DNA of 62,531 bases from Cellulosimicrobium cellulans (GTDB lineage: Bacteria; Actinomycetota; Actinomycetes; Actinomycetales; Cellulomonadaceae), in assembly GCF_006539945.1 (NCBI RefSeq), contig NZ_BJNZ01000027.1:1-62531 (forward strand), given 5' to 3'. The first letter of the stretch is position 1, and each line of letters begins with the position of its first letter. Below, one piece after another: positions 1 to 62,531 of the stretch. The translations under genes and the position numbers were made by a program. A model generated the notes under the pieces. The model worked only from the letters and a program-made list of their open reading frames with translations. It did not search any database and was not told where the DNA came from.

Positions 1-93
1 GCCGGTGCCGGCGCCGGTGCCGGTGCCGGTGCCGGCGCGAGCGGAGGCGGGTCCGCGTCCGGCGGCGCGGCCGGCGGAGGTGCGTCGGGCGGG
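1..93. repeat. Terminal direct repeat, left copy (circularity overlap)
   Basis: Bases 1-93 are identical to 62439-62531. The repeat lies inside a coding frame that is consistent across the join. The simplest reading is an assembler end overlap of a circular molecule rather than a biological terminal repeat. Confidence 0.9.
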
Positions 94-417
94 CCGACCG
101 GTGGCGGCGGCTCTGGCTCCGGCCCGGCGGGTACGGGTCCGTCCGGCAGCGGGTCCAGCGAGAACCCGACCGGGGCGGGAAGCGGTGGCCCAAGTGGGGC
201 GGCCGCCGGGACGAGCACGACGCCGTCGGGCGCGGGATCGTCCTCGACACAGGCCGGCGCCGGGTCGTCCGCGACCACGGCCGGCAGCACGGCCAGCGCA
301 GGCAGCACGAGCGGCCCGTCGAGGGCGCAGGTAGGCGCCCAGGTGCTCGGGGACCTGGCAAACGCCAGCGCTCACGGGCCGAGCGCGATCGATGACACGA
401 CAGGGGAGCAGCGATGA
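1..417 (+). CDS. TrbL/VirB6-like conjugal membrane protein, C-terminal part (continues from right end)
   Basis: Reading in frame from base 1, the sequence codes 138 residues rich in Gly, Ala, Ser and Thr and stops at TGA 415-417. The first 93 bases repeat the last 93 bases of the window in the same frame, so this is the tail of the gene beginning at 61425. Joined across the circle the protein would be about 476 residues. A low-complexity tail after the membrane part is common in TrbL/VirB6-like inner-membrane channel proteins. The stop overlaps the ATG at 414 of the next gene, as expected in a translationally coupled operon. Confidence 0.85.
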   Translation, partial: AGAGAGAGAGAGASGGGSASGGAAGGGASGGPTGGGGSGSGPAGTGPSGSGSSENPTGAGSGGPSGAAAGTSTTPSGAGSSSTQAGAGSSATTAGSTASAGSTSGPSRAQVGAQVLGDLANASAHGPSAIDDTTGEQR

Positions 418-1925
418 GCAACACGACGGTAGTTCCGAACACCTACGGCAACCTCATCGAGCCCAGGCGGACCGGCATCTTCGGTCTGCCGATGGGCGTG
501 ATGCTCCTGGGAATCCCCTTCGTTCTCGTGGTGGTCCTCATGGTGGCCCGAGGGATGTTCTTCGCGGCTGTCGGTGTCGTGGCTGTGGGAATCGTGACGG
601 TCGTGTTGCTGGTCGGCTTGAAGAAGCAGGGCCGGACGTTCTATGCCCGCCGGGCCCTCGTGCGCGCCAACCGGGCCAAGGTACGTCGCGGTGAGAGCCT
701 GTACGTCGCTGGTCCGGCGGGCAAGGTGCGCGACGGTTCGTTCACGCTCCCCGGCCTCATGGCACCGAGCTCGCTGAGCGAGCACCAGGACGCGTTCGGC
801 AACCGGTTCGGACTGATCCGCCTGCGTGCTGCGCGGCACTACACCGTCGTCTTCGAGGCGTACCCCGACGGTGATGCTCTGGTGGACCAGAGCACCATCG
901 ACTCGCAGGTGGCGCACTGGGGTGCGTGGCTCGCGCAGCTGGGCGTCGACGAGGGGATCGTCGGAGCCAGCGTGACCGTGGAGACGGCGCCGGACTCCGG
1001 CGTGCGTCTGACGAGGATGGTCAACGGCAACATCGCGAAGGACGTTGCCCACCCGTTCGCGGTGAACGTCGCGAACGAGCTCGTGGGAGAGCTCGCGACC
1101 GGCTCGCCCACGATCGTCACCCGGCTCGCCCTGACGTTCTCGGGGAAGAGCGTCGAAGGCAAGACCGTCGACCGTGGTCTGTCGGCGATGGCGGAAGAGA
1201 TCGGCAACCGACTGCCGGTGCTGCTTTCATCGCTGTGGGAGACCGGGGCGGGCACGTCGGTCCGCGCGTGCACCGCGCAGGACATCATCGACTTCACCCG
1301 CACCGCCTACGACCCGACCGTCGCCGCCCAGATCGAACAGGCGCGGGCGGACGGCGGAACCGGCCTGTCGTGGGCAGAGGCGGGACCGACGTGGCACAAC
1401 GACGGCGAGCTCGAGGTCTACTACCACGACCGCGCAGTGTCGAAGTCGTGGCAGATGTACCGCGGCCCCAACGGGATGTTCTTCTCCAACTCCCTGCGCC
1501 GGCTCGTTGAGCCGACGCCCGGCGTGCTCCGCAAGCGGGTGACGATCCTCTACCGGCCGATCCCGGCCGGGGAGGCGACCGACGTCGTCGAGTCGGACAT
1601 CAACAACGCGACGTTCGGGGCCTCGTCCAAGCAGCGGGCCTCGGCCCGCCAGCAGCAGCGGCTGGACTTCGCCAAGAAGGCAGCGCAGGAGGAGGCACAG
1701 GGAGCCGGGCTCGTCAGGTTCGGGCTGATCGTCACCGTGACGTGTGCTCGATCGGACGACCTGCCGCGCCTGGAGAAGGTGATCCCCTCCCTCGGCAACC
1801 AGGCACGTCTGCGCCTGCGCCCCGCGCTGGGCAACCAGGCCGTCGCCTTCCAGGCAGCGCTGCCCCTCGGCGTGGTCCTGCCCGAACACTCGATCATCCC
1901 GAGCCAGCTGAGGGAGTACCTGTGA
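414..1925 (+). CDS. SCO6880 family conjugal transfer protein
   Basis: 503 residues. Two hydrophobic segments lie near the N-terminus (about residues 23-45 and 48-67), followed by a large soluble domain. This matches the SCO6880 family that sits beside VirB4-like ATPases in actinobacterial type IV secretion clusters, where the membrane-anchored part is thought to work with the VirB4 ATPase (family knowledge; mechanism unproven). The start ATG at 414 overlaps the stop of the TrbL-like gene, with AGGGGAG at 402-408 as ribosome site. Its own TGA (1923-1925) overlaps the next ATG. Confidence 0.85.
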   Translation: MSNTTVVPNTYGNLIEPRRTGIFGLPMGVMLLGIPFVLVVVLMVARGMFFAAVGVVAVGIVTVVLLVGLKKQGRTFYARRALVRANRAKVRRGESLYVAGPAGKVRDGSFTLPGLMAPSSLSEHQDAFGNRFGLIRLRAARHYTVVFEAYPDGDALVDQSTIDSQVAHWGAWLAQLGVDEGIVGASVTVETAPDSGVRLTRMVNGNIAKDVAHPFAVNVANELVGELATGSPTIVTRLALTFSGKSVEGKTVDRGLSAMAEEIGNRLPVLLSSLWETGAGTSVRACTAQDIIDFTRTAYDPTVAAQIEQARADGGTGLSWAEAGPTWHNDGELEVYYHDRAVSKSWQMYRGPNGMFFSNSLRRLVEPTPGVLRKRVTILYRPIPAGEATDVVESDINNATFGASSKQRASARQQQRLDFAKKAAQEEAQGAGLVRFGLIVTVTCARSDDLPRLEKVIPSLGNQARLRLRPALGNQAVAFQAALPLGVVLPEHSIIPSQLREYL

Positions 1926-3583
1926 TGACGACGAAGAACCAGGCCATCGACCAGCCGGTCCAGCTGACGCTGAGCCGTCGCGAGCAGCGGCAGCTGGCAG
2001 CTCGCACCCGGCGCTCGCTCAACCGCGCGCGGCGCACGCCCCGGCGCGGTCCGCTGGGCCGTCTCCTCGACTCCGCGGCCGCCGGGCGCGCGGCCGCGGC
2101 GGAGCGTGCGGGGCGCCGCGGTTGGGCCGGACCCGGTGCGGGGCGCGAGCGGTACATCGAGCCGGCCCCGGAGTGGCAGGGCACCACGGTGCAGGTGTGC
2201 GGGCTGTGGCCCTTCATCGCGGGGTCCGGCAACCCGGTGCGCGGCGTACCGCTGGGGCCGAACCTCCTGAACGGCTCGACGGTCTGCGCGGACCCGATTC
2301 ACTGGTTCCTGGCGAACCTCGTGCTGAACCCGTCGTGCTTCGTGCTCGGGCGGCCGGGTCTGGGCAAGTCCTCGCTGATCCGTCGCATGGTGACGATCCT
2401 GCAGTCGTGGGGCATCGTCCCGATGGTCCTGTCGGACACGAAGCCTGACTACGTGGACCTGATCCGCGCGCTGGACGGACAGGTCATCGCGCTCGGGCCG
2501 GGGGTGGGGTCGATCAACCCGCTCGACCTCGGTCCGGTCGTGCGTGAGCTCGAGCAGATTGCCGACGACGAGGCGCGGCGCAAGGCGCTGGAGGAGATGC
2601 GTGCGCGGCGCCGCACGACGGTGCTGGGCCTGCTGGACCTGGTCCGCGGGTCGCGTCTTCGCGACTACGAGCAGTCGTTGGTGTCCGAGGGGCTGCGAGT
2701 CCTCGACGAGGAGCACCAGGGCGTGCCCGTCATCGACGACCTGACGAACCTGGTGCGCGCCCACCACCCCCGCCTCGTTCGGGTGGCCAGCAGTCGGGGC
2801 GACCTCGCCCACTACGACGAGCGCGTGCAGGATCTCCTGGACGCGCTTCTCGCGCTGGGGCAGTCGGGGCCGTTCGGGGACGTGTTCGCCACCCCGACGT
2901 CGGAGTACATCGAGCTCGGGCGTCCGATGGTCTACGACCTGTCCGGTATCGACGACGCCGACCTGCAGCTGCAGGCCGCGGTGCAGTCCGTGTGCTGGTC
3001 GGTCGGGTCCGCGATGGTCTCGGCAGACAAGCACCTGGCGGCCGCGGGCCTGCGCCCGCAGCGTCACTACTTCCTGGTCATGGACGAGCTGTGGCGGATG
3101 CTGCGCGCCAGCGACTCGATGGTCTACTTCCTGGACGCGCTCACCCGGCTCAACCGAAACCGGGCGATCGGGCAGGCGATGATCACGCACACCATGAACG
3201 ACCTCAAGCTCGCCAGCGCGCACCTGACCGACATCGCGTGGGGATTCGTCGAGCGGTCCGCGATGGTGTTCCTCGGCGGCCTCGCCGAGAAGGAGATGGG
3301 CAACCTCGCCGAGGTGTTCGCGCTCTCCGGGCGCGAGCGGTCGATGATCACCGACTGGTCGACCGAGGGCAGCGTCAACCCCGAGACCTCGCAGGCCGCG
3401 GCGCCTCCCGGGCGCGGAAAGTTCCTGCTCAAGACCGGCAAGAAGGCCGGCGTCCCGTTCATCATGCGGATGGTTCCCGCGGAGCTGGACGTGAACAACA
3501 CCAACCGCGCGTGGGAAGCGGCCATGGAGCGCGCGCTGCGCGCTGGGGTCGTGCTCGAGGACGACGAGGAGGTGCGTGTCTGA
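1925..3583 (+). CDS. VirB4/TraC-like conjugation ATPase
   Basis: 552 residues. Walker A (GRPGLGKSS) lies at about residues 142-150 and a Walker B-like segment (LVMDELWRML) near 384-393, the pattern of VirB4-type ATPases that energise type IV secretion. An Arg-rich N-terminus precedes the ATPase core. The start at 1925 was chosen because ATG overlaps the upstream TGA; the frame stays open farther upstream but would read inside the SCO6880 gene. It ends on the TGA that overlaps the start of the coupling-protein gene. The short length suggests the usual VirB4 N-terminal part is carried by the neighbouring SCO6880 protein (inference). Confidence 0.88.
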   Translation: MTTKNQAIDQPVQLTLSRREQRQLAARTRRSLNRARRTPRRGPLGRLLDSAAAGRAAAAERAGRRGWAGPGAGRERYIEPAPEWQGTTVQVCGLWPFIAGSGNPVRGVPLGPNLLNGSTVCADPIHWFLANLVLNPSCFVLGRPGLGKSSLIRRMVTILQSWGIVPMVLSDTKPDYVDLIRALDGQVIALGPGVGSINPLDLGPVVRELEQIADDEARRKALEEMRARRRTTVLGLLDLVRGSRLRDYEQSLVSEGLRVLDEEHQGVPVIDDLTNLVRAHHPRLVRVASSRGDLAHYDERVQDLLDALLALGQSGPFGDVFATPTSEYIELGRPMVYDLSGIDDADLQLQAAVQSVCWSVGSAMVSADKHLAAAGLRPQRHYFLVMDELWRMLRASDSMVYFLDALTRLNRNRAIGQAMITHTMNDLKLASAHLTDIAWGFVERSAMVFLGGLAEKEMGNLAEVFALSGRERSMITDWSTEGSVNPETSQAAAPPGRGKFLLKTGKKAGVPFIMRMVPAELDVNNTNRAWEAAMERALRAGVVLEDDEEVRV

Positions 3584-5334
3584 TGGCGCGCCAGCGCAAC
3601 CGCCGCGCGGAGCCGGGCGCCAACGAGCTCGGCTACCTGGTCCTGCTCGGGGTCCTGGCGACGCTCGTCGTCGTCGCCGCCGCGATCTGGGCGGGGGCGC
3701 AGACCAACCCCGCCGTCGAGAGTGGGACGAACCCGGTCGTCGTCGTTGGCCAGGTCGTGACAGGGCAGATTCCTTTCACCGGGGCGCAAGGGGCCGTGAC
3801 GTTCGGCGTCTTGGGGCTCCTCGCCGTCGTCGGTGGGCTCGTCGGCGTGGCGGCATGGCGCAACGCTCGCGGCCGCTCGCGCGTGGACGAAAAGGCTCGC
3901 TACCTGGCGAGCGGGCGCGACGTCGACGAACTCGCGGAGAAGGCGGCTGCGAAGGACAGCCTCCGGCTCGGCGCCGCCGGCGCCGGCGCCGGGGTCACCC
4001 TGGGCACGCACCTGCCCTCCCGCCAGCGGCTCTATGCGTCCTGGGAGTGGGTGCAGATCTGGCTCATGGGCCCGCGTGCCGGCAAGACCTCGTGCGTGTG
4101 CATCCCGCAGATCCTCGAGACGCAGGGGCCCGTCGTCGCGACGTCGAACAAGCCGGACATCGTCGACGCGACCCGTGGGCCGCGCAGCGAGCTCGGTGTC
4201 ACGTGGGTGCACGACGTCCAGGGGATCATCGGCGAACCGTCGTCGTGGTGGTGGAACCCGCTGTCGTTCGTCGAGGACCTCGAGACGGCCGAGAAGCTGG
4301 CGGACGTGTTCATCTCCTCGGCGACGTCGGCAGGGGCGAAGCAGGACGCCTACTTCGAGTCCGCGGGCAAGGAGCTCTTGTCACGGCTGTTCCTGGCGGC
4401 CGCGCTCGCCGGACGTCCGATCACCGCCGTGTTCGAGTGGGCCAACGACCCGGACGCGACCCGCAGCGACAACCCCGCGACGTTGCTCAAGCAGCACGGG
4501 GAGCAGGGGCAGGCCGTGGCGCTGGAGAAGACGCAGAAGCTCACGGACAAGCAGCGCGACGGCGTCTACGGCACGATCCGGCCGTGGATCGGCGTCCTCG
4601 GCAACCGGAAGATTGCCGAGTGGGTCACCGACCCGGGTCGGCGTCGCCCGCACTTCGACCCCGCGTCGTTCCTGGCGTCCTCCGACACCGTCTACCTGGT
4701 CTCCAAGGAGGGTGGCGGATCGGCGCGCGCGATCACCGCGGCGCTGACGATGGCGATCCTCACCGCGGCCGAGAAGGCGGGCTCGCGCTCCCGTGGCGGC
4801 CGCCTGACACCTCCGCTCACCGCGGTCCTCGACGAGGTCGCCAACGTGTGCCGCTGGCGAGAGCTGCCCGACGTGTACTCCCACTACGGCTCGCGCGGGA
4901 TCGTCGTGAGCGCGTTCTTCCAGTCCTGGTCGCAGGGCGTCGAGGCGTTCGGCGAGACGGGGATGCAGAAGCTGTGGAGCGCGGCGAACGTGCGCGTCGT
5001 CGGGTCCGGGCTCTCGGAGGACAAGTTCTTGCCCTTCGTCTCCAACCTCGTCGGGGATCACGACGTGCTCAAGCGCTCGACGTCTCAGCACAAGGGCGGC
5101 CGCACGGTCTCCACGTCGGTGCAGCGGCAACGGATCTTCGACGTGTCGGACCTGACCGCCCTCCCGCGCGGTCGGGCGGTCCTCATGGCCTCGGGCACCC
5201 CGGCAGCGCTGCTGCGACTGGACCACTTCAGCGCCCGGCCGTACGCCGACAAGGTCAGCGCGAGCTTTGCGCACTACGAGAAGGCCCGCGCCCAGGTGGG
5301 CCACGACGAGCGAGAGAGGACCGGGGTGGCATGA
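3583..5334 (+). CDS. VirD4/TraD-type coupling protein (TraM recognition domain)
   Basis: 583 residues. Two membrane segments lie at about residues 16-37 and 67-88. A P-loop (GPRAGKTS, near residue 165) follows, and a C-terminal region contains LDEVANV and QSWSQG motifs typical of TraM-recognition/TraG-like coupling proteins. These hexameric ATPases link the relaxosome to the secretion channel at the inner membrane. Start and stop overlap both neighbours (TGATG at 3581-3585, ATGA at 5331-5334), showing tight operon structure. With the relaxase at 34836-36392 it makes the plasmid a candidate self-transmissible element. Confidence 0.9.
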   Translation: MARQRNRRAEPGANELGYLVLLGVLATLVVVAAAIWAGAQTNPAVESGTNPVVVVGQVVTGQIPFTGAQGAVTFGVLGLLAVVGGLVGVAAWRNARGRSRVDEKARYLASGRDVDELAEKAAAKDSLRLGAAGAGAGVTLGTHLPSRQRLYASWEWVQIWLMGPRAGKTSCVCIPQILETQGPVVATSNKPDIVDATRGPRSELGVTWVHDVQGIIGEPSSWWWNPLSFVEDLETAEKLADVFISSATSAGAKQDAYFESAGKELLSRLFLAAALAGRPITAVFEWANDPDATRSDNPATLLKQHGEQGQAVALEKTQKLTDKQRDGVYGTIRPWIGVLGNRKIAEWVTDPGRRRPHFDPASFLASSDTVYLVSKEGGGSARAITAALTMAILTAAEKAGSRSRGGRLTPPLTAVLDEVANVCRWRELPDVYSHYGSRGIVVSAFFQSWSQGVEAFGETGMQKLWSAANVRVVGSGLSEDKFLPFVSNLVGDHDVLKRSTSQHKGGRTVSTSVQRQRIFDVSDLTALPRGRAVLMASGTPAALLRLDHFSARPYADKVSASFAHYEKARAQVGHDERERTGVA

Positions 5335-5738
5335 GCGAGTTCGACGACGAGGTCACGGTCGACCTGGACGACGAGGATGCGGCGCCGACGACGTTCTACC
5401 CGAACGTCGCGGAGTGGGTGCAGGAGTGGTTGCTGCCGCACTACAAGCGCAGCCCGAAGGCGTTTCGGTGGGACCCGCGCTGGTGGGAGTACACCGAGGT
5501 CGTGGCCAGGCTAGAAGCGCTGTGGCAGTCGTGGGAGTTCCTGCGCAACGAAGGCATGACCGGCATGACCGTGTTCTTCCGGGACTACTTCGGCCCCGAG
5601 ATGCGCGAGCTCACGGCCCCCGACGGGCCGTTCTGGCGGTTGAGCGAGGTCGAGGACCGCCAGTTGCCCGACCGGTGGCCGAGCGAGACCCCGCCGGCGG
5701 GGCTCTTCCGGTCGGCCGACCACCCAGCCGAGCAGTGA
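5331..5738 (+). CDS. DUF4913 domain protein
   Basis: 135 residues. An acidic N-terminus is followed by the Trp-rich core WDPRWWEY...ARLEALWQSWEFLR...MTVFFRDYFGPEM, the recognisable DUF4913 pattern. This small cytosolic family is found next to coupling-protein genes on actinobacterial plasmids and integrative elements; its function is unknown. ATG overlaps the stop of the coupling-protein gene, so it is part of the transfer operon. Confidence 0.85.
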   Translation: MSEFDDEVTVDLDDEDAAPTTFYPNVAEWVQEWLLPHYKRSPKAFRWDPRWWEYTEVVARLEALWQSWEFLRNEGMTGMTVFFRDYFGPEMRELTAPDGPFWRLSEVEDRQLPDRWPSETPPAGLFRSADHPAEQ

Positions 5739-5766
5739 CCGAGGAACCGACAGGGGAGGGATGACG

Positions 5767-6867
5767 ATGAGCAACGAGGACGAGATCGGCCAGGAGCTCG
5801 ACCGCTTCGTGCGGTCCACGCTCATGGCCGTGGGCCAGATCCGGGAGCGCGCGGCGCGGCAGCAGGCCGGCCGGTCGATGACCGAGCAGCGCGAGCTCGC
5901 GCGCGTCGCGAGCGAGGCGCGCGAGCAGACGTCGCTGGTCTACGACCGCGTGCGCCGCCCAGACTTCTGGGACCGCGCGACGCCGGCGCAGGTCGCCGAG
6001 GTCGAGGCGTACGCGGCGGCCGTGGCGCCGCATGACGCCCGCGGTCGTGAGACGCACCTGGTCATCGGAGAGCAGCTGCGCAACCGCTACGGCGTCGACC
6101 TGGACGCCATCCACCGCGCCCACCCGCAGGACCAGGACGCGCGCAGGGTGGCTCTGGACGGAGCCGTGGACCAGGCGCAGGCGCAGAACGTCTACCGCCA
6201 CGCCACGACCGGGAAGTTCTGGAAGGAGGGATCTCGCGACGAGCTCGCAGACGTCGTCACGTACGCCGCGGCGCGCACCGAGCGCGACGAGGGCGCTCGA
6301 CACTCCCTGAACCAGGCGCAGCAAGGCCTCCAAGCCCGGTTCGGGATCGACCTCACCAAGGTCCGGTCCGCCCACCCGGACAGCGAGGCAGACCGGCGCA
6401 ACGCCCTCCTGCACGCGATCGACGACGCGGAGGCCGCGCACCGACAGGACGAGGAAGCCCGCGAGGACCTGCGCGAGGCAGACAACCTCGAGGACCGGGC
6501 GGAGGAGAAGCACGGCCAGGGCGATCCCACGGCCACGGCCGACGAAGAGCGCGCGGACGACGCTCACGCCGACGCGCGCGAGCACCTGGCCGAGCACGAC
6601 CGGCTGCACGACTCAGCCGAGCACGAGGCCGGGCGCGCGGCGAACCTCGGTCCGCAGAAGGCGACCGTGCCGGCGTACGCGCGAACGACGGACGCCGAGC
6701 TACGGCAGGTCCCCGCCGCGGCGGCCGCCGCACGACGTGAGTCGTCCCCGAGCTTCCCCCGTTCGGCGAACGCGACACTGCGCGAGTCCAGCCGTCGGAA
6801 CTCACCCCGAGCCCTGACCCGCCGCTCCAGCCAGACGCGCGAGCGGGCTCACGAGCTCGCCCGCTGA
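5767..6867 (+). CDS. Charged protein with internal duplication, last gene of the transfer operon
   Basis: 366 residues, not assigned to a named family. Two related units of about 75 residues follow one another: the first has FWDRATPAQVAEVEAYAAA...RYGVDLDAIHRAHP, the second FWKEGSRDELADVVTYAAA...RFGIDLTKVRSAHP. A Glu/Asp/His-rich, probably coiled-coil region follows, then a basic tail. The ATG at 5767 was preferred over 5761 because AGGGGAGGG (5752-5760) abuts the earlier ATG but sits six bases from this one. Its place after the coupling protein suggests a transfer accessory or DNA-binding role (inference). A strong hairpin follows. Confidence 0.7.
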   Translation: MSNEDEIGQELDRFVRSTLMAVGQIRERAARQQAGRSMTEQRELARVASEAREQTSLVYDRVRRPDFWDRATPAQVAEVEAYAAAVAPHDARGRETHLVIGEQLRNRYGVDLDAIHRAHPQDQDARRVALDGAVDQAQAQNVYRHATTGKFWKEGSRDELADVVTYAAARTERDEGARHSLNQAQQGLQARFGIDLTKVRSAHPDSEADRRNALLHAIDDAEAAHRQDEEAREDLREADNLEDRAEEKHGQGDPTATADEERADDAHADAREHLAEHDRLHDSAEHEAGRAANLGPQKATVPAYARTTDAELRQVPAAAAAARRESSPSFPRSANATLRESSRRNSPRALTRRSSQTRERAHELAR

Positions 6868-6873
6868 ACCGGC

Positions 6874-6919
6874 CCGACAACGCCGCCCCTCCGCCCTCGC
6901 GGAGGGGCGGCGTTGTCGG
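6874..6919 (+). terminator. Terminator hairpin after the transfer operon
   Basis: Perfect 21-bp stem (6874-6894 with 6899-6919) and a four-base loop, directly after the last stop codon. There is no clear T tract, as is usual in high-GC actinobacteria. Confidence 0.85.
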
Positions 6920-7673
6920 TTCTGGCCGATACCGTTCGGTGCACCGATCCCACCTGAACGCGAGCAGACCGACTACTGGTGCACCGAGAAGCGTCACTCC
7001 CTTCGAGGCGCCGTTCCCGCCGCACGCCTGACATGGCGCAAGCCACAATCCTGGACAGGGCAACGCACCCTCGTCATCGCTGTAGCGGAATCGTTCGTTT
7101 ACGGGACGACAGGCCGTCCCATATGACGCACCGTCACCGGACAACCCTTCTCGGGCGGTCTTGCGAACATTCGGGCGTGGGTTTCCGCCGATGACCTGCA
7201 CCGCCTCCGCAACGGGTTCCTCCTACGGGACGGACAACTGGACCGACCGCAACCGCTGCGAGGGCGGACCACTGAGCGTTAGGGGGTCCCGTCCGGCTCC
7301 GATGCCCTCTCCAGGCTTCGGACCGCTGCCAGGCGGTGGAGCTCAGACCGTCGGATGAGGAGTGCGGCAACGGGCGCCCGCGATCGCGCTGGCGGCGTGA
7401 TGATTGGTCGTCATTCGCGCCCTTTGGTTCCTTCGCGCACCATCCGACGATGTTCGCCGGCGGCCGGCGGCGTGCCCGCGTTGCGGGCGGAGTCGTTCAG
7501 TCGCGAGCGATGCGAAGGGCGACCCAGAGCGCGCACCTTCGGCAGATGTAGGCCGGTTCGCTCCCGAGTGCGTGGAGCGACCTTCGTGGCCGCTGGCGGC
7601 CGCAGCACGAGCATCGTTGCTGGGTGTCATCGGCCATGTCGCGATGGTGCCACGGGCCGGTGACCTTCGCGGG
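6920..7673. other. About 750-bp stretch without a recognisable gene
   Basis: It separates the conjugation operon from the mercury module. Reading frames on both strands lack domain signatures, ribosome sites and typical codon bias, and the base composition is a little less GC-biased than in the genes. I see no insertion-sequence ends. It may be a degraded junction left by acquisition of the resistance block. Confidence 0.5.
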
Positions 7674-8072
7674 TCACAGGTAGCGGCAGACGTCCTCGGG
7701 GGAGCATGTGGCCGGGTCGCCGGTGGTGGCGTGCTCGCGCAGGATGGCGATCGTGGTGCGTAGCTGCGCGAGCTCGGCGAGCTGCCGGTCGATGACCGCG
7801 AGGCGGGTGTCGAGCAGGTCGGTGACGTGCTGGCAGGGGGCCTGGCCCCGGTCTCGGATGGCCAGCACCTGGCCGATCTGGGCCAGGGTCAGCCCGGCGG
7901 CTTGGCCCCGGCGGATGAAGTGCAGCCGGTCGAGCACCTCGGGGCCGTAGTCCCGGTACCCCGCCGGGCTGCGGTCGGGGTCGGGGAGGAGTCCGACGTC
8001 CTCGTAGTACCGCAGGGTCTTAGCTGTCGTGCCCGACGCCTGAGCCACCTCACCGATCCGCATGCCACTCAT
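7674..8072 (-). CDS. merR: MerR family heavy-metal-responsive regulator
   Basis: 132 residues from ATG at 8072; a second ATG at 8063 is possible. The N-terminal winged helix (MRIGEVAQASGTTAKTLRYYE) is the MerR signature and a dimerisation helix follows. The metal-site cysteines are seen as APCQHV in the middle and CSPEDVC at the C-terminus, the three-Cys pattern expected for Hg(II). It is divergent from the mercuric reductase gene and separated from it by a classic MerR operator, so it should repress and, with Hg(II), activate merA. Confidence 0.88.
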   Translation of the reverse strand: MSGMRIGEVAQASGTTAKTLRYYEDVGLLPDPDRSPAGYRDYGPEVLDRLHFIRRGQAAGLTLAQIGQVLAIRDRGQAPCQHVTDLLDTRLAVIDRQLAELAQLRTTIAILREHATTGDPATCSPEDVCRYL

Positions 8073-8078
8073 TCTGCC

Positions 8079-8110
8079 TTGACCTTCCAGTGCACTGGAA
8101 GGTCGATCCT
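8079..8110 (+). promoter_or_regulatory. MerR operator and merA promoter
   Basis: A perfect 22-bp palindrome (8082-8103; half-site ACCTTCCAGTG) sits between a -35 TTGACC (8079-8084) and a weak -10 near 8105-8110. The 19-20 bp spacer is the over-long spacing that MerR-type activators correct by untwisting DNA. Confidence 0.88.
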
Positions 8111-8141
8111 GGTCCTGAGGCGCGGCAACAAGGGAGGACTT

Positions 8142-9590
8142 ATGACGGCAACGGACAAGGGCAGGTCGTATGACCTGGCAGTGATCGGGTCCGGTGGGGC
8201 GGCGTTCGCGGCCGCGATCCGCGCCACCACCCTGGGCAAGCGGGTGGTGATGATCGAGCGCGGCACCATCGGCGGTACCTGCGTGAACACCGGGTGTGTG
8301 CCCTCCAAAGCCCTGCTCGCGGCCGCCGAGGCCCGCCACGTCACACTCGACGCCGCCCGGTTCCCCGGTCTGCCACTCCCCGACGCCCCACCGGTCGACA
8401 TGCCCGCCATGGTCGCCGGCAAGGACAAGCTCGTCGGATCGCTGCGCAGCGAGAAGTACGCGGCCCTGGCCGCCGAGTACGGGTGGGCCCTCCACCCCGG
8501 CGAGGCCACCTTCGTCGGCACACCGACTGAGCCGGCACTCCGCGTGACCGGCCCGGACGGCACGGCGGAAACCGTCCGGGCCGCGCACCACCTCATCGCT
8601 ACCGGCTCCACGCCCTGGGCGCCGCCGGTCCCCGGCCTGCAGGAGGCCGGTTATCTGACCTCGACGACCGCGATGGAGCTGGACCACGTCCCGGAGTCGC
8701 TGCTGGTCATCGGCGGCGGCTACGTCGCCATGGAGCAGGCCCAGCTCTTCTCCCGCCTCGGTGCCCAGGTCACCATGCTCGTCCGCTCACGGCTGGCCTC
8801 CCACGAGGAACCCGAGGCCGCCACCGCCCTGGAAGAAATCCTCGCCGACGAAGGCATCGAGATCATCCGCGGCGCGGTGCCCACCGCGGTGCGCCGCGAC
8901 CCGGCCACCGGCGAGGTCACGGTCACCGCCACCACCGCCGACGGCTCACACGAGCTCCGCGCGGCCGAGCTCCTCGTTGCCACCGGCCGCCGCCCGGTCA
9001 CCGGCACGCTCGGCCTCGACACCATCGGCGTGCGCGCCGGCAAGCGCGGCGAGGTCATCATCGACAGCCACCTGCGCACCACGAACCCGCGGATCTGGGC
9101 CGCGGGTGACGTCACCGCCCACCCGCAGTTCGTGTACGTCGCCGCGGCCCACGGCGCCCTGGTCGCCGACAACGCCCTCACCGGAGCCGGCCGGGAGGTC
9201 GACTACCGCCACCTGCCCCGGGTCGTGTTCACCAGCCCCGCCCTGGCCTCCGTCGGAATGACCGACCAGCAGGCCCGCACTGCCGGGATCCGCTGCGACA
9301 GCCGCATCCTGCCCCTGGCGCACGTCCCGCGCGCCATCGTCAACCGTGACACCCGCGGGCTCATCAAGATCGTCACCGACGCCGACACCGGCCGCATCAT
9401 CGGCATCACCGCCCTCGCCCAGGACGCCGGTGACCTCGCCGCCGCCGGCGTCTACATCCTCGAGGCCGGCATGACCACCGACCAGGTCGCCAACCTCTGG
9501 AGCCCCTACCTGACCATGGCCGAAGGCCTCAAACTCACCGCCCAAACCTTCACCACCGACATCACCAAACTCTCCTGCTGCGCAGCATGA
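8142..9590 (+). CDS. merA: Mercuric reductase
   Basis: 482 residues. A flavoprotein disulfide reductase that uses NADPH to reduce Hg(II) to volatile Hg(0) in the cytosol. FAD motif GSGGAAFAAA lies near residues 16-25, the redox pair C47/C52 in GGTCVNTGCVPSK, an NAD(P) motif IGGGYVAMEQ mid-protein, and a C-terminal Cys-Cys pair (KLSCCAA) that delivers Hg(II). The N-terminal NmerA (HMA) domain of many MerA proteins is absent. ATG 8142 has AGGGAGGA at 8131-8138. No merT/merP transporter and no merB lie next to it, so uptake must be passive or encoded elsewhere. Confidence 0.95.
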   Translation: MTATDKGRSYDLAVIGSGGAAFAAAIRATTLGKRVVMIERGTIGGTCVNTGCVPSKALLAAAEARHVTLDAARFPGLPLPDAPPVDMPAMVAGKDKLVGSLRSEKYAALAAEYGWALHPGEATFVGTPTEPALRVTGPDGTAETVRAAHHLIATGSTPWAPPVPGLQEAGYLTSTTAMELDHVPESLLVIGGGYVAMEQAQLFSRLGAQVTMLVRSRLASHEEPEAATALEEILADEGIEIIRGAVPTAVRRDPATGEVTVTATTADGSHELRAAELLVATGRRPVTGTLGLDTIGVRAGKRGEVIIDSHLRTTNPRIWAAGDVTAHPQFVYVAAAHGALVADNALTGAGREVDYRHLPRVVFTSPALASVGMTDQQARTAGIRCDSRILPLAHVPRAIVNRDTRGLIKIVTDADTGRIIGITALAQDAGDLAAAGVYILEAGMTTDQVANLWSPYLTMAEGLKLTAQTFTTDITKLSCCAA

Positions 9591-9656
9591 ACCCGCACAG
9601 GGATCCCTATACCGGAGCGTCGAGCCTGGCGACCTCTCTCGTTCGCTTTGGCTCCG

Positions 9657-10253
9657 TCAGAGACCGAACGCTCCTCCGCTGACGAGGATGACGATGCCGA
9701 GGCCGATCAGGACGATGGGGAACAGGATGTGTTCCCAGCGCTCGAGGACTTCAGCGATCGGCGGCCGGGTGGCAACGAACTTGGCGACTACGACCAGGAC
9801 CGCGACGAGCGCGAGGAAGACGAGGCAGTAGGCGACCACTGCGATGGGTTCCACGCTGAGGAAGACGGGGACATAGACGCCGATGTTGTCTCCGCCGTTG
9901 GCGAAGGTGACTCCTGCGACGGTCCACGCGCTGACCTTCGTGCCCGTGACCTTGGCGTCATCGTCGTCATCGTCTCCGCGCCAGGCTTGCCATGCAGCCC
10001 AGAGACCGAGGGCCAGGGGGATGAGCCCGAAGTACGGGATAGCTGCTGAGGGCAGGAATGCTCCGGCTCCGATAGTCACCAGCACAGCGGCACCGAGGAT
10101 GCAGGCGAACCCCACGTACTGGCCGACCAAGATGCGGGTGGTCGTCCCGCGTTGGCCCGCGCCGCGGGCGAAGAACAAGGAGAGCACGATGATGTCGTCG
10201 ATGTTGGTCGCGATGAACAGGCCGATTGCCTGCAGGACCGCAGCCAGGATCAC
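9657..10253 (-). CDS. cadD: CadD-family cadmium resistance transporter
   Basis: 198 residues from GTG at 10253, whose GTGA overlaps the stop of the regulator gene. Five or six hydrophobic segments are visible. The motif ATNIDDIIVLSLFF near the N-terminus and FANGGDNIGVYVPVF in the second half are typical of CadD-type Cd(II) transporters of the LysE superfamily. A run of six Asp residues in the central loop may bind metal. It is translated with the CmtR-like repressor directly upstream. Confidence 0.85.
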   Translation of the reverse strand: MILAAVLQAIGLFIATNIDDIIVLSLFFARGAGQRGTTTRILVGQYVGFACILGAAVLVTIGAGAFLPSAAIPYFGLIPLALGLWAAWQAWRGDDDDDDAKVTGTKVSAWTVAGVTFANGGDNIGVYVPVFLSVEPIAVVAYCLVFLALVAVLVVVAKFVATRPPIAEVLERWEHILFPIVLIGLGIVILVSGGAFGL

Positions 10254-10609
10254 GCGCCCGCCTCTGCTGCGTCGCATCCGTGCACCGAGCAGGCAGGATC
10301 GATGCACGGGGCGTTCTCGTCAACCGCGAGGGTGACGTCAACCAGGGCGGTCAGCGCCTGCGTCAGGTGGGGATCGGCGATCTCGTAGCGCGTCTTGCGG
10401 CCCTCGGGTTCGGCAGCAACGATGCCGCAGTCGCGCAGGCACGCCAGATGATTGGACACGTTGGAGCGTGTGAGGTCCAGATCGCGGGCCAGCTCTGCCG
10501 GGTAGGCCGGCCGGTCGAGCAGCGTCAGGATGATCCGGGACCTGGTCGGGTCGGCCAGCGCGCGGCCCAACCGGTTCATCACGTCCAGGCGAGAAGCAAT
10601 GGTCAGCAT
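10250..10609 (-). CDS. cmtR: CmtR-type ArsR/SmtB cadmium/lead sensor
   Basis: 119 residues. Winged-helix repressor whose recognition helix (LTRSNVSNHLACLRDCG) carries C57 and C61, with a third cysteine at C102 (ENAPC). These are exactly the positions of the Cd/Pb ligands in Mycobacterium tuberculosis CmtR. A further Cys/His cluster (DPACSVHGC) follows. Metal binding should release it from DNA and induce the downstream cadD-type gene. A -10-like TATAGT (minus strand, 10618-10623) lies eight bases before the ATG, suggesting a leaderless or near-leaderless transcript. Confidence 0.9.
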   Translation of the reverse strand: MLTIASRLDVMNRLGRALADPTRSRIILTLLDRPAYPAELARDLDLTRSNVSNHLACLRDCGIVAAEPEGRKTRYEIADPHLTQALTALVDVTLAVDENAPCIDPACSVHGCDAAEAGA

Positions 10610-10612
10610 GCG

Positions 10613-10624
10613 CTGAACTATACA
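10613..10624 (-). promoter_or_regulatory. Probable cmtR-cadD promoter
   Basis: On the minus strand TATAGT lies 8 bp before the cmtR start. The surrounding partly symmetric bases could be the autoregulatory operator. Position fits repression by CmtR; no direct proof. Confidence 0.5.
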
Positions 10625-10781
10625 GCGAGGACTGAAGTGGTTTTACGCAGCCCGGAGTCGCTAAGCGTGCGAACGAGGCTGTGTCAGTTGGGGATCGACC
10701 CACGGGACGATTCGCCCGATCATCAGGGAACTCACGAAGCGGCGACAGAACCCCGCCACATAACGGCCAAGGCCACAAATA

Positions 10782-10840
10782 TGTCGCAGAACTAGTGTCC
10801 GAAAACCCCCGGTGTCGCAGAACGCGACCCCGGGGTTTTC
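10782..10840 (+). promoter_or_regulatory. Candidate res/recombination site of the serine recombinase
   Basis: Direct repeats TGTCGCAGAAC at 10782-10792 and 10813-10823 are 31 bp apart, about three helical turns. An inverted repeat GAAAACCCC (10801-10809) / GGGGTTTTC (10832-10840) brackets the second copy. The array lies directly before the recombinase start, where resolvases of the Tn3 type bind and act. Confidence 0.55.
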
Positions 10841-10854
10841 GCTACGGTCACCGC

Positions 10855-11424
10855 ATGACGCACACCTACGGGTACGCCCGGGTCTCCACGACGGCGCAGA
10901 ACCTCGACGCCCAGATCGACGCGCTTACCGGCGCCGGCGGCGTCGACGAGCGCGACGTCGTCGTGGAGAAGGCCTCAGGGCGCCGCGAGGACCGGCCCGA
11001 GCTCGGCCGGCTCCTCGCCGGGCTGCGGGAGGGGGACACGCTCGTCGTGACCAAGCTCGACCGGCTTGGCCGGTCCGCCGCGCACGTCGCGCGTCTGGTG
11101 CGCGACCTCGACGAGCGCGGCGTCACGCTCCGGTCGCTCACGGAGACGATCGACACCTCGAGCGCGACCGGGCGGCTCATGGTGCATGTCCTCGCCGCCG
11201 TCGCGCAGATGGAGGCCGACCTCGCCCGCGAACGCACCCTCGACGGCCTGGCGGCCGCCCGCGCCCGCGGCCGTGTCGGCGGCCGCCCGAGCGTCATGAC
11301 ACCCGACCGTGTAGCGGCCGCGCGTGTCGCGCTAGCCGGCGGGCAGTCCCGAGCCGCCGTCGCGCGCGCGCTCGGCGTCTCGCGCGACACGCTCTACCGG
11401 CACATGGACGCGATCGGGACATAG
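10855..11424 (+). CDS. Serine recombinase (resolvase/invertase family)
   Basis: 189 residues. The N-terminal catalytic domain starts YGYARVSTTAQNLDAQIDAL, with the nucleophile serine in ARVST. The conserved LVVTKLDRLGRS and the E helix follow, and a C-terminal helix-turn-helix (SRAAVARALGVSRDTLYRHM) is present. Length is typical of small resolvases rather than large integrases. No transposase is adjacent, so it may be a plasmid multimer resolution enzyme or a transposon remnant. ATG 10855 follows the repeat array at 10782-10840. Confidence 0.9.
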   Translation: MTHTYGYARVSTTAQNLDAQIDALTGAGGVDERDVVVEKASGRREDRPELGRLLAGLREGDTLVVTKLDRLGRSAAHVARLVRDLDERGVTLRSLTETIDTSSATGRLMVHVLAAVAQMEADLARERTLDGLAAARARGRVGGRPSVMTPDRVAAARVALAGGQSRAAVARALGVSRDTLYRHMDAIGT

Positions 11425-11527
11425 GCTGGCTCGGCCAGAAGGGGCGCTCTCCCTCACCAGCACGGCGGTGCGGCGTCGGACGGGGCGCCGGAGAAGTCTG
11501 CATAGTCGCGCCCCGGAGGTGCTCAGG

Positions 11528-12364
11528 TTGAGTAAGTTGCACGTCTTCATCGGGTCGTCGTCCGAGGCGCTCACTGTTGCCCGACACTTCCAGGTCGTTC
11601 TGGACCGCGAGCACGAGGCAAACATCGAGTCCACGGTGTGGGACCAGGGGACCTTCGGTGCCTCTCAGACGACCTTGCAGTCGCTCGTCGAAGAGGCGAA
11701 CAAGTCCGACTTTGCCGTCCTGGTGTTGTCGGCAGACGACATGGTCGAGTCTCGGCACGTCGTCGGTAAGGCACCGCGAGACAACGTCGTCTTTGAGCTG
11801 GGCCTCTTCATGGGAGTGATCGGGACCGAACGGGTCTTCATCCTGCCCCCCAAGGAGGGGGTCAAGCTGCCGTCGGACCTCGGTGGATTCACGCTGCTCT
11901 CGCCGTACGCGGTGCGCGAGGACAGCAACGTCAGAGCCTCCCTGACCGGCGGGCTACTCGACGCCGTGGAGCAGATCAAGAAGCTTGGGCCACGCCAAGC
12001 TACCGAGGCCACGCCTCCGGCGACGACGCAGCGAGTGGCTGGCCAGAGCGCCAGGCAGCGGAAGTCGGCGGAGAAGGCTGCGCGCGGCGGTGCCGGCAGC
12101 TCACTCACGTTCGCAAACCCCGCCGGTGATGCGAAGCGTCTCGAAGATGAGATCGACTACATCTGCCGCGCGGCGGAAGCACAGGGGTGGCAGGTCAAGA
12201 CCAGGACCCGTGAGGTACTTCGCCTGGTGGACCGCCACAAGCGGAAGCACACCTTCTCCATTCCGGACAGCACGAGGGCCGCCAGGCGTGGACTGCGCCC
12301 GTTCGCCCGGACCTTGCGCGCGCACGGCCTGCGGGTGAGCGGTCGTGTGCGGAAGGACGTGTGA
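11528..12364 (+). CDS. TIR-like (Cap12/PycTIR type) protein with extra C-terminal domain
   Basis: 278 residues from TTG 11528, with GGAGGT at 11515-11520. The N-terminal part (VFIGSSSEA..., then APRDNVVFELGLFMG) matches the bacterial TIR-like domain of the PF10137 type. Glu90 in the FELGLF segment is the likely NADase residue. In known systems such domains cleave NAD+ after a cyclic-nucleotide or other infection signal. After a linker of about 40 residues, residues 197-278 form a compact basic domain (EIDYICRAAEAQGW...TFSIPDSTRAARRGLRPFARTLRAHGL) that vaguely recalls HicA-like folds. No cyclase gene is adjacent, so the trigger is unknown. Confidence 0.75.
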   Translation: MSKLHVFIGSSSEALTVARHFQVVLDREHEANIESTVWDQGTFGASQTTLQSLVEEANKSDFAVLVLSADDMVESRHVVGKAPRDNVVFELGLFMGVIGTERVFILPPKEGVKLPSDLGGFTLLSPYAVREDSNVRASLTGGLLDAVEQIKKLGPRQATEATPPATTQRVAGQSARQRKSAEKAARGGAGSSLTFANPAGDAKRLEDEIDYICRAAEAQGWQVKTRTREVLRLVDRHKRKHTFSIPDSTRAARRGLRPFARTLRAHGLRVSGRVRKDV

Positions 12365-12387
12365 TCACAAGGGCGGGCCGGCCCTGA

Positions 12388-12427
12388 CTCTCCCGCAGGC
12401 CCGTTGCGGGTTGCTCCTGCGGGAGAG
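12388..12427 (+). terminator. Hairpin after the TIR gene
   Basis: 12-bp perfect stem (12388-12399 with 12416-12427; CTCTCCCGCAGG/CCTGCGGGAGAG), 23 bases after the stop codon. Confidence 0.7.
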
Positions 12428-12516
12428 CGACGACTCCAACTCAGCTACAACCCTGCTGAGAGCCCCCACCCACCTAGGAGTGGGGATGCCGCGTCGGGGG
12501 TACCCGGCGCACTTCG

Positions 12517-12918
12517 GTGCACGAGCTGAGGTTCAGGCACCTGGCCGTCCCTCTCGGTGACCATCGCGGCCAACACCCGTACATCGCCGATTACCGGTGC
12601 GACGAGGGTATCCGATACCCGGTGTGCGCCACGGCGACGTACGCGCGGGTCCTCGGCTACGGTCGCATCGTGCCGTACCCGTCGCGTCCCGTGCTCGAGG
12701 TGCTGCCGCAGTTCCGCGGCGACCTCAAGAACGGGTACAACCTGTTCCAGCGGGACAGGTTCGACCGGTTCGTGGCCGAGCAGTACGCGGCCGGCCGGTC
12801 GCTGCGCGAGGTGGGGGAGCTGACGGGGCGCACGCAGACTGCGGTGCGGCGGAGCCTCGATCGCACGGGCACGCCGCGCCGCGGCCGTGGCGCCCAGCAG
12901 GTCGGAACGTCGTCATGA
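12517..12918 (+). CDS. Small helix-turn-helix protein
   Basis: 133 residues from a GTG; the start is uncertain because no good ribosome site is visible. The C-terminal half (FDRFVAEQYAAGRSLREVGELTGRTQTAVRRSLDRTG) reads as a resolvase-like or RNA-polymerase-sigma-like helix-turn-helix. The last codons overlap the ATG of the next gene (ATGA at 12915-12918). Probably a DNA-binding protein of phage or integrative-element origin; role unknown. Confidence 0.6.
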   Translation: MHELRFRHLAVPLGDHRGQHPYIADYRCDEGIRYPVCATATYARVLGYGRIVPYPSRPVLEVLPQFRGDLKNGYNLFQRDRFDRFVAEQYAAGRSLREVGELTGRTQTAVRRSLDRTGTPRRGRGAQQVGTSS

Positions 12919-13325
12919 AGTCGCTATGGACACCGACGGAGCTCGCGACCGAGGTCGGGGTCTCGCGAGCCGCGGTGTACGCGTGGCTGCGTGTGACGTT
13001 CCCGCGCCCGGTCGACCGCCGGTGGCTGCTCGACGAGGACATGGCCGCGCGCGTGCGCGAACGGTTCGCCGCGACGGCGCCGATCCGGGAGCACCTGCCG
13101 GGGCCGTGCTCGGTCGACGGGTGTGACCGGCCCGCGCACGGGAGGAGGCTGTGCAAGATGCACTATGACCGGTGGTACCGCACCGGGAGCACGGTCGGCA
13201 TCGGTGGCGGCGCGCACCAGCGGGCCAAGACGCACTGCCCGCGCGGGCACGAGTACACGCCGGAGAACACGGTCGTTTACCCGTCGGACGGCCGCCGACG
13301 TTGCCGTGCCTGCCGCGCGAGGTAG
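12915..13325 (+). CDS. HTH plus zinc-finger phage-type protein
   Basis: 136 residues. An excisionase-like helix-turn-helix (LWTPTELATEVGVSRAAVYAWLR) is followed by two Cys/His clusters: CSVDGCDRPAHGRRLCKMHYDRWYR and CPRGHEYTPENT...RRCRACR. These zinc-ribbon patterns are common in actinophage HNH-like proteins, but no full HNH nuclease triad follows. ATG overlaps the previous stop. Likely DNA-binding; function not known. Confidence 0.7.
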   Translation: MKSLWTPTELATEVGVSRAAVYAWLRVTFPRPVDRRWLLDEDMAARVRERFAATAPIREHLPGPCSVDGCDRPAHGRRLCKMHYDRWYRTGSTVGIGGGAHQRAKTHCPRGHEYTPENTVVYPSDGRRRCRACRAR

Positions 13326-13349
13326 TTGGATCCCGGAGGGCGTTCTACG

Positions 13350-14318
13350 TCAGTTGAATGCACCGTTTACGGCCAGTTCAGTGAGTGCTTGAGAGGCGCC
13401 GCCGATCGCCGCGGATACGGAGGGAACGCCGATGCGGTCGGCAAGCCTGCGGAGCCGCCCGACCTTCTTGACGACGTCGCCCGTGTCGGGCGAGCCCTGC
13501 TCGATAGCGCCCCGAAGTTCCGCGACTGCGTCCATCAGTTCGGAGCGCTGGCCTGCCTCTACCTCGCCGGCCATCTGCTGGACCCGATCCAGGAGCTTCA
13601 TGGCGTCCTCGACGGTAAGACCTTCCGTGCTGGCCTTCGCCTTAGCTCCGATCGCGAGCGGTCCGTCCGCCTGATGGATCGTCGTGTTGTACACGTCGCC
13701 GCCCTGACCGAGCCGGTGCTGGACGGCGGCGTCGACCTGCTCCTTGCGGGGCAGCGCGGTCAGCGGCGTGTCGGCAGTGAGGTCAGCGACGAGGTCGACG
13801 AGCTGAGTCCGGATCTGCCCGAGGATTCCCGTCAAAGCGGAACCACTCGTCACGTACGACAGGCTCACGATGCTCTGGAACTCGCCGAGCGACCTGTCCC
13901 AGACAGCCTGCGCGTACGCCAGTCTTGGATTGGTGAACGACACCTGTTCGCGGGCCGCTAGTTGCTCCAACTCTTCGATGGGCTGCTTCAACGCGAGCGA
14001 GTCGTGTACGTAGTCCCAGCACTCCGACGGCATGTGGATGCGGTCGACGATCTGTCCCCTCGTCAAGGCGTGCGCGTTCATGGAGTCCACCGAGAGAACC
14101 GTCCCGACCTTGCGGTACTCGGGGACCTCGTCATCCTCGCCGTATCCGTTGAGTTCCTTGCGCGCCCAATCTCGGAGTGCGGTCGATCCGGTCTCCGCGC
14201 CGAGCAGCAGGCACTTGCGGAGCAGCCCGGCGAGCGGCTCGGACTCATCGAGCAAGCGTTCACGCAGCGAGCGGAGGAGGGTTTCGGTCACGATCGCAGA
14301 GTAGATCGTCGTGCCCAC
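13350..14318 (-). CDS. AbiTii domain protein (abortive-infection-like)
   Basis: 322 residues from GTG 14318. The N-terminal 100 residues (SLRERLLDESEPLAGLLRKC...ALRDWARKELNGY...VPEYRKV) match the AbiTii domain, named from abortive phage-resistance proteins. The C-terminal half is mostly helical and unassigned; a segment near residues 210-225 (VYNTTIHQADGPLAIGAKA) may be a short beta-hairpin. It converges with the zinc-finger gene and stands alone. With the TIR gene nearby it suggests a small defence patch behind the recombinase (inference). Confidence 0.7.
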   Translation of the reverse strand: MGTTIYSAIVTETLLRSLRERLLDESEPLAGLLRKCLLLGAETGSTALRDWARKELNGYGEDDEVPEYRKVGTVLSVDSMNAHALTRGQIVDRIHMPSECWDYVHDSLALKQPIEELEQLAAREQVSFTNPRLAYAQAVWDRSLGEFQSIVSLSYVTSGSALTGILGQIRTQLVDLVADLTADTPLTALPRKEQVDAAVQHRLGQGGDVYNTTIHQADGPLAIGAKAKASTEGLTVEDAMKLLDRVQQMAGEVEAGQRSELMDAVAELRGAIEQGSPDTGDVVKKVGRLRRLADRIGVPSVSAAIGGASQALTELAVNGAFN

Positions 14319-14440
14319 TCAATCGGACCCGTCGACTGAACAGGCGGCGCGCGCCTGCGGGTGAAATACACCGTCCGCCAACTGGTGTGGGTAGCTGACT
14401 GCCATGCTCTAGTGACGGTCTGAGGACAGAGGAGGGCATC

Positions 14441-14812
14441 GTGGCGGCCCGCAAGAAGAAAACGTCGAAGGCCAAGGGCCTCACGCTGTTGTGCGGAACG
14501 TGCGTCGGTCGCGGCTGGCTTGAGAAGGAGCGGGTCAATCGCTGCGCGTCCTGCCGTGGGACGGGCCTACAGAAACCGCCTGCCTCCGCCGGAACAACGC
14601 CTCCCGGAGTTCCACGCGGCAACCCACCAGCGCGACCGCGACGGCAGACGAAGCAGCAGATCAGGGACAGTCAGTACCGTGCAGCACTCGGGCTCCCGGA
14701 CGACAGCCCTATACCAAGCTCCATAGGCAATACGGAGGGACACGGAGGGCCGCAGAACGTCCGTCGTATCCGCAAGATCGGTGGCCCGGCCCCACGCCGA
14801 AAGGCGCGCTGA
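14441..14812 (+). CDS. Small DnaJ-like zinc-ribbon protein
   Basis: 123 residues from GTG 14441 with AGGAGG at 14429-14434. A Lys-rich N-terminus precedes two CxxCxGxG-type elements (CGTCVGRG and CASCRGTG), the pattern of DnaJ-type zinc fingers. The rest is basic and Pro-rich. Cytosolic; no partner gene is obvious, and function is unknown. Confidence 0.65.
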   Translation: MAARKKKTSKAKGLTLLCGTCVGRGWLEKERVNRCASCRGTGLQKPPASAGTTPPGVPRGNPPARPRRQTKQQIRDSQYRAALGLPDDSPIPSSIGNTEGHGGPQNVRRIRKIGGPAPRRKAR

Positions 14813-14886
14813 GCCACGTCGACGATAGCCCGGCGCGGCCGCCGCCCCAGGCGGTCACTGTCCCGTGCAACGTGCCAGGCTGAACC

Positions 14887-15012
14887 ATGGCCGGCGCGAG
14901 GGCGATGCCGTACGACGTCGCCCTCGCGCGCGTCGTCGAGCAGATACCCACGCCGGGCGCGCTCGAGGTCGGGTGCCGCTACGAACCCAAGTGGGACGGC
15001 TACCTTCACTGA
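14887..15012 (+). pseudogene. Remnant of an ATP-dependent DNA ligase gene (N-terminus only)
   Basis: A 41-codon frame from ATG 14887 to TGA 15010-15012 ends in YEPKWDGYLH. The segment EPKWDGY is motif I of ATP-dependent DNA ligases, with the adenylated Lys in KWDG. After this the frame stops instead of continuing into the ligase core of several hundred residues. It appears to be a deletion remnant, since only the N-terminal 40 residues remain. Confidence 0.6.
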
Positions 15013-15123
15013 ACATGGCGTGTCCGGCGGTCGTGCGGCGTTGGAGCGAGGGAGGGTGGACCGTAGGAGCGGGGCGAGCGCGTCTCGGTTGTTCGCCTGA
15101 TCGACGGTGACCGGGGGTAGCAG

Positions 15124-15426
15124 ATGCGGATGTCCGAGGAAGCTCGGGCGCTGGTCGTGGTCGGTACCGAAATCACTCGGTTCCGAGGTGCTCCGCAGGT
15201 GACGACGCTCGATATCGCGCTCGCGTTCGCGCTGGTTCAGGCCCGGCCGCACGGTGAACTCTTCGCTGACGCGCGTTCGAGTCCTTCGCCGCAGATGCTC
15301 GAGTTTGCCCCGGTGCTCGCCGAGCTTCTCTCCGGCACTGACGAGGTGGGTGTGGAGGATCTTCGACGCGTCAGCGAGCCGGCGCGGGAGGCGGTACGCC
15401 GCGCGGTCGACGTCGAGGACACCTGA
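15124..15426 (+). CDS. Small hypothetical protein
   Basis: 100 residues from ATG 15124 (ATG 15130 is also possible). Acidic and helical, with no recognised family. Codon use is like its neighbours and a GGGGGT lies just upstream, so it may be real. It converges with csoR, and the sequence break near the ligase remnant lies just upstream. Confidence 0.45.
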   Translation: MRMSEEARALVVVGTEITRFRGAPQVTTLDIALAFALVQARPHGELFADARSSPSPQMLEFAPVLAELLSGTDEVGVEDLRRVSEPAREAVRRAVDVEDT

Positions 15427-15473
15427 GCGCTGCCCGAGCGGTTCTGGTGATGCGCATCGGCCGTGGGTGGTCG

Positions 15474-15794
15474 CTAGGAGCGGACGAGGCGGGCGATGGC
15501 GTCGGAGGCTTCCTTGATCTTGATGTCTGCGTCGGCGCCGTCGGTCTTGGCGGCGTCGACGACGCAGTGCTTGAGGTGGTCGTCCAGCAGTCCGAGCGCG
15601 ACCCCTTGCAGGGCGCTGGTCAGGGCGCTGACCTGGGTGAGGATGTCGATGCAGTACTGCTCCTCGTCGACCATGCGGTGCAGGCCGCGCACTTGTCCTT
15701 CGATGCGCTTGAGGCGTGCGAGGTAGCGGGCCTTGTCGGTGATGTACCCGTGGGGTGCGTCCTGTGGCGTTGCGAGCTCGGGGGTGTCCGTCAT
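15474..15794 (-). CDS. csoR: CsoR-type copper-sensing repressor
   Basis: 106 residues from ATG 15794. All-helical CsoR/RcnR family (DUF156). The Cu(I) ligands are seen as C48, H73 and C77, with the spacing of the C-H-C set in mycobacterial CsoR. Apo-protein should bind GC-rich TACCCC...GGGGTA operators, three of which occur on this plasmid (19818, 19851 and 25084), and leave them on binding Cu(I). It is the last gene of the minus-strand copper set, so it is probably under its own control. Confidence 0.9.
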   Translation of the reverse strand: MTDTPELATPQDAPHGYITDKARYLARLKRIEGQVRGLHRMVDEEQYCIDILTQVSALTSALQGVALGLLDDHLKHCVVDAAKTDGADADIKIKEASDAIARLVRS

Positions 15795-15830
15795 GGTCGT
15801 CCTCTCGGTGATGGTGCGGTCGACCGCTGG

Positions 15831-15878
15831 TGCCCGGTGCCGCGCTGTGCACATCGTGCACGAGAACGGCACCGGGCA
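15831..15878 (-). terminator. Hairpin between the YHS gene and csoR
   Basis: 12-bp stem (TGCCCGGTGCCG, 15831-15842, with 15867-15878) whose loop holds a second repeat GTGCAC...GTGCAC. It could partly terminate the copA operon and set lower csoR levels, or stabilise the message. Confidence 0.6.
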
Positions 15879-15883
15879 GGGGT

Positions 15884-16195
15884 CTAGGCGGTGCGGGCGT
15901 ACTGCTGGGGGTTGGCGTCGAAGAGCGGGCCGCAGGAGGAGCAGCACAGCCAGTAGCGCTGGCCCTCGTAGTCACGGACGAGTCCGGCCGCTTCCGCGTC
16001 GGCCTTGACGCTCATGCTGCCGGGCATGACCGGGCACTCCGCGAGGTCGGCCTCCTGCGAGGTACCGCTCGGGGCCGCGGGTGCGGCGTGGGCGTGGTGC
16101 GTCCCGTGGTGCTGGTCGTTGTCGCCGTGACCGTTGTGGGCCTCGTGGTGGTGCTGGTGCTGGTGGGCGTCGTCGTGGTCGTGCTGATGGCACAT
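15884..16195 (-). CDS. His-rich YHS-domain metal-binding protein
   Basis: 103 residues. The first 40 residues hold many His and Asp residues (HQHDHDDAHQHQHHHEAH). The rest is a YHS domain with CPVMPGS and YWLCCSSCGPLFDANPQQY. YHS domains bind metals and often sit beside or within copper ATPases. No signal peptide is visible, so it likely buffers or delivers copper to CopA in the cytosol (inference). It lies 38 bp downstream of copA on the same strand. Confidence 0.85.
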   Translation of the reverse strand: MCHQHDHDDAHQHQHHHEAHNGHGDNDQHHGTHHAHAAPAAPSGTSQEADLAECPVMPGSMSVKADAEAAGLVRDYEGQRYWLCCSSCGPLFDANPQQYARTA

Positions 16196-16233
16196 GGTGG
16201 TCCTCCTGGAGATCGTTGGAGCTGGTGGTCTGG

Positions 16234-18552
16234 TCAGACGCCGGCGAGCTGCCCGGCTGGCGCGGTTGACGTGGTGGTGGACGGGTTCGGGCTGGTTGCC
16301 CGGCTGGTGAACGACCGCAGGCGCAGGCTGTTGCCCACGACGAAGACGCTGGAGAACGCCATCGCCGCGCCGGCGAGCATGGGGTTGAGCAGGCCCAGGG
16401 CGGCCAGCGGGATCGCGGCGACGTTGTAGGCGAACGCCCAGAACAGGTTCACCTTGATCGTGCCGAGGGTGCGTCGGGACAGGCGGATCGCGTCGGCCGC
16501 GGAGCGCAGGTCGCCCCGAACCAGGGTGATGTCAGCGGCCTCGATCGCGACGTCGGTGCCGGTGCCCATGGCCAGGCCGAGGTCGGCCTGGGCCAGGGCA
16601 GCGGCGTCGTTGACGCCGTCACCGACCATCGCGACGACCTTGCCCTCGGCCTGCAGCCGGGCAACGACGTCGACCTTGTCCCGGGGCATGACCTCGGCGA
16701 TCACCTGCTCGATGCCGACCTCGGCCGCGATCTGGTGCGCGACCGTGGCGTTGTCGCCGGTGAGCAGGACCGGGGTCAGGCCGAGCCCGCGGAGCTGGGC
16801 GATGGCCTGGGCGCTCGTGGGCTTCACGGCGTCGGCGATGACGAGCACACCGCGGGCGCGCCCGTCCCAGCCGACGACGACAGCCGTGCGGCCCTGCTCC
16901 TCGGCGCGGGCCTTGGCATCGGCGAGGTCGTGGGGGAGGTGCTGTGCCCACTCGGCCAGGAGCGACTCGCGCCCGACGAGCACGGCGTGCCCGTCGACGA
17001 CGCCCTGCACGCCCTTGCCCTCGACGTTGGTGAAGTCCTCGGGCACGGGCAGCGTGCCGACCTCCTGGGCAGCGCCGCGGGCGATCGCCCGGGCGACGGG
17101 GTGCTCGGACGCGTCCTCGAGCGCGCCCGCGAGGCGAAGGAGCTCGGTGCGGTCGACCCCGGTGCCGGTGACGACGTCGGTCAGGGTCATCACGCCCGTG
17201 GTCACGGTGCCGGTCTTGTCGAGCACGACCGTGTCCACGGCGCGCGTGGACTCCAGCACCTCGGGGCCCTTGATGAGGACGCCCATCTGCGCGCCCCTGC
17301 CCGTGCCGACCAGCAGCGCGGTCGGGGTGGCCAGGCCGAGCGCGCACGGGCACGCGATGATGAGCACCGCGACGGCGGCGGTGAACGCGGCGGAGGCTGG
17401 CGCGCCGGCGCCGAGCCAGGCGCCCAGAGTGCCGATGGCGATCGCGATGGCGATCGGGACGAAGATCGCGGAGACGCGGTCGGCGAGGCGCTGGACGCGG
17501 GCCTTGCCGGACTGGGCGTCCTCGACGAGCCGCGCCATCTGCGCGAGCTGGGTGTCGCCGCCGACGCGCGTCGCGCGCACGACCAGCCGCCCGCCCGCGT
17601 TGACGGTCGCGCCCGTGACGGCGTCGCCCTCGCCCACCTCGACGGGCACGGACTCGCCCGTGAGCATGGACGCGTCGACGGCGGAGGTGCCGGTGACGAT
17701 GGTGCCGTCGGTGGCGATCTTCTCGCCGGGGCGCACGACGAACTCATCGCCCACGGCGAGCTCGGAGATCGGGATGCGGGTCTCGGCGCCGTCGCGCAGC
17801 ACGGCCACGTCCTTGGCGCCGAGCTCGAGCAGCGCCCGCAGGGCGGCGCCGGCCTGCCGCTTGGACCGCTTCTCGAAGTAGCGGCCGGCGAGGATGAAGG
17901 TCGTGACGCCGGCCGCGACCTCCAGGTAGATGTTCCCGGCGCCGTCGGTGGGCGCGACGGACAGCGTGAACGGGTGGGTCATGCCCGGCTCGCCCGCGGT
18001 GCCGAGGAACAGCGCGTACAGGGACCACAGGAACGCGGCGCTGGTCCCCACCGAGATGAGGGTGTCCATCGTCGCGGCGCCGTGGCGCAGGTTGGTCCAC
18101 GCGGCGCGGTGGAACGGCCAGGCCGCCCACACCACGACGGGCGCGGCGAGTGCGAGGCTGGCCCACTGCCAGTACGTGAACTGCAGCGCGGGGACCATCG
18201 CCATCGCGATGACGGGCACCGAGAGCACCACGGCACCGATCAGACGGTGGCGCAGCGCGGTGAGCTCGGGGTCGGTGTCGTCCGCCTCGGCCGTCGCCGG
18301 GGCGTCGGGGTCCTCGACGCGCGGGAGCGCGGCGGTGTAGCCGGTCTTCTCGACCTCGGCGATGAGCGTGGCGGCGTCGACGCCCTCCGGGACGGTGACC
18401 TTCGCCTTCTCCGTCGCGTAGTTCACGGTGGCGGTGACGCCGTCGAGCCGGTTGAGCTTCTTCTCGATCCGCATGGCGCACGAGGCGCAGGTCATCCCGC
18501 CGATCTCGAGCTCGACGAACGTCCCCGGTGGCGGGGCGGCCGGTGCCGTCAT
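16234..18552 (-). CDS. copA: Copper-exporting P1B-type ATPase
   Basis: 772 residues. One N-terminal HMA domain ([17 protein letters not shown]22 and C25), eight expected membrane helices and the metal-site motif CPC ([12 protein letters not shown], near residue 401) mark a Cu(I) exporter. The phosphorylation motif DKTGT is near residue 446, SEHPVARA carries the HP motif and GDGVND closes the ATP domain. Exports Cu(I) across the inner membrane. Third gene of the minus-strand copper operon; a small GC-rich hairpin lies in the 49-bp gap before it. Confidence 0.95.
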
Positions 18553-18601
18553 GAGGTCCTCCTTCCGGCCCGGCAGCGCACTGCCGGGCGTGCGGGTGTG
18601 A

Positions 18602-19582
18602 TCAGTGGTCGTGCGTCGCCGGGTCGTGACCGGCCCCGGGGGAGTCCTCGGGCGCAGGGGCGGGAGCCGGGGCGGGGGTGCCGTCGGGCGTCGCCTCGAC
18701 GACGAACGCCGCGGTGCGCACCTGGCCCTCTACCTGGAAGTCGAGGTAGAGCAGGTAGCGGCCCGGGGTCGGTGCCTCGACGCCGAACGTCACGGTCGGG
18801 CCGGAGACCTGCCCGGCCTCTGGCTCGGCGCCCTCGGGGTGCACGTGCAGGTAGGCGAGGTCGCCGTCGCGCAGCGCGACGAGGTGCCCGTAGGCGCCGA
18901 GGTACGGCTCGAGCGTGGTGACCGGTGCTCCGTCGCGCGTGACCTTCACGGTCAGCCGGGACGTCGTCCCGGCCTGGAGCTGCCCGTCAAGCGCGACGTC
19001 GTACCCGTCGACCGTCGCCGTGGTGGAGACCTCGGTGTCGCGGGCCGGGGCGAGCTCGCCCGCGACGTCGACCGTGCGGGTCAGCGTGACGGCGCCGCCC
19101 GCGCTGGGCGCGGCGTCCGCGTAGACGCGGTAGGTCCCGGCGGCGTCCCAGGCCCAGGGCAGCGACCAGCGCCCGTCCGCGTCCATCACGGGGTGGACGT
19201 GGCGGAAATGCGCGCCGTCGGAGCGCACGACGATCAGATGCAGGCGCTCCTCGTGCGAGACGTCGAACTCCGTGACGGGCTCGCCCGCAGGATCCGTGAC
19301 GGTGAAGGCCAGCTCTCCGGCCTCGCCCACCGTCCCGGGGGCCTCGACCTCGCCCAGCGTGTACCCGTCCTGCTCGAGGGACAGCCCGCGCGTCATGTCC
19401 GTTCCTTCCGTGCTCTCCTGCTCGGGGACGCCGACCGGGGCGGCGTGCTGCTCCGCGGGGTGCGAGGCGGCGGGGTCCGGCGCGGCGTCGTCCGGGGCGA
19501 CGGCCCCGGCGATCGCGGCGGAGGCGACGAACACGACACCGAGCCCCGCGGCGTACAGCCCGATCCGGGCGGGGGCTCTCAT
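18602..19582 (-). CDS. Secreted/membrane metal-binding protein of the copper operon
   Basis: 326 residues from ATG 19582, which overlaps the copZ stop (ATGA). One N-terminal hydrophobic segment (about residues 7-29) acts as signal or anchor. The outer part has beta-sandwich repeats with H-rich motifs ([10 protein letters not shown] and AYLHVHPEG) and a C-terminal [10 protein letters not shown] stretch ending in GHDPATHDH. Such proteins accompany copA/copZ in actinobacteria and probably bind copper outside the membrane; the biochemical role is unproven. Confidence 0.75.
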
Positions 19583-19797
19583 GGCACCCGCACCGCCTGG
19601 TAGCCGGCCTCGTCGACGGCGGCCACGACCGCGGCGTCGTCGAGGGGCTGGTCGGCCGCCACGACGAGCCGACCGGTGCTGGCGCTGACGTCGATCGCGG
19701 TCACGCCGGGCACCTGCCCGACCTCCTCGCGCACCGACATCTCGCAGTGGCCGCACGTCATGCCGGTCACCTGGTACTCGATCTCGAAGATGCTCAT
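19579..19797 (-). CDS. copZ: Copper chaperone
   Basis: 72 residues, a single HMA (ferredoxin-like) domain with the Cu(I) site GMTCGHC. Carries Cu(I) in the cytosol to CopA and CsoR. First gene of the minus-strand copper operon, starting just after the CsoR-type operators. Stop overlaps the next start. Confidence 0.93.
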   Translation of the reverse strand: MSIFEIEYQVTGMTCGHCEMSVREEVGQVPGVTAIDVSASTGRLVVAADQPLDDAAVVAAVDEAGYQAVRVP

Positions 19798-19817
19798 CGC
19801 ACTCCTCCTCGACTTGG

Positions 19818-19834
19818 ATACCCCAACGGGGTAT
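19818..19834. promoter_or_regulatory. CsoR-type operator 1 (copZ side)
   Basis: ATACCCCAACGGGGTAT, a near-perfect 17-bp palindrome of the TACCCC-GGGGTA type bound by CsoR. It lies between the divergent copZ and reductase genes. Confidence 0.85.
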
Positions 19835-19850
19835 GACTAGGGTGGCGAAT

Positions 19851-19867
19851 ATACCCAGAGGGGGTAT
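19851..19867. promoter_or_regulatory. CsoR-type operator 2 (reductase side)
   Basis: ATACCCAGAGGGGGTAT, an imperfect copy 33 bp from the first site. It is 19 bp before the GTG of the FAD reductase gene, so it likely gives copper control to that gene. Confidence 0.8.
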
Positions 19868-19885
19868 GCAGGTCAAGAGGGAGCG

Positions 19886-21079
19886 GTGAAGGACGTGGGA
19901 GAACGGGCGGACGTGGTGGTCGTGGGTGGCGGGGCGGCCGGGAACGCGGCGGCGAGGACGCTGCGGGCGCAGGGGTTCGACGGGCGTGTGGTGCTCGTGC
20001 ACGGTGAGGACGGGCAGCCCTACCTGCGCACCCTCGTGAGCAAGGCGATCGTGCAGGGCCTGCTCACCGCGGAGCAGGCGGCGCTGCCGTCGCACGAGGG
20101 CGTCGAGGTCGTGCGCGGACGTGCGGTCGGTCTGCATCCGGCGCGGCCGGGCCTCGTCCTCGACGACGGGCGCGAGCTCGAGGCCGGCGCACTGGTCCTG
20201 GCCACGGGCGCGATGCCCCGCCCAGCCCCCGCCGACCGTGGTGCCCGCCCGCCCGCGCGGGTCGGCGCGGCCGGGGCGCCGCGTGTCGTGCACCTGCACA
20301 CGCCTCAGGACGCCGACCACCTGCGCGCGCTCCTCGGGCCGGAACCCTCGGGGCGGACGGTCACGGTGCTCGGTGCCGGGTTCGTCGGGTCCGAGACCGC
20401 GGCATGGCTCGCCGACGTCGGCGCGAGCGTCCATCTGGTCGCGCGATCGCGCCTGCCGTTGGCCCGGGCCCTGGGCTCCGCGGTCGCCGCCGCCGTCGCA
20501 CACCAGCAGGGGGACCGCATCGCGACCTTCTTCGGCCACCACGTCGAGTCGGTGACCGAGCACCGCGAGTCGGTCACGGTACGGCTCGACGACGGCACGG
20601 GCCTGGAGTCCGACCTCGCCGTCGTGGCGCACGGCACCGTCCCGGACGCCGCGTGGGCCGGGGCCCAGCCGGACGGGCTCGCGGTCGACGACCGGCTCGG
20701 CGTCGTCGCGGCCCCGGGCCGCTACGCCGCGGGAGCGGTCGCGCTCCACACGGATCGGCACGGTGGTGCGTACCGGACCGACCACTGGGACGCGGCCGTC
20801 GCGCAGGGAGCCCATGTGGCGCGCGTCGTGCTGCGCGACCTCGTCGGCGCCCCGGACCCGGGGCCCTACGTGCCCGACGCCGGGTTCTCCCTGAGCCTGT
20901 ATGGCATCCAGGTCACCGGTCTCGGGGTGCCGGTGCCCGGCGCGGTCGAGCAGCACCGCCGCCTCGACGGGGGAGGGGTCATGACCGAGTTCCGGCTCGA
21001 CGGCGACCTGGTCGCGGTCACCGGGGTCGGCGCGACGCGCGAGGTGTCCGCCCTACGGCCGGACCTGCGGCGGCCTTGA
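19886..21079 (+). CDS. FAD-dependent pyridine nucleotide-disulfide-type oxidoreductase
   Basis: 397 residues from GTG 19886 (GAGGGAG upstream). FAD motif VVVGGGAAGNAAARTLR (about residues 10-26), a second dinucleotide motif VTVLGAGFVGSETA, and an ATG motif (VLATGAMPRP) give the fold of ferredoxin/rubredoxin reductases. It lacks an obvious CxxxxC redox pair near the FAD. A copper-induced reductase in this place could reduce Cu(II) or restore redox balance (inference). Divergent from copZ. Confidence 0.82.
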   Translation: MKDVGERADVVVVGGGAAGNAAARTLRAQGFDGRVVLVHGEDGQPYLRTLVSKAIVQGLLTAEQAALPSHEGVEVVRGRAVGLHPARPGLVLDDGRELEAGALVLATGAMPRPAPADRGARPPARVGAAGAPRVVHLHTPQDADHLRALLGPEPSGRTVTVLGAGFVGSETAAWLADVGASVHLVARSRLPLARALGSAVAAAVAHQQGDRIATFFGHHVESVTEHRESVTVRLDDGTGLESDLAVVAHGTVPDAAWAGAQPDGLAVDDRLGVVAAPGRYAAGAVALHTDRHGGAYRTDHWDAAVAQGAHVARVVLRDLVGAPDPGPYVPDAGFSLSLYGIQVTGLGVPVPGAVEQHRRLDGGGVMTEFRLDGDLVAVTGVGATREVSALRPDLRRP

Positions 21080-21288
21080 CCGACGCACGGCCACCCTCGT
21101 GCGGCGGTGCGGAGTCAGGTCGTGGACGGATCCGGGCACGGGCGGCCGCACCACGCCTTCCCGCCGTACCCCGCCGTCGACAGACACCGAGGACGCGAAG
21201 GGCGAGTGACGCGCACCGTTCGTACGGTGGATCGATGCTCACCGTCCAGGGTCGGGCAGGCCGGCCGCGGTGGGTCGAGGAGGTCGTC

Positions 21289-21693
21289 ATGAGCGTGACG
21301 CGAGAGATGATCGAGACGTTCCCGGGCCAAGGGGCCGCTTCGATAACGGAGCTGGTGACCTGCATCGACGCGTGTGTCGAGTGCGCCCAGGCGTGTACCG
21401 CCTGCGCCGACGCGTGCTTGAGCGAGGAGCACGTGGGCGAGCTGCGCCGGTGCATCCGGCTGAACGCCGACTGCGCCGACGTGTGCGCCACGACCGCGGC
21501 GGTGCTGACTCGTCAGACGGCAGCGGACGTGCAGGTCCTGCGCGCAGTGCTGCAGGCGTGCGTGGCGGCGTGTGCCGCGTGCGGGGCCGAGTGCGAGGAG
21601 CACGCGCAGATGCACGAGCACTGCGCGGTGTGCGCACGCTCGTGCCGCGCGTGCGAGCAGGCGTGCCGAGAGCTGCTTTCCGCCCTCGGATGA
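21289..21693 (+). CDS. Csp-like four-helix-bundle copper storage protein
   Basis: 134 residues with 18 cysteines in repeated helical CxxxC spacing (CIDACVECAQACTACADAC and CAVCARSCRACEQAC). This is the DUF326/Csp pattern, in which a four-helix bundle lined by Cys stores many Cu(I) ions. No signal peptide is visible, so cytosolic like Csp3. ATG 21289 has GGAGG just upstream. Adds a copper sink to the export system. Confidence 0.87.
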   Translation: MSVTREMIETFPGQGAASITELVTCIDACVECAQACTACADACLSEEHVGELRRCIRLNADCADVCATTAAVLTRQTAADVQVLRAVLQACVAACAACGAECEEHAQMHEHCAVCARSCRACEQACRELLSALG

Positions 21694-21753
21694 GCCCGAG
21701 CCGAGAGCCGGTCTTGGAAGAACTGCGGGGGCAGTGGTTAGGCTGACCGGGAC

Positions 21754-22194
21754 ATGAACCTCATGGCCACGTTCCGTTCGCTGCTCGCCGGTCGCCGGCG
21801 AGGGCTTTCGGGCGCCCTGCTGATCGCGGCGCTCCTGCTGGGCGTGGTGACGATGCACGCGATGAGCGGGTCGGCCAACGCCCACGTGGGCCCGGCGGCG
21901 GCGATCATGGCCAGCCCCGACCACCACGATGCCCCCGCCCCCGAGGTCGGGACGCAGGAGGCCGGGGCGCACGGGCACGACGCGCCGGGCGGGTGCACCG
22001 ACTGCGGGGGCCACGAGATGGCGTCGGCCATGTGCCTGATGGTGCTGGTCGCACTGCTGGCCTTCACACGCCCGGGAGCGAGCCTGCTGGCGCGGCTTGC
22101 TCCGGTGTGGTCGCGCCTGGTCGAGGCCGGGCGGACTCCGACTGTCGCCGGCGCCGCACCGTCACTTCATGTCCTGGGGATCTCTCGAACGTAG
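21754..22194 (+). CDS. DUF6153-like small membrane protein
   Basis: 146 residues with two hydrophobic segments (about residues 20-37 and 87-105) joined by a His-rich, Cys-containing outer loop (DHHDAP...GAHGHDAPGGCTDCGGHEM). This arrangement fits DUF6153-type proteins seen beside DUF305 and copper genes in actinobacteria. The loop probably binds metal outside the membrane (inference). Confidence 0.65.
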   Translation: MNLMATFRSLLAGRRRGLSGALLIAALLLGVVTMHAMSGSANAHVGPAAAIMASPDHHDAPAPEVGTQEAGAHGHDAPGGCTDCGGHEMASAMCLMVLVALLAFTRPGASLLARLAPVWSRLVEAGRTPTVAGAAPSLHVLGISRT

Positions 22195-22289
22195 GAACCA
22201 CACGCCGTCGACGCACGAGTCGACCGTTTCACGCCCCGCTTCGGGGCCCCGTGTGGTTTCTGAGTGCTGAGTTTGAGAGGTCCTTTCCC

Positions 22290-22913
22290 ATGAACTTCAA
22301 GCGTGTGCTTGTTCCAGCGATCGCGCTGGTGACCGCCGCAAGTCTTGCGGCGTGCTCGAACGACGACGAGCCCGGGCACGACATGGCGTCGATGTCCTCC
22401 TCGGCCGAGGCCGGGGAGCAGGAGAGCCCGGCAGAGGGCGACTGGTTCAACCAGCAGGATGTGATGTTCGCCCGGATGATGATTCCCCACCACGAGCAGG
22501 CGATCGAGATGTCCGACGTCATCTTGGCCAAGGAGGGTGTCGACCCTCAGATCACCGACCTGGCGAACCAGATCAAGGACGCCCAGGGACCCGAGATCGA
22601 GCAGCTGACGACCTGGCTCGAGGAGTGGGGCTCGCCGCTGCCGGAGTCCGACTCGATGGACTCCATGGACCACGGGTCCATGGACGGGATGATGAGCGAA
22701 GAGGACATGCAGGCCCTGCAGGGCGCGCAGGGCGCCGAGGCAGGCCGCCTGTTCCTCGAGCAGATGATCGTCCACCACCAGGGCGCCATCGAGATGGCCC
22801 AGATCGAGGTGGACGAGGGCAAGAACGAGGACGCTGTCGCGATGGCGCAGCAGATCGTCGACACCCAGCAGGCCGAGATCTCCACCATGGAAGACCTGCT
22901 CGCCTCGATGTGA
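22290..22913 (+). CDS. DUF305 lipoprotein
   Basis: 207 residues. The signal peptide ends in LAAC, a lipobox. The mature part carries two DUF305 helix pairs (FARMMIPHHEQAIEMSD and FLEQMIVHHQGAIEMAQ), each with an HH motif, and Met/Asp/His-rich linkers (SMDSMDHGSMDGMM) suited to copper. Anchored on the outer face. Probably binds or buffers extracytoplasmic copper; exact role unknown. Confidence 0.88.
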   Translation: MNFKRVLVPAIALVTAASLAACSNDDEPGHDMASMSSSAEAGEQESPAEGDWFNQQDVMFARMMIPHHEQAIEMSDVILAKEGVDPQITDLANQIKDAQGPEIEQLTTWLEEWGSPLPESDSMDSMDHGSMDGMMSEEDMQALQGAQGAEAGRLFLEQMIVHHQGAIEMAQIEVDEGKNEDAVAMAQQIVDTQQAEISTMEDLLASM

Positions 22914-22979
22914 CCCTCGCCCCGCGGAGGCGTGCTGCGTCGCGCACGCACCGCGGGTCCTTGCCGAAGGACTGCCTTG

Positions 22980-23918
22980 ATGAACCCTGCCCTGAAGGGG
23001 CGGGCGAGCCGGTGGGCAGCAGCAGGAATCGTGCTGCTGCTGGCTGCCTGCACCCCTACCCCGCCACCTGCGAACACCCCCACAAGCCAAGAGCCGCAGG
23101 ACGTGGCCGAGTTCGGCCACGTGCACGACGTACAGGTCGACCCGGTCGACCACACCATCCTGGTCGCGACCCACACCGGGGTGTGGACCATGCCGGGCCC
23201 GTTCGGCGACGAACCAGTGCAGCCGCAACGCGCCGGGACGGGCCGTCAGGACACGATGGGCATGACCCTCGCGGTCGACGGCACCGTCTACGCCTCCGGC
23301 CACCCCGCGCCCGGGGAGCAGACCGACCTGAAGGCGCCCAACCTGGGCCTGGTCCGCAGCACCGACGGTGCCGCGACCTGGGAGCAGGTCTCCCTGGCCG
23401 GGGAGGTCGACTTCCACGCGCTGAGCACCGCGACCACGGACACCGGTGCCCTGCGCGTCGTCGGCCTGGACTCCGCGACGTCCCGCCTGCTGATCAGCGA
23501 CGACTCCGGAGCGACCTGGACACCAGGGGCAACCGTGCCGGCTCGCGACGTGCACGTCATGGACGCCGACCCGGACACCGTCGTGGCCACCACGCCAACA
23601 GGCCTGCAGCTCAGCCACGACGCGGGACAGACGTTCACCCCGGACCGAGACGCGCCCGCCCTCGTGCTCGTCGAGGCAGGGCTCGGCTCCGAGCTGATCG
23701 GCCTGGACACCAACGGCACCGTATGGACCAGCACCCCTGGCCTGGATCGTTGGACCGCGCACGGAGCCGCTCCCGGCCAGGTGCAGGCCATGACCTACGT
23801 GCCCGACGACAGCCCCGGCAACCAGCCGTGGATCCTCATCGTCACGGACATCGGCCTGTTCACCAGCCGCGACCTCGGCGCGAGCTGGGACCCGGTGCTC
23901 GGCCAGGAGACCGGGTGA
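22980..23918 (+). CDS. BNR/sialidase-like beta-propeller lipoprotein (F510_1955-like)
   Basis: 312 residues. Signal peptide with lipobox LLAAC near residue 20. The body has repeated SxDxGxTW motifs (RSTDGAATW, SDDSGATW, HDAGQTF, RDLGASW), the Asp-box of BNR propellers. The His-rich segment FGHVHDVQV at the start may bind metal. It resembles the F510_1955 group often found beside DUF305 genes. Catalytic glycosidase activity is not evident; a copper-associated outer lipoprotein is more likely (inference). Confidence 0.75.
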   Translation: MNPALKGRASRWAAAGIVLLLAACTPTPPPANTPTSQEPQDVAEFGHVHDVQVDPVDHTILVATHTGVWTMPGPFGDEPVQPQRAGTGRQDTMGMTLAVDGTVYASGHPAPGEQTDLKAPNLGLVRSTDGAATWEQVSLAGEVDFHALSTATTDTGALRVVGLDSATSRLLISDDSGATWTPGATVPARDVHVMDADPDTVVATTPTGLQLSHDAGQTFTPDRDAPALVLVEAGLGSELIGLDTNGTVWTSTPGLDRWTAHGAAPGQVQAMTYVPDDSPGNQPWILIVTDIGLFTSRDLGASWDPVLGQETG

Positions 23919-24047
23919 GACACCAGCCGGCCGCGCACCGACAGACCAAGCCTTGCCCACCTGCCGCGACCCGCCCGTGCCCGCACGGTCGCGCGCGGCG
24001 GACCACCCCATGCTCCTTGCGGGACATCCGCGAGGGATCCAAGAGAG

Positions 24048-24212
24048 CGCCGAACCCTGTCACCTCTTGGAGCACACCACCAACACCCATGACAGGGACG
24101 GGGGAACCACTCAACCGGGCACCACGGTGCCCTCGGGGTGAAGCCGCACCGCACCCAGCGGTGAGGCCGGGTCACTCTCCGACCCGAACCCGACAGCTCA
24201 CCCCGCAGGCGC
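24048..24212 (+). ncRNA. Probable ydaO/yuaA cyclic-di-AMP riboswitch
   Basis: The 300-bp gap before the NlpC/P60 gene contains the conserved pieces of this riboswitch in order: GCCGAACCCTGTCACC (24048-24063), GACGGGGGAACCAC (24097-24110), GGGGTGAAGCC (24135-24145), and CCCGAACCCGACAGCTCACC (24183-24202) then GCAGGCG. In actinobacteria this element sits before cell-wall hydrolase genes and turns them off when c-di-AMP is high (established). Distance to the ATG (24226) is right. Recognition was by eye, not by covariance model. Confidence 0.75.
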
Positions 24213-24225
24213 GAAGGAGAACACC

Positions 24226-25035
24226 ATGACCGCACGAAAGCCGGGACGCCACCGCGCGTCCCACCGACCCATCACACCCCTGACCCCGATCGCCCGCGCA
24301 GCCCAGGAAGGAGCAGTCAGCACCGCCCGCAAGGGCGCCCTGCTCGCGGCGGGATCTGGCCTGCTCGTGTCGGTGTTCGCGGCACCGGCCAGCGCCGCAC
24401 CGAGCACCGACCAGCCCAAGGCCGTCTCCAGCGTCGACCTGAGCGCCCTGACCGAGCCGGCCCGTCAGGCGCTCAGCGCCGCCCCAGCGGTCACCGTCTC
24501 AGCCGACGCCGCGTTCGTGATCGAACAGGCACCGGTCGCGGTCACCCCCGCCCCCGAACCCGAGCCGGAACCGGAGCCCGAGCCCGAGCCCGAGCCGGAA
24601 CGCCAGGATCGCTCGTCCCGCAGCCAGGAGCGCGCTCCCGCCCCGCAAGAGCAGGCGGGCACCGCTGCGGCCCAGGCCCCGGTCGAAGCTCCGCCGTCCG
24701 CGGCGGGCTCGAGCGTGGTCGGCGTCGCGATGCAGTACCTCGGCGTGCCCTACCAGTGGGGCGGCACCACACCGGCAGGGTTCGACTGCTCCGGGTTCAC
24801 GTCCTACGTGTACGCCCAGGTCGGCATCAACCTGCCCCGCACGTCCTCCGAGCAGCGGTATGCCGGCACCGTCATCTCCCGCGACCAGGCACAGCCCGGT
24901 GACTTGATCTGGAGCCCGGGCCACATCGGCATCTACGCCGGGGACAACATGCAGATCGAGGCGCCCTCACCCGGCAAGACCGTCCGGTACGGGCAGATCT
25001 GGCAGGCCAACCCGACCTACATCCGCGTCGGTTGA
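24226..25035 (+). CDS. NlpC/P60 (C40) peptidoglycan hydrolase
   Basis: 269 residues. A signal-peptide-like segment (LLAAGSGLLVSVFAAPASAA) precedes a Pro-Glu repeat linker (PEPEPEP..., about 30 residues). The C-terminal 100 residues hold the NlpC/P60 catalytic set: Cys in FDCSGFTSYV, His in GHIGIYAG, and QPGDLI. Secreted endopeptidase of cell-wall stem peptides, RpfA/RipA-like in architecture. ATG 24226 has AAGGAG. A riboswitch precedes and a strong terminator follows, so it is a separate unit inside the copper region. Confidence 0.92.
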   Translation: MTARKPGRHRASHRPITPLTPIARAAQEGAVSTARKGALLAAGSGLLVSVFAAPASAAPSTDQPKAVSSVDLSALTEPARQALSAAPAVTVSADAAFVIEQAPVAVTPAPEPEPEPEPEPEPEPERQDRSSRSQERAPAPQEQAGTAAAQAPVEAPPSAAGSSVVGVAMQYLGVPYQWGGTTPAGFDCSGFTSYVYAQVGINLPRTSSEQRYAGTVISRDQAQPGDLIWSPGHIGIYAGDNMQIEAPSPGKTVRYGQIWQANPTYIRVG

Positions 25036-25040
25036 CGCGT

Positions 25041-25071
25041 GAAGGGCCCCACCAGCCAGGTGGGGCCCTTC
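25041..25071 (+). terminator. Terminator after the NlpC/P60 gene
   Basis: Perfect 13-bp stem (GAAGGGCCCCACC, 25041-25053, with 25059-25071) and a five-base loop, six bases after the stop. Confidence 0.87.
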
Positions 25072-25083
25072 CGCCCTGCGGGA

Positions 25084-25100
25084 ATACCCCTAGGGGGTAT
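25084..25100 (+). promoter_or_regulatory. CsoR-type operator 3
   Basis: ATACCCCTAGGGGGTAT, 48 bp before the CopB-type ATPase start. Same motif as the two copZ-side sites, so this ATPase probably belongs to the same copper regulon. Confidence 0.85.
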
Positions 25101-25147
25101 AGTGTTGTTGCGTACCCGGTCGCACTGTCAGGAGAGGAAGGTCGATC

Positions 25148-27457
25148 ATGAAGCCTCACGGTCACGACGAGCACGGACCGAGCACGGCCCATCATCATCA
25201 CCACCCCGCGCCAGCCTCCGTCGACGCCGGCGGCGACGACCGGGCTCCATCGCGCGCTGCACCCGACCCAGGCCACCACGGCGAGGTACATCCTGACCAC
25301 GCCGATCGGCACGGCCAGGGCCACGACCATGAGCAGCAGCACCGCGGACACGGCGGGCACCCTGAGCCCGCCGGCCACGAGGGCCACGAGGGCCACGAGG
25401 GCCACGAGGGCCACGAGGGCCACGGTGGGCATGGCGGGCACGGTGATCACGTCGGGCAGTTCCGCCGGCTGTTCTGGATCATGCTCGTCCTGGCGGTCCC
25501 GGTAGTCGCGACGTCGAGCATGTTCGCGATGATCCTCGGGTACGAGCTGCCCGACGTGCCAGGTCTTGGTCTGGTCTCTCCGGTGCTCGGCACGGTGATG
25601 TACGTGTGGGGCGGGCGCCCGTTCCTGACAGGCGCGGTCTCGGAGATCCGTTCGCGCAAGCCCGGGATGATGCTGCTCATCGGCCTGGCGATCACCGTCG
25701 CGTTCGTCGCCTCGTGGGGCGCGAGCCTGGGCCTGCTCGACCACCAGCTCGACTTCTGGTGGGAGCTCGCGCTGCTGATCGTGATCATGCTGCTCGGCCA
25801 TTGGATCGAGATGCGGTCCCTGGCGCAGACGACCTCCGCCCTGGACTCCCTGGCCGCGTTGCTGCCGGACGAGGCGGAGCGGGTCGAGGGTGATGACGTC
25901 GTCACCGTGGCGCCTGGCGACCTGCGCGTGGGAGACGTGGTCGTGGTTCGCCCCGGTGGCCGGGTCCCGGCCGACGGCAAGGTCGTGGACGGCGCCGCGA
26001 GCATGGACGAGTCGATGATCACGGGGGAGTCGCGCACCGTGCGTCGCAGCAACGGTGACCTGGTCGTGGCCGGCACCGTCGCGACCGACTCGGGCGTGCG
26101 TGTGCAGGTCACCGCGGTCGGGCAGGACACGGCCCTGGCCGGTATCCAGCGCCTGGTTACCGAGGCGCAGAACTCCAGCTCACGCGCCCAGCGTCTGGCC
26201 GACACCGCGGCCGGGTGGCTGTTCTGGTTCGCGCTCGGCGCCGCGGTGCTCACCGCTGCGGCGTGGACCGTCCTCGGGATGCCGGACGACGCCGTGATCC
26301 GCACGGTGACCGTCCTCGTCATCGCCTGCCCTCACGCCCTGGGCCTGGCGATCCCTCTCGTGGTCTCCATCGCGACCGAGCGCGCAGCGCGCGGCGGCGT
26401 CCTGATCAAGGACCGGCTCGCGCTGGAGAGCATGCGCACCGTCGACGCGGTGCTGTTCGACAAGACCGGCACTCTGACCAAGGGCGAGCCCACGGTGACC
26501 GAGGTCGAAGCGACCGGCGACCACGACCAGGACACCGTTCTCGCGCTGGCGGCAGCCGCGGAGTCCGACTCCGAGCACCCGCTCGCCCGAGCCATCGTCC
26601 GCGCCGCCCGCGACAGGGGCCTGCCCGTGGCGTCCGCTCAAGACTTCCAGTCGTCCCCGGCGGTGGGCGTACGCGCGAGCGTGTCGGGTCGCAGCGTGGA
26701 GGTCGGTGGGCCCAATCTTCTGCACGAGCGGTCCGCCCAGGAGCTGGCGGTCGTCGACCGGTGGCGCGAGTCGGGAGCGATCATCTTGCACGTCCTCATC
26801 GACGGGCAGGTCGCGGGAGCTCTGCGCCTGGCCGACGAGATCCGCACCGAGTCTCGCGAGGCGGTCGCCGCGCTGAACCAGCGTGGCGTGCAGGTCGTGA
26901 TGATCACCGGCGACGCCGAGGCCGTGGCGGCGTCTGTCGCGCACGAGCTGGGCATCGAGCGGTACTTCGCTGGCGTGCGGCCCGAGGACAAGTCCGCCAA
27001 GGTCCAGCAGCTGCAGCGCGAAGGCCGCAAGGTCGCGATGGTCGGAGACGGCGTGAACGACGCCCCGGCGCTGGCCCAGGCGGATGTCGGCATCGCGATC
27101 GGTGCTGGCACCGACGTCGCGATCGCCTCGGCCGGAGTCATCCTCGCTAGCGACGATCCCCGGTCCGTGCTGTCGGTCATCGAGCTGTCGCGGGCGAGCT
27201 ACCGCAAGATGAAGCAGAACCTGTGGTGGGCAGCGGGGTACAACCTGATCTCCGTCCCGCTCGCCGCCGGGGTGCTCGCGCCCATCGGCTTCGTCATGCC
27301 GATGTCTGTCGGTGCGCTGCTCATGTCCGCATCGACCGTGGTCGTCGCGCTCAACGCCCAGCTCCTGCGACGTCTGGACCTGCGCCCCGAGATGAGCGCC
27401 CGGGCCATCCTCGGGCGGCCCGCCGTCGATGCCGAACGCCAGGACGTTCACGCGTGA
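25148..27457 (+). CDS. copB: CopB-type P1B ATPase with His-rich N-terminus
   Basis: 769 residues. The N-terminal 100 residues are His/Gly/Glu-rich with a GHE tandem repeat instead of an HMA domain. The metal-site motif is CPH (IACPHALGLAIP, near residue 393), which defines the CopB (P1B-3) class thought to move Cu(II) or Cu(I)/Ag(I). DKTGT near 437, SEHPLARA and GDGVND complete the ATPase. ATG 25148 has GGAGAGGAAGG. Its stop overlaps the GTG of the next gene. Confidence 0.92.
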   Translation: MKPHGHDEHGPSTAHHHHHPAPASVDAGGDDRAPSRAAPDPGHHGEVHPDHADRHGQGHDHEQQHRGHGGHPEPAGHEGHEGHEGHEGHEGHGGHGGHGDHVGQFRRLFWIMLVLAVPVVATSSMFAMILGYELPDVPGLGLVSPVLGTVMYVWGGRPFLTGAVSEIRSRKPGMMLLIGLAITVAFVASWGASLGLLDHQLDFWWELALLIVIMLLGHWIEMRSLAQTTSALDSLAALLPDEAERVEGDDVVTVAPGDLRVGDVVVVRPGGRVPADGKVVDGAASMDESMITGESRTVRRSNGDLVVAGTVATDSGVRVQVTAVGQDTALAGIQRLVTEAQNSSSRAQRLADTAAGWLFWFALGAAVLTAAAWTVLGMPDDAVIRTVTVLVIACPHALGLAIPLVVSIATERAARGGVLIKDRLALESMRTVDAVLFDKTGTLTKGEPTVTEVEATGDHDQDTVLALAAAAESDSEHPLARAIVRAARDRGLPVASAQDFQSSPAVGVRASVSGRSVEVGGPNLLHERSAQELAVVDRWRESGAIILHVLIDGQVAGALRLADEIRTESREAVAALNQRGVQVVMITGDAEAVAASVAHELGIERYFAGVRPEDKSAKVQQLQREGRKVAMVGDGVNDAPALAQADVGIAIGAGTDVAIASAGVILASDDPRSVLSVIELSRASYRKMKQNLWWAAGYNLISVPLAAGVLAPIGFVMPMSVGALLMSASTVVVALNAQLLRRLDLRPEMSARAILGRPAVDAERQDVHA
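25375..25428 (+). repeat. 9-bp tandem repeat in the copB His-rich region
   Basis: Five exact copies of CCACGAGGG (25375-25419) and a sixth, altered one (25420-25428) code the Gly-His-Glu repeat. Such an array can change copy number by slippage and so change the number of metal-binding His residues. Confidence 0.85.
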
Positions 27458-27897
27458 CCGGTCAGCCTTCCGGCGCCCGCGCGCAGGCGCCCACCGGCGG
27501 CGCGCGGCGCGCCGTCCCCGGCCTGACCGCATGCCGCCTGTGTGCTGGCGAGACGCTGGGAGAAGACGACCCCCGCCCCGGTGGCCAGCTCGAGCGGGTC
27601 CGCGAGATCGCGGCGAGCGGGGACGCTCGCCTGACGCTCGTGGACTGCCTCGACGCGTGCGAACGGGGAGATATCCTCGTCGCCCGGCCCACACCTGCCG
27701 TCCGAGCGAGGCAACACCCGGTCTGGTTCGAGCGCCTCGCGGGCGACGAGCTCACCACCGAGCTGCACGACTGGCTGCGCGCTGGAGGCCCTGGGATGGC
27801 TCCACTGCCCGAACCTCTGCGTCCCCTCGTCCTGCAACCCCAGCAGCTGCCGCCCGACCGCGCTCCGGGGTCGGCAGACGTCGACGTCGGTGTGTAG
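27454..27897 (+). CDS. Thioredoxin-like [2Fe-2S] ferredoxin-domain protein
   Basis: 147 residues from GTG 27454, overlapping the copB stop (GTGA). Contains TACRLCAGE and VDCLDACERGDILVARP; the four Cys in this spacing recall the small thioredoxin-like [2Fe-2S] proteins (CLxxCERxNVVVVRP type). Co-translated with the CopB ATPase; a redox role in copper handling is possible (inference). Confidence 0.65.
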   Translation: MTGQPSGARAQAPTGGARRAVPGLTACRLCAGETLGEDDPRPGGQLERVREIAASGDARLTLVDCLDACERGDILVARPTPAVRARQHPVWFERLAGDELTTELHDWLRAGGPGMAPLPEPLRPLVLQPQQLPPDRAPGSADVDVGV

Positions 27898-27929
27898 CGG
27901 TCCCGGCGTCCCGATGGAAGGCTGCTTGG

Positions 27930-28403
27930 ATGGCGGAACCGGTGTGGGAGGAGATTGACCTCGAGAGCGCTCGGGACCATGCCCGGGCCGTCGTCGACGG
28001 TGCCCCAGCGGACGAGCGCATCGTCGCGCGCTACGTCCGCGACAACGCGTCAGTCGTGCTAGTGCGGGCCGACGCTCGCGGCGCATGGGGCTTGATCTAC
28101 GTGTGCACGACGTCGGGACCACGTGCCGACTACTCGAGCACGCTGCTGGACCTGGCAGCCGAGCATACGTTCCACGTCGGAAGCGCAGCCCCGCAGTACG
28201 GGCAGGGACCACGAGTGCACTTCGCGGCCATCAGGTCCGCAGGCATCACCACCGCCCGGAGCCGGCAAGCGGGTGAACCGTGGCGCATCCTCACCGCAGA
28301 CGACAGCGGCTGGATCCTCGACGCTCGTGTGACCGAAGATTTCCACGATGCTCCTGCGTACGAGTTCGAGGCACCCGGCATGACCTGGCACCCAATCGCC
28401 TGA
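27930..28403 (+). CDS. Hypothetical protein
   Basis: 157 residues from ATG 27930. No family recognised. It is soluble, with alternating beta and helical parts (ERIVARYVRDNASVVLVRADARGAWGLIYVCTTSG) and a C-terminus ending GMTWHPIA. It lies 32 bp after the ferredoxin-like gene on the same strand, so it may be transcribed with the copB set. Confidence 0.6.
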   Translation: MAEPVWEEIDLESARDHARAVVDGAPADERIVARYVRDNASVVLVRADARGAWGLIYVCTTSGPRADYSSTLLDLAAEHTFHVGSAAPQYGQGPRVHFAAIRSAGITTARSRQAGEPWRILTADDSGWILDARVTEDFHDAPAYEFEAPGMTWHPIA

Positions 28404-28414
28404 CAGCCGACTCC

Positions 28415-28792
28415 ACGGAGGGCCGTGCCAGCGGCCCGCGGAGACTCCCGATGACCCTCACCGTCGTGCACGGCGTCGACGAGCGCGAGACCGGCATCGC
28501 CTCGGCCCTCATCAACACCGCCCAGCAGCTCGGCGCGGCGCTCGGCCTCGCTGTCCTCACCACCGTCTCGATCACGGCGGCCAGCACCCGGCTACCCGAC
28601 GCGGTCACCGCCCTGAACGAGGGTGTGACCGCAGGCGACACGAGCCTCGTCACCACCGCCGAGCAGGCGCTCAGCCACGGGTACGCCACCGGCTACCTCG
28701 CGGCCGCGGTCATCCTGTTCGTCGCCGCCGCGATCGCAGCACTCCTCGTCAACACGCCCGGGCAACCACCGACCACGGCCGCGCAGCGCTAG
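28415..28792 (+). pseudogene. 3' fragment of an MFS (DHA2/EmrB-QacA) transporter gene
   Basis: The frame codes MTLTVVHGVDERETGIASALINTAQQLGAALGLAVLTT and then one more hydrophobic helix (YLAAAVILFVAAAIAALLV). The ERETGIASALINTAQQLG segment is the conserved late motif of 14-helix drug transporters, normally near residue 350 of about 500. Everything upstream is missing, so it is a remnant. Confidence 0.75.
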
Positions 28793-28940
28793 ACCGTATC
28801 CCACCCGCAAGAAGGTGAGACGGTGATGGACTGGCAGGGGAGGCCGCCCAAGATCACCTCGCCGGGAGCGGCGGTTCGTTGCGCGCGCGCAACGTGGGTG
28901 CCTAAGATTAGGTCAGCTCGCCGCAGTAGCGGCGAGAAGT

Positions 28941-28979
28941 GAACCCGAGACCCTTCCGGACGGTTGTGGCGCTCGGGTT
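28941..28979 (-). terminator. Hairpin after the DUF3800-like gene
   Basis: AACCCGAG (from 28941) pairs with CTCGGGTT (to 28979) across about 22 bases, just beyond the minus-strand stop at 28989. A smaller stem CTCGCCG/CGGCGAG lies at 28918-28937. Confidence 0.55.
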
Positions 28980-28988
28980 TCGCGCTGT

Positions 28989-29537
28989 CTAGAGCCGGAC
29001 GACCCCGGCGACCAGCGGCTCTGCGCGACGGCGCGCATCACCGCCCCGGGCCCAGGCCCAGGCGATCGCGTCTGGGATCGCGAGCAACGGCTCGACGGCC
29101 GCGGTCGCGTGGTCGTACGCCAACGAGTCCCGGCACCCACGGCGGCCCGTCTCGCGGTACAGCAGGCGCCGGTCACGATCTTCCTCTCCCTGTTCGCTCT
29201 CGAGCATCAGCCGGGCGCAGCCCGCCTCCGCGATGTCCTCGACGAGCCGCTCCAGGCAAGCTCCGCGCCGCTCGATGTTGGTGCGGTATCCGGCTCCGGC
29301 CTGGTAGATCGTGACCTCGGCGCTGAGCGTTCCGAGCGTCGACAGGATCGTGTGCTGACGGGCCGGAGACTCCTTGACCATGTGCAGCCGTCGCTGGCCG
29401 GGCTTGTGCAGTCCGCGCACCGTCTTGCGCGCGAGCGCGAGCTCGCCGGGGATGATCACCGCGGCGACGAGAAGGTAGTCCTGCTTTTTGCTCTCGTCGA
29501 CGAACACGTGACCGCCTCGCAAGGAGTGGTCCGACAT
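28989..29537 (-). CDS. DUF3800-like (RNase H-fold) protein
   Basis: 182 residues from ATG 29537. The N-terminus GGHVFVDESKKQDYLLVAAVIIPG matches the DUF3800 pattern, in which the first Asp of FVDES is a likely catalytic acid of an RNase H-like fold. Further acidic segments (LMLESEQGEEDRDR and DSLAYDHA) could finish the site. Members often sit in defence or mobile regions; the function is not established. A longer frame exists but the upstream part lacks family character. Confidence 0.7.
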   Translation of the reverse strand: MSDHSLRGGHVFVDESKKQDYLLVAAVIIPGELALARKTVRGLHKPGQRRLHMVKESPARQHTILSTLGTLSAEVTIYQAGAGYRTNIERRGACLERLVEDIAEAGCARLMLESEQGEEDRDRRLLYRETGRRGCRDSLAYDHATAAVEPLLAIPDAIAWAWARGGDARRRAEPLVAGVVRL

Positions 29538-29716
29538 ACTGGTAGGCACGACGCAAGGGTACGGACGCCGAACGACACTGCTGCGGGCGAGCCTGATGAT
29601 CTGCCGGGTGCGACGCACCCCATGTGTACTCATGGCCGCATGAGACTCCCCGAGAATCCGTACCGTCTCGTGCTGCTCGGTGGCTCGGACCGTGACCTCG
29701 CTCACGCTTGGCGCCG

Positions 29717-30010
29717 TCAACGACGCTCGACGGCGTCCGCCCAGAGCCACGCCCAGCCCTCGCGCCCCCGCCCGTCGATGAACCGCACGTGCACCTGGCG
29801 GCCGGCCCAAGCGATAGCTTCGCCGTCCACCTGGGCCTCGCCGGACTGCCGCTGGGTGACCCACACTCGCACTGGGATGCCCTCGATCGGGCGCACAATC
29901 GCGGCGCCGCGGCGCGCCAGTTCCGGCGCCTCCTCGGGGTAGTCCCGCATCGGCACCGTCTCGAAGCCCGACGGCCAGCCGCCGGGCGGCGGACGTCGAC
30001 GAGTACCCAC
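29717..30010 (-). CDS. Small SOS-controlled protein divergent from imuA'
   Basis: 97 residues from GTG 30010 (alternative ATG 29950). A -10 TATGAT (minus strand, 30017-30022) lies right before the GTG, so the message may be leaderless. Contains VRVWVTQRQSGEAQVDGEAIAWAGRQVHVRFID, a beta-rich stretch with no named domain. Shares the LexA box with imuA', so it is probably damage-induced. Confidence 0.6.
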   Translation of the reverse strand: MGTRRRPPPGGWPSGFETVPMRDYPEEAPELARRGAAIVRPIEGIPVRVWVTQRQSGEAQVDGEAIAWAGRQVHVRFIDGRGREGWAWLWADAVERR

Positions 30011-30022
30011 CGGCCCATCATA

Positions 30023-30040
30023 TTCGAACACCAGTTCGAA
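30023..30040. promoter_or_regulatory. LexA (SOS) box between divergent genes
   Basis: TCGAACACCAGTTCGA at 30024-30039 is a perfect match to the actinobacterial consensus TCGAAC-N4-GTTCGA, extended to an 18-bp palindrome. It overlaps the -10/-35 area of both divergent genes. Confidence 0.92.
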
Positions 30041-30060
30041 CCGCGACGCATACTGGAAGT

Positions 30061-30771
30061 ATGACGACGACCGCTCTGGAAGCCCTGGAGGTAGCTCGCG
30101 CAACCTTGCGTCGCGCCGAGCTGCGCATGGGCGTGCGGTCGTCCGCGGCAGGCGCCATCGACCTCGACGACACCCCCCGGCCGCTCGGCGCGGTCCTCGA
30201 CGGCGGTCGCCTGCCGCGCGGTGCGGCGAGCGTCGTGGCGGGGTCGACATCGCTCCTGCTCGCCCTGCTCGCCACCTCGCAGGGCACCTCGGACTGGCTC
30301 GCGTTTGTCGGGGCGCCAGACGTCGGGATGCTCGCGGCCGCCGGCGCCGGCTTGGCGCTCGAGCGGGTCGCCCTGGTCCCACGGGCAGGGGAGGACCCTG
30401 GTGGTGTCATCGCAGCCCTGCTCGACGGCATGACCTACGTCGTCGTGGGACCGGACGCCCGACTCTCCGCGTCCGAGCGCCGGCGGCTGCTCGCCCGCGC
30501 GCGCGAGCGCGGCACGGGGCTGGTGACCGTCAGGCCGTGGGAGCAGGCTGCGGTACGCCTCGAGGTCGTCGCGCACCGTTGGTCGGGTACCGACCATGGC
30601 GCCGGCTACCTGCGGCGCTGCGAACTCGACGTCGCGCGCACCGCCAACAGCGGCACCGATCGTTGGACGCTCACCTTGCCCACGCCCGGCGAGCCGCTTG
30701 TCGCGGCGACGGAGGGCCGGGCCCGCGGAGCCGCGACGGACAGCCAGCCCAGGCTCCGGCTGGTGGGATGA
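30061..30771 (+). CDS. imuA': ImuA'-like mutasome protein
   Basis: 236 residues. Shows the ImuA' pattern: DGGRLPRGAASVVAGSTSLLLALLA, DWLAFVGAPDVGMLAAAGAGLALERVALVP and VIAALLDGMTYVVVG, a RecA-like fold without an intact Walker A. In mycobacteria ImuA' works with ImuB and the DnaE2 polymerase in damage-induced mutagenesis. Here it is alone: no Y-family polymerase or dnaE2 is in the window. -10-like CATACT (30049-30054) lies seven bases before the ATG, suggesting a leaderless message, directly after the LexA box. Confidence 0.85.
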   Translation: MTTTALEALEVARATLRRAELRMGVRSSAAGAIDLDDTPRPLGAVLDGGRLPRGAASVVAGSTSLLLALLATSQGTSDWLAFVGAPDVGMLAAAGAGLALERVALVPRAGEDPGGVIAALLDGMTYVVVGPDARLSASERRRLLARARERGTGLVTVRPWEQAAVRLEVVAHRWSGTDHGAGYLRRCELDVARTANSGTDRWTLTLPTPGEPLVAATEGRARGAATDSQPRLRLVG

Positions 30772-30948
30772 GGAGTATGGCCGCGTCCTGAATGCCCGTT
30801 ATATGTCATAACAGAGGTTATCGGCCTAGAAGTAGTGCGAGTTGCATCAGATGCAAGAGCGCGCACGTCGCTGCGAAATCGGCGTCCGCGCAGTGTCGAA
30901 TGTGGGCTGGCTGTCCTTCGGTCGGTCCCGCCAATACCCTCGGGTCTC

Positions 30949-31629
30949 GTGGAGAGCCCGATACTCGAGACCTTGATTCCCGTGGCTGAGCAACGCGGTT
31001 GGGCGGACGACATCGTCGCGCCGCCCACGGGCGCCTCGCTCTGGTTTCAGGATCTGGAGTCCAGGCTGCAGTTCCAAGCGGAACAGCTGGGGCTGGTCCC
31101 GGTGGAGAACCGCCGCGGGCAATCGCACGTGTCCAGACTTCGGCCCACGACGCCGCAAGAGGCGCACCCCGCGTCGCTCAGCGCGCAGGTCGGGCTGGGG
31201 CAACAGCCCCTACACACCGACGGTGCGCACCTTCGCACGGTGCCCGACTACGTCGTGATGTGGTCGGAGACCACCAACTCGACCCCGACACGCGTTTGGC
31301 ATCCCCGCCGGGCACTATCGAGCAGCGACCAGTCGGGCGTCTTCATAGTCCGATCAGGGAGGGAGACGTGGCTGTCCCCCGCCCACGACGGTGGCGGTCT
31401 GCGGTTCGACCCGGGCTGCATGTCGCCATGTGACGCCTTCGCCCGCCGGACGGCCCGGATTCTGCAAGACCCGCCACCCGACGAAGTCCACGAGATCCGC
31501 TGGGACACCCCCTGGAAAGTACTGGTGCTAGCCAACCGGCAGGTGCTGCATGGTCGCGCCGCAGTCATCGACGGCGACCAAGAGCGCACGCTCGGCCGAG
31601 TCGCGTACTACAAGGCGGGCGCGCGATGA
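30949..31629 (+). CDS. TauD/clavaminate-synthase-like 2-oxoglutarate dioxygenase
   Basis: 226 residues from GTG 30949; the frame is open to 30835, so the start is uncertain. The Fe(II) triad is visible: H89 and D91 in LHTDGAHL, and H201 in VLHGRAAV, with the 2-oxoglutarate-binding Arg in ERTLGRVAYY. This is the TauD/CAS-like fold, which hydroxylates small molecules or peptides. The stop overlaps the ATG of the HEPN-like gene (ATGA 31626-31629), so the two are made together. Not near any biosynthetic genes. Confidence 0.75.
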   Translation: MESPILETLIPVAEQRGWADDIVAPPTGASLWFQDLESRLQFQAEQLGLVPVENRRGQSHVSRLRPTTPQEAHPASLSAQVGLGQQPLHTDGAHLRTVPDYVVMWSETTNSTPTRVWHPRRALSSSDQSGVFIVRSGRETWLSPAHDGGGLRFDPGCMSPCDAFARRTARILQDPPPDEVHEIRWDTPWKVLVLANRQVLHGRAAVIDGDQERTLGRVAYYKAGAR

Positions 31630-32534
31630 CGGCTTTTCGGGCTGAGGCCTTCTGGATCAAGGCACGCCTGTTCATCAACCGAGCCATGGAACCAGGTGAC
31701 GAGCGGAGCGAGGACGAACGGCGTCTCTGGGCGTCACTTGCTCTGGAGCTGCTCGCTAAGTGGGCGCTGGCTGAGACGTCGCCGGCGCTGGTGGCCGATC
31801 CTGCCAAGGACGGTGGCGATCAACTGTTCGTGGCCCTCGGGCTGAAGGAAGGCGGCCCCTCGGTCACGGTCCAAGCATCGACCGCGTTCAAGCGCTGCCA
31901 GGCGATCTATCACCCGTTCAGTGCGCAGGACGCCTCAAAGTTCTCCAACGCGCGCAACGAGTACCTGCACGGATCCGAGATTGCCCTCCTCGCCATACCC
32001 GCAGACGTTTGGTGGTCGCGGTACTGGTCCTTGGTCAACGTCCTGCTCACCGCGCATCAGAACGTGCTCGACGACCTCGTCGGGTCCAGTCGAGTTGCCG
32101 AGGTCGAGGCGCATCTGGCGCGCAACGCCGAGCGGAACGAGCAACAGTACGAGGCCGCCGTCCAGGCCGCCCGGCGCAACCTCGCCCGGTACCGGGGCGA
32201 CCAGATGTCGGCGACAGAGGCACGACGCTGGGAACTCAGCACCGGTCCGCGCATCGCCGCGACCTACAACGTCGAGGTCAAGTGCCCGGCGTGCGGGGGG
32301 TTGGGCACCGCGGAGTCAGACGATGCCCAGAGCAAAGACGTGACCTGGTCCAACGACCCGCACGACAGCTACCCCACCGTTGAGGTCACGTTCGTCCCCG
32401 ACTACTTCATCTGCCCCGTGTGCCATCTCACCCTCGACAGCTACGAACTCATCGAGCTCGCAGGGCTGGACGAGGAACACACCATCGAGACCGACGAACC
32501 GGTCTACGAAGAGCCCGAGTACGGGAACGACTGA
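31626..32534 (+). CDS. HEPN-like protein with C-terminal zinc ribbon
   Basis: 302 residues. The first 150 residues are helical; an early helix (LALELLAKWALAE) and the motif NARNEYLHG (R110-x4-H115) fit the HEPN superfamily, where Rx4-6H is the RNase active site. A long charged helix (EAHLARNAERNEQQYEAAVQAARRN) follows. Then a zinc ribbon has C220/C223 (CPACGG) and C263/C266 (CPVCHL). Co-translated with the dioxygenase. Domain assignment is by eye; a toxin or defence role is inference. Confidence 0.65.
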   Translation: MTAFRAEAFWIKARLFINRAMEPGDERSEDERRLWASLALELLAKWALAETSPALVADPAKDGGDQLFVALGLKEGGPSVTVQASTAFKRCQAIYHPFSAQDASKFSNARNEYLHGSEIALLAIPADVWWSRYWSLVNVLLTAHQNVLDDLVGSSRVAEVEAHLARNAERNEQQYEAAVQAARRNLARYRGDQMSATEARRWELSTGPRIAATYNVEVKCPACGGLGTAESDDAQSKDVTWSNDPHDSYPTVEVTFVPDYFICPVCHLTLDSYELIELAGLDEEHTIETDEPVYEEPEYGND

Positions 32535-32569
32535 GCAGGGAGTGCGCTACGGCTTGCCCGGAGCACTCC

Positions 32570-33574
32570 TCATCGGTGTGGACCGTCGTGCGAGGGTTCG
32601 TTGCCGTGCATCCGGGCTCGGTGGAAGCTCGTCGCCGACCGCCGGCGCGTCTCTACCAGGGCGTAGTCCAGCAGCTCGCCGCCGCGCTGGATGCGTCCGG
32701 CGTCGACCTCGACTTGCATCGCAGCGCCCTCGGACGGCGTCCAGAAACGACGGTGACGCAGCACGGCGGGGCAGCCGGTGGCCAGCGCGGTAGCGGACGC
32801 CTGAGAGCGCGCACGGCCGTCCGGGCCGTCGAAGACGTCGCGGGCATAGACGCTCGGGACCCATCGGCCGCCGAGTCCTTCACCCGTCAGGACGGCCCCC
32901 TCGTAGGCATGGCGCCAGCGCTGGGCGATGCGTGCCTGGGACAGCTCGTAGGGAACCTCGACGTCGACGACCTCGACCTCGTAGCCGGCGGCCGCGAGGC
33001 GGTCGCCGAGGGCGAGCGCGGCGTCGGGCTTGGAGAGGACCGAGTCGATGACGACGTTCGTCCCGTCGCGCAGGGCCTCGTCGCGCAGCAGGCGGGCGAG
33101 GTGAGAAGACTCCTCGTGCACGAGCGCGGCGAGCTCGAGGGGGTAGAACGGTTCCCCCGCGGCCTCGCGCTCACGCACGGCATCGGGCTTGAGGAAGGCG
33201 TCGTAGCTGCCGTCGGCCAGGGCTTCGCGGAGCAGCTTGTCCTTGAACTTGTCGGCGTCGACGACGAGCCAGGCGCTCTTGTCGAGCCCGAGGACGTTCT
33301 TCTGGATGTGGCCCTTGCCCGCCCCGGGCGGACCGGCGAGCACGATGGCCTTGCCGTCCTGGCGCGCACCGGGCGCCTCTGCGCGGGCTTCGTCACGCAG
33401 GCGGCGCCAGAGCGCGCGCCGACCGGCTGTCGGCTGGTCGACCTGCCCGTCGATGAACCACGCAGGGTTGTTCAGCGTGGAGTGCGGCCCGTCCTTGTCG
33501 AGCGGCCCCCCGGCACGGGAGAACTCTCGGACGGTCTCACGGTGGGCCGCGTGCAGGTCGTGGTCGTCGCTCAC
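32570..33574 (-). CDS. Zeta toxin family kinase
   Basis: 334 residues from GTG 33574. P-loop GPPGAGKG (about residues 81-88) with LVVDADKFKD and VVIDSVLSKP downstream, as in zeta toxins (PF06414). The established activity is phosphorylation of UDP-N-acetylglucosamine, which blocks cell-wall synthesis. The upstream gene is the likely antitoxin; together they give plasmid maintenance. Converges with the HEPN gene. Confidence 0.85.
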   Translation of the reverse strand: MSDDHDLHAAHRETVREFSRAGGPLDKDGPHSTLNNPAWFIDGQVDQPTAGRRALWRRLRDEARAEAPGARQDGKAIVLAGPPGAGKGHIQKNVLGLDKSAWLVVDADKFKDKLLREALADGSYDAFLKPDAVREREAAGEPFYPLELAALVHEESSHLARLLRDEALRDGTNVVIDSVLSKPDAALALGDRLAAAGYEVEVVDVEVPYELSQARIAQRWRHAYEGAVLTGEGLGGRWVPSVYARDVFDGPDGRARSQASATALATGCPAVLRHRRFWTPSEGAAMQVEVDAGRIQRGGELLDYALVETRRRSATSFHRARMHGNEPSHDGPHR

Positions 33575-33591
33575 GCACGCGAGTTAAACGG

Positions 33592-34050
33592 TCAGCGCGC
33601 AGAGCGTCCAGTCTTCGCGGCGAGCACTGCGTCGTAGGTGTCGCCGTCGAGCAGGCCGTCGTCGAGCGCGCGGCCGACCTCCTCGAACGTGCCGGCGACG
33701 TCCTCGACCAGCCAGTCGAACCCGTCGGTCTTCGGCGTGCTCGCGTACGGCCAGCGCGCGAGCTCATCGATCACGCGGTCCCGGTCGATCTGCCCGGCGA
33801 CGTATCGCTCGGCGATCTCGTACGGGCTGGCGCCGCTGAACCCGTCCGGCAGGTTCGGGACCCGCGCGGCGGCCCGGAGCTTCTTGTTCACCGCCGGCTG
33901 GCTGATCGCGAGCACCTGCGCGATCTCGGTCTGCGTCATCGTGTCGGCGAGGCGTCGCACCAGGCGCAGCTCGTCGAGCCGGTCGACGACCTGACGATGC
34001 CGCAGCCGAACGACGGCGCGGACGTCCGGGTTCTCGGTCGTGGTCGTCAT
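33592..34050 (-). CDS. HTH antitoxin/regulator of the zeta toxin pair
   Basis: 152 residues from ATG 34050 with a textbook ribosome site GGAGGTGATT. The frame can be extended to 34059, but that start overlaps the ribosome site. Helix-turn-helix TMTQTEIAQVLAISQPAVNKKLRAA (about residues 38-62) is followed by a helical domain that may cover the toxin (ASPYEIAERYVAGQIDRDRVIDELARWPY). It starts just after a palindromic operator, so it should repress itself. Gap to the toxin is 17 bp. Confidence 0.8.
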   Translation of the reverse strand: MTTTTENPDVRAVVRLRHRQVVDRLDELRLVRRLADTMTQTEIAQVLAISQPAVNKKLRAAARVPNLPDGFSGASPYEIAERYVAGQIDRDRVIDELARWPYASTPKTDGFDWLVEDVAGTFEEVGRALDDGLLDGDTYDAVLAAKTGRSAR

Positions 34051-34061
34051 GGGAATCACCT

Positions 34062-34085
34062 CCGTTATAGCCTAGGTTATAACGG
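34062..34085. promoter_or_regulatory. Palindromic operator of the zeta module
   Basis: A 24-bp near-perfect palindrome, CCGTTATA at each end and CCTAGG in the centre, with one mismatched pair. It lies upstream of the antitoxin ribosome site and before the divergent membrane protein gene. Likely bound by the HTH antitoxin. Confidence 0.8.
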
Positions 34086-34129
34086 GTCGGGTGGGTTGGC
34101 CACCCACACGAAGAGGCGGGGGCGCAGGG

Positions 34130-34813
34130 GTGCGACGAGTGCGGGTATGGGAAGTACCACGAGTGGCGTGGACGCTCGCGCTGGCGTTCGCGGGCGAGGA
34201 CCCGGACGACGCCCCGATCCCCCCTCGTGTGCGCAAGGCGATCGCGAGCACGACGGTCACCGGTTTCGCGGCGACGGTCCTCCTGCAGCTCCGTGACCAC
34301 TACCGCAGCCGCGACGACGTCGTGGTGGCCTGCCTGCAACGCCAGGGTTGGCGGAGCGCCACGACCGCAGCGCCGGTGATCCTCTGCCTCGCCGCCCTCA
34401 CCATCGTCGCCAGGCTCGGTGGCGGCGTCCTCGCCGCGGTCGCCCTCACGCTCGTCGCGGGGTTCATCACCGCCGTCATCGCGATGGTCGCCGGCCTCGC
34501 GTTCGCCCGGCGCCGCTACCGCCCCGGCGCGCCGCCGTGGAGGCTTCACGCGCCACCGGCGACGTGGACGATGTCCAACGTCGCCGTGCGACCCGGCGCT
34601 CCCCCGTTCCGGATCTTCGAGGTACGTGCGCTCCTGCACGACAACGTCGCGCCCGGGTCCACGGTCGGCTGCGTCGCGGGCTCGACCCGCACGGGCGAGG
34701 CGTACGAGAAGTGGCACTTCGTGCGGGTCGAGCACGACGACGCTCGGATGGTGCTCACCGTCCCCCGTCTGCCCGACCAGAGAGCCGAGGCAACCTCGCC
34801 TCGCACCACGTGA
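34130..34813 (+). CDS. Hypothetical membrane protein
   Basis: 227 residues from GTG 34130 (GTG 34091 also possible). Two adjacent hydrophobic segments (APVILCLAALTIVARL and VLAAVALTLVAGFITAVIAMVAGLAF) lie in the middle, with a soluble C-terminus of about 95 residues that looks beta-rich. No named family. Divergent from the zeta antitoxin. Confidence 0.55.
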   Translation: MRRVRVWEVPRVAWTLALAFAGEDPDDAPIPPRVRKAIASTTVTGFAATVLLQLRDHYRSRDDVVVACLQRQGWRSATTAAPVILCLAALTIVARLGGGVLAAVALTLVAGFITAVIAMVAGLAFARRRYRPGAPPWRLHAPPATWTMSNVAVRPGAPPFRIFEVRALLHDNVAPGSTVGCVAGSTRTGEAYEKWHFVRVEHDDARMVLTVPRLPDQRAEATSPRTT

Positions 34814-34835
34814 CCCTCCTCGGCGAGGACGTCGG

Positions 34836-36392
34836 TCAGTCGCGTTCGATGCCGGCGCCGCTGTCACGCCCCGTCCCTCGATCGGACGGCCGTCGCGTCG
34901 CGTGCGCCGGGAGCTGACCGCTGCTCGCGCTGCTTTGGACCGCCCGCTCGAGCTGCGGGACGGCGGCGGCCACCGCAGCAAGTGCGCGGTGGGTCCCGGC
35001 CGCTGCCTGAACCTGACCGCGCAACTCCTGAGCGTGAGCGATGGCGCGTGCCGCGCGCTCGGCCTGTCGCAGCACGGCGATCCACCCGACCTTCGCGTCA
35101 CGGCCCGTGGCACGCGCGACCAGACGCGAGGCGTAGGCGGCGTTGAGAGACGCTCGCTCGCTCTTCGAACGGTCCTGGTGCGCCGAGTCGTGTGCGGGCG
35201 GCTGGGCTGCTCGAGAGAGGGCGTCCGACGCCTCCTGCAGCGCACCCGGTCGGTCCTTCTCAAGGGCCAGCGAGGCTCGCGCGAACACGCCAGCGACGTC
35301 GAGCGCGGCGACCCGCTGGTCTGCCTCTCCGAGGCGGCCACCCATGCCATGCAGGGCCCGTGCGGCGTCCGCCGGCGGCGTGCTCATCGTGACCTTCGCA
35401 GCGACCGTGGCATCGCGCCAGCGCTCGGTCCACGCCGAGGTGAGGCGTGGATCGCCAGCGACGTCGGCGCCCCAGCGCGACCGGAGCTGGCCCAGGGCGA
35501 GGGTTCGGTCAAGGCGTCCCGCACCGAACCACACGGGACGATCCCGGCGCCCTTCGGCGACGTTGGGAGCAAGCGCGACCGAGTAGCCCACGACGCGGTC
35601 GCGGCCGCCCTCGGCGTACCTCGGCCGGACCAGAACGCGTGCGTCACGCAGCGCGTCCAGGAACTCGCGCTCGCCGCTCGCGCCGGCCGCCGCGGCACGC
35701 ACGCGGCGACGCAACTCGTCGCGAGCGGGCAGAGAGACCGACGCCCGCTCCGCGCGGTTCAGCTCGCCGGGCTTGGCACCCGCAAGAGCACCGCGGCCGC
35801 TCTCACGCGACTCCAGGACGACGAGCCCGTGCCGCTTCTCCAGCACGTTCGCGAGCCGCTGCGCACGCGGCATGTCGTTGTGCACGCGCGCCTTCGTACC
35901 GTCCTCTCGGACCAGGTTCACCACGACGTGCACATGGTCATTGCCCGCGCTCGAGAGCCCGTGTCGAACCGCAACCCAGCGGCACCCCGCTCCCCCGTCG
36001 TCCGAACCGGTGAACCCCATGCCCTCGACGAACTCGCTCGCGATCCGACCCCACTGCTCATCGCTCAACTGCCCCTCGGACGACTTGAGCGACAGCGAGC
36101 AGTGCCACACGTGTGCGTCTCGCTCGCCGACCTTGATCATCCGCTGCTCGGACTCGCTCCACTCCTTCACAGGCGCGGTCACGCGAGTGCCAAAGACGCG
36201 CCGCGGCTGGTCGAGCTCGTTCGCGATGTCGAGCGCGTCATCGGTGCTGAGCTCTCGGGACCCAACGGCCGCCACCACGACCTCGTGGCCCGCGACGACG
36301 TGCGGGTTGGTGTGCTCGTTGTGCCGTCCGTCGCCGGCGAGGTAGACCATGACCCCGGCGACCCGATCGCCGCGCGTGATGTTCGGCATCAT
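34836..36392 (-). CDS. mobA: Relaxase (MobA/VirD2-like)
   Basis: 518 residues. The N-terminal 200 residues form a relaxase domain with the metal-binding His motif NDHVHVVVNLVREDG (H153, H155) and a helper segment HVWHCSLSL. A Tyr near the N-terminus (VMVYLAG) is a candidate nick nucleophile. The C-terminal half is helical and Arg/Ala-rich. It nicks at oriT and leads the strand into the type IV channel. ATG at 36392 overlaps the mobC stop, so both are made together. Confidence 0.88.
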   Translation of the reverse strand: MMPNITRGDRVAGVMVYLAGDGRHNEHTNPHVVAGHEVVVAAVGSRELSTDDALDIANELDQPRRVFGTRVTAPVKEWSESEQRMIKVGERDAHVWHCSLSLKSSEGQLSDEQWGRIASEFVEGMGFTGSDDGGAGCRWVAVRHGLSSAGNDHVHVVVNLVREDGTKARVHNDMPRAQRLANVLEKRHGLVVLESRESGRGALAGAKPGELNRAERASVSLPARDELRRRVRAAAAGASGEREFLDALRDARVLVRPRYAEGGRDRVVGYSVALAPNVAEGRRDRPVWFGAGRLDRTLALGQLRSRWGADVAGDPRLTSAWTERWRDATVAAKVTMSTPPADAARALHGMGGRLGEADQRVAALDVAGVFARASLALEKDRPGALQEASDALSRAAQPPAHDSAHQDRSKSERASLNAAYASRLVARATGRDAKVGWIAVLRQAERAARAIAHAQELRGQVQAAAGTHRALAAVAAAVPQLERAVQSSASSGQLPAHATRRPSDRGTGRDSGAGIERD

Positions 36393-36790
36393 GAGCGCAG
36401 CCCTTCCGCCGCGCGCAACGCGCTCCCGACCCGCTCACTCACCGTCTGGACAGCGCGCAGAGACTCCATGAGCTCGGCCTGAACCTCCCCCGTCGCGTTC
36501 GTCGCGCGAGCGATCTGGTTGAGGTTGTTCGACACCGCGGCGAGCAGCCGGCGCGCGTGGAAGAGCTCCGTCAGGTGGGTCGCTCGATCGGTCGCGGTCT
36601 CGCCCTGATCTGCGAGCGCAGACTCCACCAGAAGGCGCGGGATCGTGACACGGGCGGCCGCCGCTCGCTGAAGTAGCAGCGCCTCCTCCTCGGGTGTCAC
36701 GCCGACGCGGTGGTAGTGGCGTCGGCCACCCGGAACGTTGGCGCGTCGCTGACGCTGACGATCGCGCGCTCGCGGCGCTGCCTCGGTCAT
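36389..36790 (-). CDS. mobC: Relaxosome protein MobC
   Basis: 133 residues from ATG 36790. Contains a ribbon-helix-helix-like N-terminal part and the MobC motif LLAAVSNNLNQIARATN. MobC assists the relaxase at oriT by opening DNA around the nick. The upstream 237 bp hold inverted repeats that fit oriT. Confidence 0.88.
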   Translation of the reverse strand: MTEAAPRARDRQRQRRANVPGGRRHYHRVGVTPEEEALLLQRAAAARVTIPRLLVESALADQGETATDRATHLTELFHARRLLAAVSNNLNQIARATNATGEVQAELMESLRAVQTVSERVGSALRAAEGLRS

Positions 36791-36887
36791 CGTCTGCGTC
36801 CTCCCTTGCCCAGCGCAGCGACCCCGACTCTCGGGGACCACACGACCAGTGTGCCATCGGCCCAGTGCAACGTCGAGCCGATCGAGC

Positions 36888-36945
36888 CACTTACGACACG
36901 TAAGTGTATAGCTTGCTCCGCCGGAGGCTCGTCGCAAGCCCGTCA
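36888..36945. other. Candidate origin of transfer (oriT)
   Basis: Directly before mobC lies CACTTAC-GACAC-GTAAGTG (36888-36906), a perfect 7-bp inverted repeat. GCTTGC (36911-36916) and GCAAGC (36934-36939) then flank the small palindrome CTCCG-C-CGGAG. A repeat next to a CGTAAGTG-like sequence is reminiscent of MOBQ/MOBP nick regions. The exact nick cannot be set from sequence alone. Confidence 0.6.
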
Positions 36946-37027
36946 CCTCCTGACGATGAACCGGACCGAACTGCACCTTGACGGCGCGGCACTAGCGAGC
37001 CGTCTGTGGGGTCCGTAGCATGGCGGT

Positions 37028-37336
37028 ATGGCGAGAGAACTGGACCTTGAGGCAGCAGAATCGAAGGCTCGCGAGTTGCTCGATGCGCGGATCTCCTCGG
37101 TGCGCGGGCTTGTTCGTGCGGCGCAGGCTGAGGCAGAGGTTCGTGCGCAGATGCAGGCTGCGGCGCGCGAGCACGCGAAGGCGTACGCAGCGGCAATCGG
37201 TGACGGCTGGACGCCCGACGAACTACGCAAGCTTGGGTTGCAGGACCCCGAGCGCAGTGCACGATCGCCGCGGAGGAGTAGTGCAGCAGCACGCCCGGTG
37301 ACGACAGCCGAAAGTGCTGCCGAATCCGGCGACTGA
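37028..37336 (+). CDS. Small charged helical protein divergent from mobC
   Basis: 102 residues. A long amphipathic helix (about residues 5-55, KARELLDARISSVRGLVRAAQAEAEVRAQ) is followed by a basic tail with GWTPDELRKLGL. Unassigned. Its place beside oriT suggests a relaxosome or transfer-control role (inference). Ends before a strong bidirectional terminator. Confidence 0.65.
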   Translation: MARELDLEAAESKARELLDARISSVRGLVRAAQAEAEVRAQMQAAAREHAKAYAAAIGDGWTPDELRKLGLQDPERSARSPRRSSAAARPVTTAESAAESGD

Positions 37337-37341
37337 TCCAA

Positions 37342-37384
37342 CGCGAAGGGCCCCGACGCATGCGGTGCGTCGGGGCCCTTCGCG
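37342..37384. terminator. Bidirectional terminator
   Basis: Perfect 19-bp stem (37342-37360 with 37366-37384) and a five-base loop between the small helical gene and the converging fic gene. Confidence 0.9.
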
Positions 37385-37399
37385 TGTCGAGGTGTGGCT

Positions 37400-38185
37400 C
37401 TACGCTCGCTCGGTTCCGGCGTCCCGAGAGTGCCCTCCGGTGCGGCGCTGAGGCGTCGGAGTGTGCGCGACACTGTGGCCACCGCGACGTGCTCTCCGTC
37501 CGGTCTGCGCGATCCTCACGGCCTCGAATGCAGCGACGTCGAAACTGTCGCGGTCCGCACGAGTGACGATGCGATGGAACATGTCGCGGAGCGCGCTTGG
37601 ATCTCCGGTCGCCGCGAGACGGCTTGCGCGGTCGTTCTCTGATTCGCGGTCCCCTCGGCCGACCGTCACGCGGGTCCAGTCGACATGGTGGCCGGACTCG
37701 CGTGCCAGTGCAGTGACGTACTCCCGTTGGGTGCGGCCGTTGCCCTCGCGGAAGGGGTGCGCCTGGTTCGCGAGGTTGTAGATCTGTGCCAGCGTGCTGG
37801 GGATCCGGTCGGAGTCGACGGAGCGCAGGTTGTCCGTCTGCGCAATCTGCTCGCCCACGGCCTGCATCGTCGGGACGATGCGATCGAGCGGCGCGAACCA
37901 TCCATCTCGACCCTTGCGTATCGAGACCGTGCGTACGTCGCCGGCCCACTCGTAGACGTCCTGGAACAGGTGGTGGTGGATCGACCGGAGGCCGGCCATG
38001 TCGTACGTCGCGGGCAGGCCGTGCTCTCGCAGGGTCAGTGCCCGCGCCTCGACCAGGTGCTCCTCAGCCCGGCGCAGCTCTTCCGGTGTCCGGGCACCGA
38101 CGAGGTTGCGCAGGGTGCGCCCGTCCTCGAGCAAGTACCCGTCCCAGCGGGCGTACTCGTCGCCGATCTCCCACGGTCTGCTCAC
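37400..38185 (-). CDS. fic: Fic-domain AMP-transferase toxin
   Basis: 261 residues from GTG 38185. The active-site motif HPFREGNGRTQRE (residues 143-155) is the complete Fic signature HxFx(D/E)GNGRxxR, so it should transfer AMP to protein targets. The flap region (YEWAGDVRTVSIRKG) is present. The C-terminus is basic and disordered. The start lies two bases after the antitoxin stop, typical of a class I FicT/FicA (VbhT/VbhA) pair. Confidence 0.92.
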   Translation of the reverse strand: MSRPWEIGDEYARWDGYLLEDGRTLRNLVGARTPEELRRAEEHLVEARALTLREHGLPATYDMAGLRSIHHHLFQDVYEWAGDVRTVSIRKGRDGWFAPLDRIVPTMQAVGEQIAQTDNLRSVDSDRIPSTLAQIYNLANQAHPFREGNGRTQREYVTALARESGHHVDWTRVTVGRGDRESENDRASRLAATGDPSALRDMFHRIVTRADRDSFDVAAFEAVRIAQTGRRARRGGHSVAHTPTPQRRTGGHSRDAGTERA

Positions 38186-38187
38186 AC

Positions 38188-38379
38188 CTAGTCCCCCTCG
38201 CCTGCCAAGTACGCCTTGGTCCGACGGATCAGTTCGTCCCCGTCGATCTCCCCGCGCACGTACATGTCCTGGATCGCGCGCGCCGCGTCGTCCGTGCGCC
38301 CGCCCTCGAGCTCCGTGCTGTGCCGGATCCGGGCGGCGTCCGCCGCCCGCTGTGCGCGCTCCTCGTCGCTGATGGGCAT
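38188..38379 (-). CDS. VbhA-like antitoxin of Fic
   Basis: 63 residues from ATG 38379 with GAGGGGA upstream. Contains the inhibitory motif STELEG (S/T-xxx-E-G/N) whose Glu blocks ATP binding in the Fic active site, then a VbhA-like helix (DDAARAIQDMYVRGEIDGDELIRR). Co-transcribed with fic. Confidence 0.88.
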   Translation of the reverse strand: MPISDEERAQRAADAARIRHSTELEGGRTDDAARAIQDMYVRGEIDGDELIRRTKAYLAGEGD

Positions 38380-38531
38380 GCGTCCCCTCTCCTCGCTGGT
38401 GCATGCCAACCTAGCCGCGACAGGCGCCAGCAGCGTTCCCTACGCCACGCCCGCGAGCATCACGCCGAAGAGCACGACCGCGCTGCCGGCGATGAGCCAT
38501 GCCACCCGGCTGATGATGCGGGCGCCCCGGG

Positions 38532-38750
38532 TCAGCGGAAGTCTGGACGGGTCGAAGCGAGCCAGAAGTAGGTGCCGAAGAGCACTGCAGAAGCGGCCAC
38601 GAGAGCGGAGATCAGCGCACTCGGTACGGACTGCGGCCACAGCACGACGGCGCGGTAAACGAGCAGGCCGGCGGCCATGGTGAGCGCGACCGTCCGGACC
38701 CGGTCCCACACGGTGGGAAGGTGACGGTGCTCCTCGTCGGGCGCGCTCAC
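38532..38750 (-). CDS. Small two-helix membrane protein
   Basis: 72 residues from GTG 38750 overlapping the upstream stop (GTGA). Two hydrophobic segments (VRTVALTMAAGLLVYRAVVL and ALISALVAASAVLFGTYFWLA). No family recognised. Beyond its stop another short hydrophobic frame runs to 38440 but has no clear start. Confidence 0.6.
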   Translation of the reverse strand: MSAPDEEHRHLPTVWDRVRTVALTMAAGLLVYRAVVLWPQSVPSALISALVAASAVLFGTYFWLASTRPDFR

Positions 38751-39229
38751 CGGGCGGCCGCCACGGGCGCGTCGACGACGCGCGCAGCCATGCGCAGCAG
38801 CTCGGCGATCTGGGCGTCGATCGCCGCCCGAAGCGTGACCTGGACGTCGCAGCCGGCGGGGCACCCGCCCGGGCAGCCGCCGCGGTAGTGCGCGCGCAGC
38901 CGCTCGCTGTGCGCTGCGGCCTGCCACGCGATCGCGAACGCCCGCGGCATTGCCTCCGGCTGGTGCACGCGGATGCGCTCGAGCGCGCCGCGGCCCTCCT
39001 TGATCCCGGTGAGGTCCACCGTGCGGGTCTGGCCGTCGTGCGTCATCCACGCTCGCCGTGCGCCGACATCCCATCCCCACGACTCCTCAGCGTCCTGGGC
39101 CGCGAAGAGGTCCGGGTGCAGCCGACGCCCGACGGTGGGGAATCGGGGCGCCTACGCGCGCGTGAGCTCGCGGACGAGGCTCCGGAACGACGGCTCCGCG
39201 TTTGCGCCTTCTGCCGTGTCGTGCGTCAT
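38747..39229 (-). pseudogene. Hypothetical gene split by an in-frame TAG (or two small genes)
   Basis: A frame with strong ribosome site (GGGAGGAACG) and ATG at 39229 codes 25 residues (MTHDTAEGANAEPSFRSLVR...) and stops at TAG 39152-39154. The same frame then continues without break for 135 codons (LHPDLFAAQDAEESWGWDVGARRAW...) to 38747. A later ATG at 39046 would give a 99-residue protein with a Cys cluster (GGCPGGCPAGC). No start codon lies between the TAG and 39046, yet the intervening residues look protein-like. It may be a nonsense mutation, a sequence error, or a shortened gene. Confidence 0.55.
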
Positions 39230-39320
39230 CGTTCCTCCCGGTCGGTCAAGGTCAGTGTCCAACCTGCTACCCACGGGGTCGATCGTGTGGCGGGGCACGG
39301 GGATCTCCTTCGATCGGGCG

Positions 39321-40337
39321 TCAGTGGCGGTTCGCGGCGTGCGCGACGGCGAGCTCGCCGGCGATCACGCCGAGGTCGGTGTGCGGGGCCAGGCGGGCGT
39401 GCAACTGTGCCCCGACCCGAGACAGCGGTACCTCCGAGATGCGCGCGACGAGCGCGGCCGCGGCCCGCACGGCGTTCACACGGCCCTCGACGGTGGTCAG
39501 GTCGTGGCGGGCCAGGACGGCGTCGACGACGACGGACACGAGGCTCTGCGGCTGGCACAGGCGCTCGGCGAGGGCCTGGCCGTGGCCGTCCTGGACGAGC
39601 TGGGCGGGGTCTGCCCCGTCGGGCAGGACCAGGGCACCGGCGGTGCCGGCCTCGTCGTTGGTGAGCAGGTCGAACGCTCGCACGGCGGCTGCTCGACCGG
39701 CGGTGTCGGCGTCGAACGCGAACACCGCCAGCGCGACGGCGCCCGGGTGGAGCGCGCGCACGCGCTCGAGGTGTGTCGTGGTGAGCGCGGTGCCGCACCC
39801 TGACACCGGTACGACGGCGGACCCGGTACGGCGGATGGCCTCGACGTCCAGCGCTCCCTCGACGAACACAACGCGCGCGCCGGCCTGGATGCGGCGCACC
39901 GCGGCCGGGTCGAGTCCGTACAGATCCCGCGACTTGTCGAACGCGGCCGTCGTCGTGGTGTTCAGGTACTTCGCCGGCGCGTCGTCGACGTCGTCGGTCG
40001 CGGGGTTGCGTCGCGCGGTGAACCCGACGATCGCGCCCGTCACGTCGCGGTACGGCAGGACCAGGCGGTCACGGAACACATCCCCGACCGACCCGGACTC
40101 CGTCCGGAACGCGAGTCCGGCGGCCACGAGCTCCTCGGGGCTGTAGCCGCGGCCGCGCATGCGGCCCACGAGCCGGGCCCACCCCTCGGGCGCGTACCCG
40201 GCCTGCAGGCCGCGCAGCCCGCGCCGGGCGAGGTACTCCCGGGTCCAGTCGTCCGCGTTGTTCGCACTCCAGCGCCAGTACTCCCACGCCGCGGCGTTGA
40301 TCTCCACGACCCGCTCACGGGTGAGCTCGACGCTCAT
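39321..40337 (-). CDS. Toprim-domain primase-like protein
   Basis: 338 residues. The N-terminal part resembles the DnaG catalytic core (LAARRGL... and RDRLVLPYRDVTGAIVGFTAR). A Toprim domain follows with VVFVEGALDVEAI and VFAFDADTAGRAA, the E...DxD metal set. The zinc-binding domain is absent. Such plasmid primases prime the transferred strand or the origin. Follows nrdH by one base. Confidence 0.85.
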   Translation of the reverse strand: MSVELTRERVVEINAAAWEYWRWSANNADDWTREYLARRGLRGLQAGYAPEGWARLVGRMRGRGYSPEELVAAGLAFRTESGSVGDVFRDRLVLPYRDVTGAIVGFTARRNPATDDVDDAPAKYLNTTTTAAFDKSRDLYGLDPAAVRRIQAGARVVFVEGALDVEAIRRTGSAVVPVSGCGTALTTTHLERVRALHPGAVALAVFAFDADTAGRAAAVRAFDLLTNDEAGTAGALVLPDGADPAQLVQDGHGQALAERLCQPQSLVSVVVDAVLARHDLTTVEGRVNAVRAAAALVARISEVPLSRVGAQLHARLAPHTDLGVIAGELAVAHAANRH

Positions 40338-40338
40338 G

Positions 40339-40590
40339 TCAGGCCTCCTGGCGGGCTGAGAGGGCGGTGATCTGGTCGGGCCGAAATCCGCTCCATGACT
40401 CCTCGCCGGCGACGACGACCGGGGCCTGGAGGTATCCGAGAGCGCGCACCTGCTCGAGCGCGTCGACGTCGGTGCTGATGTCCACCACGGTGTACTCGAT
40501 CCCCTTTCTGTCGAGCGCGCGGTACGTCGCGTCGCACTGGACGCATGCCGGCTTGCTGTACACGGTGACCTTGACCTGCTGGCTGGTCAT
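40339..40590 (-). CDS. nrdH: NrdH-like glutaredoxin
   Basis: 83 residues. Thioredoxin fold with the redox motif CVQC near residue 16 and the QAPVVV cis-Pro segment; the end WSGFRPDQI matches NrdH redoxins that give electrons to class Ib ribonucleotide reductase. ATG 40590 has GGGGGAGG. No nrdEF genes are present here, so it would serve the host enzyme. It is preceded by a long folded leader. Confidence 0.9.
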   Translation of the reverse strand: MTSQQVKVTVYSKPACVQCDATYRALDRKGIEYTVVDISTDVDALEQVRALGYLQAPVVVAGEESWSGFRPDQITALSARQEA

Positions 40591-40648
40591 GATGCCTCCC
40601 CCACGTCGTTTTTCGGACCGTCCCTGCAAGCGGAGCGTTTGGCCGCAA

Positions 40649-40811
40649 GCCGTCCCAGGACGCACCCGCAGGGCGTGAGCGCAGCGAGCGAGTCGGGGCG
40701 CCCGGGTGGCCGGGAAGTTCTCGGCGGGCTCAGCGACGAAGGAGCGCAGCCGAGAAGTTGGCGGGCGGTCGGGCCGGAGCGCAGCGGAGCCGACTTGCGC
40801 CCTGGGACGGC
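40649..40811 (-). other. Nested-hairpin leader element, diverged copy (before nrdH)
   Basis: Long fold with three matched stems: GCCGTCCCAGG (40649-40659) with CCTGGGACGGC (40801-40811); AGTCGG (40691) with CCGACT (40790); TTCTCGGC (40718) with GCCGAGAA (40749). GAGCGCAGC-type motifs fill the arms and CGAAAAACG (minus strand) lies before the gene, as in the three copies at 46-50 kb. Confidence 0.6.
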
Positions 40812-40920
40812 CGGCCACACTCGGAGCCAGGGACGGACCGAAACACCAAGCGCTTGTGCAGCCGCGGCCCGCAGGGCCGCGTCATGTCGTGTACGGCGCT
40901 CCGTCGCCGGGCACCGTGGT

Positions 40921-41862
40921 TCACGTCAGGACCGCCTCGCCGCGGTCGGTGGCCCACTGCATCTGGGCGTGGTCCGCCGCCTGGTTCAGCACGACGTGGT
41001 GCTTGCGCAGGACCCGGTTCACTGTCGACCGCGACCACGGCACGCGCTGTGCGAGGTCCCGTTCCGAGCGCGCCTCGCGGGCGAGCTCGAGGATCAGCGC
41101 GTCGCGCTGCTCGGCGGACATGGTGCGCGGGTCCAGGTCGGCCCGCGGCTGGTCCGGAGCCTGGCTCGCGACCAGGCCGACCGGCTCGAGGATCGGCTCT
41201 GCGTCGACGGGCTCGACGTCGTCTGTCACGAGAGCCGGCGCAGGGATCTCCTCCGCCGCGGCGTCACTGTCGAGCTGCGCGGTCGACGCCGAATCGGTCA
41301 GTCGATCCTCTACCGCGACGGCGACCGGTCGCGCCCGACGCACGCCGAGCAGGTGAGCCAGAGCGGCGCCCATGCCCATGACGGCCACGGGCACGCATGC
41401 GACGCCGACGACGACCTGCCAGGGCGCGCGCTCGATGCCCGCGGCGTGGAGCAGGTGGTAGGTGATCTGGCCGGCGGCACCGATCACGAGGGAGGCCAGC
41501 ACCGACCGTCCCGCGAACGATCGTGCGGCGGGAGGGATGTTGCGGTGGGTCAGCCAGGCGCCGAGGGCAAACGCGGCGTAGACCTCCATGCCCAGCGGCA
41601 AGGTGATCGCCAGGTTCACGCTCAGGTCCATGATGCCGGGGAGCAGGTTCACCGGGCCGAAGCCTGCCATGCGGCCCAGGTCGACCCAGCCGCCCCAGAT
41701 CGCGACGTACGCGCCCGCGGCGAGCACGACGACGGGCCAGCGCGGGAACGACTCGTAGCTCTCGGCCGGCACCGGCTGAGCCACGTCCGGCTCGGACGTG
41801 GCCCGCGAGGGCCGGGTCGCCGACACGCCGCGAGCAAGGGGCCCACGAAGACGGTTCATCAT
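40921..41862 (-). CDS. Plasmid membrane protein with C-terminal HTH (DUF2637-like)
   Basis: 313 residues. Four hydrophobic segments between about residues 43 and 170 (for example VVVLAAGAYVAIWGGWVDL and VVVGVACVPVAVMGMGAALAHLL) resemble DUF2637-type transfer proteins of actinobacterial plasmids. A long acidic linker then leads to a helix-turn-helix (SERDLAQRVPWSRSTVNRVLRK). It may be a membrane-tied DNA-binding protein; the role is inferred. Divergent from a small HTH gene with two operator-like palindromes between them. Confidence 0.7.
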   Translation of the reverse strand: MMNRLRGPLARGVSATRPSRATSEPDVAQPVPAESYESFPRWPVVVLAAGAYVAIWGGWVDLGRMAGFGPVNLLPGIMDLSVNLAITLPLGMEVYAAFALGAWLTHRNIPPAARSFAGRSVLASLVIGAAGQITYHLLHAAGIERAPWQVVVGVACVPVAVMGMGAALAHLLGVRRARPVAVAVEDRLTDSASTAQLDSDAAAEEIPAPALVTDDVEPVDAEPILEPVGLVASQAPDQPRADLDPRTMSAEQRDALILELAREARSERDLAQRVPWSRSTVNRVLRKHHVVLNQAADHAQMQWATDRGEAVLT

Positions 41863-41875
41863 GCCTCCAATATCC

Positions 41876-41920
41876 GAACGCTTGCGTTCTAGTTTAGCAG
41901 AAACAGAACGCTTTGGTTCT
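41876..41920. promoter_or_regulatory. Two operator-like palindromes between divergent genes
   Basis: GAACGCTTGCGTTC (41876-41889) and the related GAACGCTTTGGTTC (41906-41919), 30 bp apart. The first is nearly the same as palindromes in the origin region at 51909-51996 (GAATGCTTGCATTC). Confidence 0.75.
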
Positions 41921-41935
41921 GTTAGCGTGGTTCAG

Positions 41936-42187
41936 GTGAGCAAGGAATCTGGGCCCGATGGGCCGCGTGATCCGGGACCCGGGCCGCGCGGGCTGTACGA
42001 CAGCGCGCGCCTGGCTCAGCGGCTCGGCGTCTCTCCGGTCTCGCTGCGCACGGCGCGACACCGCGGGGTGGACTGGCTACCGAAACCGGCCGGCGAGCTC
42101 AACGGCGGCCCGGTGTGGACCGCGGAATCGCTCGAGGGCATCGAGGACCGTCGCCGGGGCGCGGGGCGGCCTCGCCGGCAGCGGTGA
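41936..42187 (+). CDS. Small excisionase-like HTH protein
   Basis: 83 residues from GTG 41936 (GTG 41927 possible). A MerR/excisionase-like helix-turn-helix (YDSARLAQRLGVSPVSLRTARHRG) is followed by a basic tail. Likely the regulator acting at the palindromes just upstream. Confidence 0.65.
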   Translation: MSKESGPDGPRDPGPGPRGLYDSARLAQRLGVSPVSLRTARHRGVDWLPKPAGELNGGPVWTAESLEGIEDRRRGAGRPRRQR

Positions 42188-42213
42188 CCAGAGTCAGCGT
42201 CCAGCGTGCTCAG

Positions 42214-42564
42214 TCAGGAGTCAGACGGGTAGAGCAAGTCACGCGGAACCTTCTGCGGGCAGTAGACCTGCGCAGCGCCAAGGGCCAGCACCTGAGCGGT
42301 GAAGTCATCGGTGTCCAGCGTCTTGGCGACGTGGTCGGTGGCGTCAGACAGCCACCGGTCAGGGTCGTCGTCGCCGGCCTTGGCGCACACGCCATGGCCT
42401 GCAGCGAGGATGTCGTCTCGCGGGAACTCGATGTCTGAGTTCTGCCCCAAGAGCTCGTCCACGATCGCGAGGTAGCGTTCGTCGTCTTCGCTCGTCCCGC
42501 AGCCGGTGACGACCAGCCCGACCACCACAGCAGCGAGCAGCACTCCTACGCCTTTGGATCGCAC
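42214..42564 (-). CDS. DUF732-like lipoprotein
   Basis: 116 residues from GTG 42564. Signal peptide with lipobox VVTGC near residue 22. The mature part has two Cys and the helical DUF732 pattern (YLAIVDELLG...ILAAGHGVCAKAG...VLALGAAQVYCPQ). Surface-exposed; function unknown. Confidence 0.75.
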   Translation of the reverse strand: MRSKGVGVLLAAVVVGLVVTGCGTSEDDERYLAIVDELLGQNSDIEFPRDDILAAGHGVCAKAGDDDPDRWLSDATDHVAKTLDTDDFTAQVLALGAAQVYCPQKVPRDLLYPSDS

Positions 42565-42606
42565 CGCGTCACCGTACCGGCGGTACCGGTCGGGCGACCC
42601 GAGCCG

Positions 42607-43317
42607 TCACGCGATCCACGCATCGAGCGTGCGGCGGGTGATTCCGGCGCGGGCGGCGAGGTCGACCTTGGTCAGCAGCTGGGCGCTGTAGAGGCCGCGG
42701 ACGGCGGTGCGCAGGAGCGCGCGCCGGTGTGCCTCGTCGACGTCGGCGGCGCCGCTGGTGGGGGTGCCGTTGGCGGTGAGCTCGGCCAGGAGCCGGTCCC
42801 CGTGGGTGGCGTACCAGGCCGCGGCGAGGACGTCGTCGCCGGGCTCGAGCTCGAGGACGTGCGAGGCGAGGCGGGCGGTGACGGGCACGAGTCCGGTGCC
42901 GGCGGCGTGGGTGAGCCAGGCGGCTACGAGCCGGGCCGGGCGCACGCTCGCCGGCAGCGGGTCGGGCAGGTCCTTGAACGTGCGGCGCAGGTCGAGGGCG
43001 CCTTGCATGCGCACGTCCCAGTCCCATGAGCCGATCGGCTCGCCCGCGTGGGCCAGGGCGTCGGTCCAGGGCTCGCGGTCGGCCTCGGGCTGGGCCAGGG
43101 CGAGCAGGCGCAGGGTGTGCGCGGCGTACTGGCCGGCGGACAGGGTCCGCCGGGCGGCCTTGTACCCGGTGCGCACGCGGACCTGCCCGGCCTCGGCCGC
43201 GGCCCACGCTCCCCCATCGCCGTCCGGCGCCGTCGCGGCGGTGCGCACCCGCTCCAACAGGTCGAGGATCGGGCCGGCGTGCTCGTCGGGCAGGGCGTCG
43301 ACGCGGCGGGTCGTCAT
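42607..43317 (-). CDS. Hypothetical protein with C-terminal HTH
   Basis: 236 residues. Mostly helical, with a C-terminal helix-turn-helix (LTKVDLAARAGITRRTLDAWIA). No named family. The 200-bp GC-rich gap upstream (43318-43521) holds a run similar to the start of the terminator element seen at 46.5 and 48.8 kb. Probably transcribed with the DUF3560 gene. Confidence 0.65.
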   Translation of the reverse strand: MTTRRVDALPDEHAGPILDLLERVRTAATAPDGDGGAWAAAEAGQVRVRTGYKAARRTLSAGQYAAHTLRLLALAQPEADREPWTDALAHAGEPIGSWDWDVRMQGALDLRRTFKDLPDPLPASVRPARLVAAWLTHAAGTGLVPVTARLASHVLELEPGDDVLAAAWYATHGDRLLAELTANGTPTSGAADVDEAHRRALLRTAVRGLYSAQLLTKVDLAARAGITRRTLDAWIA

Positions 43318-43521
43318 GAGTGGGGCACCTCGGGGTTGCAGGCGGTGGTGCGCCGCGCCGGAGGCGGGGGGGTGTGGGGGGCGGCAAGTCCCCCACGGCG
43401 GCGCGTCGGGTACGGGTGAGCCTACGGGCTCGGGGTGCGGTGGCGGTCGTCATGGCGGGGCTCCTCGTGTCGGTGTGGGCTGGGCCCGGGCGGGCCGGTC
43501 GTGGCCCGCCCTGGCTCTGGT

Positions 43522-44466
43522 TCATGCGGTGGTCGCGGGCTTGTGGTCGGTGACCTCGTGCCAGGGCGCGCGGTCGGTCCAGGAGTAGTCCGTCTCCACG
43601 CTCACGGACTTGGCGTTGACGCGGGCCACGCGGCGCCACCAGTGGCCGATCTTCACGGCGTCGCCCTTGGCGACGTTGTGCGGCCCGTAGTCGGTGACGG
43701 CGCCTTCCGCGATCTGCTGGGCGCGCACGCCCTCCCAGTGCGCGAGGTTGTCCCGCGCCTCGGCGATCCGCGGTGCCATGCGTGCGGCGCGCGCGGCCCG
43801 CTCTGCCTCGGTCGCGGGCCGGTAGCCGTTCGTCTCGCGGTCGTAGACGTCGGCTGTCAGCTCGCGCTCGTACTTGCGGATCTCCGCGGCCAGCCGCTCG
43901 ATGCGGTTTCCGACGGTCACCGGGCTGTACCGGGCGCCCGTCGTCGCTGCGGCGGTCGCCGCGGCCTCCTGGGCGGTCACGGCGTCGCGCTCGGCATGCA
44001 CGGCGGTGCCGAGGGTGGACCATGCGCGCTCGGTGTCGCGGCGGTGGCGCCTCTCGGAGTGGTGGCCGATCTTGATCGGCTCCCCGCCCACGGGCAGCCG
44101 CTCGACGGCCGCCTCGTGCCGCGCGTACGCGGCATCGGCGGCGCCCTTCTTGCGCTCGGCCTTGGCGGCCAGCGCCTCGGCGCGGTCGGCCTGGCGGGCG
44201 GTCCTTTCAGCCTCGACGACCGCGGCCGGGCGGGCCGCGTCGTCGATCAGGACCTCGACGTCGTGCCCGGCCTCGCGCAGCGCGGCCGCGGTCGCCTCGA
44301 TCGTTCGGACCTTGGCGACGCGGTCGCGCGACTGCGGCACGTACCAGGTGCCGAGGTTGCGGCTGAACCGCCAGCGGTGGGCCTTGAGGACGACGTTGGT
44401 GCCGTCGCCGCGCTCGGTGCCGTCGATGAGGGTTCCGGCCTCGCGGGTGTGGGTGATGGTCAGCAT
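43522..44466 (-). CDS. DUF3560 domain protein
   Basis: 314 residues from ATG 44466 (GAGCAGGAGCG upstream). Starts with ITHTREAGTLIDGTERGDGT...WRFSRNLGTWYVPQSRD, the DUF3560 core. A long Ala/Arg/Glu-rich coiled coil follows with repeated IKIGHHSERRHRR and ending VKIGHWWRRVARVN. DUF3560 proteins are typical of the leading region of conjugative plasmids; the function is unknown. Confidence 0.85.
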   Translation of the reverse strand: MLTITHTREAGTLIDGTERGDGTNVVLKAHRWRFSRNLGTWYVPQSRDRVAKVRTIEATAAALREAGHDVEVLIDDAARPAAVVEAERTARQADRAEALAAKAERKKGAADAAYARHEAAVERLPVGGEPIKIGHHSERRHRRDTERAWSTLGTAVHAERDAVTAQEAAATAAATTGARYSPVTVGNRIERLAAEIRKYERELTADVYDRETNGYRPATEAERAARAARMAPRIAEARDNLAHWEGVRAQQIAEGAVTDYGPHNVAKGDAVKIGHWWRRVARVNAKSVSVETDYSWTDRAPWHEVTDHKPATTA

Positions 44467-44545
44467 GGTTCGCTCCTGCTCGCGTGTGGTTCCGATGGGC
44501 CAGCCGGTGGGCCGGGGGTTTCCCCCTCCGGCCCACCGGGGCACG

Positions 44546-44845
44546 TCACGCGCGCAGAGCGGCCCGCTGCCCGAGCCGGCTGTACCACTGCCCCGGCCCC
44601 ACGGGGCGCAGGAATCCGCCGACGACGTCGAAGTTGGTACGGCCCTTCCACGTGCCGCGGGTGGCGTGGTCGCCGCTGGCAAGGATGTTCGTCACGGACA
44701 GCGTCCGGTGGTCCGCGCGGTCCATGCGGTCGAGCAGGTCGTTCAGGTTCTCGCCCGTCCGGGCCGCGCGCTGCTTCGCGAGCTCGATGCTGCGGTCGAA
44801 CGCCTCGCGGGCGAGAGACGGGATTGCGGCGGTGTTCTGAGCCAC
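44546..44845 (-). CDS. Small hypothetical protein before DUF3560
   Basis: 99 residues from GTG 44845 with AAAGGAGGG upstream. Helical N-terminal half, then WKGRTNFDVVGGFLRPVGPGQWYSRLG. No family recognised. First gene after the promoter with the TATAC inverted repeat at 44911-44950, and followed by the DUF3560 gene. Confidence 0.65.
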   Translation of the reverse strand: MAQNTAAIPSLAREAFDRSIELAKQRAARTGENLNDLLDRMDRADHRTLSVTNILASGDHATRGTWKGRTNFDVVGGFLRPVGPGQWYSRLGQRAALRA

Positions 44846-44910
44846 GGGGGCCCTCCTTTGCGTTGGTGTCAGGTGGCCGGTGGTCTCCGGCCGTTGTGTG
44901 CCCTTCCAAC

Positions 44911-44950
44911 AACTCAAGTATACATCATTGCTCGCGCGATGTATACCTCA
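44911..44950 (-). promoter_or_regulatory. Promoter overlapped by an inverted repeat
   Basis: GTATACATC (44918-44926) and GATGTATAC (44938-44946) form a perfect 9-bp inverted repeat, with CAACAACTCAA/CTCAGTTG symmetry outside. TATACT on the minus strand (44917-44922) is a good -10. AT-rich in a very GC-rich area, so it probably binds a repressor. Confidence 0.7.
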
Positions 44951-44996
44951 GTTGAGGGGCGGGCCGGGCGCGGTTCACGCCCGGCCCGCTGGTGGC

Positions 44997-45329
44997 TCAG
45001 TCGAAGAGTTGGCCGGCCTCGGCCTCGGCTGCCTCGTCGGCGGCGTCGATGGGGTCGCGGCCGGCGTCGTAGTCGTCGCGCCAGGGGCGGTCCGCGATGT
45101 CGCGGTGGGTGAGCCAGATTTGGCGCGTGAGCCGGAGGTCGACCAGGGCGAGCCAGAGCGCGAAGTCGGCATCTCCGTTCGCGTACTGGGTGACGTACTG
45201 GTCGGGGTAGCCGGGCAGGCGGCGGCGGATGCGCTCCTCGAGCGCGGCGCGCTGCTCACCCTCGAGCTGGGCGGGGTGGCAGTTGATGGCGGCCACGCGC
45301 TGGCGCATGGTCTGGTGCTCGGTGGTCAT
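44997..45329 (-). CDS. Hypothetical protein
   Basis: 110 residues from ATG 45329. Acidic, helical (ALEERIRRRLPGYPDQYVTQYANGDADFALWLALVDLRL), no named family. Part of the minus-strand set downstream of leader copy 1. Confidence 0.65.
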   Translation of the reverse strand: MTTEHQTMRQRVAAINCHPAQLEGEQRAALEERIRRRLPGYPDQYVTQYANGDADFALWLALVDLRLTRQIWLTHRDIADRPWRDDYDAGRDPIDAADEAAEAEAGQLFD

Positions 45330-45405
45330 GGTGGTTCCCTTCGTGGGCCGGGCTGGTTCGGGTGGCCCGCGGCGGGCCGGTCGTCGGCCCGCCGCGGGTC
45401 GGGCT

Positions 45406-45813
45406 TCAGTCCTCGCCGGGGAGGCTGATGGTCACGACCGGCGCGGCGGTGTCGCCGGGGCCGACGTGGAGCACCAGGTCGAGGTCCTGGGCCTCGACCC
45501 GGTCCGGGGCGTTGGGGACTCGGGCCACGGTGAACCGGGAGCGGCCCGCGCGGGCCGCGATCGTGGCGAGCCAGAGCACGTCCCACAGTCGCCCGGTCTC
45601 GTCCTGCCCGGCCTCGTACTCGGGGTTCCACGCGACGGCCTCGGCGTGGGCCGCCTGGGTGAGCGCGACGGGCCAGCGGAACCCTGCTTCCTGGGCCAGC
45701 GGCCCGGCGTCGACCAGCACGCCGTCCGCCAGGGCCTGGGCGCGGGTGTACGTGTGGATCGGCGGGCCGAACACACCTTCGGTGGTGGGCCGAGCGTCAA
45801 CGTCGGCGCTCAT
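45406..45813 (-). CDS. DUF6573-like protein
   Basis: 135 residues from ATG 45813, overlapping the previous stop (ATGA). Motifs FGPPIHTYTRAQALADGVLVD and FRWPVALT match small plasmid proteins labelled DUF6573. The second half is beta-rich. Function unknown; common beside DUF3560-type genes. Confidence 0.75.
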   Translation of the reverse strand: MSADVDARPTTEGVFGPPIHTYTRAQALADGVLVDAGPLAQEAGFRWPVALTQAAHAEAVAWNPEYEAGQDETGRLWDVLWLATIAARAGRSRFTVARVPNAPDRVEAQDLDLVLHVGPGDTAAPVVTISLPGED

Positions 45814-46064
45814 GCGTAGTTGCGGGGGTTGGGCTGGGCCGCGCCGGCGGTCCAGGCGGCGTGCACGGCGTCGGCGTACGCGTCGGCCGCCGCGAGGGTG
45901 GGGTGCTGGCTGTGGCGCGAGGACGGCGAGAACCACCCGTCCACGACCATGACGCCGGCGCCGATCCCCCACGGGGTCCCGTCCGTGACGATCGTCCAGC
46001 GCTCGTGGTCGTGGTAGCAGGTGACGTCCGGGCGGACGGTTGGCTGTTCGGTGGTGGTGGCCAT
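45810..46064 (-). CDS. Small hypothetical protein under leader copy 1
   Basis: 84 residues from ATG 46064 (AGGAAGG before it). Starts MATTTEQPTVRPDV, similar to the first residues of the ParB-like gene at 48054 because the repeated leader runs into the coding region. Core: TCYHDHERWTIVTDGTPWGIGAGVMVVDGWF. No named family. Confidence 0.65.
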   Translation of the reverse strand: MATTTEQPTVRPDVTCYHDHERWTIVTDGTPWGIGAGVMVVDGWFSPSSRHSQHPTLAAADAYADAVHAAWTAGAAQPNPRNYA

Positions 46065-46450
46065 GGTGACCCTTCCTGCGCAGGTGGTGGGTGGCCGGGG
46101 TCCCGACCGTTTTTCGCCCCCTCCTGGCGCCGTAATCACCGCCCGCATAAGCGGCCCGGAGTGCAACCCGCGGTCCGGCCCGACGGCGGGGCTCGTCGCC
46201 CGGGAGAAGCGACGAAGGAGCGCCGGGCGGCGAGTTTCGACGGCGGGCCGGCGACGCAGTCGAGCGGGTTGCGCGCAGGGTCGCGCGGGCGATGATGGAG
46301 AGCCAGGAGGGGAAGAAAACCGCGCGCAGCGCGGACAACGCGCCGCGCAGCGGCACCGCTCAGGTCCCGGCCGCAGGCCGGGAGAACCACACACCCGCCC
46401 AGCTCGACGACCACAGCCGGCCCCACCGCTCCCCCACCGGCCACCGGCCG
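46065..46450 (-). repeat. Nested-hairpin leader, copy 1
   Basis: 386 bp upstream of the 46064 start. Same as copies 2 and 3 except for the stem region about 46155-46272. There the paired arms differ from the other copies but still match each other: CAACCCGC/GCGGGTTG, CCGGCCCG/CGGGCCGG and CTCGTCGCCCGG/CCGGGCGGCGAG (one T-G pair). Confidence 0.85.
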
Positions 46451-46510
46451 ACCCACCTGCCCACCGGCAACTCGTCTCGCTGCCCGTCGACGCCGACGCC
46501 GGCCCGAGCT

Positions 46511-46641
46511 GGAGGCGGGGGTCCGGGGGGCGGCAGCTCCCCGGTGCCCGTACCGGCCCTCGATGGGCCGGTACGGGCAGCACCACGCGCGACGGCGCGC
46601 GGTCCGCGGGGTCTCCCCCACGGGCCGCGCGCCGGGCCGGG
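46511..46641 (-). terminator. Terminator block of the ParB-like gene (repeat copy a)
   Basis: Contains a perfect 14-bp stem GCCCGTACCGGCCC (46546-46559 with 46565-46578) and a second GC-rich arm pair. Almost the same block lies after the DUF4192 gene at 48737-48864. Confidence 0.8.
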
Positions 46642-48054
46642 CTACTTCTTGGGCGCCTTGCCCCGGGCGATCTTCTCCACGTCGCTCAGGGTGTAGCCCC
46701 AGGACTCCAGCGCGGTCAGGTACTCGCGCAGGCTGCCCTGGTTCCGCCAGGACTGGACTCCCGTCCCGGTCTCGCACGCTGCCAGGCAGAGGACGAGCGC
46801 GATGTGCTGCGCCCGACCCGCCGTGGCCTTCTCGGCGGCCTGCGCGATGCCCTGGCTGCGTGCCCGGTACGCGCTCGCGCCGGGCTTGATGCCGAGCCAC
46901 TGCGCGGCCAGTTCGTGGTCCTTGTCCGCCCCGTGACCGAGGGTGTGGGTGGCGGTCGCGATCTGGGCGGCGATGAACGCTGCCGCGCCCGTGGGGGCGG
47001 TCTTGCGCTGGGCGAACTCCGCGAGGAACTTCCGCCGGACGACCTCGGCTGACTTCCACGCCTTGTTGTTCTCGATCACCTGGCGGCGCTCGGCCTTCTC
47101 CGCCTCGCTCATCGGCCCGGAGCGCTGGGTGCTGCCGGTGCTGTACCGGTCGCCGTGGCCGTGCTTGCGCCAGTTCGTGCAGACGTAGACGACCTCGACC
47201 CGCTGCCACTGCGACAAGATGTAGGCCGCGTGGCCGGGGCACGCTGCGTGCTTCTCAACGGTGAGATCGGTGCCGTTGGCGTCGTCAGCGGCGGGCTTGA
47301 GGCTGTCCAGACGCTTGATCTTGGCGTCGTTGTAGTCGGGCCGGGGAACCTCGGTCACGTTCTGCGCGGCCAGCGTCTCGCGTGCGGCGGCGACCTCGGC
47401 GGCGCGCTGGCGCTCGTCACGCGCCCGCTGGGCCTCGTGCGCGAAGCGTCCCGGGTCCTTGATCGCGACGGCCGTCAAGGTCTTGACGGTCTCGGTGTCG
47501 TCCTCGAACTCCGCCAGGGCGGCGGCGACGTCGAGCGGCAGGTCGTACTTGGCCTGGACGGCAGCGGCGACCTTCGATCCTGCGACCGTGAGTGCGCTCG
47601 CCACGGCGCCCTTGTCGGTGCCGGTGCGCTTGGCGATCTGCCCAGCGCTCAGGCCGATGAGGGCCAGCTGCTGGAACGCGGCGGTGCGGTGGCTGTCGCG
47701 CATGTCCTTGCGGTGGTCGTTCTCGGCCAACTGCTCGACGATACGCCGGGCCTCGTCCTCGGTGCCGTCGATGATCTGCACCGGGATCGTCTCCCGGGCG
47801 GCTTCCACGGCAGCCAGCGTGCGGCGCTGACCTTCGAGGACGACCAGGGTGCCGTCCTCAGCGCGGCGGGCGCGCACGGCCTGCAGGACGCCGTGCTGCT
47901 TGATCGAGCCGACGAACTCGGGCGTGAGGTCGGCGTCGGCCCGCACGTTGACGCCGACGACGAGCGTGCGCGGGTCGACGTGGGCGAACTCGACGCTCTC
48001 GGGGGCCGTGCTCGCCTCGGCCTGCGTAGCGGGTGCTTCGGTGGTGGTGGTCAT
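46642..48054 (-). CDS. ParB/Spo0J-type nuclease-domain protein
   Basis: 470 residues from ATG 48054. N-terminal ParB domain with VVLEGQRRTLAAVEAA (the G-x-R-R CTP-binding motif) and LAENDHRKD, then a helix-turn-helix (LSAGQIAKRTGTDKGAVASAL). The C-terminal 250 residues include a Cys/His set (HAACPGH...YVCTNWRKHGHGD) not seen in standard ParB. It is far from parA (51 kb), so it may be a plasmid maintenance or anti-restriction protein rather than the partner of ParA. Confidence 0.82.
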   Translation of the reverse strand: MTTTTEAPATQAEASTAPESVEFAHVDPRTLVVGVNVRADADLTPEFVGSIKQHGVLQAVRARRAEDGTLVVLEGQRRTLAAVEAARETIPVQIIDGTEDEARRIVEQLAENDHRKDMRDSHRTAAFQQLALIGLSAGQIAKRTGTDKGAVASALTVAGSKVAAAVQAKYDLPLDVAAALAEFEDDTETVKTLTAVAIKDPGRFAHEAQRARDERQRAAEVAAARETLAAQNVTEVPRPDYNDAKIKRLDSLKPAADDANGTDLTVEKHAACPGHAAYILSQWQRVEVVYVCTNWRKHGHGDRYSTGSTQRSGPMSEAEKAERRQVIENNKAWKSAEVVRRKFLAEFAQRKTAPTGAAAFIAAQIATATHTLGHGADKDHELAAQWLGIKPGASAYRARSQGIAQAAEKATAGRAQHIALVLCLAACETGTGVQSWRNQGSLREYLTALESWGYTLSDVEKIARGKAPKK

Positions 48055-48440
48055 GGTGACCCTTCCTGCGCAGGTGGTGGGTGGCCGGGGTCCCGACCGT
48101 TTTTCGCCCCCTCCTGGCGCCGTAATCACCGCCCGCATAAGCGGCCCGGAGTGCAACCGACCGGTCCCGGAACGGCGGGGCTCGTCGGCCGAGCTCAGGG
48201 AGCGCAGCGACCGCAGGCCGACGAGTTTCGACGGGCCGGGACGCGCAGCGAGGTCGGTTGCGCGCAGGGTCGCGCGGGCGATGATGGAGAGCCAGGAGGG
48301 GAAGAAAACCGCGCGCAGCGCGGACAACGCGCCGCGCAGCGGCACCGCTCAGGTCCCGGCCGCAGGCCGGGAGAACCACACACCCGCCCAGCTCGACGAC
48401 CACAGCCGGCCCCACCGCTCCCCCACCGGCCACCGGCCGG
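48055..48440 (-). repeat. Nested-hairpin leader, copy 2
   Basis: 386 bp upstream of the ParB-like start; identical by eye to copy 3 over about 370 bp. Paired arms: CAACCGACC/GGTCGGTTG, GTCCCGG/CCGGGAC and CTCGTCGGCC/GGCCGACGAG, nested around a GGGAGCGCAGCGACCG apex. Confidence 0.9.
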
Positions 48441-48441
48441 A

Positions 48442-48606
48442 TCACGTGACTTCGACGAGGAGTTGGGCGAGGGCGACGACGACCCGGAGGGCGGTCAGGA
48501 GCAGCGTCCAGGCCCCGACCGTCCAGCGCTGACCGCGGCGCGACTCGGCTTCGGTCCGGTTCGTGCGAGGCGTGAGCTCGTCGTTCGTGTCGTGGCGGTT
48601 CGTCAT
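48442..48606 (-). CDS. Small single-pass membrane protein
   Basis: 54 residues from ATG 48606 with AGGGGAACACG as ribosome site. A polar N-terminus (MTNRHDTNDELTPRTNRTEAESRR) is followed by one hydrophobic helix (VGAWTLLLTALRVVVALAQLL). No family. Lies between the DUF4192 terminator and leader copy 2. Confidence 0.6.
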   Translation of the reverse strand: MTNRHDTNDELTPRTNRTEAESRRGQRWTVGAWTLLLTALRVVVALAQLLVEVT

Positions 48607-48736
48607 CGTGTTCCCCTGTCGTCGTCCTCGGCGCGCCGGTCGTCTGTGCCGCCACTTACTCGGGGAAGGTCTCCAGTTGCCCGGGTCTGTGACAGGCCCA
48701 GGGCGGCGAGCCTGGCTACATGGGTCGGTGACGACT

Positions 48737-48864
48737 GAGGCGGGGGCTCGGGGGGCGGCAGCTCCCCGGTGCCCGTACCGGCCCTCGATGGGCCGGTACG
48801 GGCAGCACCACGCGCGACGGCGCGCGGCCCGCAGGGTCTCCCCCACGGGCCGCACGCCGGGCGG
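48737..48864 (-). terminator. Terminator block of the DUF4192 gene (repeat copy b)
   Basis: 14-bp perfect stem (48771-48784 with 48790-48803) inside a block nearly identical to 46511-46641. The duplication of both leader and terminator shows that whole expression cassettes were copied with different genes between. Confidence 0.8.
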
Positions 48865-49896
48865 TTACTTCGTGTCGCGCTCGCGCACGACCCAACCGGG
48901 GGCCATCCCGAACTGGACGGCGGAGTTGAGCAGGAGCGCGAGCCTGTAGGTCTCATCGGCCTCGAGCGCGCGGGCGAGCGCGTCGGCCGCTGCCACGCCG
49001 TTGCCGTGCCACCAGGCGACCAGGCCCCACAGGGTCCACGCGGGGGCGCTGGTCGGCACGTGGGCCACGATCTGGGCGAGCAGGTCGCGCGCCGCGTCGG
49101 CAGCGTCGCCGGGCTGCACGCCGACCTTCTGGTCCGCGATCGCGGCGACGGCTCGCCCGGTGGCGTCGTCGGGGGCGTTCCCTGCGGCGGTCTGGGTCAC
49201 GGTGTCCGGGTCGATCCCGGGGACCATGGACAGCAGCGCGGCGTCACGCACCTTGGTGTGCGTGAGCATCTGCGCCAGTTCGCCGTAGATCCCCGGGCCG
49301 TCGACCAGTCCGGTGAGCGCGAGCCGCCACGTCGCCAGGGCGTGCGTGGTCTGCTCGTCGACGTTCTTCGCGGCGTGCTTCTCGGCGGCCCGGCGGGCCG
49401 TTGCCTGCGCCTCGGGCGACGCTTCGCCGGGCAGGAGCCCGGCGCGGTCGCTGGCGGGGGCGACGCCGAGGGCGACCATCTCGGCGGCGAGCACGCTCGT
49501 CGTCACGTCCGACAACGGGCGCACGACGGCGAGGGCGGCGTGCATGTCGACGTACCCGGCGGTGCTCACGTGGACGGCGTCGTGCACGTCGACGGCCTGG
49601 CCGTGCAGCGCTTCGGTCATGCTGGCGAGGGCGCGGTCGGCCTCCTCCCGGTCCTCGGTGTAGAGGGCGACGACGGCCGACGCGGCGCGGTCGTTCGCGA
49701 TGTGCACGGCGAGCATGTCGGCCGTCTCGGGCTTCACGTCGGACAGGTCGACGCGCGCGACCAGGCCGACCGTGCCGGTGTTGGACCGGCGCGCGACGAT
49801 CACCAGGCTCTCGGTCGGCGCGTAGCCGATGCGGTAGGGGATGTAGGCGAGCACGTCGACGACCGATCGTGCGCGGAGCGTGATCTGCTGAGCCAC
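48865..49896 (-). CDS. DUF4192 domain protein
   Basis: 343 residues from GTG 49896. Starts LRARSVVDVLAYIPYRIGYAPTESLVIVARR, the DUF4192 signature, and includes LLAQIVAHVPTSAPAWTLWGLVAWWHGNGVAAADALARALEADETYRLALLL, also typical. Common in actinobacterial chromosomes and plasmids; function unknown. Framed by leader copy 3 and a terminator block. Confidence 0.88.
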   Translation of the reverse strand: MAQQITLRARSVVDVLAYIPYRIGYAPTESLVIVARRSNTGTVGLVARVDLSDVKPETADMLAVHIANDRAASAVVALYTEDREEADRALASMTEALHGQAVDVHDAVHVSTAGYVDMHAALAVVRPLSDVTTSVLAAEMVALGVAPASDRAGLLPGEASPEAQATARRAAEKHAAKNVDEQTTHALATWRLALTGLVDGPGIYGELAQMLTHTKVRDAALLSMVPGIDPDTVTQTAAGNAPDDATGRAVAAIADQKVGVQPGDAADAARDLLAQIVAHVPTSAPAWTLWGLVAWWHGNGVAAADALARALEADETYRLALLLNSAVQFGMAPGWVVRERDTK

Positions 49897-49913
49897 GTAG
49901 GGCTCCTTCCCGC

Positions 49914-50282
49914 CAGGTGGTGGGTGGCCGGGGTCCCGACCGTTTTTCGCCCCCTCCTGGCGCCGTAATCACCGCCCGCATAAGCGGCCCGGAGTGCAAC
50001 CGACCGGTCCCGGAACGGCGGGGCTCGTCGGCCGAGCTCAGGGAGCGCAGCGACCGCAGGCCGACGAGTTTCGACGGGCCGGGACGCGCAGCGAGGTCGG
50101 TTGCGCGCAGGGTCGCGCGGGCGATGATGGAGAGCCAGGAGGGGAAGAAAACCGCGCGCAGCGCGGACAACGCGCCGCGCAGCGGCACCGCTCAGGTCCC
50201 GGCCGCAGGCCGGGAGAACCACACACCCGCCCAGCTCGACGACCACAGCCGGCCCCACCGCTCCCCCACCGGCCACCGGCCG
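49914..50282 (-). repeat. Nested-hairpin leader, copy 3
   Basis: 369 bp upstream of the DUF4192 gene, matching copy 2 base for base as far as I can read. Its last 17 bp before the gene differ, so the shared part ends just before the ribosome site. Confidence 0.9.
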
Positions 50283-50298
50283 GGCCCGGGAACGACAT

Positions 50299-50333
50299 CG
50301 CCCCGGTGTCCCTCGTCCGAGGGCACCGGGGCG
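50299..50333 (-). terminator. Hairpin after the 53-residue gene
   Basis: CGCCCCGGTG-TCCCTC with GAGGG-CACCGGGGCG forms a nearly perfect 15-bp stem and a short loop, 14 bp past the stop. Confidence 0.8.
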
Positions 50334-50346
50334 GTGAGCGGGGTTC

Positions 50347-50508
50347 CTAACGCTGGTCTCCTGCCGGAGTGTTGGGCCAGATCAGGTCTCCGACGACCGG
50401 CCTGCTGTGACCGTCCATCACGAGACTGAGCAGGCTCCCTTCGACGCCTGGGCTCGCGGGTGCGATCGTCACCTGGACCGTGTGGGGGTGTGTGAGGTCG
50501 ATGGTCAT
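50347..50508 (-). CDS. Small hypothetical protein (53 residues)
   Basis: ATG 50508 with AAGGAG seven to twelve bases upstream; ends at TAG 50347-50349 before a hairpin. Residues MTIDLTHPHTVQVTIAPASP...MDGHSRPVVGDLIWPN suggest a small beta-fold. No family recognised. It follows the parA partner gene with a 25-bp gap, so it is probably in the par operon. Confidence 0.6.
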   Translation of the reverse strand: MTIDLTHPHTVQVTIAPASPGVEGSLLSLVMDGHSRPVVGDLIWPNTPAGDQR

Positions 50509-50533
50509 GCGCTGCTCCTTCGGTCGGTGGCGG

Positions 50534-51007
50534 TCATGATCCGATGGGCCGGCCCCTGCGGAACTCTCCTCGGTTCGCGGGGAACGGTTCGCCGTCGTTG
50601 AGCTCGTGCTCGAGGCGGGCTAGTTCGCGCTCGAGCGCGGTGCTGAGGAGTGCGGTCATGGAGACGTGACCGCCTTCGAGGCCGCCGGTGCGCAGCACGG
50701 CCGTCTCGGCGCGGCGGATCAGGTCCTCTTGGAATCGGAAGGTCCGGGAGACCATCGCTCCGCCGACCGGTGCCGGCGTCGGAGGTTCGGCCGAGCGCGT
50801 TCGCGGCGCGGGGAGGCGTCGCCTCGCGGAAGCTGCGGGCGGACCCTCGGCACTGGCTGCCGGTTCGGGCGACTGCGTCGGCGGGGCTGTGGGCCCGGCT
50901 GATGCTTCGGCGACCGGTGCTGGCGCGGCGGGGGTCGCGATGGGCTCGACGCGAGGAGTCAAGGAGATGGGGCTCGTTCCGCTAGGCCGCTTGCGCTCGA
51001 CCATCAT
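50534..51007 (-). CDS. Small ParB-like partner of ParA
   Basis: 157 residues from ATG 51007, overlapping the parA stop. The N-terminal 85 residues are Pro/Ala-rich and disordered. The C-terminal part (VSRTFRFQEDLIRRAETAVLR...VSMTALLSTALERELARLEHEL) looks like a ribbon-helix-helix DNA-binding domain. This organisation (parA then a small RHH-type centromere-binding protein) is common in plasmids. It may bind the palindromes at 51909-51996. Confidence 0.7.
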   Translation of the reverse strand: MMVERKRPSGTSPISLTPRVEPIATPAAPAPVAEASAGPTAPPTQSPEPAASAEGPPAASARRRLPAPRTRSAEPPTPAPVGGAMVSRTFRFQEDLIRRAETAVLRTGGLEGGHVSMTALLSTALERELARLEHELNDGEPFPANRGEFRRGRPIGS

Positions 51008-51891
51008 GCGATCCTCTCGGCGTACGCGGGCAGAATCCGGTCGATGATGCGCTGGGCGACTTCGTCGAAGATCCGCACCGTGGTGCGGCCGCGCTCGTCG
51101 TTCCAGGCTGTAAGGGAGACGCCGGCGGCGTCGGCCTCGGCGAACCTCGTCCACTCGGGCACGTACGGCGGTGTGAGCTCCACTTCGACGTCGCCAGGGA
51201 TGATCTTGACGGTGCGCAGGTTCCACACGAGGTCTCCAAAGCGCTCTCGGAGGCCCTCGATCTGGAAGTCTCCCTCTGCGGTCTGGCGGCGACGTGTCAC
51301 GAGGACGCCACCGACCCGCAACTCAGGGTTGGCGAGGTCGACCGCGTGCTGCGTCACGAAGTCGCTGACGCGGATCGCCGCCTCGACGGAGTCATACCCG
51401 GTGTCCGAGGGGATGATCACGACGTCAGCCGCGCTCATCGACATTTGCACGAGGTGGCCGAGGTCGGGACGGGAGTCGATGAGGACGACGTCGTAGTCGT
51501 CAGTCCATCCCGTCAACGCCTTGCGCAGACGGCGGAACGCACCGACGGTGCCGGCTTCGGCTTCTCGGTTGATTAGGTCGAAGCGGGCGGGAATCACGTC
51601 GATGTGCTTGGCCTCTGCTGTCAGCTCGCCCGCGGCGTTCCTCCAACCGCACTCGACGACGGCCCCCTCCCCCGCGCCCTCGGCGTTCGCGGCGATCGCC
51701 TCTGACACGCTCGGGATCGGGTTCGCCGGGTCCCACTCGATCCCGAGCCGTCGGGTTGCGTTCGCCTGGGGGTCCATGTCCACCACCAGGACGTTGAGGC
51801 CCTGGCGCGCGAGACCGGCTGCGGTCTGCACGGTGCATCCGGTCTTCTGGACTCCACCCTTGTTGTTGGCGAAGAGGATCGTGACGGGCAT
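51004..51891 (-). CDS. parA: ParA-type partition ATPase
   Basis: 295 residues. Deviant Walker A NNKGGVQKTGCT (residues 9-20), switch LVVDMDPQANATRRLGI and VVLIDSRPDLG fit ParA/Soj. The usual KGGVGKTT is here KGGVQKTG, with Gln and Gly at two conserved places. It moves plasmid copies on the nucleoid. It starts downstream of the repeat-rich region and is co-translated with its partner. Confidence 0.88.
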   Translation of the reverse strand: MPVTILFANNKGGVQKTGCTVQTAAGLARQGLNVLVVDMDPQANATRRLGIEWDPANPIPSVSEAIAANAEGAGEGAVVECGWRNAAGELTAEAKHIDVIPARFDLINREAEAGTVGAFRRLRKALTGWTDDYDVVLIDSRPDLGHLVQMSMSAADVVIIPSDTGYDSVEAAIRVSDFVTQHAVDLANPELRVGGVLVTRRRQTAEGDFQIEGLRERFGDLVWNLRTVKIIPGDVEVELTPPYVPEWTRFAEADAAGVSLTAWNDERGRTTVRIFDEVAQRIIDRILPAYAERIA

Positions 51892-52057
51892 CTTGGCACC
51901 TCCAGGTGCAATGCAAGCATTGCAATGCTTGCGTTCGTTGCTGGGCGCGCCGCAGCGCTGTCAGACAGGATAGCAACTAATCGAATGCTTGCATTCCTTG
52001 TATGTATTGCAAGACTTGCACTGCTTACAATACATACAAGTCTTGCGTGCGACGCAC
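51892..52057. other. Repeat-rich origin/centromere-like region
   Basis: AT-richer stretch between parA and rep. Holds CAATGCAAGCATTG (51909-51922), CAATGCTTGCGTTC (51923-51936), GAATGCTTGCATTC (51983-51996), and a 13-bp inverted repeat CTTGTATGTATTG (51997-52009) / CAATACATACAAG (52028-52040) with CAAGACTTG and CAAGTCTTG around it. Good candidate for the replication origin iterons or the parS site. Confidence 0.7.
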
Positions 52058-53962
52058 CTACGTCGCGAGACCGTCGACCAGCGTCCACTCGCTCGCCTGC
52101 GCGTCGTCCGGCGGCCACCACCAGGACTCTGCGGGGTCTCCGGGCTCGATGGACTCGTGCCGGCTGAGATAGGTACGCCAGGCCCCGCGCTGTGCGGCGT
52201 AGAGACGCAGCTGGGCCGCGACGGCCTCGAGAACCCCGAGATGCTCGGCGACCCGAAGCAGGGCGTCAGACCGGGGGAGTAGGGCGCCGCGTGCGCGGTC
52301 GAGGAGTCCCCACGACGTGAGCAGGTCGACGGCCTCGTGCACCGCCCTGCGGGAGATGCCAGTGGTGTCCACGAGCTGCGTGACCGTCTCTGCTCGGCCG
52401 TTCTCGACGGCCTCGAACACGAGGGCGGCCACGTGGCCGAGTTCGCGGAACACGGGGCGCAGCGCGTGGATCCGCCCGCGGTCCCAGCGCAGGTCCGCAG
52501 CGCGGTCGATGAGGTCGGAGGGCAGCGTGAGCGCGTACAGGTCGGCGTACTCGCCGCGCCCTTGCTCGAGTCGGTCGATCCAGCCGGCCTTGCTTAGCTC
52601 GTGGAGCAGGACAGAGACAGTCGAGTGGTCCATCCCGGATGCGATGGCGAGGGAGCGCGTGCCGAACGAGACGTAGCGACTTCCGGTCTTGTGGGCGGCT
52701 TCTCCCAGTGCGCGCAGGAGGAACCGAGCCCCGTACCACTTCCGTCCGGGGAACCGGTGTTGCTCGCTCGTGCGCAGGCAGGCTCGCCAGGTGCGGATGA
52801 ACGCGTGTTCGTCGCCAAGGCCTGGAGCACCCCCCTGTGACTCTTGGGCGCTTGTGTTGGATCTGTGCACAGTGACATTCCGCGTCGTGGCGGACTGTTC
52901 GGCGTGCTGGGCTACGAGGCGTTGGGCGTTGTGCCAGTCGCGGGCGAGGGCGCCGTGGCGCTGTGTGGGGGAGTAGCGCGCGTAGAGCGCAGCCAGGCCG
53001 GGCCAGCGTCCGTCGCTGAGTCGGGCTGCGACGTCGGCCAGGCGCCAGCCAGCGGCGGCGGCGCCGGCGATGACGGCCTGGCGTGCCTCGGACGGCGAGT
53101 CGTAGCGGTCGGTGTCGTAGACGCCGTCGCGGGCGATGCGCGTCAGGCGGGCCGAGAGGGCCCGGCCGTGGGCGGCCGAGCTGCGGGGTTCCGTAGAGGG
53201 TTCAGCGGCCTGTAGAGGGGCCTGGGTGGCTCGCCGGGCGCCGATCTGGGCGCGGTACGTCTCCTGCAGCGCAGCGACGACCTCCCGTGGGCTGGGCCGG
53301 TGCAGGACGTCGACGGCAATGTTGAGGCTCATCGTCAGCGCCTGGTGCCCGCCGCTCGCGTGGGCGGCACCGGGGACGCGGATGCACCCGGTGCGAAGAG
53401 ACTGGTGCGGGCCGGGGTCCATCGTGGGGTAGGCGGTGGCGATGGCCTCGACGAGTTCGCGGGCGCTGGTGTAGTCCAGTCGCTCGGCCAGTGGAACGTA
53501 GACGTGGCGGCCGCCGTTGGGGGAGACGTCGGTGATCACCCGAGCGCCGGCGGACTCGAGTTCGCGCACGAGCCGGGACGCGTCTGCCATGACGCGTGCC
53601 GCACCACCGCGTGAGGAGTCGAGGTCGAAGCACAGGGCGCGGCAGGTGCCGTCGTCGCCGTAGACGCGCACGGCCGCCGGCATCGACGGCAGCACCGCCG
53701 TCAGGGCCCGCTCGTCACGGTCGCGGTACTGGATCCCGCTGGCGCGGCGAGAAGCGAGTCGCACGCGAAGCGCACCGGCTAGCAGGGGCGCGCAGGCTGC
53801 CCACTCCGCAGCCGCGGCGGCCTGGGACTCTCTGGACGAACGTCCAGAAACGGACGCAAGCACGGTTGCGTCGATCGGTGTGTCGCGCTCGCCTTCGTGT
53901 GCGGGCGCCCGCTGGGTGCTTATGATGGTCTCCAGACAGCGACGCACCTGAGGGTGCGTCAA
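52058..53962 (-). CDS. rep: Replication initiator with primase-polymerase-like domain
   Basis: About 634 residues if read from TTG 53962; the true start is uncertain because a hairpin (GACGCACC-tga-GGGTGCGTC) lies there. Residues 100-215 carry a primase/PrimPol-like set: LCFDLDSSRG, TDVSPNGGRHVYVPL and GCIRVPGAAHASGGHQAL. The C-terminal half has a winged helix (TRSLAIASGMDHSTVSVLLHELSKAGW) and another HTH (DTTGISRRAVHEAVDLLTSWGLL). Such AEP-type initiators start actinobacterial plasmids. Next to the repeat region and parA. Confidence 0.8.
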   Translation of the reverse strand: MTHPQVRRCLETIISTQRAPAHEGERDTPIDATVLASVSGRSSRESQAAAAAEWAACAPLLAGALRVRLASRRASGIQYRDRDERALTAVLPSMPAAVRVYGDDGTCRALCFDLDSSRGGAARVMADASRLVRELESAGARVITDVSPNGGRHVYVPLAERLDYTSARELVEAIATAYPTMDPGPHQSLRTGCIRVPGAAHASGGHQALTMSLNIAVDVLHRPSPREVVAALQETYRAQIGARRATQAPLQAAEPSTEPRSSAAHGRALSARLTRIARDGVYDTDRYDSPSEARQAVIAGAAAAGWRLADVAARLSDGRWPGLAALYARYSPTQRHGALARDWHNAQRLVAQHAEQSATTRNVTVHRSNTSAQESQGGAPGLGDEHAFIRTWRACLRTSEQHRFPGRKWYGARFLLRALGEAAHKTGSRYVSFGTRSLAIASGMDHSTVSVLLHELSKAGWIDRLEQGRGEYADLYALTLPSDLIDRAADLRWDRGRIHALRPVFRELGHVAALVFEAVENGRAETVTQLVDTTGISRRAVHEAVDLLTSWGLLDRARGALLPRSDALLRVAEHLGVLEAVAAQLRLYAAQRGAWRTYLSRHESIEPGDPAESWWWPPDDAQASEWTLVDGLAT

Positions 53963-54018
53963 TCGGGGCCCATCACCTCCGTCGCCGCCAAGCTTGAGGG
54001 TGATGAGCTTCGTATCGT

Positions 54019-54042
54019 GGCCCGCCCCTTCGGGGGCGGGCC
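54019..54042 (-). terminator. Hairpin after the RHH-like gene
   Basis: 10-bp stem GGCCCGCCCC/GGGGCGGGCC with TTCG loop, just beyond the stop of the minus-strand gene at 54059. Confidence 0.75.
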
Positions 54043-54058
54043 GCTCTGCGTTATGCGG

Positions 54059-54310
54059 TTATGCAGTCTTGAGAGGCAGCTCCTCCTGCTGGCTCGGCTG
54101 CTCGGGCCACCACGCGGGCAGGCCCGAATCGTCAAGTTCGATGTGACGAGCGACGCGCTCGAGCACGACGCCAAGCGACTCGCCGGCCGCGTCTGCCATC
54201 TGGTCGAAGACAGCCTTCGTGCCCTCGTCGACGCGCGCGTAGAGCGCGGCCGTCGTGCGAGGGTCAAGCGACCCCCGAGGGCGGCGTGCCCTGGTCGGAG
54301 TGCTGGTCAT
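54059..54310 (-). CDS. Small RHH-like DNA-binding protein
   Basis: 83 residues from ATG 54310. Basic N-terminus (TRARRPRGSLDPRTTAALYARVDEGTKAVFDQMADAAGESLGVVLERVARHI) reads as an Arc/CopG-like fold. Three CTAGTG/CTAGCG direct repeats (54321-54338) lie 11 bp before the start and are a likely self-operator. Possible copy-control or partition role for the nearby rep (inference). Confidence 0.6.
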   Translation of the reverse strand: MTSTPTRARRPRGSLDPRTTAALYARVDEGTKAVFDQMADAAGESLGVVLERVARHIELDDSGLPAWWPEQPSQQEELPLKTA

Positions 54311-54320
54311 GGCCACGAAC

Positions 54321-54338
54321 CTAGTGCTAGTGCTAGCG
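54321..54338 (-). promoter_or_regulatory. CTAGTG direct repeats
   Basis: CTAGTG-CTAGTG-CTAGCG, three six-base units head to tail, directly upstream of the RHH-like gene. Short phased direct repeats are typical RHH operators. Confidence 0.6.
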
Positions 54339-54416
54339 CCGCGGTGGTACGACGCGCGGCGTGTCGCTCCGTCATCGCGCAAGCGACGTCGGCATTCCTT
54401 CCAGGCGAAGGGCGCT

Positions 54417-54734
54417 TCAGCGGCCAGCGATGTAGTCGCTGAACGCGGTTCCCACCTTCTCGACCTGCTGGCGGTCCGCCTGCCACTGCACGCGACGACC
54501 CTGGCGCCGCTCAGGGGGCACGTCGGCGTGGACGAGCCCTTGCGCTTCAAATGCGCGCAGGTGGCTCTGGACGGCCTGCCTGGTCGCGCCGAGTAGGTCC
54601 GCGAGTTCCGCGATCGTGAGCGTGTCATGGAGAGCCAGGGCGCGCAGCACCTCGGCGCGCGCCCTGTTGCCGACGAGCTCAATGGCGACCTCGACCTCCC
54701 TGGGCATCCCCGGGGGCTTCGTTAGTCGCGGCAT
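54417..54734 (-). CDS. ArsR-like winged-helix regulator
   Basis: 105 residues from ATG 54734. Winged helix: NRARAEVLRALALHDTLTIAELADLLGATRQAVQSHLRAFEAQGL. No Cys/His metal site. Probably controls transfer genes or the adjacent minus-strand set; target unknown. Confidence 0.75.
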   Translation of the reverse strand: MPRLTKPPGMPREVEVAIELVGNRARAEVLRALALHDTLTIAELADLLGATRQAVQSHLRAFEAQGLVHADVPPERRQGRRVQWQADRQQVEKVGTAFSDYIAGR

Positions 54735-54862
54735 GGCTTCATCCTGCCGGATGAGCGCCTGCCGCTCCGCCCCCTCCTACTCACAATCTATCGTTGCATG
54801 TTGCTAGCCCTGGTGCTTTCCAACTCAACAGCGGCGATGTTCGCGACGAGTCACGAGGTGAG

Positions 54863-54895
54863 CGGGCCCGGGCGCGCTGTGCGTGCCCGGGCCCG
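54863..54895 (-). terminator. Hairpin after the second winged-helix gene
   Basis: CGGGCCCGGGC (54863-54873) with GCCCGGGCCCG (54885-54895), perfect 11-bp stem, 14 bp past the stop at 54909. Confidence 0.8.
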
Positions 54896-54908
54896 AGTGT
54901 GCGGAGGC

Positions 54909-55214
54909 TCAGCCGAGCAGTACTCGTTCGAACTTCTTGAGCAGCTGGCGCACACGCTTGTCGTCGAGTTGGTAGCGCACGTATCGACCGTGGCGCTCTT
55001 GCTGGGGGAGATCTCCCTGGATCACTCCTGCGGCCTCGAGCTCGCGCAGGTGCTTCCCGAGGCTGCCGGTGGCGATACCGGTGCCCTTCTGGATCGCACC
55101 GAAGTAGTTCTCGGCGGGCTTCTTACGCAGGTGGCGAACCACGGCGATCCTGTCATCGCTACGGGCGATCTGACCGAGCGAGTCGAGGTCGTCGTCCGGG
55201 GACTTGTACGGCAA
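54909..55214 (-). CDS. Winged-helix regulator
   Basis: 101 residues from TTG 55214; no ATG or GTG lies between this and the upstream stop at 55262. Winged helix: DDRIAVVRHLRKKPAENYFGAIQKGTGIATGSLGKHLRELEAAGVI, then a wing with RHGRYVRYQL. No metal-binding Cys. Last gene of the minus-strand conjugation set, a likely regulator of it. Confidence 0.7.
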   Translation of the reverse strand: MPYKSPDDDLDSLGQIARSDDRIAVVRHLRKKPAENYFGAIQKGTGIATGSLGKHLRELEAAGVIQGDLPQQERHGRYVRYQLDDKRVRQLLKKFERVLLG

Positions 55215-55261
55215 CTGAGGTCTCGTTCTGTGAGGGCTGATGTGTGGACTTGCGCGGCCGG

Positions 55262-56626
55262 TCAGAGACCGCGGGCTACCGCTGCCCCCGCAGCTAGCCA
55301 AGCACGTCTTGTCTCCGGCCGCAGCGCCCCGTACCGGAGGGTGCCCTCCTGCATGGCTGGATCGAAGGGAATCGCGACGGACTCTCGGGCGATCCACCGG
55401 TCATCTGCCGCGAGCTTCGACGCCTCGTCGAGCGTGCCGCCCTTCTTCTCCTGGCTGACCACGACGACGGCGTTGCGCGCGAGAGCGGCGCTGCGCTGGT
55501 CGCGCTCTTCGAGGGTGTCGAGCAGGAGTCGCCCGGCCTCTGCTCGGTCGGGCTGCGTCGTCGTCGCGACCACCAGCTGGTCGGCGTTCTCGACCGCGCG
55601 CAGCCACAGCTCGTCAGACTCGTCGTTGCCCGTGTCGATGATGATGAGCCGGTAGTACTTGCGCAGGACGGAGTGGAGCGCGTCGAACTGGTCGCCGCCG
55701 AGCCGCTGGTCCTTGGCGAGGATGAGCGGCTGGGACCGCAGGACGTCGTACCGGTCGCGCGTCTGGTGGTGCACGTAGTGCGCCAGGTCGGCGCTCTGCG
55801 CCGAGGTCCCCAGCAGTCGGTCGACGGCCGGAAGCAGGTCCAGGAAGGTCGCCTCATGTGGCCCTTGCTCGGTCCTCCACCCCAGCGTCCCCCTCGTCTG
55901 GTTGTTGTCCATCGCGGCGACGCCGGCGCCGCCGAAGAGCGCGAAGACGGCTGACAGGCAGATCGTCGTGGGCGTCTTGTTGGCCCCACCCTTGCCGTTC
56001 ACGATCGCGATGGTGCGCGGTCCGGGCCAGTGCTGGGAGACGTGTCGGGCGTCCTCGCGCTGCTCACGCTCGGCCTCGCTGGGGGACATGCGGATCCCGA
56101 CTCGAGTGAGAAGGCCGCGGAGACCCTCCTTCGCGGGCTCCTCGACCTGCTCTTGGGTGAGGAACGACTCTCGCCGCTCGCGCCGGGTGACGGGGGCAGC
56201 ATCATGCGCCTCCGGTGCGTGCGCCGGCTCGGAGGGCGCGGTCGGGTCCCCGGCGGGGGTGTCCTGGACCGGGCTTGCCGCCAGCGTCGCGATAGCGGGG
56301 AGCGCAGCGGGCTCCTCATCGAGGGCCAGCGGCTCGGCGTCAGCCGTGGGCGCCGGGGCCTGCGTAGCCGTCGGCGCGACAGGGTCGACGTCCTCGACGG
56401 CGATGACCTCGACCCGGCCGTCGGGAGTGACCCGCAAGTGTCGCGTCTCCGCTCCGGTCTCGGCCTGGACGGTGATGGGCTCGCCGAAGCGAGCGGTGTG
56501 CTCGACGAGCAGGCTCACGGCTTGGGCCTGAACCTCGCTCGGTGGGCCCGGGTTGAGATCGACGATGCGATCAGGCATCCGGACCTGGCCGCCTGTGCCG
56601 TCGGGGCGGACGAGAACGGTGATCAT
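55262..56626 (-). CDS. ParA/MinD-like ATPase with long N-terminal region
   Basis: 454 residues. The N-terminal 180 residues are acidic and Pro/Ala-rich. The ATPase domain starts AIVNGKGGANKTPTTICLSAVF (near residues 212-233), with the deviant P-loop KGGANKT, and contains LIIIDTGNDES. It resembles CpaE/MinD-like proteins encoded with conjugation genes in actinobacteria rather than the plasmid ParA. May position the transfer machine (inference). Overlaps the upstream gene by four bases. Confidence 0.78.
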   Translation of the reverse strand: MITVLVRPDGTGGQVRMPDRIVDLNPGPPSEVQAQAVSLLVEHTARFGEPITVQAETGAETRHLRVTPDGRVEVIAVEDVDPVAPTATQAPAPTADAEPLALDEEPAALPAIATLAASPVQDTPAGDPTAPSEPAHAPEAHDAAPVTRRERRESFLTQEQVEEPAKEGLRGLLTRVGIRMSPSEAEREQREDARHVSQHWPGPRTIAIVNGKGGANKTPTTICLSAVFALFGGAGVAAMDNNQTRGTLGWRTEQGPHEATFLDLLPAVDRLLGTSAQSADLAHYVHHQTRDRYDVLRSQPLILAKDQRLGGDQFDALHSVLRKYYRLIIIDTGNDESDELWLRAVENADQLVVATTTQPDRAEAGRLLLDTLEERDQRSAALARNAVVVVSQEKKGGTLDEASKLAADDRWIARESVAIPFDPAMQEGTLRYGALRPETRRAWLAAGAAVARGL

Positions 56627-58065
56627 GGGTTCGTCCTTTCGTTGGTGCGGGGGAGTGCGTACAGCAGGGTTTGGTCGACCTTCTCGGCGACGAAGTAGGC
56701 AAAGTCGTCGGTGACCGCGAAGGGCAGGGCGGGTGTCGTGCTCTCGCCGTAGACGCGAACGGTGCCGGTGCTAGCGGAGACGGCCGCGCGGCGGTCGGAA
56801 GAGCCGTAGACGGTGCGTCCGTGAACGGCAGTCGGCGTGATGTTCTCGAGCTGGGCGACGTGCGGCGTGCTCGAGTAGTCGACCAGGACGGACCCGAGCG
56901 TCATCGATTCCCCGGTGGGGTCGTGCAGGGGAACGTCGTCGGCGCGGATCGCGCCGGCCTCGACGGGGCTGGAGGCTCGGATCGTGCCGTCCGCGAGGTC
57001 GATGAGTGCGGCGACTGCGCCGTCGTCGCCGGTGGACCAGGTGACGACGAGCTGGGAGTCCGTGGCGGCGGAGACGACGAGGGGCTTTCCGGTGGACCCG
57101 GTTGGCCGGGGGAGCTCGTGCTCCTGCGGCTCGCCGTCGGCCGGGACCAGCCACCAGGTGTCGGCCCCGACGGCGATCACGCCGTCCGCAGTCGCCAGGA
57201 CGGGCCGGGCGCCGACCGGGACGTCCCGTCGGGTCAGACCGTCGCCGTCGAAGAGGGCGACGGTCTGGTTCTCGAGCGCGACGAGGGGCACCGATCCGAG
57301 GTAGGTGACCCTGCCGCGTGCGGTCAGGTCGAGCGTGACCGGGGAGCCGTCCCAGTCGTCCGCGCTCATGTCGAGAGGCCAAAGGCTCAGCTCCTCTCCA
57401 GAGGAAGCGGCGAGGACGGGGCGGCCCTGAACCTCGGCCGGAGTCACTTCCGAGCGTGCCTTCGAACCGGTCCAGGTCGTGGTCGCAGTCGCCCCGTCGA
57501 CGATGCGCAGCTCGCCGTCCGGATCCGTCAGGACTACGCGTCCATCGGCCAGGAGGGTGGGCGTGGAGCGTGGCGCGACCGGCAGCGCCCATGTGGCTTT
57601 CTGCGCGAACCCGGGCGGGGAGAGGACCGGGAGGTTCGCGCCGGCACCGGGCAGCGAGGCCGGGGTCGTGGGTCCCGTGGCCGCAGGGGGCGCCGGATCT
57701 TCGCCTCCGGCGAGCGCGACGCCGACGGCCGTGAGGCTGAGGACGGCCACGACGCTCGTGCCGATTGCTGCGAGGAGGAGCGGACGCCGGCGGGGCGCCA
57801 CGCTCTGCGGTAGGGGAGTCGTGTCGATCGCCTCGCCGGTGGCGGTCACGATCATCTGGAACACGCCGTCAGGGGTGGCGGCTCGCACCCGCACGGCGTT
57901 CAGGTGGTGGGCGCGAACGTACTCGGCGACCGCCTGGACGCCGACGGTCGTCGGGCTCTCTACTTCCGGGACGACGACGCGCGCCCCGTCGACGAAGAGC
58001 GCGCCGTCGGCGTCGAGGCGGAGGTTGACCACCGGGAACGGTGGCACGGACTGCGGATCAAGCAT
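56623..58065 (-). CDS. Single-pass membrane protein with extracytoplasmic beta-propeller
   Basis: 480 residues. A cytosolic N-terminal domain (about 90 residues, with VPEVESPTTVGVQAVAEYVRAHHLNAVRVRA), one membrane helix (LLAAIGTSVVAVLSLTAVGVALA), then a Pro-rich linker and a beta-propeller-like outer domain of repeated short blades (LLADGRVVLTDPDGELRIVDG). Common next to the MinD-like ATPase in actinobacterial transfer clusters; may be a scaffold of the secretion complex. Confidence 0.7.
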   Translation of the reverse strand: MLDPQSVPPFPVVNLRLDADGALFVDGARVVVPEVESPTTVGVQAVAEYVRAHHLNAVRVRAATPDGVFQMIVTATGEAIDTTPLPQSVAPRRRPLLLAAIGTSVVAVLSLTAVGVALAGGEDPAPPAATGPTTPASLPGAGANLPVLSPPGFAQKATWALPVAPRSTPTLLADGRVVLTDPDGELRIVDGATATTTWTGSKARSEVTPAEVQGRPVLAASSGEELSLWPLDMSADDWDGSPVTLDLTARGRVTYLGSVPLVALENQTVALFDGDGLTRRDVPVGARPVLATADGVIAVGADTWWLVPADGEPQEHELPRPTGSTGKPLVVSAATDSQLVVTWSTGDDGAVAALIDLADGTIRASSPVEAGAIRADDVPLHDPTGESMTLGSVLVDYSSTPHVAQLENITPTAVHGRTVYGSSDRRAAVSASTGTVRVYGESTTPALPFAVTDDFAYFVAEKVDQTLLYALPRTNERTNP

Positions 58066-59161
58066 CTCGAACTCCCCAAAACTCCCAGTGCCACGGCTCG
58101 GGGTTGTTCCCGTCCGTGTCGGCCCATGCCGGCAGGATCCAGCCGTAGGCAGGGGCGTTGTTCTTCATCCAGACGTGCTGCGGTGTGGCGAACCGGTTGA
58201 TGCCTCCACCGAGGTCAACTGCGAGGGCCCAGCCGTGGAACGAAGTGCCCGGCGTGGCAGCCATGCCGCCCTTCTCGCCCTTGAGGATGACCTGGGTGTC
58301 GTAGTCCCGGTACGCGTCGGTGATGGCGATGTCTCGCCCGAACTGCGCGCGGTAGGCGTTGTTCAGCGCGATCAGCGCGTCGACGGCGTCGGCGCGCAGG
58401 CGGTGGCCCGGGGCCCACGGCAGCGGCTTGATCTGGCTGTCGGGGATGCGCCCGTTCTGGTGTCCACCCCAGGGGCCGGGCTCAGCCCAGCCCACCGGGA
58501 TCTCGCCCGTGCCCGCGCCAGTGTCGACGGCGCAGCTGGGAGCCGATCCGGTGTCGCTCGGGTCGACGACGATGCCGGCCAGGGCAGCGACGATGGTGTT
58601 GGCCGCGTCCCAGTGCCGCTCGTAGTGCCACGGGTCGGCGTTGCGCTGGACCCGGTGGATGGCGATGGTGGGCTCGAGGTCCGCCCACCCGTCGACCTTG
58701 ACCAGCGCGCGGAAGAAGAGCTTCGCGCTCGTGGAGGGGTCCATGACCTCCTCCTTCGTGCCCCACCCCAGGCACCACTGCTGCTGGAAGAGGCCGAGCG
58801 AGCACGTGGGGGTGCCGTCCGGGTTCGTCACGCCGTGGATGTCGTCTCCGTAGTCGACGTTGATGAGCGTCGACTCCCCGAGAGCCGCCTGGACACCGAT
58901 GATCTGCGCCTTGACGGGCAGCCCTTCCTCGGTGGCGGCGTTCATGATGAACGCGGCGTTGAGGATCTGCTCCGCTCGCTTCTCGGGGTCGCTGGAGAGG
59001 CCGGCGTTCGCGATGTCGGGCAGCTGCTCGGTGTTGACGCGGACGGCGTCGGTGCCAACTCCGGTGGCGCCTCCGACGCAGGCACCGCCGCCGAGGACGA
59101 CCACCAGGAGGATCGGGAGGAAGAGCGCCAGCGCGGCAACGCCGCCCGCCACGCGGCCCAT
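58058..59161 (-). CDS. Conjugal cell-wall hydrolase: transglycosylase-like plus VanY-like domains
   Basis: 367 residues. N-terminal membrane/signal helix (ALALFLPILLVVVLGGGACVGG). A lysozyme/SLT-like part (AQIIGVQAALGESTLINVDYGD...SLGLFQQQWCLGWG) has the candidate catalytic Glu in GES. The C-terminal VanY/M15 D,D-peptidase part has the zinc set SFHGWALAVDLGGG and PWHWEFWG. Makes a hole in the peptidoglycan for the transfer channel (VirB1 role). Overlaps the downstream gene. Confidence 0.87.
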   Translation of the reverse strand: MGRVAGGVAALALFLPILLVVVLGGGACVGGATGVGTDAVRVNTEQLPDIANAGLSSDPEKRAEQILNAAFIMNAATEEGLPVKAQIIGVQAALGESTLINVDYGDDIHGVTNPDGTPTCSLGLFQQQWCLGWGTKEEVMDPSTSAKLFFRALVKVDGWADLEPTIAIHRVQRNADPWHYERHWDAANTIVAALAGIVVDPSDTGSAPSCAVDTGAGTGEIPVGWAEPGPWGGHQNGRIPDSQIKPLPWAPGHRLRADAVDALIALNNAYRAQFGRDIAITDAYRDYDTQVILKGEKGGMAATPGTSFHGWALAVDLGGGINRFATPQHVWMKNNAPAYGWILPAWADTDGNNPEPWHWEFWGVRDA

Positions 59162-59652
59162 CAGGCGTCACCGGGTGGCGTGAGCCGGTCGACGAGCCAC
59201 GGGGCGTCCACCGACTGCCGCACCAGCTCGACGCGGTACTGCCCAGCGTCGGTGCCAACGAGCACGGAGGCGGAGGTTCCATCGGGAGCGGCGCTGAGGG
59301 CTCCATCGTCGGTCACGGTCGCGGCGGGGATAGAAGTCGGGTCCGTGAACTCGAACGCCTGCCGAGCGGCCGGCGTCAGGTGCGGCGCGAAGGCCCCCCA
59401 CCAGTCCTCATAGGCCCGGTCGCGAGCCACGAAGTCGGTGAGAGCCGCAACGGCGGCGGCCCGAGCGAGCGTGTCGTCGTCCGGAGCAAGGGTGTCGGGG
59501 GCGGACGCCCCTGGTTCTGGCGTCGAGACCTCCGGCGGCGGGGCCGCGGTCGTCGCCGTCGGCGCCGCGCTCGGCGACGCGGCGCAGCCTCCGAGCCCGG
59601 CCACGCACGCTGCTACGACCGCCGCGGCCGCAAGTCGCTGGTAGTGCTGCAT
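59161..59652 (-). CDS. Lipoprotein of the transfer cluster
   Basis: 163 residues from ATG 59652 (GGGGAGCGG upstream). Signal peptide with lipobox LGGCAAS near residue 23, a Pro/Ala/Thr-rich linker, then an NTF2-like domain (LTDFVARDRAYEDWWGAFAPHLTPAARQAF). The fold recalls the periplasmic part of VirB8/TcpC-type conjugation proteins. First gene of the minus-strand set, divergent from the plus-strand transfer operon. Confidence 0.7.
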   Translation of the reverse strand: MQHYQRLAAAAVVAACVAGLGGCAASPSAAPTATTAAPPPEVSTPEPGASAPDTLAPDDDTLARAAAVAALTDFVARDRAYEDWWGAFAPHLTPAARQAFEFTDPTSIPAATVTDDGALSAAPDGTSASVLVGTDAGQYRVELVRQSVDAPWLVDRLTPPGDA

Positions 59653-59759
59653 CCGCTCCCCCGAGTAGGTCCATCTGATGAGAATCTGAGGCAAGACTAG
59701 CAGACATCCATGCAATCGTGCGATAATCTAAGTCCATCAACGTTAGAAGGAGTGAGGGA
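59653..59759. promoter_or_regulatory. Divergent promoter region of the two transfer operons
   Basis: About 107 bp, clearly AT-richer than its surroundings. GATAATCT near 59721-59728 is a good plus-strand -10, about 30 bp before the GTG. AGAAGGAGTGAGG just before 59760 is the ribosome site. Confidence 0.6.
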
Positions 59760-60428
59760 GTGATTCGACGCAAGCGGGCGCCGGCAACCCCGGCCCCCCA
59801 GAACCCCTTCGTGGCCTCGACCACCGCTCCTGCTGTGGCTCTGCAGGAGGAGGTCAGTGGGGATGCGTTGTGGGACGACGCACTGAGCCTCACGGGCCCC
59901 GCCCGCCCCGAGTCCGCCCCGCATGTGGATGTCAGCAGCGAGCGTCCATGGCCGGTCGTCGAGACGGCAGAGCGCCCGACGGTCTGCGTCATGGGTCTGC
60001 ACGGCGGCGCCGGGGCGAGCACCGTGACGGCCCTGCTCGGGCCGGACGCCCTCGATGTCGGGCGAGCCTGGCCGGTCGCGTCCGGTTGGGAGCGGCCTCT
60101 TCCCACACTGGCCGTGGTGGCTGTCGCCCGGACGAACCGCGCCGGCCTGGAGGCAGCGGACCGGTTCGCCCGCCTCTGGGCCGCCGAGACCCTTCGCGCG
60201 TCGCGACTGGTGGGTCTCGTCCTGGTCGATGACGCTCCCCGCCTCACCGTGGCGCAGCGGTCAGCCGCGCGCCGCCTCGGGCGCATGACCCCGCACGGCT
60301 GGCATCTGCCATGGATGGAGGCGTGGCGGGTGGAGCCCGTCAACCTCTCCTCGAGCCCCCTGCGAGTTCGACAGGTCATCAAGAACGTCCGCGCACTCGC
60401 GCGGGAAACCGAAAGGGATGAAGCATGA
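59760..60428 (+). CDS. DUF6668-like P-loop protein of the transfer operon
   Basis: 222 residues from GTG 59760. A disordered N-terminus is followed by a ParA-like segment VCVMGLHGGAGASTVTALLG (near residues 75-94), in which the P-loop Lys is missing. This matches DUF6668-type proteins seen at the head of actinobacterial transfer operons. First gene of the plus-strand operon; the stop overlaps the next ATG. Confidence 0.7.
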   Translation: MIRRKRAPATPAPQNPFVASTTAPAVALQEEVSGDALWDDALSLTGPARPESAPHVDVSSERPWPVVETAERPTVCVMGLHGGAGASTVTALLGPDALDVGRAWPVASGWERPLPTLAVVAVARTNRAGLEAADRFARLWAAETLRASRLVGLVLVDDAPRLTVAQRSAARRLGRMTPHGWHLPWMEAWRVEPVNLSSSPLRVRQVIKNVRALARETERDEA

Positions 60429-60694
60429 ACCGGATCTATGCGCTGGCCACCAGCGTCCTTCCGAACCCGACCCCGGAACCGCCCCCAGGCGTCGACGGCA
60501 TCGAGACTCTGCTCAACTACCTGGCGTGGGGAGTCATCATCCTCGGCCTGGCCGGCTTCCTCTCGTCCGCCGGCTACCTGGCGTTCGCCGCGTTCACCGG
60601 CCGTGAGATCCAGGGGTTCAAGGGTCTGGCGATCAGCATCCTCGTCTGCATCCTCGCGTCGGCGGCCGGCACCATCCTGCTGGTCTTCGTCTAG
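60425..60694 (+). CDS. VirB2/TrbC-like small two-helix membrane protein
   Basis: 89 residues. Two hydrophobic helices (YLAWGVIILGLAGFLSSAGYLAFAAF and LAISILVCILASAAGTILLVFV) with a short polar loop (TGREIQGFKG). Size and topology match pilin-like VirB2/TrbC proteins of Gram-positive transfer systems. ATG overlaps the previous stop. Confidence 0.7.
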   Translation: MNRIYALATSVLPNPTPEPPPGVDGIETLLNYLAWGVIILGLAGFLSSAGYLAFAAFTGREIQGFKGLAISILVCILASAAGTILLVFV

Positions 60695-60706
60695 GAGCTG
60701 CCGACC

Positions 60707-61432
60707 ATGAGCGACGAGAAGGAGACATCGAACCCGTTCAACGCCTGGTGGTGGGTCTCGGGCGGGTTCCTGCTGCTGATCGTCGTCCTCGTGGCCGTGA
60801 TGATCGCGACGTCGTCAGGATCGGATCCCGATCCCGACCCGTCGCCGAGCGTCACGGCGGCGCCCTCGCCCTCGTCGACAACGGGGGCCGAGCTGGACGA
60901 GGACGACACCTGCATACCGGGCGGTGCGGACCAGGACATCCCCGTCTCCGGGCCAGAGGCCCAGTGGGAACCGGTGGGGTACTTCATGGTCCCGACGTCC
61001 CCCGAGTACGGACCGGTGGACGGGCCGGAGCCGCTGTGGCCCTGCTTCGCGCACTCGCCGACGGGCGCGCTGTTCGCGGCGGCCCACTTCTTCGCAGGGC
61101 TCGGAGAGCCGAACTACGAGGAGTTCAGCGCCGTCGCCGCAGCGGACAACCCCGCCCTGGACGCCTGGCTGGCTGCTCAGGATCCCGCCGACCGGGAGCA
61201 GACGCCCGGGCGGGTGGCGCAGATCGCCGGGTTTCAGTTCCAGCAGGTCGAGCCCGATGCCGTGATCGTGAGCCTGGGCTTTCGCCAGGACGACATCGAG
61301 GCTGAGGTCCGGGTCTCGCTGGTCTGGGACGACGCGGTCGGCAACTGGCAAGGCGACCTGGCGACGAGCCAGCTCACGCCGTCGATCGTCGACCTGACGA
61401 CTTTCACCTCATGGGGGGCGACCGATGGCTGA
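60707..61432 (+). CDS. VirB8/TcpC-like conjugal transfer protein
   Basis: 241 residues. One membrane helix near the N-terminus (WWWVSGGFLLLIVVLVAVMIATS), a Pro/Ser/Asp-rich linker, and an outer NTF2-like domain (GALFAAAHFFAGLGEPNYEEFSAVAAADNPAL...AEVRVSLVWDDAVGNWQGDL). This fits the VirB8-like scaffolds of type IV systems. Overlaps the TrbL-like gene by 8 bp. Confidence 0.75.
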   Translation: MSDEKETSNPFNAWWWVSGGFLLLIVVLVAVMIATSSGSDPDPDPSPSVTAAPSPSSTTGAELDEDDTCIPGGADQDIPVSGPEAQWEPVGYFMVPTSPEYGPVDGPEPLWPCFAHSPTGALFAAAHFFAGLGEPNYEEFSAVAAADNPALDAWLAAQDPADREQTPGRVAQIAGFQFQQVEPDAVIVSLGFRQDDIEAEVRVSLVWDDAVGNWQGDLATSQLTPSIVDLTTFTSWGATDG

Positions 61433-62531
61433 GGAATGCTCCAGCTGGCACGACTTCTCCTGCCAGCTCGGGAACATCGGCAGCAGCGTCGCGGAGTCTG
61501 CTGCAGCGGACTTCGTCAAGAGCCTGGGAGAGGGCACGGTCTCGGTGCTCGGGTGGCTGAACACCTTCTGGATCAACATGCCGAACGTCGACGTGACCTC
61601 CGGGCCGGTGACGCTGATCCAGGGCTACCTGTCCTGGTACACGTTCGCGTTCGCCCTGGTCGGGACCCTCGTTGCGCTCGGTCGGATGGCGATGACCCAC
61701 GACATTCGCAGCGGGGCGGGGGCCATCAAGATGATCGTGCGCCTCATCATCACCTCCGCTGCGCTCACGGTGGGGTTCACGGCGCTGATGGCTGCCGGTG
61801 ACGCGTTCGCACCGTGGATCGTGGAGAAGGTCACCGGCGAACCGATGACCCTCAACGGGTTCCTATCGGTCGAGATGCTGATGGCCGGCGGCGTCGGCCC
61901 GGGGCTGATCCTCGGGCTCCTCTCCTTCTTCGGCAGCTTGGCGAACGTGGCGTTCATGATCGTGCGCAACGCGCTGGTGCTGGTTCTCTTCGCCTTCCTG
62001 CCCACCCTCGCCGCAGCGTCGGGCACCGAGTCGGGAGAGCAGGCCTTCCGCAAGGCCATCGGGTGGATGACGGCGTTCGTGCTGTTCAAGCCGGTCGCGG
62101 GCTGCATCTACGCCCTCGGGATTCTCATGCTGAAGACGCCAGCTCAGATCCCGGGACTGGACCCGGTCGCGAACGCGATCTATGCCTCGTGCATCGCCGT
62201 GGTGGTGCTCCTCGCGGCAGCGCTCGCACTGCCCGCGCTCGTGAAGTTCATTTCTCCGGTCGCCGCACACGGCACCTCGAGCGTGTTCTCCGGCGGCGGC
62301 GCGGCCGCGGGCGCGGTCGCCGCGGGCGCGGCGGTCGTCGCGATCGGCGCGACGGGCGGCGCGGCTGCACCCGCCGTCGCCGGGGGCGGAACTGCGGCCG
62401 TGGGCGGCGGTGCCGCGACCAGCAGCGGCGCGGCGTCGGCCGGTGCCGGCGCCGGTGCCGGTGCCGGTGCCGGCGCGAGCGGAGGCGGGTCCGCGTCCGG
62501 CGGCGCGGCCGGCGGAGGTGCGTCGGGCGGG
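61425..62531 (+). CDS. TrbL/VirB6-like conjugal membrane protein, N-terminal part (continues at base 1)
   Basis: 369 codons open to the end of the window. About six hydrophobic segments (for example YTFAFALVGTLVALGRMAM, LVLVLFAFLPTLAAA and AVVVLLAALALPALVKF) are followed by a Gly/Ala-rich tail. Polytopic channel component of the type IV system. The frame continues at base 1 to TGA 415-417, giving about 476 residues in total. ATG 61425 lies inside the end of the VirB8-like gene. Confidence 0.85.
   Translation, partial: MAEECSSWHDFSCQLGNIGSSVAESAAADFVKSLGEGTVSVLGWLNTFWINMPNVDVTSGPVTLIQGYLSWYTFAFALVGTLVALGRMAMTHDIRSGAGAIKMIVRLIITSAALTVGFTALMAAGDAFAPWIVEKVTGEPMTLNGFLSVEMLMAGGVGPGLILGLLSFFGSLANVAFMIVRNALVLVLFAFLPTLAAASGTESGEQAFRKAIGWMTAFVLFKPVAGCIYALGILMLKTPAQIPGLDPVANAIYASCIAVVVLLAAALALPALVKFISPVAAHGTSSVFSGGGAAAGAVAAGAAVVAIGATGGAAAPAVAGGGTAAVGGGAATSSGAASAGAGAGAGAGAGASGGGSASGGAAGGGASGG
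62439..62531. repeat. Terminal direct repeat, right copy
   Basis: Identical to bases 1-93; see the left copy. It is in frame with the TrbL-like coding sequence. Confidence 0.9.

Follow-up and report, generated by a model that had tools for sequence, protein, structure and literature searches.

Repeated hairpins before plasmid genes of Cellulosimicrobium cellulans are candidate single-stranded-DNA promoters

Promoters that work in single-stranded DNA are established in a small number of enterobacterial plasmids. The Frpo/ssi elements of F and ColIb-P9 are, like the elements considered here, long non-coding hairpins that stand before leading-region genes, occur in more than one copy per plasmid and form their -35 and -10 by folding. 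Known relatives of these elements were first sought by BLAST similarity (PMC11541004). The EGeRS1 regions of pLS20-family Bacillus plasmids share other features with our locus, being repeated structured regions of 400-600 bp that stand directly in front of establishment genes (ardC among them) and lack an ordinary promoter; EGeRS1-B is reported to block readthrough (PMC8708921). The sso/ssi origins of rolling-circle and conjugative elements offer a further likeness, in that a folded single strand is recognised by the host RNA polymerase (PMC4595007). Among the matches listed for the open-licence literature, no paper dealt with single-stranded promoters in Actinobacteria.

Three hairpin copies of about 386 bp, each upstream of a minus-strand gene, lie in the window, by which we mean the whole 62,531-nucleotide stretch of contig NZ_BJNZ01000027.1 that was analysed (Table 1). 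To the first-pass annotation copies 2 and 3 had looked identical, which holds for a 300-nt core (100%) and not for the full 380 nt compared (99.5%). Copy 1 shares 92% identity with copy 2; as had been noticed, where it differs, in the inner stem, the two arms have altered together. The annotation also spoke of four copies; both a DNA search and our covariance model return only three from the organism's own genome, and the fourth is probably the diverged hairpin before an nrdH-like gene, which is missed by the model and visible in the sequence. Copies 1 and 2 were the ones folded, copy 3 being near-identical to copy 2, and 0 of 100 dinucleotide shuffles fold as well. For copy 2 the z-scores were -3.8 (sense RNA), -4.3 (sense DNA), -7.2 (+ strand RNA) and -6.1 (+ strand DNA), and for copy 1 the sense RNA gave -3.3. 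Across the entire window, Rfam covariance models (E up to 1) matched only RF00379 at 24068-24226 and nothing on the copies, in agreement with the earlier view that no named riboswitch or leader has this shape; a riboswitch or known RNA was set aside on this ground.

Table 1. Positions of the hairpins, predicted promoter elements and neighbouring genes in the window
Feature	Position	Strand	Remark
Relaxase gene, MobA/VirD2-type	34836-36392	-	
mobC match	36404-36739		upstream of relaxase gene
oriT-like inverted repeat	36888-36906		upstream of mobC
Diverged fourth hairpin	about 40606-40845	-	before nrdH-like gene, start near 40590
Promoter letters of nrdH hairpin	40795-40800 and 40816-40821	+	TTGCGC, N15, CACACT
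DUF6573 gene	45406-45813	-	putative leading region
84-aa ORF	45813-46064		immediately downstream of copy 1
Hairpin copy 1	46065-46450	-	precedes 84-aa ORF and DUF6573 gene
Predicted -35, copy 1	46269-46274	+	TTGCGC
Predicted -10, copy 1	46291-46296	+	GATGAT
ParB-like (ParB_N-domain) gene	46642-48054	-	putative leading region; downstream of copy 2
Hairpin copy 2	48055-48440	-	precedes ParB-like gene
Outer stem arms, copy 2	about 48101-48118 and 48291-48308		
4-nt bulge, template arm, copy 2	48137-48140	+	
Predicted -35, copy 2	48258-48263	+	TTGCGC; folded strand
Predicted -10, copy 2	48280-48285	+	GATGAT; folded strand
Terminator-like stem and T run	48309-48338	-	just upstream of copy 2
Equivalent terminator-like stems	46320-46349 and 50152-50181		other two copies
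DUF4192 gene	48865-49896	-	putative leading region; downstream of copy 3
Hairpin copy 3	49905-50283	-	precedes DUF4192 gene
Predicted -35 / -10, copy 3	50101-50106 / 50123-50128	+	

Homologues were found in actinobacterial plasmids, where the annotation had suggested looking, with 48 copies above 50 bits in the 20 stretches examined; one divergent copy matches 66 plasmid records. The idea of a phage element was rejected, an exact-pattern search of viral_contigs having matched 0 stretches. A 130-bit cut and the removal of identical sequences left 36 copies for alignment, 29 of which were used to build the covariance model. As the element is palindromic, profile hits were assigned to the better-scoring strand. 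Since the two distinct sequences of the window cannot by themselves prove covariation, support for it comes from these 36 family members, in which 22 of 43 pairs have changed on both sides, with a score of 0.212 as against 0.084 in shuffles (0/500 reaching it) and at most 0.062 when the alignment was slid. The annotation was right that the fold is selected and that the compensating changes are real. The apical sequence turns over, which makes its alignment unreliable; folded by itself, the apical part reaches a z of -2 or below in 28 of the 36 copies. Strand preference is weak: wobble pairs lean to the strand opposite the genes (29 G.T vs 17 A.C, or 60 vs 35 with apical pairs included), and the putative T-strand gives the better z in 10 of 18 cases with DNA parameters and 13 of 18 with RNA parameters.

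Letters resembling a promoter lie in one arm, on the strand opposite the genes. The pattern TTG-N3-N15/16-NANNNT is present there in all 36 aligned copies (TTT replacing TTG in one) and is absent at every other spacing from 10 to 23, whilst the sense strand, taken as a control, has it in 0/36 at any of these spacings. Within it the TT of the predicted -35 is invariant and its G is kept in 35/36, and A2, A5 and T6 of the predicted -10 are invariant in 36/36. TTGCGC/GATGAT agrees weakly with the consensus (7/12), and the spacing is a short 15 nt in 12 of the 36. We also drew together 15 divergent copies, namely 11 records picked for variety among the 60 matches listed and four weak copies from earlier loci, and taking the TTG nearest the aligned place the pattern recurs in 15/15, so that -35 and -10 are present in the folded strand by letters and spacing throughout; in 11 of these the -10 starts with TA, and stray NANNNT occurs at spacings of 10, 11, 22 and 23 in 1, 3, 1 and 1 of the 15. 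Of the copies in neither set, four weak ones carry it too, three at L049:17529, L066:5912 and L045:18034 and one being the window's nrdH hairpin; the L071 and L070 copies are identical.

The two arms are unequal around these letters. The A at -11 (48281 in copy 2) faces position 48129, which is C in 29, A in 5 and G in 2 of the 36 copies and never T; sense RNA would hold a U.G pair wherever this partner is C. An internal loop follows the -10 in the aligned copies, and the template arm is 3-6 nt longer, giving a -35/-10 spacing of 19-21 nt as against 15-16 on the other arm. The longer opposite arm, the mismatched -11 A and the internal loop together imply that double-stranded DNA would lack this promoter on the gene strand. 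A promoter scan of 46000-50400 found none, and would also miss the letters of the folded strand. Divergent copies are less uniform: of 17 trimmed folds, four pair the -11 A with T, and in four (L098, L099, L100 and L108) the prediction does not put the TTG into the stem of the 3' arm.

Judging by gene context, the copies probably lie in the leading region of a plasmid that is conjugative or can be mobilised. They stand upstream of putative leading-region genes on the mobC/relaxase strand in 35/35 cases from 13 stretches, as Frpo/ssi elements do, with T4SS genes on the other strand. Each stretch has one to five copies, and in the annotated plasmids examined a start codon on the same strand lies no more than about 110 bases beyond the matched stretch. 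The genes that follow encode ParB-like, ArdC, NrdH and DUF4192 proteins, an oriT-like site lies farther on, and the stretches hold ssb, ArdC, ParB-like, NrdH and ParA genes beside mobC-relaxase. On the side of the oriT-like repeat away from mobC the + strand runs on as TATAGCTTGCTC, kept in relatives, and GAGCAAGCT is seen by eye beside the site in 11/11 stretches. The mobC side of the repeat also has a conserved block nearby, GTGGTCCCC..GGGGTCGCTGCGCTGG, so conservation here is not one-sided. The classical MOBP nic motif, ATCCTG/CAGGAT, was considered and rejected; either form occurs in 2 of 11 stretches upstream of mobC, at no shared place.

We consider it likely that the copies are single-stranded-DNA promoters; by analogy, the likeliest mode of action is that of a folded-strand promoter such as Frpo of plasmid F. 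Our confidence in this reading is reduced by the conserved block on the mobC side and by the folds of the divergent copies. Under it, the + strand, as the putative T-strand, would enter the recipient from the oriT adjoining mobC, following a nick predicted beside TATAGCTTG on the strand opposite mobC, and each copy would fold into a long hairpin as it enters. The 3' arm would then serve as non-template, supplying -35 and -10, and the 5' arm as template, with the -11 mismatch and the loop after the -10 imitating a part-melted promoter. Host RNA polymerase may start near the loop (about 48118 in copy 2) and read the 5' arm into the gene, which in copy 2 begins about 65 nt beyond the predicted transcription start. 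Second-strand synthesis would remove the hairpin and leave the gene strand with the longer spacing and no -10, the terminator-like stem upstream would halt readthrough, and the ParB-like, DUF4192, DUF6573 and other establishment genes would fall silent. Transcription starting downstream of the hairpins, which the annotation had counted against a selected fold, is near to what this model predicts, namely a start inside the hairpin.

The annotation itself had proposed an RNA leader or a DNA cruciform. A regulatory RNA leader, or a readthrough barrier like EGeRS1, would have RNA from upstream promoters fold and block expression until a signal arrives. Placement directly before establishment genes, the several copies and the very stable folds are all EGeRS1-like (PMC8708921), sense RNA folds well too, and terminator-like stems stand before all three window copies. 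Across the family such stems pass in only 16/36 copies, as against 18/360 shuffles, a point against our main reading. The leader or barrier leaves unexplained the opposite-strand pattern (36/36 and 15/15, sense control 0/36) and a -11 A whose partner in the main family is never T, and the wobble pairs weakly favour the other strand, so we think it improbable. The opposite-strand pattern and the -11 A, with the unequal arms and the leading-region position, favour a single-stranded-DNA promoter over both of the annotation's proposals; a cruciform alone leaves the one-sided letters unexplained. The hairpins could instead be single-strand origins (sso/ssi), onto which RNA polymerase or primase is loaded so that second-strand synthesis can be primed, their placement before genes being secondary. 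The same promoter anatomy would serve this end, the title of the Frpo paper gives both uses, and F is cited with other elements whose sso, when folded, is read as a promoter (PMC4595007, PMC9849209). One origin would be enough, however, yet stretches hold up to five copies, each near a start codon in the annotated plasmids, and we see only a slim chance that priming is the main role. An ordinary double-stranded + strand promoter making antisense RNA is very unlikely indeed: the TTG-N16-GATGAT letters do exist in double-stranded DNA, pointing away from the gene, but such a promoter needs no conserved opposite arm, no compensating changes and no T-avoiding base opposite the -11 A.

A bolder form of the proposal, to which we give even odds, is that this is an independently evolved class of single-stranded-DNA promoter, in plasmids of at least five Micrococcales families, whose arms differ on purpose. 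One arm would have a usable spacing, an unpaired -11 and a pre-opened bubble and the other an extra 3-6 nt, so that single-stranded DNA alone would act as a promoter for the gene, the double-stranded form being off or facing away. If the single-stranded reading is true, actinobacterial plasmids too would express ArdC (anti-restriction), SSB and partition-like genes ahead of second-strand synthesis, and the covariance model could be used in dozens of plasmids to flag leading regions together with candidate counter-defence genes (DUF4192, DUF6573, DUF3560). With a partner that is never T, the -11 A would also offer a naturally occurring test of DNA opening by RNA polymerase.

A separate version of the single-stranded promoter seems to be common in actinobacteria. 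The F leading region resembles ours in having genes for SopA/SopB, anti-restriction, SSB and a ParB-like protein on the traM strand. Two repeats of 90% identity, taken as Frpo2 and Frpo1, stand before ssb and farther along the leading genes of F. Our covariance model gave no significant hit in F 48000-67500 (19.5 kb, holding the repeat pair; best E 0.53), and a 9-of-12 consensus search of the F repeats was empty, so their -35 and -10 were left unassigned. The present family differs from Frpo/ssi in its GC-rich actinobacterial hosts and its other letters, and from sso/ssi origins in often having several copies per plasmid, each beside a gene start. EGeRS1, compared by description only, differs on two counts: its transferred strand is reported to be the non-template one, which tells against our choice of T-strand, and its fold was not found to contain a promoter. 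In the present family the oriT layout, despite the further conserved block on the mobC side, suggests the putative T-strand as template, and the promoter pattern is invariant.

Three long nested hairpins of about 386 bp each, copies 1 to 3, precede minus-strand genes in the window, and a fourth, diverged hairpin, which a covariance model search did not reach, lies before an nrdH-like gene (see table). Identity is 99.5% between copies 2 and 3 and 92% between copies 1 and 2, which differ mostly in the inner stem, where, as the first-pass annotation had claimed, both paired arms have been altered jointly. None of 100 shuffles folds as well as copy 1 or copy 2. The selected fold that this annotation argued for also bears out in covariation across the main family of 36 distinct aligned copies, in which 90.3% of 1520 cells are paired and 22 of 43 stem pairs show two-sided changes, one pair occurring as C-G (23 copies) or as G-C (13). 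The covariation score of 0.212 was reached by none of 500 shuffles (0.084, sd 0.006), a control weakened by kinship among the sequences, and slid partners gave at most 0.062. In the apical part the sequence has turned over almost completely, yet it nonetheless folds (z of -2 or below in 28 of 36 copies).

Features of the window discussed in the text
Feature	Position	Remark
Pyridine-nucleotide-disulphide oxidoreductase gene	7827-9590	
P-type ATPase genes (two)	16234-18552, 25148-27457	
c-di-AMP (ydaO/yuaA) riboswitch match	24068-24226 (+)	E 1.6e-9
ORF	24226-25035	follows riboswitch match
Fourth, diverged hairpin	about 40606-40845	precedes nrdH-like gene
AT-rich inverted repeat	44900-44964	27 nt, 78% complementary, loop 11 nt
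Hairpin copy 1	46065-46450	precedes 84-aa ORF and DUF6573 gene, minus strand
126-bp repeats	46512-46637, 48737-48862	96% identical, two strong hairpins each
Hairpin copy 2	48055-48440	precedes gene of 470-aa ParB_N protein, minus strand
Apical motif GGGAGCGCAGCGACCGC	48198-48214	also in relatives
Hairpin copy 3	49905-50283	precedes DUF4192 protein gene, minus strand

Homologs were found well beyond this contig. Matches at E <1e-13 occur in 14 of 221 genomes of the host's taxonomic family, its own included, with weaker ones set aside as likely chance, and an iterative profile recovered 48 copies above 50 bits across 20 stretches, two of which are parts of one plasmid. Among 72,556 plasmids, one divergent query matched 73 records, many of them via the apical motif and only three covering at least 80% of the query, and a second matched 66, of which 48 reached that coverage; the genera include Clavibacter, Curtobacterium, Microbacterium, Glutamicibacter, Dietzia, Rathayibacter and Cnuibacter. 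One divergent query matched 8 of 396 genomes of the host's order (own included), and a typed pattern found 12 stretches in an 84,980-species genome set, one from a bin labelled Mycobacterium, and none in viral contigs. The apical motif recurs in copies that differ elsewhere and accounts for many of the BLAST matches.

The simplest account is that the hairpins are predicted single-stranded-DNA promoters, as in Frpo, the hairpin promoter of the plasmid F leading region. On the + strand, the 3' arm carries TTG (35 of 36 copies; TTT in one), three bases, 15 or 16 further bases and a hexamer in which A2, A5 and T6 never vary among the 36. Between spacings 10 and 23, NANNNT is confined to 15 (12 copies) and 16 (24 copies). 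The corresponding sense-strand triplet, TTG in 33 copies and TGG in three, is followed by no NANNNT at any spacing in that range. All 15 divergent copies, four of them earlier profile or model matches kept out of model building, have NANNNT at 15 or 16, with a few strays elsewhere, and the -10 begins TA in 11; four further weak copies, the nrdH hairpin included, also show the pattern. The A at hexamer position 2 corresponds to -11, the base flipped out by polymerase. Opposite it lie C in 29 copies, A in five, G in two and T in none, and in the fold an internal loop comes next. Among 17 divergent folds, 13 leave this A unpaired and four pair it with T; TTG falls outside the predicted 3' arm stem in four of the 17. 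The would-be template arm has 19-21 nt between the same landmarks, and therefore the double-stranded plasmid's gene strand would lack a correctly spaced promoter. A consensus scan of 46000-50400 gave no promoter, at a threshold that would miss the hairpin pattern too. A terminator-like stem and T run lies upstream of each window copy and of 16 of 36 family copies, versus 18 of 360 shuffles.

Such a promoter would be active when the plasmid enters a recipient and would be lost on second-strand synthesis. The following points together make it likely that the + strand is the one transferred and serves as template for the genes. Copies share a strand with mobC or the relaxase in 35 of 35 cases from 13 stretches (in one, G182, by relaxase match alone); GAGCAAGCT lies, by eye, on the side away from mobC of an inverted repeat upstream of it in 11 of 11 stretches; R388 has a hairpin 5' of the core, according to passages of PMC4652767; and relaxase genes usually enter last, according to passages of PMC11541004. 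TATA follows GAGCAAGCT in eight of the 11 (by eye), and the motif is also present in stretch L104 and partly in L105. Conservation here is not one-sided, because another conserved block is present towards mobC as well, at a distance of about 60 nt. Outer-stem wobble pairs (29 G.T versus 17 A.C; 60 versus 35 with apical pairs) lean weakly to the + strand as transferred, as do fold z-scores.

The main rival is that the hairpins act as an RNA barrier, like EGeRS1, the structured regions repeated before pLS20 establishment genes. For these, passages of PMC8708921 judge a single-strand promoter highly unlikely, since the nicked strand is the non-template and no promoter was seen; here both objections are reversed, the strand by inference, with the promoter pattern present. 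A priming role (sso) may coexist with the promoter role. For an ordinary antisense promoter, the opposite arm would be superfluous.

The window, which spans an entire 62.5-kb contig from a draft genome, carries genes for a MobA/VirD2 relaxase, ParA, Fic, glutaredoxin and a DnaG-like primase as well as a mobC match; T4SS-like genes were recognised through comparison with relatives. Annotated relatives share the layout, with T4SS genes on one strand and hairpin genes (DUF4192, ParB-like, DUF6573, ArdC-like, glutaredoxin) on the other, near DUF3560, SSB and ParA and then mobC and relaxase; gene order within the leading block and the position of Fic differ. One 126-bp repeat stands immediately after the ParB-like gene and the other immediately after the DUF4192 gene, giving these hairpin genes the look of self-contained cassettes. 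An AT-rich inverted repeat lies in the inferred leading region. The oxidoreductase and P-type ATPases are likely metal-resistance cargo; a riboswitch match also lies on this plasmid-like contig. Plasmid pTL2A (L073 22967-26812) has the same hairpins and leading genes but a MobF relaxase, and mobC annotation is absent from the two stretches examined. In a Paraoerskovia plasmid (L037, NZ_AP027730.1) the backbone looks doubled, with six hairpin places and at least two mobC-relaxase pairs.

Among the literature matches listed, titles and abstract beginnings held nothing on single-stranded-DNA promoters in Actinobacteria. PMC11541004 identified Frpo through BLAST and through a search on consensus plus structure; its main text contains neither Actinobacteri- nor Actinomycetota, though an extended figure includes a Streptomyces island. 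In plasmid F, SopA/SopB, PsiB, SSB, anti-restriction and a ParB-like gene lie on the traM strand, and there is a 90% identical repeat pair, one member before ssb and one farther along, which we take, from passages of PMC9849209, as Frpo2 and Frpo1. On the simplest account, the window hairpins would be alike to Frpo in working, though not members by sequence.
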